Assembly: GCA_903919035.1 (NCBI GenBank)
Contig: CAIXGY010000127.1
Location: 1 to 35,037 of the forward strand
Origin: an uncultured Planctomycetaceae bacterium
GTDB lineage: Bacteria > Planctomycetota > Planctomycetia > Pirellulales > UBA1268
Length of the DNA stretch: 35,037 nucleotides
Reading direction: 5' to 3'
Below the pieces are notes generated by a model. It saw only the letters and a list, made by a program, of their open reading frames with translations, was not told where the DNA came from and searched no databases. Below are positions 1-35,037 of this stretch, piece by piece. Made by a program: the position numbers and the translations under genes. Numbering within the stretch: position 1 is the first letter of the stretch; the number at the start of each line of letters is the position of its first letter.

Positions 1-95
1 CCGCCGGATCATGGACCGTGAGGCCCGCCGTCGAGTGCTGCGGGCCGCCCCGCGCTGATTCCCGTCGGCCCGGTGCGACCGGGCGGGAGAAGACC

Positions 96-1142
96 ATGCG
101 ACGCGCGAGCCACGTCCTGTTGCTGGCCGCGGCCTGCTGGGCCGCGAGGCCCGCTGCCGTCGCGGCCCAGGGCCTCTTCGCGGGCTGGGGCCTGGCCGGA
201 GATCCCGCGGCGAGTTGGGATCCGGCGGCTGTCGCCGACTATCTCTTCACCGGTCAGCCTCCCCATCCGGCCGTGGCGCGGATCATCGCGCCGGAGGGGG
301 GCGGCACGTCGATGGGATCGGGCGTGCTCGTCGATGTCAATGCGACGCAGGGGCTCGTGCTCACCAACTGGCACGTCATCCGCGATGCGAAGTCGGCGGT
401 GCTCGTGCAGTTTCCCGACGGCTTCCAGTCGGCCGGCACGGTGGTGCGGGCCGACGAGGCGTGGGATCTTGCCGCCGTCGTGATCTGGAAGCCGCCGGTC
501 CCGCCGGTCGCGCTGGCTCCTGCTGACCCGGCCGTGGGGGAACCGCTCACGATCGCCGGCTTCGGCCGCGGAGCCTACCGGGAGCAGACGGGGCGCTGCA
601 CCGAGTATTTGTCGCCCGGAGCAGGGCACCCGAAGGAGTTGGTGGAACTCGAGGCCACGGCTCGGCAGGGAGACTCCGGCGGCGCCATCTTCAACGAGCG
701 GCGTGAACTCGCGGGCGTGCTCTTCGGTCAGGCAGAAGGGCGGACGATCGGGAGTTGCTCGAGCCGTGTGCGGACGTTCCTCGCGAGCGCCGGTTCGCGA
801 GGATTCGTGCCGGTGCAGGCGGCGAGCTACGCGGCGGCGCGGGCCGCCGAGCCCGGCGACGTGACCGCGGCCGACGATCCGGCGATCGTGCTCGCCGGGG
901 CCGATGCCGAGTCGGTCCATCGGGCGATGCACGTGCCGCTACCCGTCGTCGCCCCGCCGTCGCTGCCGGCCCCGCCGGCCGTGGATTCGTGGAGCACGCT
1001 CGCCGAGGCGGCCGGGCCGACGACGCTGCGGCTCCTGCGTGCCGCGGCCGATGGACCGCTCCTGCTTTCGGCCGCCGGTGGACTGGCCCTCATCGCCTTC
1101 GGGATGAGGGTGATCTTCGGGCGGCGGCGGCACGCGGCGTGA
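96..1142 (+). CDS. Trypsin-like serine protease, exported, C-terminal membrane anchor
   Basis: A 348-residue protein that should cut peptides outside the cytoplasm. Residues 1-24 form a signal peptide ending near AVAAQ. The trypsin-fold catalytic triad is visible: His93 in TNWHVI, Asp124 in EAWDL and Ser194 in QGDSGGAIF. The fold is short, with no PDZ domain, so it is not a typical DegP. After a Pro/Ala-rich linker (about 270-310) a single hydrophobic helix (about 318-338) ends in RRRHAA, which suggests a C-terminal tail anchor with the protease outside. I chose the ATG at 96 because the signal peptide starts there; an in-frame ATG at 18 would put 26 unrelated residues in front. It is convergent with the cyclophilin gene. 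Family assignment is firm; substrate unknown. Confidence 0.88.
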   Translation: MRRASHVLLLAAACWAARPAAVAAQGLFAGWGLAGDPAASWDPAAVADYLFTGQPPHPAVARIIAPEGGGTSMGSGVLVDVNATQGLVLTNWHVIRDAKSAVLVQFPDGFQSAGTVVRADEAWDLAAVVIWKPPVPPVALAPADPAVGEPLTIAGFGRGAYREQTGRCTEYLSPGAGHPKELVELEATARQGDSGGAIFNERRELAGVLFGQAEGRTIGSCSSRVRTFLASAGSRGFVPVQAASYAAARAAEPGDVTAADDPAIVLAGADAESVHRAMHVPLPVVAPPSLPAPPAVDSWSTLAEAAGPTTLRLLRAAADGPLLLSAAGGLALIAFGMRVIFGRRRHAA

Positions 1143-1167
1143 GCGCGGGTGGTCAGCCAGCCCGCGG

Positions 1168-1707
1168 TCACTGCTTCGGCGTGCGCTTCACGGTGGCCTT
1201 CGTGATCGTCACCGGCTCCACGGGCCGGTCACCCCCGCCGGTCCGCACGTCACCGATCGCCTTGACCACCGCGAGGCTGGCCGCGTCGGCCGTGCGGCCG
1301 AAGGCCGTGTATTGCCGGTCGAGGTGGGGCACCCGCTCCAGGCAGATGAAGAACTGGCTTCCGGCGGAGTTGGGGTCGCTCGTCCGGGCCATCGAGAGCA
1401 CGCCCGGCTCGTGCGGCGTGGCATTGAATTCCGCGGGAATCATGTAGCCGGGACCGCCGGTGCCGGTGCCCTGCGGGCAGCCGCCCTGAATCATGAAGCC
1501 CTTGATGATGCGGTGGAAGCCGACGCCGTCGTAGAAGCCGCTCTCGGCGAGGGCCACCATGTTGCGGACGTGGCCCGGGGCGGCGGCGGGGTCGAGGGCG
1601 AGCCGGATCGGCCCCTTCGTGGTCTCGAGCGTGATCTCGTAGTCGGTCCGCTCGAGATCGAGGTCGCGGGCTGCCTTTTGGAGTTCGGCGGCACTGGGCT
1701 TGGGCAT
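1168..1707 (-). CDS. Peptidyl-prolyl cis-trans isomerase, cyclophilin type
   Basis: A 179-residue single-domain cyclophilin that catalyses cis-trans isomerisation of Xaa-Pro bonds. The family signature is clear: FHRIIKGFMIQGG at about 64-76 carries the catalytic Arg, followed by the substrate-pocket stretches MARTSDPNSAGSQFF at 106-120 and the FGR motif at 136-138. There is no signal peptide, only a ~20-residue polar N-terminal extension, so it is probably cytoplasmic. A strong ribosome binding site (gaggag) lies just before the ATG. The start codon is 42 bases from the divergent kinase gene, so the two probably share a promoter region. Confidence 0.95.
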   Translation of the reverse strand: MPKPSAAELQKAARDLDLERTDYEITLETTKGPIRLALDPAAAPGHVRNMVALAESGFYDGVGFHRIIKGFMIQGGCPQGTGTGGPGYMIPAEFNATPHEPGVLSMARTSDPNSAGSQFFICLERVPHLDRQYTAFGRTADAASLAVVKAIGDVRTGGGDRPVEPVTITKATVKRTPKQ

Positions 1708-1749
1708 GGAATCTCCTCAGGTTGTGACCGGCCGGACCTGCCGGTCGAT

Positions 1750-2931
1750 ATGCTCGGACCCATGGACATGCCAAGGCACTCCATTGGACCGCTCGACGCC
1801 GCCGACCTCTCCGGCCGCGACTTGGGAGGATATCGGCTCGTCCGGCGCCTGGGAAGCGGCGGCATGGGCGACGTCTATCTGGCCGATCAGAAGTCGCTCG
1901 GTCGGAGGGTGGCAGTGAAGGTGTTGCGGCCCGAGATGCTGCGGCATTCGGGCGCGGTGGAACGATTCGAGCGTGAGGCCCGGGCGGCGGCCGCCCTCGC
2001 CCATGGCAACATCGTGCAGATCCACGAGGTGGCGTGTGTCGGCGGCCTGCACTTTCTCGCCGAGGAGTATGTCGCGGGGCCGTCGCTCAAGGCCTGGCTC
2101 ACGGCCCGCGGGCCGCTCGACGCGCCGCAGGCGTTGGCCGTGCTGGTTCAGGTCGGTGCGGCGCTGGCGCGGGCGGCGGAGCAGGGCATCGTGCATCGCG
2201 ACATCAAGCCCGAGAACCTGCTGCTCACCCGCTCCGGCGAGGTGAAGGTGGCGGACTTCGGGCTCGCGCGCCTGGCATCGGACGACGTGGAACTCACGCA
2301 GGCCGGCACGACGCTCGGCACACCGCTCTACATGAGCCCGGAGCAGGGGCGGGGTGGAGTCCTCGATTCGCGGAGCGATCTCTACTCGCTCGGGGCGACG
2401 GTGTATCACCTGCTCACGGGCCAGCCGCCGTTTCGGGGCGCGACGGGCGCGAGCGTGGTGATGGCCCACATCTCAGAGCCGCCGGCGCCGCTCGCGTCGC
2501 TGCGGCCCGACCTGCCACAGGCGTTGTGCGGGATCGTCGAACGGTTGTTGGCGAAGGATCCGGAGGATCGCTTCGCGACGCCGCTTGATTTGGTTCACGA
2601 GGCTGAAGATGTGGCGGTCGCACTCGGTGCAGGGCTGCGTCGTGTCCCGGCGCCGATGTCGTGGGATGGGCCTGAGGACGCATGGACGACGGGATCCGGA
2701 CCCGGGCCGGCCGCCGGCAGCGCGGCATCGGCTCGGGTGCACGAGGCCACCCGACAGCTGCAGGTCGCGATGGTCCGGGAGTCCGAGGCCCGGTCGAGTT
2801 CCCGCCGTGCGTGGATTGCGACGCTTGGCGCAGCTGCGGCGGCCGCCGCGGTGGGATTCGTCGCCGGGCGGCTGCGGTCGCGGCGGCCCGAGCTCCTCGG
2901 CCCGGCGGGTCCGCGGAACCGTGGCCGCTGA
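1750..2931 (+). CDS. Hanks-type Ser/Thr protein kinase with one membrane segment
   Basis: A 393-residue PknB-like kinase that phosphorylates Ser/Thr on partner proteins. All key kinase elements are present: glycine loop GSGGMG (35-40), ATP-anchoring Lys57 in VAVKV, catalytic HRDIKPEN (149-156), metal-binding DFG (169-171) and SPE in place of APE (196-198). The kinase domain ends near residue 290. A Gly/Ala/Ser-rich linker leads to one transmembrane helix (about 355-374) and a short Arg-rich tail, with almost nothing beyond the membrane; most PknB relatives have a sensor domain there. The reading frame is open back to 1312, but that part is antisense to the cyclophilin gene. ATG 1750 is preferred; 1762 and 1768 are alternatives. 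Confidence 0.92.
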   Translation: MLGPMDMPRHSIGPLDAADLSGRDLGGYRLVRRLGSGGMGDVYLADQKSLGRRVAVKVLRPEMLRHSGAVERFEREARAAAALAHGNIVQIHEVACVGGLHFLAEEYVAGPSLKAWLTARGPLDAPQALAVLVQVGAALARAAEQGIVHRDIKPENLLLTRSGEVKVADFGLARLASDDVELTQAGTTLGTPLYMSPEQGRGGVLDSRSDLYSLGATVYHLLTGQPPFRGATGASVVMAHISEPPAPLASLRPDLPQALCGIVERLLAKDPEDRFATPLDLVHEAEDVAVALGAGLRRVPAPMSWDGPEDAWTTGSGPGPAAGSAASARVHEATRQLQVAMVRESEARSSSRRAWIATLGAAAAAAAVGFVAGRLRSRRPELLGPAGPRNRGR

Positions 2932-2989
2932 ACCCGTCGACGGCGGGAAATCCGCGTATTCCAGTCGCGAACGGCGGCTTCAAGTCTGC

Positions 2990-3017
2990 TTGACCCAGAG
3001 TCCGACACTGGTAGAAC
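2990..3017 (+). promoter_or_regulatory. Predicted sigma70-type promoter of tRNA-Glu
   Basis: TTGACC at 2990-2995 and TAGAAC at 3012-3017 are separated by 16 bases and end 26 bases before the mature tRNA. This is close to the sigma70 consensus and the only good match between the kinase stop and the tRNA. The assignment rests on sequence only. Confidence 0.5.
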
Positions 3018-3043
3018 GAGAAGGGCTCATGAAGCCCGTAGAC

Positions 3044-3116
3044 GCCCCCATCGTCTAGTGGCCCAGGACGTCGGGTTCTCAGTCCGAAAACCGGGGTTCG
3101 ACTCCCCGTGGGGGTA
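3044..3116 (+). tRNA. tRNA-Glu (anticodon CTC)
   Basis: The full cloverleaf can be folded by hand. The acceptor stem is 3044-3050 with 3109-3115, including a terminal G-U pair. The D arm carries gtctagtggcccaggac. The anticodon stem is 3071-3075 with 3083-3087, and its loop ttctcag gives anticodon CTC, which reads GAG (Glu). The T stem is 3092-3096 with 3104-3108 around ttcgact. The 3' CCA is not encoded. A promoter precedes it and an intrinsic terminator follows. The next gene-like segment is the tail of an integrase, so this tRNA is probably an integration site. Confidence 0.95.
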
Positions 3117-3300
3117 CCTGAACAGCCGTATCCTTCGCACACGCGGGGGATACGGCTGATTCTTTTTCTGGGGAAGGCTGCTGATAGTTCGCAGCGGTCG
3201 CTGACTGCACCGCTTTTTGCACCGCTTTCGTGAGCGGGTCCACTGGGGCCGGATGAGCCGCCTGCCGGTAGTCGTCATCCGTGACCATCAGGTAGTGGTC
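3117..3300 (-). pseudogene. C-terminal remnant of a tyrosine recombinase (integrase)
   Basis: Read on the minus strand, this stretch gives FDDHYLMVTDDDYRQA followed by KAVQKAVQS, which resembles the extreme C-terminus of phage-type integrases common in planctomycetes, including the region of the catalytic tyrosine (HY.). Upstream (above ~3300) the similarity fades and the frame is stopped at 3418-3420, so the catalytic core is missing. The open frame runs on into the tRNA and stops in its anticodon loop, a usual artefact of integrases sitting against a tRNA. No start codon or domain of a complete enzyme is present. Recognition is from the tail motif only. Confidence 0.55.
3123..3168 (+). terminator. 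Intrinsic terminator after tRNA-Glu
   Basis: An 11-bp perfect stem (3123-3133 with 3148-3158) closes a 14-base loop and is followed by a T-rich run (3160-3167). It lies seven bases after the tRNA. It also overlaps the 3' end of the opposite-strand integrase frame. Confidence 0.8.
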
Positions 3301-3603
3301 ATCGAAGACCGGATAGGGATCCTGCCGGCACAGATGCTCAAGGCGATTGACGCGGCACGACGCGAAAAGGCGGAGCGGGAGGAGAATGAACGCAAGGGCG
3401 ACGGGTGTCGCCGACGCCTACGACCCGCTCGCCACCTGGGCCGAGCAACTGCCGGAACGGGTCCAAAAGCCCCGGTGAAGCCCGGCGACTGCCGCGAGTG
3501 CCTCTTCGGTGCACTTTGATTTGCGCTCTAGGGATATACCGTGGGTATATCCGGCGCATCGAAAACAAAGCTGTCGTCCATGCCGCGCCGCGGCGTAGGG
3601 TTT
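3301..3603. other. Degenerate stretch between integrase tail and toxin gene
   Basis: No supported gene. Short frames exist on both strands (for example 3253-3519 plus) but lack a recognisable domain and convincing initiation signal. The stretch is visibly less GC-rich than the flanks and is probably decayed island DNA. It ends with a perfect hairpin, listed separately. Confidence 0.5.
3532..3552 (-). terminator. Perfect 9-bp hairpin behind the toxin gene
   Basis: Arms ggatatacc (3532-3540) and ggtatatcc (3544-3552) flank a 3-base loop, 51 bases beyond the stop codon of the minus-strand toxin gene. There is no clear T run, so it may be a factor-dependent terminator or an mRNA-end stabiliser. 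Confidence 0.4.
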
Positions 3604-4389
3604 TTACGCAGTCGGCGACAGGCGGAAGAAAGCAGCGATTGTCGCGGTAATTTCCGTCGGATCGATGGAAGTACGAACGGTGGCTGCCAGCGAGCGGCTG
3701 ATCTCTTCCCACTCGGGTGAAGTGACCGGAAACGATTCGAGGAACCTCGTTACGTCCGCTCGAATCTCCTCAGGTAGTTGCAGTCCCGGTGTTGCTGGAA
3801 GCGTAAGGGCCAGCCGAAACACGTCGGAGCGATGCTTCTTGATCTTCCGCGAGTCGATTTGCTCGCCCTGCGACAGGCGGCGAGTCAGGTCGAGCCAAGC
3901 GTATGCCTTGAGCGGTATGAGGGAGGTCGCATTTGCGATCGCAAGGCCATCGATCACGTCGTTGTGCTGCCGTACCAAGTCGTAGTAGGCGTCGTGGAGC
4001 AGGATCGCCGAGAGACTGTGGTGGTCGGGCGCGACGACGACGGGCATGATCTCGCCGGGGTCGAGGTCGAGGCGTCCGACAGAGCGGCTGAACAGTTCGA
4101 TTTCTGCCGGATAGTCCGGGCTGCCTGGCTCGGCAAATCGGTAGAGTTCCGGAGTGCCCGTCGACCGCTGGCGAATGCGATATCCGCCGTCGGATACGAA
4201 CCGGCGCATCTCGCGGACGAAAGTCTCGTCGAGCGCTTCAGCCAGCAGGACGATGTCGAGATCCTTGGTCGGCCGAAATGGCAGCCTTTGCCGCCCGAAC
4301 CAGTCATCGCAGGCGGCTCCGCCTATCAGGACGAAAGAGCCCTGGAATAGCCGGAATCGCTCGCGGAAAAGCTCGAGGCCTACGACCAT
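3604..4389 (-). CDS. AbiEii-like nucleotidyltransferase toxin
   Basis: A 261-residue protein of the DNA polymerase beta-like nucleotidyltransferase superfamily, related to AbiEii of type IV toxin-antitoxin systems. The family's GG motif is at 23-24 (LIGGAAC), the metal-binding aspartates are D43 and D45 in TKDLDIVLL, and a third acidic residue falls in AEIEL (96-98). The C-terminal helical part contains LIPLKAYAWLDL and KIKKHRSDVFRL, typical of this toxin group. AbiEii-type toxins transfer nucleotides to RNA such as tRNA acceptor ends; the target here is inferred. The ATG at 4389 lies inside the end of the upstream regulator gene (10-base overlap), which implies translational coupling. The gene belongs to a lower-GC segment next to tRNA-Glu. 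Confidence 0.8.
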   Translation of the reverse strand: MVVGLELFRERFRLFQGSFVLIGGAACDDWFGRQRLPFRPTKDLDIVLLAEALDETFVREMRRFVSDGGYRIRQRSTGTPELYRFAEPGSPDYPAEIELFSRSVGRLDLDPGEIMPVVVAPDHHSLSAILLHDAYYDLVRQHNDVIDGLAIANATSLIPLKAYAWLDLTRRLSQGEQIDSRKIKKHRSDVFRLALTLPATPGLQLPEEIRADVTRFLESFPVTSPEWEEISRSLAATVRTSIDPTEITATIAAFFRLSPTA

Positions 4390-5369
4390 GAAATCCGTTT
4401 CAGCAGCGTTTCGAGTTGTTCCTGCACCCGCTCGTCGGGCACTTCACGCAGCGTGAGGTACACCGACAGTGGATCGGCGATGTCGCGATCGGTCAACGCG
4501 CAGGGATCGTACGACCACGACTCGATTTTTACGTTGGCCTCGTCCGGATCGGGCACGATCCGGATTTTCCGGTTCTTGACCGCTTCACGGACGGCCGGGG
4601 CGGCCATGCAGAATGTGGGAATGCGGTCATCCGCGATTTTCGTTGTTCGACAGAGGGCCGTCATCCCGGCAACCAGGGCTTCGGCGGGACATTTGTCCCA
4701 TCGTGCCCAGTGAAATGTCCGCAGGGGTGTGGCGAGCCAGGGCAGGGCTTTGTCCCACAGTTCGCGGCCGGCGGAACGGAACGCGAGCGAAATCGTCCGG
4801 CCGGTCTTTCGGGCATGACACAGCCCGGTCGCCTCGAGCTCGGCTCTGACCTTCGAGAGCATGATCGGCGAATAGCCGACGGCGAGGGCGATGCGCCTGA
4901 GGGGCCAGCCGTCGAGGTTCTCCCGCTCGACATGGTAGAGCAAGACGACCTGGGCGGCTGGCGTGAGTCGCTTCATGACATGCCCGCGCTGAAGGTTCTG
5001 TCGCTCCCGCAGATCCACGAGTGCCAGGGGCAGAAACGTCTGGCGGTCCGGGACGATGAAGGGCACCCGAAGCTGAATGAGCTTCTGGCGCGTGCGGGTC
5101 TCCAGACCGGTGAGCACGAGCACCGTGGGCTTTCCCAAGTGGCCCGTGACGACTTCGGCGTGTGTCGCGTAGGTTGCGGCTGGCGTCGCGTCCTCGTGTG
5201 CGGTCTCGATGGCCAGAATCCAGTCCCTGCCCAGGATCCGAGCGCGGTAGCACCCGTACCGCTTGCGGAGATAGAGCGGCAGCTTTTCGGTTGGTGCCTT
5301 CGCCAGTTCCGGTCGTTCACCGGTGAGGTCGGCAAGGTACGAGAGCAACGCGTCGGCGGGGGGCGGCAT
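4380..5369 (-). CDS. Winged-helix regulator/antitoxin partner of the AbiEii-like toxin
   Basis: A 329-residue protein without signal peptide or membrane segments. The N-terminal ~120 residues have a mixed alpha/beta pattern and are not recognised. The middle (about 135-200) looks like a winged helix-turn-helix: LTPAAQVVLLYHV, then RRIALAVGYSPIMLSKVRAE, where the HTH recognition helix is expected. The C-terminal third ends with DPLSVYLTLREV, a pattern seen in AbiEi-like partners. It overlaps the toxin gene by 10 bases, and an inverted repeat lies just upstream, consistent with autoregulation as in AbiE. The frame is open to 5420, but that would cover the operator; ATG 5369 has gagg upstream and is preferred. 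The antitoxin role is inferred from context. Confidence 0.72.
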   Translation of the reverse strand: MPPPADALLSYLADLTGERPELAKAPTEKLPLYLRKRYGCYRARILGRDWILAIETAHEDATPAATYATHAEVVTGHLGKPTVLVLTGLETRTRQKLIQLRVPFIVPDRQTFLPLALVDLRERQNLQRGHVMKRLTPAAQVVLLYHVERENLDGWPLRRIALAVGYSPIMLSKVRAELEATGLCHARKTGRTISLAFRSAGRELWDKALPWLATPLRTFHWARWDKCPAEALVAGMTALCRTTKIADDRIPTFCMAAPAVREAVKNRKIRIVPDPDEANVKIESWSYDPCALTDRDIADPLSVYLTLREVPDERVQEQLETLLKRISWS

Positions 5370-5392
5370 GTGATGTACCCTCGAAATGCATA

Positions 5393-5411
5393 CTACACAC
5401 GCCAAGTGTAG
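5393..5411. promoter_or_regulatory. Inverted-repeat operator of the toxin-antitoxin operon
   Basis: Perfect 6-bp arms ctacac (5393-5398) and gtgtag (5406-5411) are separated by 7 bases and lie 24 bases upstream of the chosen regulator start. Two more small palindromes, gtgcac (5413-5418) and tgtaca (5425-5430), follow within 20 bases. The arrangement fits cooperative binding of the winged-helix partner; no binding data are available. Confidence 0.5.
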
Positions 5412-5483
5412 CGTGCACAAAGAGTGTACATAACCATCGGGAAAGCTTGTTTTGTAGGCCTGCCCACGCCGCGTGCGTCAGCG

Positions 5484-5515
5484 AAACCTCGGCGACGCCG
5501 GCTGTGGCGAGGTTT
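5484..5515. repeat. Stem-loop near the end of the island
   Basis: Arms aaacctcg (5484-5491) and cgaggttt (5508-5515) enclose a 16-base GC-rich loop. It lies behind the small minus-strand frame ending at 5552 and may end its transcript. No T run is seen. Nothing else is recognised between 5424 and 5551. Confidence 0.35.
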
Positions 5516-5551
5516 GGTAGACGGGCTTCGAGAGAAAGCGTGTGCGGGGTT

Positions 5552-5758
5552 TCAGCGTCCGCCGGCGGCGCGCCGCATGAGGCTCACGAGGGCTTGGCGT
5601 TGGCCCTCCGGGAGCTCAGAGAGGAGTCGAACCAGGTCCCCGAGATCGGGGGCCACCCACAGTGGTCCGGACTGTGGTCCGGCGTTTTCCTCGACCGCGG
5701 TTTCTCCAGGAGATTCCTCGTTCATTCGAATCTCCGTGGGAATAGACTCCCGGCTCAT
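5552..5758 (-). CDS. Small hypothetical protein, 68 residues
   Basis: The C-terminal half, with DLGDLVRLLSELPEGQ then ALVSLMRRAAG, forms amphipathic helices that look like genuine protein, while the N-terminal half is Glu/Pro-rich and low-complexity. I do not recognise a family. ATG 5758 has ggaag just in front; ATG 5776 is an alternative. It is divergent from the next gene, with 37 bases between starts, and could be the tail of a larger degraded protein. Confidence 0.4.
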   Translation of the reverse strand: MSRESIPTEIRMNEESPGETAVEENAGPQSGPLWVAPDLGDLVRLLSELPEGQRQALVSLMRRAAGGR

Positions 5759-5795
5759 CACTTCCGACACCTCCATCAGCGGTAGGGCAGTGCCC

Positions 5796-6215
5796 ATGGA
5801 CGACCACGCCTCGTCACCTTCCGGATGGCTCGTCGACCTCGAACGGCAGCACGACATCCCAACCGACACCTACTGCGGCCTGGCTCCCGAGGACATGAGC
5901 CGGGCGATCGTGGCCTACCACGCGGGACCACGAACACCGGGAGAGCCGGTCGGCTACATGCCCGTCGGATCGGACGAGACCCGACTCGGCTGGCTCCGTG
6001 CGGAATTCGGTCCCGATGCGAACGTCGAGCGGATCAGGTTGCTGGAGCAGTTTTTCGCGGCCCGCGTGAGCCGGGCACTGAAACTCGACTGGATGCTGCC
6101 GAACGAGGCGTTCGACCGCGAGGTGTCCGAGGGGCTGCTGCGACACTTTCCCGAACTCAGCGAGGAAGCACGCGCGGTCGTCGCGGGCAACTATTCCTAC
6201 AGCCACGCGAAGTGA
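5796..6215 (+). CDS. Hypothetical soluble protein, 139 residues
   Basis: An acidic cytoplasmic-type protein with no signal peptide, transmembrane helix or known motif. Residues 60-139 are mostly helical (RLGWLRAEFG, RIRLLEQFFAARVSRAL, EEARAVVAG). ATG 5796 is preferred because the frame continues upstream only through sequence antisense to the 68-residue gene. The codon pattern, with strong G/C in third positions, matches the host planctomycete rather than the neighbouring island. Function unknown. Confidence 0.6.
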   Translation: MDDHASSPSGWLVDLERQHDIPTDTYCGLAPEDMSRAIVAYHAGPRTPGEPVGYMPVGSDETRLGWLRAEFGPDANVERIRLLEQFFAARVSRALKLDWMLPNEAFDREVSEGLLRHFPELSEEARAVVAGNYSYSHAK

Positions 6216-6249
6216 CCGCCCGTCCGCCGGCGTTGCCAGCCGCCCGTGG

Positions 6250-6477
6250 CTACTCGTGCGCGCCTTCCACGTGGGCCTCGCCGTCGGCGTCGATGTCCAC
6301 GTGGAGCGTCATCGGATGGCAGCAGACCGGACAGTCCTCGACGTAGTCCTGATGCGTGCCGGCCGAGATGTCCACGGGCACCACGATCTCCTCGCCGCAC
6401 GAGTCGCAGACATACATTGCGGCCACGTCGGTGCTGGGCCGCGTCTTCCGCCGCTTCGAGGTTTTCGATTTCGTCAT
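6250..6477 (-). CDS. CPXCG-type cysteine-rich zinc-ribbon protein
   Basis: A 75-residue protein with a Lys/Arg-rich start and two cysteine knuckles: VCDSCGE (Cys24, Cys27) and DCPVCCHP (Cys49, Cys52/53). They should bind one zinc ion as in small CPXCG-motif proteins. The acidic tail contains DIDADGEAH. The ATG at 6477 has ggag at a proper distance; an in-frame ATG at 6561 gives an implausible extension. The molecular role of this family is not known. Confidence 0.8.
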   Translation of the reverse strand: MTKSKTSKRRKTRPSTDVAAMYVCDSCGEEIVVPVDISAGTHQDYVEDCPVCCHPMTLHVDIDADGEAHVEGAHE

Positions 6478-6551
6478 GGCGTCACTCCCGGGAAGAGGTC
6501 GGGGAATTCTAGCCTTGCCGACCGCGGGAGGCCCTGTCGTAGGATGTGGAC

Positions 6552-7031
6552 ATGCAACCACGTGTCCGGCGGATCGTGACGATCGTGGGCGGGGTGGCCG
6601 CGACAGTCGCGGTGTGGGTCACGCCTGCCCCTGGGCAGAGTCCCGCGGCCGCGGAACCCGACGCCGTGCGCACGACGCGGGAGCGGTATGCGGGCACCTG
6701 GCGGGTCGTGGCTTTGGAGTCCGGCGGGACCCGGGTCGCCGATGGTCGCGAGATCGTGGTCACGAACAAGACCGACGGCTCGTGGACGATCACCGTCGGC
6801 GACAAGGTCATCAGCCGAGGCACGAGTCGGATCAACCCCGCAGCCAGCCCGCCGGAGATCGACATCGAGGTCGGCGAAGGCACCGGAAAGGGCACGACGC
6901 TGCTGGGCATCTATGAATTGGATGAGACGTCGCGGCGGCTGTGTTTTCGCGGAGCCGGGGGCGCCCGGCCGCGGGAGTTCGCAACCGCCCCGGACTGCGG
7001 ATCGCTTCTCGTGACGTTCGAGCGGCAGTGA
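6552..7031 (+). CDS. TIGR03067-type exported protein
   Basis: A 159-residue secreted protein: residues 1-34 are a signal peptide (hydrophobic TIVGGVAATVAVWV), followed by a small beta-rich domain starting RYAGTWRVVALESGG, the typical opening of the planctomycete TIGR03067 lipocalin-like domain, and ending in LLVTFERQ. Such proteins occur in many copies in planctomycetes and have no established function. ATG 6546 is an equally possible start two codons upstream. It is convergent with the methyltransferase gene, three bases apart. Confidence 0.75.
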   Translation: MQPRVRRIVTIVGGVAATVAVWVTPAPGQSPAAAEPDAVRTTRERYAGTWRVVALESGGTRVADGREIVVTNKTDGSWTITVGDKVISRGTSRINPAASPPEIDIEVGEGTGKGTTLLGIYELDETSRRLCFRGAGGARPREFATAPDCGSLLVTFERQ

Positions 7032-7034
7032 CGC

Positions 7035-7934
7035 TCACGAAATCCCGACGAACGGGGCGCGGCGGGCACGGTCGATCTGCTCGTCCAGCGTGATCCCGAG
7101 TCGCAGCAGCCCGGCGTTGGGCCGAAAAGCCTCGGCGGGTGTGCGTGGCCGGATGCTTGCCGTGAGACAGTCGTTGCGGACGAAAAAAGCATTGGTGCCC
7201 GATGAGTCGCAGCCCACCAGGCTCATGCCCTTGCGGCCGGCGAGCCGCACGAGGGCTGCCAGCGACGCCCCTGCGTAGGCGAAGTGGTGCGGCGCGTCGT
7301 CAGCCGGCCGACCCGACTCGGCATACGGCATCGCGAGCGACAGGTCGGGCCCGAGGGCCGCGTTGTATTCCACGACGGCGACCCGGGCCGACACCTGGTC
7401 GAGCGATTCCCAGAACCAGTAGTCGTTGCCGTCCACGTCGATCGACACGAGGTCGATCTCCGCGGGCGTGCCGTGGGCGAGCAGCAGCGGTTGCAGCGTG
7501 TCGCGGGTCAGGAACGCCCGTACGGCCCGCGCGGCCGCGGCGTTGACCATGGCCACGGCACGATTGAAGCGGTCCACCTGCCAGTCGGAAGCGTCGAGGA
7601 ACAGCCCGGTGAACCGTTCGTGGAGCACCAATCGCAGCGAGTTGCTTTCATTGGTCGAAAAGCCGAATTCCACGCACCGCCGCGACGCGAAGCCGATCTC
7701 GCCGAAGATGTGGCGAAGGATGCCGTCCTCGCCGTTCTGCGAAAAGAGCCGGTATTCGAACCGTTCGAGGCCGGTGTGGCCCGCCCGTTCCGGCGGGGGC
7801 CAGACGCGAGCGTCGGGGCGCCGCCAGATTTGCCGCACCCGCCACATGACCAGCGGCATCGGCACGCGGCGCCGGACGACGTGGCGGATGGGCGCGGTCA
7901 GCCGTTTGCAGAGCAGTCGCGACCGGTCGAGCAT
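7035..7934 (-). CDS. FkbM-like SAM-dependent methyltransferase
   Basis: A 299-residue protein. Motifs of the FkbM-related group can be seen: FSQNGEDGILRHIFGEIG after residue 50, VEFGFSTNESNS for the SAM-binding loop, and DLVSIDVDGNDYWFWE in the second half. No membrane helix is visible; the basic N-terminus (KRLTAPIRHVVRRR) could contact membrane or nucleic acid. ATG 7934 has ggag seven bases before it. Proteins of this group often sit in polysaccharide or glycan loci, but no glycosyltransferase is nearby, so the substrate is unknown. Confidence 0.7.
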   Translation of the reverse strand: MLDRSRLLCKRLTAPIRHVVRRRVPMPLVMWRVRQIWRRPDARVWPPPERAGHTGLERFEYRLFSQNGEDGILRHIFGEIGFASRRCVEFGFSTNESNSLRLVLHERFTGLFLDASDWQVDRFNRAVAMVNAAAARAVRAFLTRDTLQPLLLAHGTPAEIDLVSIDVDGNDYWFWESLDQVSARVAVVEYNAALGPDLSLAMPYAESGRPADDAPHHFAYAGASLAALVRLAGRKGMSLVGCDSSGTNAFFVRNDCLTASIRPRTPAEAFRPNAGLLRLGITLDEQIDRARRAPFVGIS

Positions 7935-8006
7935 CCGTGAACTCCGACGGGAGTAGGATTGTGCCGGCGCCGTGGAGTCGCCGGCAAATCCGCCGCGGGT
8001 TCGACC

Positions 8007-8417
8007 ATGTACACGATCCACGAACACACCGCCGATCTCGGCATTCACGTCACGGCTTCCAGCCTCGCGGCCCTCCTCGCCGACGCCGCCCACGGACTCA
8101 CGGCCGTGATCGCGGGCGACGCCGGGCAGATCCGCTCGCTGACGGCCGAAACCTTCGACGTGTCGGGCTCCGATCCCGCCTGGCTGCTCCGCGACTGGGC
8201 CGCCGAGGTGCTCGCCGCCTTCGATCTGCGGCGGATGCTGTTCCGCGAGTTTGACGTGAAGGTTGACGACACCGGGCTTCGGGCCATCGCCCGAGGTGAA
8301 CGCTACGATCCCGCGCGGCACGTGCTTGCCCACGAGGTCAAGGCGATCACGCAGCACGAACTACTCGTCCGCCCGATCGAGGCTGGCTGGGAGGCCTTCT
8401 TCATCGTCGACATCTGA
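8007..8417 (+). CDS. Archease, activator of RtcB RNA ligase
   Basis: A 136-residue protein with the archease signature YTIHEHTADLGIHV at its start, the central SDPAWLLRDWAAEVL helix and the conserved end AFFIVDI, whose final Asp helps bind metal. Archease speeds guanylylation of RtcB and allows multiple turnovers. The RtcB gene begins 31 bases downstream, so the pair forms an RNA ligation operon. The ATG at 8007 matches the family's N-terminus; a longer frame from 7959 would add an unrelated stretch. Confidence 0.93.
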   Translation: MYTIHEHTADLGIHVTASSLAALLADAAHGLTAVIAGDAGQIRSLTAETFDVSGSDPAWLLRDWAAEVLAAFDLRRMLFREFDVKVDDTGLRAIARGERYDPARHVLAHEVKAITQHELLVRPIEAGWEAFFIVDI

Positions 8418-8448
8418 TCCAGGCCCCCGCCGACCCCGGAGACGACCG

Positions 8449-9942
8449 ATGCGAGACGAGACCGGGCCGCCGAGCGGCACGCCCGCGCGGCCGTACGAGG
8501 GACCGCTCGAACGCGTCGATGATTGCACGTGGCGGATCCCGAAGTCGTATCGCCCCGGCATGCATGTCGACGGCCTGATCTTCGCCGACGAGCGGCTCCT
8601 GCCGCAGTTGCGGAGCGATCGTGCACCGGAGCAGGTCGCCAACGTGGCCTTCCTGCCCGGCATCCAGCGGGCGAGCCTCGCTATGCCCGACATTCATTGG
8701 GGCTACGGGTTCTGCATCGGGGGTGTCTGCGCCACCGATCCCAAGGCCGGCGGCGTGGTGTCGCCCGGCGGCGTGGGCTACGACATCAACTGCGGCGTGA
8801 GACTCGTGCGGACCGACCTCGCGCTCGACGAGGTGCGGCCGCAGCTCGTGCCGCTCGTCAACCAACTTCTCCGCGACGTGCCCGTGGGCGTGGGGCAGGG
8901 CGGACCCTACGTGTTCACGCCCGCCGAACTCCGCCGGCTGATGGCCGAGGGCGTGCCCTTCCTGCGCGACCGCGGTCTGGCGACGGCCGACGACGTGGCC
9001 TGCGCCGAGGCCGAGGGTCGGATCGCGGACGCGGAGCCCGGGCTGGTGAGCGACCGCGCGATCGCCCGCGGCGCCGACCAGTGCGGCACCGTCGGCGCCG
9101 GCAATCATTTTATCGAGGTGCAGGTGGTGGATCGCGTCGAGGACGCGCGGGCGGCCGCCGCCTTCGGCCTGCGGGCCGGCCAGATCTGCGTGCTCATCCA
9201 TTCGGGCTCGCGCGGCCTCGGCTACCAGGTCTGCGACGACGCCCTGCGGACGCTTCGCGACGCCCCGGCGAAGTACGGCATCGCGCTCCCCGACCGCCAA
9301 CTCGCCTGCGCCCCGGTCGAGAGCCCCGAGGGCCGCCACTACCTCGGCGCGATGCGGGCAGCCGCGAACTATGCCTTCTGCAACCGGCAGCTGCTCATGT
9401 GGCAGGTTCGCGAGGTCTTCGCGCGGATCTTCGGCCGATCGTGGGAGTCGCTCGGCATGACGCTCCTCTACGACGTCGCCCACAACATGGCGAAGCTCGA
9501 GCGGCACGACGTGGAGGGCGTCGCGAAGGAGGTGTGTGTGCACCGGAAGGGCGCCACGCGGGCGTTTCCTGCGGGACATCCCGACGTGCCCGCGCGGTAT
9601 CGGGCCATCGGCCAGCCCGTGATCATCCCCGGCGACATGGGCCGCGCGAGCTGGGTGCTGCTCGGGGGGCCGCGATCCCTCGAACGCTCGTGGGGCACCA
9701 CCTGCCACGGCGCGGGACGGTGCATGAGCCGCACGGCCGCAACGCGGGCGGCGCGAGGCCGCAGCATCCGACACGAACTGGAACTCGGCGGCGTCGTGGC
9801 CCGCTGCCGCAGCCGCGAGGGGCTCGCCGAGGAGCAGCCGGCGGCCTACAAGGACGTCGACGTGGTCGTCGATGTCGTCCACCGCGCGGGACTCTCCACC
9901 AAGGTGGCTCGGCTGAAGCCCCTCGGTGTCATCAAGGGCTGA
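8449..9942 (+). CDS. rtcB: RNA-splicing ligase RtcB
   Basis: A 497-residue GTP-dependent RNA ligase that joins 2',3'-cyclic phosphate or 3'-phosphate ends to 5'-OH ends, used in tRNA and RNA repair. Metal-binding and active-site motifs are complete: GYDINCGVR (Asp112, Cys115), GAGNHFIEVQ (His220), HSGSRGLG (His251), HNMAKLE (His345) and the nucleotidyl-accepting histidine in TTCHGAGR (His420). The C-terminus LKPLGVIKG is the typical family end. It follows archease in the same operon. Its end overlaps the convergent phosphoribosyltransferase gene by 11 bases. ATG 8449 is chosen; an upstream extension would overlap archease. Confidence 0.96.
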   Translation: MRDETGPPSGTPARPYEGPLERVDDCTWRIPKSYRPGMHVDGLIFADERLLPQLRSDRAPEQVANVAFLPGIQRASLAMPDIHWGYGFCIGGVCATDPKAGGVVSPGGVGYDINCGVRLVRTDLALDEVRPQLVPLVNQLLRDVPVGVGQGGPYVFTPAELRRLMAEGVPFLRDRGLATADDVACAEAEGRIADAEPGLVSDRAIARGADQCGTVGAGNHFIEVQVVDRVEDARAAAAFGLRAGQICVLIHSGSRGLGYQVCDDALRTLRDAPAKYGIALPDRQLACAPVESPEGRHYLGAMRAAANYAFCNRQLLMWQVREVFARIFGRSWESLGMTLLYDVAHNMAKLERHDVEGVAKEVCVHRKGATRAFPAGHPDVPARYRAIGQPVIIPGDMGRASWVLLGGPRSLERSWGTTCHGAGRCMSRTAATRAARGRSIRHELELGGVVARCRSREGLAEEQPAAYKDVDVVVDVVHRAGLSTKVARLKPLGVIKG

Positions 9943-10633
9943 TGGGGCTCAGCGGCGCGGCCGCCGCGGCCCGGCGCCACTTCGTGGCCGGCAGCCCGTA
10001 GTCACGCAGCAACTCCACGACCCGTGCGTCCTCGACCTGCTCGAAGTTGCGGTAGAACTGCCCGATGGCCCAGAAGGTCTCGGGCTCCTCCAGGCACACG
10101 AGCCGGTCGCAGAGCGGCCGGATCGCGTCGAGCCGGTCGGGTGCGGCCACGGGCACGGCCACCACGATCTCCGTGGCGCCGGCAGTCCGCACCCAATGCA
10201 GGGCCGCGATCATCGTCGCGCCGGTGGCAATGCCGTCGTCGGTGAGGATCACCGTGCGGCCCGCGATCGCCGCCTGCGGCCGCACCGCGCGGAACATCGT
10301 CTTTCGACGGGCGATCTCCGCGAGTTGTCGCTGGCGTTCGGCCTCGACATAGGCATCGCCCGCGTCGGTCATCGCGCTCGCGAAGTGATTGAGATAGACC
10401 TCGCCATTCTCGCTGACCGCACCCAGGGCGAGTTCCGGCTGGTGGGGCGAGCGGAGCTTCCGCGACAGCACCACGTCGAGTTCCGCGCCGAGGCCCCGGG
10501 CGAGCACGGCGCCGATCTCCACGCCACCGCGGGGGATCGCCAGCACCAGGGGCTTCTCCAGCGACTCGCCACGCAGTCGCTCCACGAGCATCCAGCCCGC
10601 CTCGGCGCGGTCGGCGAAGATCCGGTGATGCAT
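9932..10633 (-). CDS. Phosphoribosyltransferase-family protein
   Basis: A 233-residue type I phosphoribosyltransferase fold. The PRPP-binding loop VILTDDGIATGATM is at 128-141, the pyrophosphate-loop region VLAIPRGGVEIG at 30-41, and SRKLRSPHQPELALGAV at 57-73. The specific base acceptor is unknown; relatives occur fused to or beside dienelactone-hydrolase-like proteins, as here. It is the last gene of a three-gene minus-strand operon, 10 bases after the hydrolase, with aggag before its ATG. It overlaps the end of rtcB by 11 bases. Confidence 0.88.
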   Translation of the reverse strand: MHHRIFADRAEAGWMLVERLRGESLEKPLVLAIPRGGVEIGAVLARGLGAELDVVLSRKLRSPHQPELALGAVSENGEVYLNHFASAMTDAGDAYVEAERQRQLAEIARRKTMFRAVRPQAAIAGRTVILTDDGIATGATMIAALHWVRTAGATEIVVAVPVAAPDRLDAIRPLCDRLVCLEEPETFWAIGQFYRNFEQVEDARVVELLRDYGLPATKWRRAAAAAPLSPISP

Positions 10634-10643
10634 GGCGATGCTC

Positions 10644-11309
10644 CTACTCGTGAAGGTGCGCGCCGAACCACTCGGCGGCCAGACGGGCGGCCTCCGCGAG
10701 CGTGCCCGGCTCCTCGAAGAGATGCGTGGCGCCCGGCACCACGGCCAGCCGCTTCTCGCCCCCCAGTTCCGCGAACGCCCGCTCGTTGAGCGCCAGAACG
10801 TCGCCGTCGAGTTCGCCGACGATGAGCAGCGTGGGCGCCTGGACGACGCGGAGCCGCCGGCCGGCGAGGTCGGGTCGGCCCCCGCGAGACACGACGGCGG
10901 TGAGCCGCGGCTCGCGGGCGGCGGCGACGAGCGCCGCGGCGGCGCCGGTGCTCGCGCCGAACGCGCCCAGCGGCAGGTGGCGGGTCTGCTCCAGCCCCGT
11001 CACGAAGCGGACCGCAGCCAGGAGCCGGTCGGCGAGCAGGCCGATGTCGAAGATGTTGATCCGATCCGTCGCCTCCTCCTCGGTGAGAAGGTCGAAGAGG
11101 AGCGTGCCGATCCAGGCCTCATGGAGCACGTTCGCCACGAAGTCGTTCCGTGGGCTGCGCCGGCTCGAGCCGCTGCCGTGCGCGAAGAGCACCAGACCGG
11201 TCGGGGGTGTGGGCAGACGGAGCCTGCCAGGCAGGGCGACGGCCGACCCCGACAGGCCCGTCGCGGGAATCGCGACGTCGAACGACTCGACGGTTTCGAG
11301 CAGCGTCAT
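10644..11309 (-). CDS. Alpha/beta hydrolase, dienelactone hydrolase-like
   Basis: A 221-residue soluble hydrolase. The oxyanion strand LVLFAHGSGSSRRSPRN is at 39-55, the nucleophile elbow GASTG gives Ser120, an acidic residue lies in VGELDGD (168-170) and the catalytic His196 in GATHLFEE. The family hydrolyses ester or lactone bonds, but the substrate cannot be told. The start codon overlaps the stop codon of the upstream hibernation factor gene (ATGA, 11306-11309), so translation is coupled. In other bacteria this hydrolase is often fused to the phosphoribosyltransferase that follows here as a separate gene. Confidence 0.87.
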   Translation of the reverse strand: MTLLETVESFDVAIPATGLSGSAVALPGRLRLPTPPTGLVLFAHGSGSSRRSPRNDFVANVLHEAWIGTLLFDLLTEEEATDRINIFDIGLLADRLLAAVRFVTGLEQTRHLPLGAFGASTGAAAALVAAAREPRLTAVVSRGGRPDLAGRRLRVVQAPTLLIVGELDGDVLALNERAFAELGGEKRLAVVPGATHLFEEPGTLAEAARLAAEWFGAHLHE

Positions 11310-11905
11310 GGAATCTCCTCGTGGGGGGCGGCATGGCGGTGCAGCGCGTGGTCGTGAGGATGGACGAGGTGCACGGCCGAGGCCTGCGGCCCCTCGTCCC
11401 CCTCCTCCTCCGTGAAGAACACCGAGCTGCCGACGTCGGCCGCGTGGAACTCGGGATCGGAGATCGCGTGGCGGTGGAAATAGACGTCGCGGCCGTCGGG
11501 TGTCCGGATGAAGCCGTAGCCCTGCAGGGGAAAGAGCTGCGAGATCCGCCCTTGGGCCCGGGACGCGTGGATCTTCTCGGTGCCGCGCATCCGGCGGACG
11601 TGATCCTCGAGGCGACGGCGGGCCGCATCGAAGGCGTCGCGGAGGGCCACGAACACGTCCTCGTGGGCATGGTCGAGGTGGTGGTCGCGGTTGACGACGA
11701 TTTCCCCGCCTGGCACGACGAGGTCGACGCGGATCGAGTACAGCCGTCCCTCGCGATGATGGCGATGCGGCTGCGCGACGACGACGTGGCAGCCGGTGAT
11801 CCGGTCGGTGAACCGCTCGAGGTGGGCGATGTGGTCGAGCGCCGCGTCGCGGACGGCCTCGTCGACGGGCAGGTCGTCGAACGACACCTGGGGCTGGGTC
11901 TGCAT
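11306..11905 (-). CDS. Ribosome hibernation factor fused to a cold-shock domain
   Basis: A 199-residue two-domain protein. Residues 1-108 match the HPF/RaiA fold that blocks the 30S decoding centre in resting cells (SIRVDLVVPGGEIVVNRD, then EDVFVALRDAFDAARRRLED). Residues 118-183 form an OB-fold cold-shock domain with both RNA-binding motifs, GYGFIRT (129-135) and DVYFHRHA (140-147). The usual long-HPF C-terminal dimerisation domain is absent. The tail is His-rich. Its ATG at 11905 has a gggag site; the hydrolase gene overlaps its stop. A 12-bp hairpin lies 58 bases upstream. The role is probably ribosome protection under stress; the RNA-binding part is inferred from motifs. Confidence 0.88.
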   Translation of the reverse strand: MQTQPQVSFDDLPVDEAVRDAALDHIAHLERFTDRITGCHVVVAQPHRHHREGRLYSIRVDLVVPGGEIVVNRDHHLDHAHEDVFVALRDAFDAARRRLEDHVRRMRGTEKIHASRAQGRISQLFPLQGYGFIRTPDGRDVYFHRHAISDPEFHAADVGSSVFFTEEEGDEGPQASAVHLVHPHDHALHRHAAPHEEIP

Positions 11906-11962
11906 GAAGGGCTGCTCCCGATCATCGAGGCGCCGCATCCTGCCCGCGTGCCGCAAGCGTAG

Positions 11963-11992
11963 GCATCCGGCCGCCGCGCCGCGGCCGGATGC
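11963..11992. repeat. Strong hairpin upstream of the hibernation factor operon
   Basis: A 12-bp perfect stem, gcatccggccgc (11963-11974) with gcggccggatgc (11981-11992), closes a 6-base loop. It sits between two divergent genes, nearer the minus-strand one, so it may lie in that operon's 5' leader or its promoter zone. The rest of 11906-12134 shows no other clear element. Confidence 0.55.
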
Positions 11993-12134
11993 GGGAGTGG
12001 CCGGGTGTTTCGCGGGGCCACGCAAGCCGGACAGTTTGCGAAGTGCGGGCGACAGCGGCGGCCTGGGGTGCGCCCGGCGGCCTCGGCGGGATTTGTCGGT
12101 TTGGAATGCTGGAGGAGCGGCCGGACAGGTGACG

Positions 12135-13670
12135 ATGGCACGGGTGCGCACGTGGACGCGACCGCGGGCGCCGTTCCGGGCGGTGCGAGCCCCCATGCCA
12201 CAGACAGCGTCTTTCCCAGCCCTGTGCCGCGCCGCGGCGCCGGCCATCGTCGCGCTCGCGATGTCGACGGTCGGCGCTGCCGCCGATACCTGGCCCGATC
12301 CCGGTGGACTTCTGCGCACCGCCGATCCCGGTCCGGCACTCCCGCCGCAGACAGCCCACGCCCCGGCCGTCGCAGCCCTGACCCACGGCCCGAGCCCCAC
12401 GACGCTCGCCGAGTTCGTCGCCCTCGCGGAGCGCAGTCATCCGAAACTGGTCGCCGCGCGGTCCGCGGTCGAGGCCGCGCGGGGCAAGGCAGTGCAGGCC
12501 CGTCTCTATCCGAATCCCATGCTGGCCGGTGGGTCGCCCCAGGCTGCCGGCACCTACAGTCAGTGGAACGGCTTCGCGTCGCAGGACGTGGTCACCGCCG
12601 GCAAATTGCGGCTCGCGCAGCAGGCGGCGCTCCGGGAGGTGCAGAAGGCTGAATACGACCTCGTCCGGGCGCGGTTCGACGTGCTGCGGGACGTCCGCCA
12701 GGGCTACTACGCGCTCCTCGTCTCCCAGCGACGCGTCGAGATCTACACGCAACTACTCGACATCGCCAAGCGGTCCTACGAGATCGGGAGCCAGTTGGCC
12801 GAGGCCGGCGAGGGCACGAAGGCCGACGTGCTCTTCTGGAGCATCGAACGCGACCGCGCCGACGTCCGCCTGCTCAACGCCGCAGTCTTCATCGAGACCG
12901 GCCGCCGGCAACTGGCCGCGGCGATCGGCCTGCCGCGGGCCGATGTCGGCATGCTCGAGGCCGATCTCCTGCAGAGGCTGCCGAACTTCGATCTCAAGCA
13001 GTTGCAGGAGGCCGCGGTGCGCCGCAACGCGCTGCCGCGGGCCGCGGAGGCGGACGTCGCCCGCGCCCAGTGGGCCCTCGAGCGGGCGGTCGTGGAGCCG
13101 ATTCCCAACGTCAATCTGCTGGGCGGCTATCAGCGGCAGGTCGACTACCCGCCCCAGGATCAGGGGCTCGTGCAGGTCATGATCGAGGTGCCCCTCTTCG
13201 ATCGCAACCAGGGCAACATCCGCTCGGCCCGCGCCGACATCGCGTCGTCGCGCGCGGCACTGCGGACGACCGAACTCGATCTCGCCACGCGGGCCGCCGA
13301 GGCCGTCACCACCTACCGCACGTCCCAGCGGCTCGTGGAATGGTACGAGCAGTACATCCTGCCCAAGGCACGGGAGACCGTGCGGCTGACGCAACTGCTC
13401 TACGCGCAGGGCGAGGTCACGTTTCTCAGCCTGCTCCAGGCGCAGCGGATCCTCACGGAAACGGAGCTGGCCTATGTGGAAGCCCAGGCGGATCGTTGGA
13501 CCGGCGCGGTGACGATCGCGGACCTCCTGCAGCTGGAGGTCTTCCCGCCGCCCGCCGACGCGCCCGCCGCGGTCGAGGCCCAGCCGGGCATGCCGCCTGC
13601 GGCCGGTGTCGTGCCGCTCGCCATGCCCGAGGCCGTCCCTCCGCCGGCCGAACCGCTTTCGGGGCCCTGA
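12135..13670 (+). CDS. TolC-family outer membrane efflux protein
   Basis: A 511-residue outer membrane channel component with two OEP repeats. A signal peptide (MPQTASFPALCRAAAPAIVA..., ending near GAAADTWP) is best seen from the ATG at 12195, which is an alternative start giving 491 residues. The first repeat begins LAEFVALAERSHPKL and contains RARLYPNPML-like ARLYPNPML; the second begins NLLGGYQRQVDY. Long coiled-coil helices (for example RDVRQGYYALLVSQRRVEIY) form the periplasmic barrel. It resembles CzcC-type metal efflux proteins. No inner membrane pump or adaptor gene is adjacent, so the partner is elsewhere. The C-terminus is Pro/Ala-rich. Confidence 0.88.
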   Translation: MARVRTWTRPRAPFRAVRAPMPQTASFPALCRAAAPAIVALAMSTVGAAADTWPDPGGLLRTADPGPALPPQTAHAPAVAALTHGPSPTTLAEFVALAERSHPKLVAARSAVEAARGKAVQARLYPNPMLAGGSPQAAGTYSQWNGFASQDVVTAGKLRLAQQAALREVQKAEYDLVRARFDVLRDVRQGYYALLVSQRRVEIYTQLLDIAKRSYEIGSQLAEAGEGTKADVLFWSIERDRADVRLLNAAVFIETGRRQLAAAIGLPRADVGMLEADLLQRLPNFDLKQLQEAAVRRNALPRAAEADVARAQWALERAVVEPIPNVNLLGGYQRQVDYPPQDQGLVQVMIEVPLFDRNQGNIRSARADIASSRAALRTTELDLATRAAEAVTTYRTSQRLVEWYEQYILPKARETVRLTQLLYAQGEVTFLSLLQAQRILTETELAYVEAQADRWTGAVTIADLLQLEVFPPPADAPAAVEAQPGMPPAAGVVPLAMPEAVPPPAEPLSGP

Positions 13671-13675
13671 TTCGT

Positions 13676-13965
13676 GATGCGGCTCACGAGTGGTCGCCTC
13701 GCGCATCGACTCGCCTGACCGGCGTCGGGGATGCCTGTGCCGTCTCGCTCGGGCGTTCGCGACGGGCGGCGTGCCCGTCGCTCACTCGATGCTGCCCTCG
13801 CTTCGCAATCCGTGCTGCGCTTGGCCGGCAACGCCGGCTCGACGGCACGGGCATCCCCGACGCCTTGCCCGACACGATCGAGGCAGACCTGAGCCGGTCA
13901 GGCGCAGCGAGCGGCTGCGAACGAGATGGCTCGGCGACGCATGGGGATCACGCGTGAGCCGTATC
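13676..13965. repeat. Nested imperfect inverted repeat between convergent genes
   Basis: The space between the TolC-like gene and the lipoprotein gene is a nested palindrome. Outer arms 13676-13688 and 13953-13965 match in 12 of 13 bases, middle arms 13712-13722 and 13894-13904 in 11 of 11, and inner arms 13721-13744 and 13841-13864 in 23 of 24. Two local hairpins lie inside (13761-13779 and 13824-13838). It may serve as a bidirectional terminator or be a mobile, non-autonomous repeat. Confidence 0.7.
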
Positions 13966-15004
13966 AGTCGGCCGCGGCGATCTCGAGCGGGAGCGTGGTC
14001 CGCGCGGTCGAGCCGGAGCGAGTGTCGATGACCTCCACCTCGACGCGACACTGGCCACCGGGAATCGACTCGGGCACCTGCACGACGTAACGTGCGAAGT
14101 AGTCGTGGCGACGGCTGGGGCTGGTCTCGGCCAGGGGATCGAAACTCCAGGTGTGAAGCGTGACGCCGGCGGCGTCGACGAGCCGTAGCACCGCGTCGAT
14201 GCAGGTCGTGTGGCCCGCGGGCGTGGATCCGGCGGAGAGATTGTCGAGTTCGACGTAGACGATCACTTCCTGGCCGGGATGGAACCGGTCGGCCGCGAAG
14301 CGGTCGATGTCGCCCCAGGCCCTGACAGCGGACGCGAAGCAGGCGGTGCGCACGGCCAGCGGCGGCTCCGCGACCACCTCGGGAACGACCGGATCCGCGG
14401 GCGGGACCGGCGCGGGATCGGCGGTCGGCGCGGGAGCCGGTGACTCGGCCTGTGCCGTCGGCGGCACCTCGTCCACGGCCGCGCTCGCCTCGGGTTCGAT
14501 GGCGTCGGCAGCCGGTGCCGGCTCTGTGTCTCGACTCGTTGCGGACTGGGAGGCGTCAGCGACAGATTCGGTCGCCACCGCCTCCGGCGTCGTGGCCGCG
14601 ACACCCGACGTGGCCAGCGATCCGGCGAATTCGTCGACGACCACCGGCCAATCCTCGGGCTGGGTTCGTTGCAGCGTCGCCACGAGGGCGGCTTCGACGG
14701 CCGGGTCGAGGTCCCCGAGGTGTGACAGGCGAGCCATCGCTTCCTCGAGAGCCGCCTCCCGTCGTTCGCGATCCGCTTCCGCCGGCGCCGGGGTGTCCGC
14801 CGCGGGTTCCCCGGGTGCGTCCGTGACCGCGTCAGCCGCAGTCTCGGCGTCGTCCGGAGCGGAGGCCGCGTGATCCGCGGCGGTCCAGAGCCCGTCGCGC
14901 AGATATGCGGTCGTCAGCGCCGAGGTGCATCCGGACTGCAGCGCGACCACGATGCACGCGGTTGCGAGCGCGAACGGCTTGCCAAGGGTCACGGTGGGGC
15001 TCAT
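13964..15004 (-). CDS. Putative exported lipoprotein, Ala/Pro-rich, planctomycete type
   Basis: A 346-residue protein with a signal sequence (hydrophobic [14 protein letters not shown]) whose Cys26 could be lipidated, though Gln at -3 makes the lipobox atypical. Residues 30-210 are low-complexity, rich in Ala, Pro, Asp and Glu, with one helical stretch about 82-125 ([20 protein letters not shown]). Residues 215-346 form a compact beta-rich domain ([20 protein letters not shown], then [13 protein letters not shown]) of a kind seen in planctomycete envelope proteins. The function is unknown. The ATG at 15004 is preferred; the frame is open further upstream but only through non-coding sequence. 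Confidence 0.7.
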
Positions 15005-15260
15005 CGGGTGCGTCGCGAGGCAGGGCGGACGAGGGGCGCAAGGCCGGGAATCGGGCGGGGAGAATAGGAGGCCGGTGGGCCACGCAACAAGGCCAGTTGG
15101 GCCGCGCGGGTCGGCGGCGAATCGGGCGAATTCGCGGGGCCGGGTCGCCGTTGTCGGGGCCTGCTCGCCGTCAACGCGAACGCGGGCCGACGACTGGATG
15201 GCCGAATGCGGCGGCGGCTGGGTACACTCCTGCCGCCACGTCCGCCGGAACCGTCGCCAC

Positions 15261-16271
15261 ATGCCCCCGTCAGCCGACTGGCAGTCCGTCCCGCCGCAGT
15301 GGACCCACCGGCATCTGCTCGATCTGGAACGGCTGACGCCCGAGGAAATTCGGCTGCTGCTCGACACCGCGTCGCTCTTCAAGGAGGCGACCGACGGCTG
15401 CCGCCGCAAACTCGCCATCCTCGCCGGCTCGACGGTCGTCAACCTGTTCTTCGAGAACTCGACCCGCACGCGGACGAGTTTCGGGCTCGCGGCCCGCCGC
15501 CTCGGGGCCGACGTCATCGACTTCACCGCGGCCAGCAGCAGCCTCTCGAAGGGGGAGTCGTTCATCGACACCGCCAAGAACCTCGAGGCGATGGGCATCG
15601 ACGCGGTCGTGGTCCGGCACGCCACCCCGGGCACGCCGCACCTGCTCGCCAAGCACCTCGGGGTGGGCGTGATCAACGCCGGCGACGGCCCGCACGAGCA
15701 CCCGACTCAGGGGTTGCTCGACATCCTCTCGATCCGCGAGCGGCTGGGGAGCCTCGAGGGAGCCACGGTCGGCCTGGTGGGCGACATCGCCCACAGCCGC
15801 ACGGCTCGATCCAACCTGTGGGGGCTGACGAAGCTCGGGGCGAAGGTCATCCTCTGCGGGCCGCCGACGCTCGTCTCGGATCGGTGGCGGGAGTTCGGCG
15901 TGGAGGTGTCGCACGACCTCGATGCGATCGTGCCCCGGTGCGACGCGCTCAACCTGCTCCGCATCCAGTTCGAGCGGCAGAACACGCGGCCGTTCCCGTC
16001 GGTGCAGGAATACGCCCATCTCTACGCGATGACGATCGAGCGGCTGCGGCGTGCGCGGGCCAACCTTCTGATCCTCGCGCCCGGGCCCATCAATCGCGGC
16101 GTGGAGGTGACGGCCGAGGTCGCCGACTGCTCGCAGTCGCTGATCCTCGACCAGGTGACCAACGGTCTGGCCGTGCGCATGGCCGTGCTCTGGCTGATCT
16201 GCGGGCCGCGGGCCGCCGCCCTGCCGGCGGCCGGCGGCCCGCTGCACCGATCCCGGGGGAGCATCGTCTGA
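15261..16271 (+). CDS. pyrB: Aspartate carbamoyltransferase catalytic chain
   Basis: A 336-residue enzyme that makes N-carbamoyl-aspartate, the second step of pyrimidine synthesis. The carbamoyl phosphate loop STRTRTSF is at 67-74, the Lys of SLSKGES at 94-100, and the HPTQ motif follows GDGPHE. The aspartate-binding end reads [11 protein letters not shown]. The last ~25 residues are a non-conserved tail. The next gene, pyrC, starts within the stop codon (TGATG), so translation is coupled. A ~250-base region upstream (15005-15260) holds the promoter but no element I can define. Confidence 0.96.
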
Positions 16272-17563
16272 TGGGCACGCTTCTCATCCGCGGTGGCCGG
16301 GTGGTCGATCCGTCCCAGGGTATCGATCGAGTCGACGACGTCCTCGTGCGTGACGGACTGGTCGTGTCGGTCGGGCAGTCGGCCGCGCAGACCCTGGGCC
16401 GGGCCGACGAGACGATCGATGCCGGCGGCCTCGTCGTCTGTCCGGGCCTCGTCGACATGCACGTGCACCTCCGCGAGCCCGGCCGCGAGGAGGACGAGAC
16501 GATCGAGACCGGGGCGCGGGCGGCTCTCGCCGGCGGGTTCACGAGCGTGGCCTGCATTCCCAACACCGAGCCGCCGATCGACACGCAGGCGGCGGTCGAG
16601 TTCGTGCACCAGAAGGCCGCCCGGGCGGATGCCTGCAACGTGTTCGTCGTGGCCTGCGTGAGCCGCGGTCGCGAGGGGAAGGAACTCGCCGAGATCGGCC
16701 GGCTCGTGGAGGCGGGCGCCGTGGCCTTCAGCGACGACGGCGCCCCGGTCGCCGACGCGGAGCTCATGCGGCGGGCCCTCGAATACTGCCGCATGTTCGA
16801 CCGGCCGATCCTCGCCCACGAGGAAGTGCTCGAACTGTCGCGGGGCGGCGTGATGCACGAGGGGCTCGTGTCGATGGTGCTCGGGTTGCCGGGCATGCCG
16901 GCGGCGGCCGAGGAGGTGATGATCGGCCGGGACATCGCCCTTGCCGAGGCGACCGGCGGCCGGCTGCACGTCATGCACGTCTCGACCGCGGGGGGCGTGG
17001 GCCTCATCCGCGAGGCCAAGCGGCGCGGGGCGCGGGTCACGGCGGAGGCCTGCCCGCACCACTTCACGCTCACCGACGAGTCACTGCGGACGTTCGACGC
17101 CAACCACAAGATGAGCCCGCCACTGCGGACGGCCGCGGACGTCGAGGCGATCATCGCGGGGCTCGTCGACGGCACCCTCGACTGCATCGCGACCGACCAC
17201 GCCCCGCACGCCCGCGAGAAGAAGATGCTGGAACTCGACCGGGCCCCGTTCGGGATCCTCGGCCTGGAGACGGCCGTGGGCCTGGCGGTGACGCGGCTCG
17301 TGGCCACCGGGCGGATCGATTGGCCGCGGCTCGTGGAGGCAATGAGCACGTTGCCGGCGCGGATTCTCGGCATCGCCCGCGGCACCCTGCGGCCCGGCGC
17401 CGTCGCCGACATCACGCTCATCGACCCCGGACTCTCGTGGCGGGTCGACGTGGCGAAATTCCGATCCAAGAGCGTGAACTCCCCCTTCGACGGGTGGACG
17501 CTCACGGGCCGCGCCGTGGCGACCATCGTCGGCGGACGGGTGAAGCATCGCTTGGATCGATAG
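16271..17563 (+). CDS. pyrC: Dihydroorotase, multifunctional-complex type
   Basis: A 430-residue amidohydrolase that closes carbamoyl-aspartate to dihydroorotate, the third pyrimidine step. Zinc ligands are in DMHVHLREPG (His64, His66); the substrate-binding NTEPPID follows, then FSDDGAPV, HVMHVST, CPHHFTLTDE and the catalytic Asp in ATDHAPHA. This is the longer class I dihydroorotase. It overlaps pyrB by one base and is followed by a NYN nuclease gene 29 bases downstream, giving a pyrB-pyrC-NYN operon. In some bacteria such dihydroorotases assemble with PyrB; whether that occurs here is inferred. Confidence 0.96.
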   Translation: MGTLLIRGGRVVDPSQGIDRVDDVLVRDGLVVSVGQSAAQTLGRADETIDAGGLVVCPGLVDMHVHLREPGREEDETIETGARAALAGGFTSVACIPNTEPPIDTQAAVEFVHQKAARADACNVFVVACVSRGREGKELAEIGRLVEAGAVAFSDDGAPVADAELMRRALEYCRMFDRPILAHEEVLELSRGGVMHEGLVSMVLGLPGMPAAAEEVMIGRDIALAEATGGRLHVMHVSTAGGVGLIREAKRRGARVTAEACPHHFTLTDESLRTFDANHKMSPPLRTAADVEAIIAGLVDGTLDCIATDHAPHAREKKMLELDRAPFGILGLETAVGLAVTRLVATGRIDWPRLVEAMSTLPARILGIARGTLRPGAVADITLIDPGLSWRVDVAKFRSKSVNSPFDGWTLTGRAVATIVGGRVKHRLDR

Positions 17564-17592
17564 CGGTCTCGCACCCGGCGACCGGAGGCGCG

Positions 17593-18072
17593 GTGACGCT
17601 CATCATCGACGGCTACAACCTGCTGCACGCCTCGGGCGTGTTCGGCGTGGAACGCGGGCCCCGCGGGTTCGAGCAGTCGCGGGCCGCGCTCCTCGACATG
17701 CTCGTCGACCTTCTCGGCGACGCCGCCCGCGACACGATCGTGGTGTTCGACGCCGCCCAGGCGCCGGACGGCCTGCCGGCGCGGCACCTGCACGGCGGAA
17801 TCCGCGTCTGGTTCGCGCGGGAGTATCCCGATGCCGACTCGCTCATCGAGGAACTCGTCGAGGACGACACCGCGCCCGGCCACCTCGTGGTGGTGTCGAG
17901 CGATCGCCGGCTGCAGGCGGCCGCCCGCCGGCGCCGCGCCCGGGCGGTGGGATGCGAGGAGTGGCTCATCGAGGCAAAGGCCGCCCGGCGGAGCCGGGAT
18001 GCGAAGCCGGAGAAGCCCGCGCCCCCGGGGCCCGAGGGCGTGGAGTATTGGAAGCGCTACTTCGGGCTGTGA
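17593..18072 (+). CDS. NYN-domain (YacP-like) nuclease
   Basis: A 159-residue PIN-like fold protein. Acidic residues in the expected places are Asp6 (LIIDGYNLL), Asp53 (IVVFDAAQ), Asp80/82 (YPDADSLIEEL) and Asp104 (VVVSSDRRLQ). Relatives such as YacP act on tRNA or mRNA ends. No ATG exists near the N-terminus; a GTG at 17593 with ggagg five bases upstream is the only sensible start. The tail is Lys/Pro-rich (KPEKPAPPGPEG) and ends EYWKRYFGL. It follows pyrC closely and is probably cotranscribed. Confidence 0.88.
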   Translation: MTLIIDGYNLLHASGVFGVERGPRGFEQSRAALLDMLVDLLGDAARDTIVVFDAAQAPDGLPARHLHGGIRVWFAREYPDADSLIEELVEDDTAPGHLVVVSSDRRLQAAARRRRARAVGCEEWLIEAKAARRSRDAKPEKPAPPGPEGVEYWKRYFGL

Positions 18073-18105
18073 AGGACGCGCTTTCGGCCCGTCCCGACCC
18101 ACGGA

Positions 18106-19500
18106 TCACGCAGGCGGCGGTGTGTCGTCCGCGAATCCGTCCGGCCGCCCGAGCGGCTCCCGGTCGTGAACCGTGCGGGCGACCCAGGCGAGAAACAGGC
18201 CGACCACGGCCAGGAAGTACGCCGGCAGCAGGCCTACGACGAGCCGGAAGGCGGGCATCTCCTCGGCGACGCCAGTGGTGGCCGCGCCCCCGGCCAGGCC
18301 GATCGCCTCGGCTCCGGCCACCGCCGCCGCGAAGGCGAGGCTCATGAGCCCGTAACTCACGTTCACGGCCAGCCCGCGGAAGCTGAGCACCGTCGCGCGC
18401 CGGTCGGAGCCCACGAGTTGGTTGAGGTAGTGGCTCTGGAGAAAGACGACCATCCGCATCGTGATCGAGAGGAGCATCGCGAAGATCACGCCCCACCACG
18501 GCACGAAGCAGGCCGTGCCCACGAGGCCGAGGAGCGTGATGGCCACGAGCACCTGGAAATTCCGCCACGGGCTGGCCCGCATCGCCAGCCGGCGGATCGG
18601 GCCGGCCGCCAGCAGGCCGAGGGCGGCCGATCCCGCGCCCACGAGGCCGAACGCGGGGGCCGGGATGTCGATCAGCCGATAGGTCTCGCTCGAAACCACG
18701 AGCAGTTGCCGGATCGGCTGGTCGCAGAGCACGCCCGCCGCGATCACGACGAGCACGAGCGGCTGGCCGAGGATCCATGCTCCGGTGGCGATCGTTTGCC
18801 GGAAGGGAGCGAGCAGGCCCGGCGTTGATGCCGCCGCGTGCCGCACGGGCTCCCGCATGGCGAGCGTCACGCCCACCGCGCCGAGCGCCGAGCCGAGGGT
18901 GCACCAGACCGGGAGCCGAAACGTGTCGGCCGACGTGAGCGCGGGCTGCAGGCCGACAACGCCAGCCAGCGCATTGAGCGGGCGCGGATCGTAGAGCAGG
19001 CTGCCGGCGATCATGCAGATGATGGTGACGACGGCCCCGGCCTGCATGAGCCGCTCGAGCACCTGAGGCCACTCGCGGGCCAGGCCGGCCGCGGCGAGCG
19101 AGTCGTAGGCCAGCGCCTCGTCGGCGCCCGAGGCGAAGGCCTCGGCGGCACCGCTGACGAGCCGGTTGCAGAGCAACGCGGGAAAGACCCATGCCGACGG
19201 GACCGGCACGAGGCAGAGAAGCAGCATCTCCACCACCATCAAGCCGGCCGACGCCACGAGCAGTCGCCGTCGGCCGACCAGGTCGGCGAGCGCGCCGGAG
19301 GGCACCTCCAGAAGCACGATCGCCGCGGCCCAGACGGCGTTGAGGATGCCGAACTGCTCCAGCGTGACGCCAAAGTCGAGAAACATCACCATGAACACGG
19401 GGTAGTAGAACCGCACATTGAACAGGATGCGGAACGCCACGAAGAGCGTCGCGTTGCGGCGGGCCACGCCGGCGGCCGGCGGCGACTCGGTGCGATCCAT
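18106..19500 (-). CDS. Major facilitator superfamily transporter
   Basis: A 464-residue inner membrane protein with about 12 hydrophobic segments and the MFS loop motif between helices 2 and 3 (GALADLVGRRRLL). The first helices are TLFVAFRILFNVRFYYPVFM and ILNAVWAAAIVLLEVPSG. The substrate cannot be told; drug or sugar-type exporters are most similar in general layout. It is convergent with the NYN gene (33 bases apart). Its promoter region (19501-19765) contains a bulged hairpin but no other gene. Confidence 0.85.
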   Translation of the reverse strand: MDRTESPPAAGVARRNATLFVAFRILFNVRFYYPVFMVMFLDFGVTLEQFGILNAVWAAAIVLLEVPSGALADLVGRRRLLVASAGLMVVEMLLLCLVPVPSAWVFPALLCNRLVSGAAEAFASGADEALAYDSLAAAGLAREWPQVLERLMQAGAVVTIICMIAGSLLYDPRPLNALAGVVGLQPALTSADTFRLPVWCTLGSALGAVGVTLAMREPVRHAAASTPGLLAPFRQTIATGAWILGQPLVLVVIAAGVLCDQPIRQLLVVSSETYRLIDIPAPAFGLVGAGSAALGLLAAGPIRRLAMRASPWRNFQVLVAITLLGLVGTACFVPWWGVIFAMLLSITMRMVVFLQSHYLNQLVGSDRRATVLSFRGLAVNVSYGLMSLAFAAAVAGAEAIGLAGGAATTGVAEEMPAFRLVVGLLPAYFLAVVGLFLAWVARTVHDREPLGRPDGFADDTPPPA

Positions 19501-19652
19501 GCGGGGCCGGTCTCCTCGGGGCTGGCGTCGATACCGCGACGACGGCGGGAGTGTCTCATACCCCGCGGCCAGATCGCCATGGAGGCAGGTCGACGGCAGC
19601 CCACGGATGGCCGTCCTGGCGTCGATGCCGCGGGGCGTGCGTCTCGCTGTCC

Positions 19653-19683
19653 GTGGAAAAAGTCATCCATGACCTTTTTCCAC
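19653..19683. repeat. Bulged 14-bp hairpin between sigma54 activator and MFS genes
   Basis: Arms 19653-19666 and 19669-19683 pair along their full length with one unpaired C, around a two-base turn. A/T-rich runs (aaaaa, ttttt) stand out from the GC-rich surroundings. It lies 83 bases beyond the activator stop and ~150 bases before the MFS start on the same strand, so it could end the first transcript or mark a leader. Confidence 0.5.
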
Positions 19684-19765
19684 TCGGCCGACCTGCGGAA
19701 ACGCCAAGGGTTTCCCCGGTCGGCGATCGTCGCATCCTGCTCCGGCAGGCTTGTTCCACAGTCTG

Positions 19766-21703
<1,938 letters not shown>

Positions 21704-21828
21704 GCCTGGGCTGCACCCGGTGGCGGTGTGGACGGAGCGACTTCCAGCATCATGCCCGCGCGGCCCGCCCCTGGCGAGAGCCGCCGGGGCCGGTGGATGC
21801 GGCGGCCCCACCAACCGCGAAAATCCCT

Positions 21829-21846
21829 GGTTCCCGGCCGGGAACC
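21829..21846. promoter_or_regulatory. Perfect 18-bp palindrome between divergent genes
   Basis: ggttcccggccgggaacc is fully self-complementary. It sits 126 bases before the activator start and 85 before the DUF1598 gene start, in a 227-base divergent region. It could be a dimeric regulator site or a small hairpin; no sigma54 promoter consensus was found nearby. Confidence 0.45.
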
Positions 21847-21930
21847 GGGTTTGCCGCCCCTTGGACCGCCAACTAGCATCTGCGGCGGTGGAGGTTGCAC
21901 GGACGCCTGGACCGCCTTCGAGGAACAGAC

Positions 21931-23304
21931 ATGCTCGCGCGTCGCCCGACTCGACTGGGTTTTGCAGCCCGACGGTCTCTGGCACTGCCCGCCTTCGTCG
22001 TCGCCGCCGTCGCGACGCTGCACCCGGCGGCGCGGGCACAGTTCGGCGGCTTCGGCGTCCGCTCCGTCGGCGGCATCGCGATCGACGCCGAGGGCATCGT
22101 GCAGAACGTCGAGCCCCGCGCGCTCGAGACCTTGGCCGCAGAACGCCGGGACGCACTCGCCGGGCAGTCCCTGCCGGCCGCTGCGACCGAGTTGCGGAAG
22201 GTTTCGCTCGCGCAGGTCATCGCCGCCGTTGGGCGGGCCACCGCGGCCGGCGGACCGGTCGCAGCTGACGTCGCCCTGCTCGGTGGCCTCGAGCGGATCA
22301 CCCACGTGTTCGTCGATCCAGAGGCGCACGACATCGTGCTGGCCGGTCCGGGGGGTGCGCCCACGGTGGACGCCGCCGGCACGCTCGTCGCCGCCCAGAG
22401 CGGCCGCCCGCTCCTGCACCTCGAGGATCTCGTCGCGGCGCTGCGGGCCATCGACGGCGCCCGGCAGGGGGGCATGACATGTTCGATCGATCCGACACCG
22501 GAGGGCATCGCCAGGGTGAAGCGGTTCCTCGCCGCCAACAGGTCGATCGGCTCACGTCCCGACGCGGTCTTGCGTGGCATGGAAGAGGCGATCGGACTGC
22601 AGAAGATCAGCGTCGACGGCATTCCCGCCGACAGTCGCTTCGCCCGCGTGCTCGTTGCCGCCGACTACCGACTCAAGCGGATCGGGATGGGACTGGAGGC
22701 TTCCGGCATCGACGCGCTGCCGAGCTATCTCGCCCTGATTCCGCCCGGGCGGAACGCGGCCGCGATCCCGAGGTTCTGGCTCGAGGCCGACTACGACCCG
22801 ATCGCCCACGATCCGGACAAGCTGGCCTGGAGGATCGCCGGGCGGCGGATGAAGTGCCTCACGCAGAGCCGGGCGCTCGCCGCCGAGGGCGAGCGGGCCG
22901 GCGCCGCCGATCCGATCGCCGACAGATGGTGCCAGGCCATGACCGTCCACTACGATGCCGTGGCCGCGAAGCACCCGATCTTTTCCGAATTGGTGGGGTG
23001 TGTCGACCTCGCCGTCGTCGCGGCCTTGATCCAGGGGCAGCAGCTGGCGGCCCGCGCGGGCCTCGATCTGGGCCCGCTGCTCGACGCCGAGAAGCTGCCG
23101 CTGCCCGCGTACGAGGTTGCATCGTCGGTGCCGACGGTTGCCAACGGCGTGAAGAAAGGCTCCGCATGGGTGGTGAGCGCCTCCGGTGGCGTCTTGCTGC
23201 AGCCGTGGGAGTTCGCGACGAACCTGGTCTCCCGTTCGGATGTGGCGCCCATTCGTGCCGGCGCACTCGACTCGCGGCCAGCCGACGGCTGGTGGTGGGA
23301 CTGA
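21931..23304 (+). CDS. DUF1598-type exported protein
   Basis: A 457-residue planctomycete-type protein. Residues 1-38 are a signal peptide (RRSLALPAFVVAAVATLHPAARAQ). The mature part begins FGGFGVRSVGGIAIDAEG and contains RFLAANRSIGSRPDAVL, ISVDGIPADSRFARVLVAAD and RRMKCLTQS, features I associate with DUF1598 proteins, so far found mainly in planctomycetes. No catalytic motif is visible; the function is unknown. ATG 21931 fits the signal peptide (21895 also in frame). It is convergent with the MfnE-like gene, 41 bases apart. Confidence 0.78.
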   Translation: MLARRPTRLGFAARRSLALPAFVVAAVATLHPAARAQFGGFGVRSVGGIAIDAEGIVQNVEPRALETLAAERRDALAGQSLPAAATELRKVSLAQVIAAVGRATAAGGPVAADVALLGGLERITHVFVDPEAHDIVLAGPGGAPTVDAAGTLVAAQSGRPLLHLEDLVAALRAIDGARQGGMTCSIDPTPEGIARVKRFLAANRSIGSRPDAVLRGMEEAIGLQKISVDGIPADSRFARVLVAADYRLKRIGMGLEASGIDALPSYLALIPPGRNAAAIPRFWLEADYDPIAHDPDKLAWRIAGRRMKCLTQSRALAAEGERAGAADPIADRWCQAMTVHYDAVAAKHPIFSELVGCVDLAVVAALIQGQQLAARAGLDLGPLLDAEKLPLPAYEVASSVPTVANGVKKGSAWVVSASGGVLLQPWEFATNLVSRSDVAPIRAGALDSRPADGWWWD

Positions 23305-23345
23305 CGTCTCCCAGCAGCGTGGCGATGTGATTCGTGCGGGCCGCG

Positions 23346-23882
23346 TCAGGCGGGCGCCGCCCAGCCGACCCAGCCGAGGCCGATGGCAGCCGTCGGAAAG
23401 AAGTCGTCGACCCAGCCGGCAGCGGCCGCCCGCGCGAGGTCGGCGCACGGTGGCGGCACGCTCTTCACGAGCAGGAGCCCCGCGGCATGGGTCGTCGCCA
23501 CCACCGCGGCGATCGAGTCGCTCGTGACGTGCCAGCCGACGGGCAGCCTGCCGACACGATCGTCATGATCCAACCAGCGCGGGGCGTCGAGCACCCCGTT
23601 CGCCGCGGTGCACCGCCCGGGATCGCCGACGAGGGGCACGTCGAGCGTGGCGGCGACCATCCGGGCCGTATGCCCCATGCATTCGATCGCGAGCCGATGC
23701 ATGAGCGCGGGGTTCTGCGGCACCGCGCGATCGGCAACTCGCAACCCATCGACGAGCGGCCCGCCCCCCACGACGAGCAGCCGGGGGGAGGGGAGGTCGG
23801 CGAGCAGCGCCGCGACGTCACGGTCCCACGCGGGACGAGCGAGCAGGCTGCCGCCCAGCTTGCAGACCAGGGGCGCGACCAT
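23346..23882 (-). CDS. MfnE-like amino acid kinase family protein
   Basis: A 178-residue short member of the amino acid kinase fold, with the N-terminal phosphate loop KLGGSLL and the second glycine loop LLVVGGGPLVDGLR; HVTSDSIAAVVA supplies the expected nucleotide-site acid. The length and neighbours match MfnE, which phosphorylates the aminomethylfuran precursor of methanofuran; the substrate is inferred from context. Two starts are possible: ATG 23882, which gives the usual MVAPLVCKLGG beginning, or ATG 23921, which overlaps the upstream stop in ATGA fashion and adds 13 residues. It is the last gene of the C1 operon. Confidence 0.75.
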   Translation of the reverse strand: MVAPLVCKLGGSLLARPAWDRDVAALLADLPSPRLLVVGGGPLVDGLRVADRAVPQNPALMHRLAIECMGHTARMVAATLDVPLVGDPGRCTAANGVLDAPRWLDHDDRVGRLPVGWHVTSDSIAAVVATTHAAGLLLVKSVPPPCADLARAAAAGWVDDFFPTAAIGLGWVGWAAPA

Positions 23883-23917
23883 GGTGCCGCCTGTCAGCGT
23901 TCCGCGCCGCCACGCGA

Positions 23918-24967
23918 TCATCGGAGACATCCCCGGGCGATGAGCGCCACCGCGTGGGCCGGTGCCGCCCGCGAGACGGCGGGGCCCACGACGTCGGCGA
24001 GCGACACGGTCGGGAGCGCACCCCACGCCACCGCCGTCGCGCGGCGGGCCAGCGGCTCGCCGTGGCCCGAGAACACGATGCCGTCGGGACGCCAGCCGAG
24101 GCGGTTCGCGACGCGGAAGAGCGCCGCGGCGATCCGCCGGGCCTGCACCATCGCCACGCGCTCGGCCGCGGCGCGGGCGTCGGTCGGCGACAGGTCGGTC
24201 GGTTCAACGAGCAGCGCGTGCGCGAGTCGGACGCGGGCCGCCGCGCGGGTGGCCGGTCCGCCGTCGGCGGTGTCGCGGTTCGCAGGATCCTCGGGCAGTC
24301 CGCCGAGCAGGAGCCAGGCATCGCGGGAGTCGGCGAATCGCTCGGCCGCGACGGGCCTCACGAGGCCGCCGTGGGGCAGGCCGCGCACGATCGCCGGCAG
24401 TGGCGTCCGCTCGATCCCCGTGTAGACCAGCTCTCCTGACAGCATCCGCCCCGCGTCGTCGCGGGCGAGCGGCGCCGGCACCCCGTCGACGAGGGCGACG
24501 ATGTCGGTCGTGGTGGAGCCGACGTCGACGAGCAGCGACCGCGGCGCCGGGGCATGGGCCGCTGCCAGCCGGGCCAGGGCGTGCCAGTTCGAGGCGGCCG
24601 CGAGGAGCGGGGCGGCGAGCGCGTCGGCGGCGGGCACGATCCGGCCATCGACGAGATAGATGCCGACGTCGATACCGCCGTCGCGGGCGGCCGCCACGAC
24701 TGATTCGACGATGTGGGCGACGCCGGCCGCCCGCGCCGGGAAGCAGTCCGCGATCTCGCCCGTCATCGTGGCCACGCAGCGGCGGGCGGAGGTGGACCGG
24801 AACAGGTCGGCGACGACGTCTGGCAGCCGCCGCCACTCGCGCCACATGGCGAAGGGTTCGTGGTGCGTCCACCCACGGCCGTCCGCGGCCTTCAGGTTGG
24901 CACCGCCGACGTCCAGGGCGATCAGGTCGGCGATTGGCATGGCGGCTGGCGGAGGAGCGACGGTCAT
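23918..24967 (-). CDS. H4MPT-linked C1 pathway protein (ASKHA fold, hydantoinase-like)
   Basis: A 349-residue protein with two ATP-binding phosphate loops of the ASKHA superfamily, LIALDVGGANLKAAD (15-29) and LLVDVGSTTTDIVALVDG in the middle. It resembles the TIGR03123 family found beside methanofuran and tetrahydromethanopterin genes in methanogens, methylotrophs and planctomycetes; the exact reaction is not settled. It begins one base after the ATP-grasp gene ends and runs into the kinase gene, so the three are surely cotranscribed. ATG 24967 is used; Met10 is an alternative. Confidence 0.82.
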   Translation of the reverse strand: MTVAPPPAAMPIADLIALDVGGANLKAADGRGWTHHEPFAMWREWRRLPDVVADLFRSTSARRCVATMTGEIADCFPARAAGVAHIVESVVAAARDGGIDVGIYLVDGRIVPAADALAAPLLAAASNWHALARLAAAHAPAPRSLLVDVGSTTTDIVALVDGVPAPLARDDAGRMLSGELVYTGIERTPLPAIVRGLPHGGLVRPVAAERFADSRDAWLLLGGLPEDPANRDTADGGPATRAAARVRLAHALLVEPTDLSPTDARAAAERVAMVQARRIAAALFRVANRLGWRPDGIVFSGHGEPLARRATAVAWGALPTVSLADVVGPAVSRAAPAHAVALIARGCLR

Positions 24968-24968
24968 G

Positions 24969-25961
24969 TCAGGCGTCGGGCACCCGGAAGCGTGCGGCCG
25001 AGGCCGCCGCCTGCGGGATGCGCGTTGGCAGCCGCGGCATGCCTGCCGCCGCGTCGATCATCGTCGCCACGAGGCTCGACGAAAAGAGGCGGGCCAGCCC
25101 GACGAACGACGTGGTGATCCGCGGGTTGGCCTCGAGCACCCGGTCGTCGCGGCCGTCCGCCCGGTCCCCCAGAATCATGTCGACCCCCAGCCAGCCCGCG
25201 TCGATCGCGAGGGCGGCCGCAACGCGTCGCGCGAGATCGGCGGCCCGCGCGGCCAGCGCGGCGTCGGCCACCAGGTCGCCGCCGAGGTAGCGGGGGCTGC
25301 GGCCGGCGGTGAACACCTGGCGGAGCGGAGGCAGCACGGTCGTCGCGCTGCCCCCGCAGATGCAGGAGACGCCGACGGGCGTCCCGTCGACATGCGCCTC
25401 GATCCGGGTCGGGCTTGCGGCGGGCGTCACGGGATGCGCGGTCAGCACTTCCAGCCCGTCGCCGCCGCAGCTGCCGCGGAGCTTCCGCACCGCCGGCATG
25501 TGGAACCCGGCGGGCACGCTCTGACCGCCGGCGAGTGCGCGGCCGGCCGGCACGGGCACGCCCCGGGCCGCGAGCGCGTCGATCGTGACCTGCTTGTCCG
25601 CCGCGATCGCGATCGCGGCGGACGTCGGTGCGGGGACCCGGCACCCGGCGGTCCGCAACCTGCCGACGAGCGAGGCGAGGATGCCATCGGTCTCCGGCGC
25701 GACGACCACGAGCCAGTCGGCGTCGCAGCCCGCGGCCACGACCGCGGGCACGCCGCCGTCCGGGGCCACCGTCACCACGCGGGCTCCGTCGGGCAGATCA
25801 ATCGCCCGGCCCGCTTCGACGAGCACGCGCACGTCGAGCGCGGGATCCTTGGCGGCGTCGGCCGCGAGCGCCTCGAGCATCATCCGGCCCTCGCGGGCGA
25901 TATCGGCGTCGCCGCCTGCGAGGCCGCCCGACATGCACCACTCGTAGATCGCGATTCGCAT
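24969..25961 (-). CDS. ATP-grasp ligase, MfnD-like (methanofuran pathway)
   Basis: A 330-residue ATP-grasp protein. The N-terminal pre-ATP domain opens MRIAIYEWCMSGGLAGG, typical of the ligase in methanofuran clusters. The ATP-grasp core includes DKQVTIDALAARGVPVP, EAHVDGTPVGVSCICGG and the metal-binding end GWLGVDMILGD with VLEANPRITTS. In methanogens MfnD joins tyramine to glutamate; the same reaction or polyglutamylation is inferred here. ATG 25961 matches the family start; an in-frame ATG at 25991 overlaps the previous gene. It lies 26 bases after the HEAT-repeat gene. Confidence 0.8.
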   Translation of the reverse strand: MRIAIYEWCMSGGLAGGDADIAREGRMMLEALAADAAKDPALDVRVLVEAGRAIDLPDGARVVTVAPDGGVPAVVAAGCDADWLVVVAPETDGILASLVGRLRTAGCRVPAPTSAAIAIAADKQVTIDALAARGVPVPAGRALAGGQSVPAGFHMPAVRKLRGSCGGDGLEVLTAHPVTPAASPTRIEAHVDGTPVGVSCICGGSATTVLPPLRQVFTAGRSPRYLGGDLVADAALAARAADLARRVAAALAIDAGWLGVDMILGDRADGRDDRVLEANPRITTSFVGLARLFSSSLVATMIDAAAGMPRLPTRIPQAAASAARFRVPDA

Positions 25962-25987
25962 CCCGGCAGACTGTCTCGCTTGGCGCC

Positions 25988-26935
25988 TCAAAAGAGCGAC
26001 TTCAGCGAGCTGCCCAGCGACCAGCGGGGCTTCGTGGTCGACTCCGGCGCGGCGGCCCAGGCCCGCCAGCGGTCGACGTCGGATCCGAAGTCGCGGCCGG
26101 TGGCCCGGGCGAGCGCGGCCGTGGCCCGCGTCTGGATCGCGGGATCAGGGTCGTCGAGCAGCGAGACGAGATGGGGAACGGCCGCGGGATCGCCGAGCGT
26201 GCCGAGTACCCGCACGGCCCGCAGTCGGACGCCGAGATCGGCGTCCTCGCTGGCCCGGCGTGCGAGCCGACTCACGCTCTCGGGGCCGCGACGATCGCCG
26301 CAGACCTGGCAGGCGGTGAGCCTGACCCGCGGATCGGGATCATCGAGCGCCCCGGCACAGATGGCGTCGGCGGCGGCTGTGTCGAACGCCGCGGCCAACC
26401 CCAGCACGACGCAGCGGGCCCGTGGATCGGATTCCGTCAGCATCGCGGACACGAGACGGCGGGTGAACTCCTCCCGGTGCCGCGGATCCCCCAGCCGGGC
26501 CGCGTCGGCCTCCGTCGTGAGCAGCGCCAGACGTCTCGACGCGTCCGCCGGCAGGTTCGCCGAGTCGGCAGCGGCCTCGGGTTCGTCGTCGGGCTCCCGG
26601 TCGACGCCGCGGTCCTGGCCCGTGCCACCGCCCTTTCCGGCGTCGAGCCCGGGAGGCGTGCGCGGTGATTCCTCGTCGGCGCCGGGCACGATGACCCGCT
26701 GCGGCGGGGCGGGAGTGCCGGCCCCGCGGCTTGGGTCGGCGGGCTGACCGACCGTCGGCCACTTGCGCCACTGCGTCTGGTAATACCCGAATTGACCGGG
26801 ACGGACCGGGCAGTTCGGCCCGCACGTGCCGTCGCGGCAATCGTGTGCTTGGCCCTGGCACGGACTCGCGACGCAAGCCAGCACAGCGACGAGCAGCAGG
26901 GCGACGGTCGGCCGATGCAACGACGGGCGGTTCAT
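25988..26935 (-). CDS. Exported HEAT-repeat protein
   Basis: A 315-residue protein with a signal peptide (LHRPTVALLLVAVLACVASPCQGQ). The mature N-terminus has a short Cys-bearing stretch (DCRDGTCGPNCPVRPG) and the planctomycete motif GQFGYYQTQWRKWP. After a Pro/Gly-rich linker (about 70-120) come HEAT repeats (about 150-290), seen as VLGLAAAFDTAAADAICAGA, SRLARRASEDADLGVRLRAV and PHLVSLLDDPDPAIQTRATA. They suggest a binding scaffold in the periplasm. ggagg stands before the ATG at 26935. It heads the minus-strand C1 operon, though any functional link is only positional. Confidence 0.78.
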   Translation of the reverse strand: MNRPSLHRPTVALLLVAVLACVASPCQGQAHDCRDGTCGPNCPVRPGQFGYYQTQWRKWPTVGQPADPSRGAGTPAPPQRVIVPGADEESPRTPPGLDAGKGGGTGQDRGVDREPDDEPEAAADSANLPADASRRLALLTTEADAARLGDPRHREEFTRRLVSAMLTESDPRARCVVLGLAAAFDTAAADAICAGALDDPDPRVRLTACQVCGDRRGPESVSRLARRASEDADLGVRLRAVRVLGTLGDPAAVPHLVSLLDDPDPAIQTRATAALARATGRDFGSDVDRWRAWAAAPESTTKPRWSLGSSLKSLF

Positions 26936-27113
26936 GCCCGGTACCTCCGAAAGGGGGATCGCGGAGGACGGTAGCGAATCCTGGCCCCGCGCAGGAATGC
27001 CGATTTCCCCACAGCCGGACCCCGTCGGTCTGCCGGCGCGGGCGGGCGAGCCTGGGCAAGGCCCGCAGGCTCGGCAGGTCACGACGGTGAGCCGGGCCCC
27101 GGCGGCGCTCCGG

Positions 27114-28802
27114 TCAGGCCCGGTACGCGGTGCGGGCGACGTCGGGCTTCACGCCCTCGGGCGTCTCGTCGCTCGCGATGTCGAACCACTCCGGCTGAAA
27201 CTCGATTCGGGCCTGCGTCGTGGGGTTCGCCAGCGCGATGTTGCTCACCAAGGCGATCACGGCGTCGGCGATCGCCACCTCCGGCTTGCACCGGGGCTGA
27301 TGCTCCGGGGACGGATTGCGGATGCACCAGGCCCAGTGTTCCATCTCCTCCGTGTAGCCGCGGGACGGCGGGCCTGCCGACGCGCCCCCCTTGCCGCCGG
27401 CGGCATATCCGCCTCCGCCGCTCTCGGTGGTGTCCAGCGTGGGCGTGCCGTCCTTCGCCTTGGCGACCGTGACGCGGGTGTCTTTCGCCGAATCCTTGTA
27501 GAGCATCACGTCCTGCTCGCGTTCGAGCACGAGCGTGCCCTTGGTGCCCATCACCACCTCGCCATACTCGCCGAAGCCGTTGCCGTTGATCGACGAATAG
27601 GTGACGACGATCTTCTTGTTGGGATCGGCCACGCCGCCCTGCTCGTCGAAATATCCCGGGGCGGGATACTCGTACATGCAGTAGACGTGGTCGTCGATCT
27701 CGCGGTCGGCGGGGAACAGGCTCCGGTTGCCCACTGCGGTCACGGTGAGCGGCTTCACCTTCTTGCCCGGCCCGTGCATGGCAGACACGAAGATGCCCGC
27801 CGCGTCGAGTTGGTGGCTGCCAAGCTCGGCCATGAGTCCGCCGCCGGTGCGGTTCCAGAGTCGCCAGCGAATGAGTTCCTCCAACGGCGATCGTGGGGTG
27901 CCGTCGGGCAGCGAGATCCGGGTGTAACCGTGCTTCTCGGCGTCGATCATCTTGTCGGAGATCTGCGCCTCGAGTTGGGCGATCTTCTTGACGAGGCCGT
28001 CCACGTCGGCGGGCTTGGCGTCGGCCAGATCCTTCTGCCATCCCGCGAGTTGCTTGGCGAGTTTGTCGTCGTCGGGAAGGGGCGGCTTCCAGGAGTCCTT
28101 GCCCGGCAGGTTGCCCCGGTGCCACTGGGCGCGAAGCGAGTGGAGGTCGCCGATGAGCCGCGCGGTGCCGATCGTGTGGACCGCGTCGTCGTAGAGGACG
28201 CTGTAGTGCCGCTGGTGTCCCGTGGCGAGGATCTTGCCCGTCTCGCGGGCCACGCGCCCCATCTCCTTGCACTCGTGGACGCTGTGGGCCATGAGCTTCT
28301 CGGTGAGCACGTGCTTGCCGGCACGCATCGCCTTGATCGACGCCTCCGCGTGGAGGTGCAGCGGCAGGGCGATGATCACCGCCTCCACGTCGGGATCTGC
28401 GAGCAGGTCTTCGTACGCCGCAAAGACTCGCACCTTCTCCCGCGCCGCGTCCTCGGTGGACCACTTGTACTTCGCCATCAGCCCGGGCCGGGCGGTGTTG
28501 GCGCTGGCGCTGGAGACGTCGCCGTGGAAGGCGCGGAAGACGTTGTAGGGGCGGATGTCGGCGATCGCGACGACGTTGAGGTAGTCGGGATTGTGCGCCC
28601 CGATGAGCACGCTCCCCTCGTCCCCGGTTCCCAGCACGCCGACGCGGAGCGGGTCTCCGACGCTCCGGCCATAACCGAAATAGACCGCCCCGAGGCCGGC
28701 GCCCGCTGCGGTCGCTCCGGCCAGGAAGTCGCGCCGCGTGATCGCCACGGCGTCGGCGAAGTTCTCCTTGCCGATCTGCTTCTGGGATTCGGTCAGGTTC
28801 AT
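27114..28802 (-). CDS. Gfo/Idh/MocA oxidoreductase with Tat signal
   Basis: A 562-residue NAD(P)-dependent oxidoreductase exported by the Tat pathway: ITRRDFLAGATAAGAG at 21-36 is a twin-arginine signal. The Rossmann fold begins PLRVGVLGTGDEGSVL (51-66), and the catalytic EKLMAHS lies at 168-174, where Leu replaces the common Pro of EKP. Two insertions enlarge it beyond the usual 350-400 residues: a charged helical region about 245-295 and a Gly-rich loop (ESGGGGYAAGGKGGASAG). Such enzymes occur in large numbers in planctomycetes and may act on sugars. It lies 4 bases after the DoxX gene, so they form an operon. Confidence 0.9.
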   Translation of the reverse strand: MNLTESQKQIGKENFADAVAITRRDFLAGATAAGAGLGAVYFGYGRSVGDPLRVGVLGTGDEGSVLIGAHNPDYLNVVAIADIRPYNVFRAFHGDVSSASANTARPGLMAKYKWSTEDAAREKVRVFAAYEDLLADPDVEAVIIALPLHLHAEASIKAMRAGKHVLTEKLMAHSVHECKEMGRVARETGKILATGHQRHYSVLYDDAVHTIGTARLIGDLHSLRAQWHRGNLPGKDSWKPPLPDDDKLAKQLAGWQKDLADAKPADVDGLVKKIAQLEAQISDKMIDAEKHGYTRISLPDGTPRSPLEELIRWRLWNRTGGGLMAELGSHQLDAAGIFVSAMHGPGKKVKPLTVTAVGNRSLFPADREIDDHVYCMYEYPAPGYFDEQGGVADPNKKIVVTYSSINGNGFGEYGEVVMGTKGTLVLEREQDVMLYKDSAKDTRVTVAKAKDGTPTLDTTESGGGGYAAGGKGGASAGPPSRGYTEEMEHWAWCIRNPSPEHQPRCKPEVAIADAVIALVSNIALANPTTQARIEFQPEWFDIASDETPEGVKPDVARTAYRA

Positions 28803-28806
28803 GGTT

Positions 28807-29370
28807 TCACCTCGCGCACGTTTCGGCCGCGCCGGACAGTCGCCGGCACGTGGGACACCATCGCACCAGAAAATGATCGAGACCGCTCCAGCAGCCGACG
28901 GGCAGGGCCGCGAGCGCCAGCAGCGCGGCCATTTCCACCCACTGGTCGTAGGTGGCCTGGGCGCCGGCCACCCAGAATGGCTGGGACGCGATCACACTCG
29001 CCAGGAAGATCGCGCCTCCCATCGCGTTGAACTTCACGAACAGGCCCACCAGCAGGCAGGCCCCGATGGTCACGAGCGACCAACTCACGAAGCGGTCGGC
29101 CTGCCAGAGAGATGATGGTCCGGCGGCCGTCGCCGCCGCCCGACGAGCCTCGGCCGAGCCGAGATCGCGATCCCAGTCGGCCACGAGTTTGCGGCCGATG
29201 GCCTCGGCCTCGGCCATCCAGCCCGCAGCCTGGCCGGCGAGTTCGGCCCGCTTTCTCGTGATCCGCTCGCGCTCGAACGGAATCTCGTTCGCGCCCGGCC
29301 GCCGTTGGCCGGCGGCGAGCCGCTCCACCTGGCGGCGGTACTCGGCCAGGTCGTCACCGATCTCGGCCAG
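28807..29370 (-). CDS. DoxX-family membrane protein, 5' end missing at the junction
   Basis: About 185 C-terminal residues remain. Transmembrane helices are visible: FVSWSLVTIGACLLVGLFV, MGGAIFLASVIASQPFWVAG and MAALLALAALPVGC, followed by DHFLVRWCPTCRR near the end. Before them is a charged coiled-coil stretch (RERITRKRAELAGQAAGW). DoxX proteins are quinol-linked or redox-related membrane proteins; the substrate is unknown. Upstream of about 29,370 the open frame continues only as the antisense of another organism's solute-binding protein, so the true start is lost. It is coupled to the downstream Tat oxidoreductase gene. Confidence 0.75.
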   Translation of the reverse strand: MAEIGDDLAEYRRQVERLAAGQRRPGANEIPFERERITRKRAELAGQAAGWMAEAEAIGRKLVADWDRDLGSAEARRAAATAAGPSSLWQADRFVSWSLVTIGACLLVGLFVKFNAMGGAIFLASVIASQPFWVAGAQATYDQWVEMAALLALAALPVGCWSGLDHFLVRWCPTCRRLSGAAETCAR

Positions 29371-29384
29371 ATGATCGCAGATTC

Positions 29385-29390
<6 letters not shown>
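29350..29390. other. Junction between two unrelated genomes
   Basis: Planctomycete coding (minus-strand DoxX) stops being plausible here and the solute-binding protein frame on the plus strand begins in mid-protein. The exact base cannot be set because both frames are open across 29,350-29,390. GC content and codon choice change on the two sides. Confidence 0.75.
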
Positions 29391-29622
<232 letters not shown>

Positions 29623-29634
29623 GAAATCGGTCTC

Positions 29635-29664
29635 GTTCCAGCCATCTGATGAGATGGCTGGAAC
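29635..29664 (+). terminator. 13-bp hairpin after the solute-binding protein gene
   Basis: gttccagccatct (29635-29647) pairs perfectly with 29652-29664 around the loop gatg. No T run follows, so termination may be factor-dependent, or it may protect the 3' end of the upstream mRNA. Confidence 0.6.
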
Positions 29665-29691
29665 GTGCCACGCAGAAAATACAGACAGGTG

Positions 29692-29717
29692 GAGCCGGTG
29701 TGCCAACACACCGGCTC
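29692..29717 (+). repeat. 11-bp hairpin just before the MFS gene
   Basis: gagccggtgtg (29692-29702) pairs perfectly with 29707-29717 around ccaa, ending 12 bases before the ATG at 29730, and could overlap the ribosome binding site. It may be a terminator or a translation control element. Confidence 0.55.
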
Positions 29718-29729
29718 TCTGCTCCATCT

Positions 29730-30902
29730 ATGAACAACTATCGTGTCCTCACTCTAGTCAACATCCTCGCCATGGTGGCCATTGGCATCCACTCCCCACT
29801 GCTCACACTCTATCTGCAGGGTCTGGGTGCCGACTTTGCCCTGATCTCCGGAATTCTGACGAGCACTATCGTGGTCATGCTGGGCGCAAGCTATGCCCTG
29901 GGCTGGCTGGCCGATCGCATGGGCCGGCGTAAGCCGCTCTATCTGGCTGGGCTGGCGGGTGCCGCCATCAGCTACTGGTGGTTGAGCGCAGCCGGCGACG
30001 TTGCCCACGCCTGGCCGGCGCGCCTGCTCGATGGGCTGTCGATGGCCGCTGTCTCGACGCTCGGCCTGGCGCTCATGGGCGATACGTTGGATTCATCGCA
30101 GCGGCGAGGGCGCCAGATGGGACTCACGCGCGGGCTGGGGTCGGGGGCTTTTGCCGTCGGCGCGCTGGTCGGTGGCCGCCTGGCAGATACCTTTGGCCTG
30201 TCGTTTGTCTTTGTCGTGTGCGGTGCGTTTTTCCTGGCGGCCATGCTGGCTGCCCTCTTTGTGCAGGAAGTCCACTCCGCGCCCCTCCCCGTTGTGCCAG
30301 GCAGCCAATCGCACCGGCCTGGTGCCGGCCTGCCGCTGCTGTTTTTGGCCGGCGTGATGCTGTGGACTACGGCGCACGTCGCTTCTACCTCCATGTGGCC
30401 CAACTACATGGCAACCTTTGGATACAGCAAGACGGCCATCAGCAGCCTGTGGTCGCTGGCGGCCTTTATCGAATTGCCGGCTATGTACGTCACCGGCGCT
30501 CTGTCCGATGCCATGGGGCGGTCGATTATGCTGGCCGCAGGCGGTCTTGGCATTGGTGTTGTACAGATCGGCTATACGTTGCTGGCACAGAATCTGCCTT
30601 TGCTCTTGGGCGTGCAGGTGCTGCGCGGCTTCGGCTTCGGCAGCTACACGGCTTCTTCGATGACCTTTGCTGCCGAGTTTGGTGGACAGCAGCATCGCGG
30701 CAGCCGTAGTGGGCTCTTCAACGCTGCCGGGAGCACCGGCCAACTGCTGGGCAGTATGTTGGGCGGTACGCTGGTGCAGATGGCGGGTTTCCCCGCGCTC
30801 TTCGCTCTCTGTTCGACTATTGCCCTTGCCAGCGCATTCTGTTTCCTCTGGCTGGGGCGCAGGCGATCCACCCCCATCGCTGGCCATGCTTCAGTGCCTT
30901 GA
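29730..30902 (+). CDS. Major facilitator superfamily permease
   Basis: A 390-residue protein with about 12 transmembrane segments and the MFS motif ALGWLADRMGRRKPLYLAG between helices 2 and 3, with a second copy GALSDAMGRSIML in the second half. The helix 1 region MNNYRVLTLVNILAMVAIGI follows the start directly. It lies upstream of three dehydrogenase genes, so it probably takes up their substrate or exports a product. ATG 29730 is preferred over 29649, which would start within a hairpin. Confidence 0.88.
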   Translation: MNNYRVLTLVNILAMVAIGIHSPLLTLYLQGLGADFALISGILTSTIVVMLGASYALGWLADRMGRRKPLYLAGLAGAAISYWWLSAAGDVAHAWPARLLDGLSMAAVSTLGLALMGDTLDSSQRRGRQMGLTRGLGSGAFAVGALVGGRLADTFGLSFVFVVCGAFFLAAMLAALFVQEVHSAPLPVVPGSQSHRPGAGLPLLFLAGVMLWTTAHVASTSMWPNYMATFGYSKTAISSLWSLAAFIELPAMYVTGALSDAMGRSIMLAAGGLGIGVVQIGYTLLAQNLPLLLGVQVLRGFGFGSYTASSMTFAAEFGGQQHRGSRSGLFNAAGSTGQLLGSMLGGTLVQMAGFPALFALCSTIALASAFCFLWLGRRRSTPIAGHASVP

Positions 30903-30997
30903 ATGTCCTCTCATGCCAAGGCACAAAGGAGCGCCGATAAATTCTCGCTGCTCTTGTGCCCGTGTGAGATCCCAATTTGCCAAAGAAAGACTGAACG

Positions 30998-32008
30998 ATG
31001 CTACGAATTGGAGTCATGGGTACGGGGTCAATTGCCGCCGTCCATCTGGATGGGTGGCGGCAGATGCCCGGTATCGAACTTGTCGGCTATTATGATCTCT
31101 TGCCCGAAGCCGCCGAACGCGCCGCCCAGAAGTATGGCGGCCGCGTCTTCGGCTCCCTGGACGATTTTTTTGCCGCAGTGGACCTCGTCGATATCTGCAC
31201 GCCCGGCACGGCGCACAAGGAAAATGTGCTGGCCGCAGCTGCGGCGCGCAAGGCCATCATCTGCGAGAAGCCGCTCGCCCGCCACCTGCCTGACGCGCTG
31301 GAAATGGTGGAAACCTGCGAACGTGTGGGCGTGCCCCTCTTCCCGGCCCAGGTCGTGCGTTTCTTCCCCATGTACCGCAAGGTCAAGGAGTCGATCGACG
31401 CAGGGGCTATCGGAACGCCAGCCGTCTACCGCAGCGCACGCTGTGGCAGCTTCCCGCGGCCTGGCCGTGACTTTTCGGCGCCGTATTATGCCGACTTCAA
31501 CCAGAGCGGCGGCGTCGTCCTCGACGTGGCTGTCCACGATATCGACTTTGCCCGTTGGTGCTGCGGCGAGGTCGAGCGGGTCTTTACGCGCGGGTTGACT
31601 TTCGCCGGCAAGCCCTTTCAAGATCACGCTCTTCTCACGCTGCGCTTCACCTCCGGTGCCATCGGCCATATCGAAGTGAGCTGGTCACACCCACGCGGCA
31701 ATTTTCGCACCCGCGTAGAGGTAGCGGGGGATGCCGGCCTGGTAGAGTGGGATTCGCTGGACCGGCCACCCCTGCTCGCTGAGTTGTACGACGAGCAGAA
31801 CGGCTTCCAGCGTCTGGGCAGCAGCCCAACCAGTGCCACCGACGAGCCGTACTATGCTGAGCTCGCTCACTTCGTCGATGTGGTCGAAGGCCGTGCCACG
31901 CCGATCGTCACGGCACGTGACGGCCTGGAGGCGGTGCGCGTTGGCCTGGCTGCCATCGAGTCGATGCGCACAGGCCGGCCGATCACCATGCGAGATTTTG
32001 GAGGGTAA
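30998..32008 (+). CDS. Gfo/Idh/MocA family oxidoreductase, first of three
   Basis: A 336-residue NAD(P)-dependent dehydrogenase with the dinucleotide loop GVMGTGSIAAVH (5-16), catalytic CEKPLARH (89-96) and the second-domain motif VLDVAVHDIDFARW. It is probably a sugar or cyclitol dehydrogenase; the specific substrate is not known. It begins 95 bases after the permease. The second dehydrogenase gene follows after four bases, which indicates one transcript. The ATG at 30998 aligns with the standard beginning MLRIGVMGTG. Confidence 0.9.
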   Translation: MLRIGVMGTGSIAAVHLDGWRQMPGIELVGYYDLLPEAAERAAQKYGGRVFGSLDDFFAAVDLVDICTPGTAHKENVLAAAAARKAIICEKPLARHLPDALEMVETCERVGVPLFPAQVVRFFPMYRKVKESIDAGAIGTPAVYRSARCGSFPRPGRDFSAPYYADFNQSGGVVLDVAVHDIDFARWCCGEVERVFTRGLTFAGKPFQDHALLTLRFTSGAIGHIEVSWSHPRGNFRTRVEVAGDAGLVEWDSLDRPPLLAELYDEQNGFQRLGSSPTSATDEPYYAELAHFVDVVEGRATPIVTARDGLEAVRVGLAAIESMRTGRPITMRDFGG

Positions 32009-32012
32009 TGCC

Positions 32013-33017
32013 GTGGCTGAACACAATATTCGGATTGGGTTTCTGGGCATTGCCCACCTGCATTCTGTTTCCTACGCCGGTAACTTGCTTGCCATGCCGG
32101 GCGTGGAAGTAGTCGGTATGTATGAGGCAAACGAACAACTGGCGACAGAGTGGGCCGGTCGCTTTGACGTGCAGCGCCTGGCCAGCGCCGAGGAACTGCT
32201 GGCAGCCGGCCTCGATGGGGTCGTGATCTGCAGCGAAAACGCGCTGCACCGCCCCTATGTGGAGCGTGCAGCCGGCCGCGTCAAGGCCATCCTGTGCGAG
32301 AAGCCGATTGCCACGACCGTGGCCGATGCACAGGTTATGATCGACGCCTGCCGCACCGCAGATACAAGGCTCCAGATTGCATTCCCTGTGCGTTTTGCCC
32401 CGTCGGTGGTGGAACTGAAACGACAGCTCGATGCCGGCCTGTTGGGTGAAATCCTCACCGTCAATTGCACCAATCACGGCTCCATGCCGGGCGGCTGGTT
32501 TGTCAACCCTGATCTCGCCGGGGGCGGCGCAGTCCTCGACCATACGGTGCATGTCATCGACGTGCTGCGCTGGTTCTGGGGCGCCGAGGTGACCGAAGTC
32601 TACGCCGAAATCGGCGAGAGCCTCCTTCACCCCGGTCTCGGTATCGACGATGCCGGACTGCTCTCCTTCACGCTCAGCAACGGTGTCTACGGCACGTTGG
32701 ACACGAGCTGGTCCCGGCCGCCGAGCTACACGATCTGGGGCGACGTCAAGCTGGAGATTCTGGGCACGCACGGGGTCGTCTATGCCGACACGCTGCAGCA
32801 ATATGTGACCGTGGCCTCCAATGCCGCCGGCAAGACACGGTGGGCAAGCTACGGCAGTGACATGGATGGCGGCCTCATGGCCGATTTCGTGAAGATGATT
32901 CGTATGCGAGGTGAACCTTCTATTACCGGCGAGGACGGTCTGCGCGCCATGGCCGTCGCGCTGGCTGCGTATGAGTCGGCAAAAACGGGTCAGCCAGTCA
33001 AACTTTCGAATCTCTGA
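32013..33017 (+). CDS. Gfo/Idh/MocA family oxidoreductase, second of three, GTG start
   Basis: A 334-residue dehydrogenase-like protein. The nucleotide loop is altered: FLGIAHLHSVSY replaces the common GxGxxA pattern, a variant seen in a subgroup of the family, while CEKPIATT (95-102) and VLDHTVHVIDVLRW are intact. The only good start is GTG 32013 with ggaggg upstream, four bases after the previous stop. It is clearly cotranscribed with its neighbour. The changed loop leaves cofactor choice open; substrate unknown. Confidence 0.86.
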   Translation: MAEHNIRIGFLGIAHLHSVSYAGNLLAMPGVEVVGMYEANEQLATEWAGRFDVQRLASAEELLAAGLDGVVICSENALHRPYVERAAGRVKAILCEKPIATTVADAQVMIDACRTADTRLQIAFPVRFAPSVVELKRQLDAGLLGEILTVNCTNHGSMPGGWFVNPDLAGGGAVLDHTVHVIDVLRWFWGAEVTEVYAEIGESLLHPGLGIDDAGLLSFTLSNGVYGTLDTSWSRPPSYTIWGDVKLEILGTHGVVYADTLQQYVTVASNAAGKTRWASYGSDMDGGLMADFVKMIRMRGEPSITGEDGLRAMAVALAAYESAKTGQPVKLSNL

Positions 33018-33053
33018 CCGCCGATCGCCGCCGATCCCGTGGATCGCTGATCC

Positions 33054-33070
33054 CGGATCGCTGCGATCCG
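33054..33070. repeat. Small hairpin in front of the third dehydrogenase gene
   Basis: cggatcg (33054-33060) pairs with cgatccg (33064-33070). It is part of a run of gatcgc/gatccc-like motifs in 33018-33075, the only spacer of note in this operon. Confidence 0.4.
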
Positions 33071-33098
33071 CAACTGAAAATGTGCTACGAGGTGTCCT

Positions 33099-34433
<1,335 letters not shown>

Positions 34434-34456
34434 AGAAGGACGGAGCAGCCACCGGG

Positions 34457-34498
34457 ACGGCGACGACCGGCCACTGCGCCTGCCATCGCCGTTTTTTT
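34457..34498 (+). terminator. Intrinsic terminator after the dehydrogenase operon
   Basis: acggcga (34457-34463) pairs with tcgccgt (34486-34492) and is followed directly by seven T residues (34492-34498). The loop is long (22 bases), but the T run makes termination likely. Confidence 0.6.
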
Positions 34499-34539
34499 GA
34501 TGCGGCGCCATGGCTCGCCCGTGAAACTGTGAGGAAACT

Positions 34540-34932
34540 ATGCTGGTAGCAGGCATGATCAGCGGGACTTCGGCGGACGGTATTGACGTAGCACTGGCCG
34601 AGATTCACAGTGTGCCCGGCACCGCGCCGGGTGCAGTTGCCCTGCACCAGCGCGCATTCGTGACGGTACCGTGGCCAGCCGCCGACCGCGCCCTCATCTT
34701 CGACCTGTTTGCCAACCACGGCTCGCCACAGACGGTGTGCCGTGCCAATTTCGCGCTCGGCACGACCTTCGCGCGCGCAGTCGAGGAGGCCGCACACGCG
34801 GCCGGTGTTGCGCTGGACACTATCGAACTCATCGGCAGCCACGGCCAGACGATCTGGCACGACGCCGACGGTGACCGCATCACCAGTACCCTGCAGATCG
34901 GCGAACCGGCTGTGATTGCCGAGCGAACCGGC
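34540..34932 (+). CDS. anmK: Anhydro-N-acetylmuramic acid kinase, 5' part only
   Basis: About 131 N-terminal residues of AnmK, which opens and phosphorylates 1,6-anhydro-MurNAc during cell-wall recycling. The family start GMISGTSADGIDVALAEI is at 5-22, followed by IELIGSHGQTIWHDA and STLQIGEPAVIAERTG. The last motif is normally followed by ADFR and GGQGAPL; these are missing. From about 34,930 the frame continues as a different protein. A gagg site precedes the ATG. The gene is cut by the second junction. Confidence 0.85.
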
Positions 34933-34940
34933 GAGGCGAC
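34927..34940. other. Second junction: anmK joined in frame to a P-type ATPase
   Basis: The frame passes without interruption from the AnmK motif AVIAERTG to the ATPase motif TGEATLLAEISRLL. The shared bases accggcga could have served as overlap. Confidence 0.7.
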
Positions 34941-35037
34941 CCTGCTCGCCGAGATCTCCCGGTTGCTGGCGGCGGCGGAGTCCGGCCGTACTCGCTTCGT
35001 GGCGCTCGCCGACCGGGTGGCGCGCAGCTATGCGCCG
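34933..35037 (+). CDS. Internal fragment of a heavy-metal P-type ATPase
   Basis: The 35 residues reading EATLLAEISRLLAAAESG then FVALADRVARSYAP match the stretch after the actuator domain of P1B-type metal ATPases, where TG.TLLAEI..L and LADR.A..YAP are conserved. No start exists and the window ends inside the protein. Sequence style suggests a proteobacterial source, but the piece is too short to be sure. Confidence 0.6.

Follow-up and report, generated by a model that had tools for sequence, protein, structure and literature searches.

De Bruijn graph assemblers running with small k are known to join sequences at a short shared word (reviewed in PMC7299287), and chimeric nodes have been described in metagenome assembly (PMC8171044). 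In the chimeric contigs that result (PMC7299287, PMC8171044), more than one genome is joined at a short shared sequence, the true continuation remains as a contig of its own that begins at the branch, and the join carries no biological signature; the usual descriptions stress related species with homologous sequence. Horizontal gene transfer islands are marked by an abrupt change of GC content, k-mer composition, and closest relatives.

The locus studied here, contig C127, resembles the assembly chimeras in these respects, the short shared sequence being a probable one, and the islands in its abrupt changes. Unlike the usual chimeric contigs, it appears to join unrelated bacteria at a chance stretch of about 20 bp, the genes at its join lie on opposite strands, and it is apparently chimeric twice. 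Unlike transfer islands, its foreign arm lacks an integrase, a transposase, a tRNA target, a repeat, and a second host boundary, and both the bin itself and the congeners compared carry the broken host gene, which encodes a DoxX-like protein, in uninterrupted form. We therefore consider C127 to be almost certainly an inter-genome misassembly produced by k-mer bridging, with a second such error near position 34930, and not the product of gene transfer. A misassembly of this kind is ordinary, belonging to a well-known sort of artefact.

The window analysed is the entire contig C127 (35,037 bp) of a metagenome-assembled genome (MAG) whose bin comprises 338 contigs and 3.46 Mb, with 97.5% completeness and 1.3% contamination. 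Near position 29,379, reading frames on opposite strands both lack their 5' parts at one place, as the initial annotation had claimed. The minus-strand frame, running from 28807 to approximately 29379, encodes 193 C-terminal residues of a DoxX-like membrane protein, and the plus-strand frame ending at 29622 encodes the last ~87 aa of a solute-binding protein, the closest relative of which has 618 aa. The join had been placed within 29350–29390, and this bracket was correct: host sequence is verified up to base 29378, by its match to contig C18 of the same bin, and recognisable Chloroflexota homology starts at 29359, that is, within the verified host sequence.

Composition also changes at this point. 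GC content was 0.726 at 23744–29344 versus 0.631 at 29379–34925, in agreement with the shift previously proposed. The tetranucleotide comparison across the join that had been suggested as a check placed the right arm at a distance of 0.395 from the bin, exceeding the maximum of 0.374 observed among 39 same-bin chunks (5.6 kb each, from other contigs), and nearer to Caldilineaceae, at a distance of 0.270.

A search of the host's own genome with positions 28850–29850 returned the query itself, one internal hairpin, and the first 42 bases of C18. The last verified host bases of the window form a tip overlap (29345–29378, unstranded) of 34 bp, matched exactly by the start of C18; C18 diverges from the window at 29379. 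The minus-strand frame at positions 3–446 of C18 carries the missing 148 N-terminal residues of the DoxX-like protein, and joining it to the window frame yielded one open frame encoding a 327-aa protein. The length of the overlap, 34 bp, does not by itself correspond to a common odd k value. Other 18-bp tip matches among the bin contigs examined resembled dispersed repeats, with the C18/C127 pair as the exception.

Gene order in relatives was consistent with this continuation. The host gene nearest the join that is still intact encodes a 562-aa Gfo/Idh/MocA family oxidoreductase (27114–28802, minus strand; Pfam PF01408), and it is followed by the C-terminal part of the DoxX-like gene (28807–29378, minus strand), which relatives carry as a full-length single open frame. 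Orthologues of the oxidoreductase, with 73–86% identity, adjoin the DoxX-like gene in 17 of 17 related loci, where the order is Gfo/Idh oxidoreductase, DoxX-like gene, 2-hydroxyacid dehydrogenase, and protein kinase. Beyond the kinase, these loci carry an SDR gene, a TPR protein gene, and others, to the extent of each stretch compared; the genes from the dehydrogenase onward correspond to C18. The DoxX-like protein was uninterrupted in all 17 genomes, lying between the Gfo/Idh gene and the C18 genes. More broadly, 58 of 60 related genomes had matches to the joined protein, for the most part in a single open frame of full length, with 52–68% identity within the family. The exact overlap, the open frame, and synteny show that C18 is the true continuation of the left arm; it lies elsewhere in the same assembly and overlaps the join.

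"DoxX-like" serves as a working name only. The name given in the initial annotation holds to the extent that the joined protein shows weak similarity to the DoxX family (PF07681, E-value 6e-4), but the score of 20.8 bits falls below the curated Pfam cut-off of 23.6. This similarity is located in the half that is missing from the window, and the Pfam match appeared only with the joined protein.

The foreign arm (29379–34930, plus strand) showed a different affiliation in synteny, composition, and congener matches. All of its genes are on the plus strand: the last ~87 aa of a family-5 extracellular solute-binding protein (29359–29622), an MFS transporter (29730–30902; Pfam MFS_1), three Gfo/Idh/MocA oxidoreductases (30998–32008, 32013–33017, and 33099–34433), and the N-terminal ~130 aa of anhydro-N-acetylmuramic acid kinase (AnmK; 34540–34930), which is cut by the second join. 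The MAG Caldilineaceae bacterium BROCD010 (locus L027) contains all six genes in the same order, including an intact 618-aa SBP_bac_5 protein whose C-terminus is 73% identical to the window's binding-protein tail. Protein identity to BROCD010 was 47% for the MFS transporter, which is also syntenic in locus L032, 76, 70, and 79% for the three oxidoreductases in order, and 64% for AnmK; DNA identity was 67–84% where alignable and approximately 72% over most of the arm.

The 31 loci matched came from MAGs titled Caldilineaceae, Anaerolineae, Anaerolineales, or Chloroflexota/Chloroflexi, with one titled only "bacterium", and these record titles bear out the Chloroflexota-like label originally attached to the binding protein. 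In 21 congeners, the right arm was not found, the only matches being chance-like ones of 28–100 bp, and a bin search found no second copy elsewhere in the host bin. At the sequence level, the right arm is thereby shown to be Caldilineaceae-like and syntenic in that group, and the left arm is syntenic in host relatives. Just past the binding-protein stop codon lies a near-perfect hairpin (29634–29665, CGTTCCAGCCATCT-GATG-AGATGGCTGGAACG), which is terminator-like but has no evident T run.

Comparison of the join with the Caldilineaceae gene pointed to a stretch of about 20 bp common to the host sequence and the binding-protein homology (29359–29378, unstranded), which is the putative bridging k-mer. 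In the plus-strand frame, 16 of these 20 bases equal those of the nearest Caldilineaceae relative's gene (DLGQMI versus ELGQMV), whereas only 3 of the 14 bases immediately to the left of 29359 do so. For unrelated sequence, an identity of 16/20 has a probability of approximately 2e-6. Positions 29359–29378 are verified host sequence because C18 contains them, and since homology to the Chloroflexota gene begins 20 bp inside host sequence, a word of about this length was very probably common to both sources. Judging from these alignments, the host and the Caldilineaceae source very probably had this word in common by chance. The exact 21-mer ending at 29378 occurred only in C127 and C18 among the loci compared, which do not include the actual Caldilineaceae source.

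A second join, which the initial annotation did not mention, follows further right. The Caldilineaceae-like sequence extends to approximately 34930, and beyond this point the contig carries a fragment of alphaproteobacterial type. The frame at the contig end encodes AnmK residues 1 to ~130 and then continues into a heavy-metal P-type ATPase with no stop between them (34930–35037, plus strand, ~108 bp). The fragment matched Pfam E1-E2_ATPase with an E-value of 7.4e-5 and TIGR01511 with an E-value of 7e-4, both under the curated cut-offs. Its last 36 aa shared 75% identity with a translated sequence from the alphaproteobacterium Niveispirillum cyanobacteriorum, and its other matches were mainly to Sinorhizobium, Sphingobium, and Rhizobium plasmids, several of them annotated as P-type ATPase. 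Counted per 15 bases around 34930, identity to the AnmK relative fell from 11–13 to the background level, and that to the ATPase relative climbed to 11–12. Because the AnmK frame switches to an alphaproteobacterial-type ATPase, the contig combines sequence from three organisms.

These observations would be accounted for if the assembler, moving along the host genome, putatively that of a planctomycete, had met the ~20 bp at 29359–29378 that was also present in a Caldilineaceae solute-binding-protein gene of the same sample. It would have taken the wrong exit at this shared stretch, with the right exit left over as C18, and about 5.55 kb further on the same kind of error would have carried the path out of the AnmK gene and into a P-type ATPase gene of an alphaproteobacterium. 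Three parts of this account are inferred: precisely which k-mer was shared, what kind of assembler was used, and how the second join came about. The fragment of a third organism shows the error repeating, and two joins on one contig argue for misassembly.

A chimeric molecule or read, formed by ligation or template switching during library preparation and joining the genomes before sequencing, would likewise give an abrupt join without mobility genes, and none was seen here. Blunt ligation, however, does not predict ~20 bp common to both sources at the join, a single chimeric read would not account for an arm of 5.5 kb without extension by the assembler, and a systematic graph error better explains the presence of two joins on the contig; we regard a library origin as very improbable. 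A ligated chimeric read appears to fit less well than an assembler join at a shared k-mer, since the sources, as far as the sequences indicate, share ~20 bp at that point.

Real transfer would require a rare host subpopulation in which a Caldilineaceae cluster (binding-protein tail, MFS transporter, three Gfo/Idh genes, and AnmK) had entered the DoxX-like gene, with C18 derived from an uninterrupted subpopulation. The overlap of C18 with C127 at this site is what alternative alleles would show, and strain mixing is frequent in MAG bins. Nevertheless, the right arm is absent from all 21 congeners, its composition is unameliorated, and its far end runs, within AnmK, into a gene fragment from a third, alphaproteobacterial source. 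Host sequence was not found on both flanks of the arm, the far side being the alphaproteobacterial-type fragment at the contig end, and this failure to return to host sequence counts against transfer. The earlier statement that the break lacks a mobility gene or usable gene end also stood, in that no mobility gene, integration target, or boundary repeat was found among the arm's reading frames and Pfam matches. Transfer into such a subpopulation has, in our estimation, a negligible chance of being correct, even less than a library chimera. The preference for misassembly or chimerism over transfer expressed in the initial annotation is accordingly sustained by the continuation on C18, the host synteny at 17 loci, and the Caldilineaceae synteny of the right arm.

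The significance of the misassembly is for quality control only: despite the completeness and contamination values of the bin, this contig was built from three unrelated bacteria, and a naive reading of it would report inter-phylum gene transfer. Such a misassembly can be demonstrated without reads, from the orphaned continuation at another contig's tip together with gene order in relatives.

Other features were observed in the host arm, for which DNA comparison with congeners covered window positions 1–15000. The only tRNA in the window is a tRNA-Glu at 3044–3118, and beside it GC content dips to ~0.61–0.65 at 3000–6500, a candidate real genomic island. The stretch at ~3200–5550 had no DNA similarity to congeners among the matches listed. 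The region at 3000–6500 was considered as another potentially foreign stretch, but no additional join is claimed, as it contains congener matches at ~2973–3185, 5551–5740, and 5784–6415 and its composition is nearer to the bin than to Caldilineaceae. Positions 6239–6415 include ~170 bp that are 77–85% identical in most congeners, where they lie on contigs other than those carrying the neighbouring window genes; this segment had no Rfam or tRNA match and may be an unlisted structured RNA or a repeat.

A dispersed inverted-repeat element of ~150–190 bp has one copy at positions 13697–13886, with 24-bp terminal inverted repeats at 13721–13744 and 13841–13864. It was found at ~41 more places in the bin with 82–94% identity, many of them at contig tips, so the element probably breaks the assembly. 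The element folds far better than shuffled sequences (z −6.1), and its copy in the window had no Rfam match. Some congeners contain related copies.
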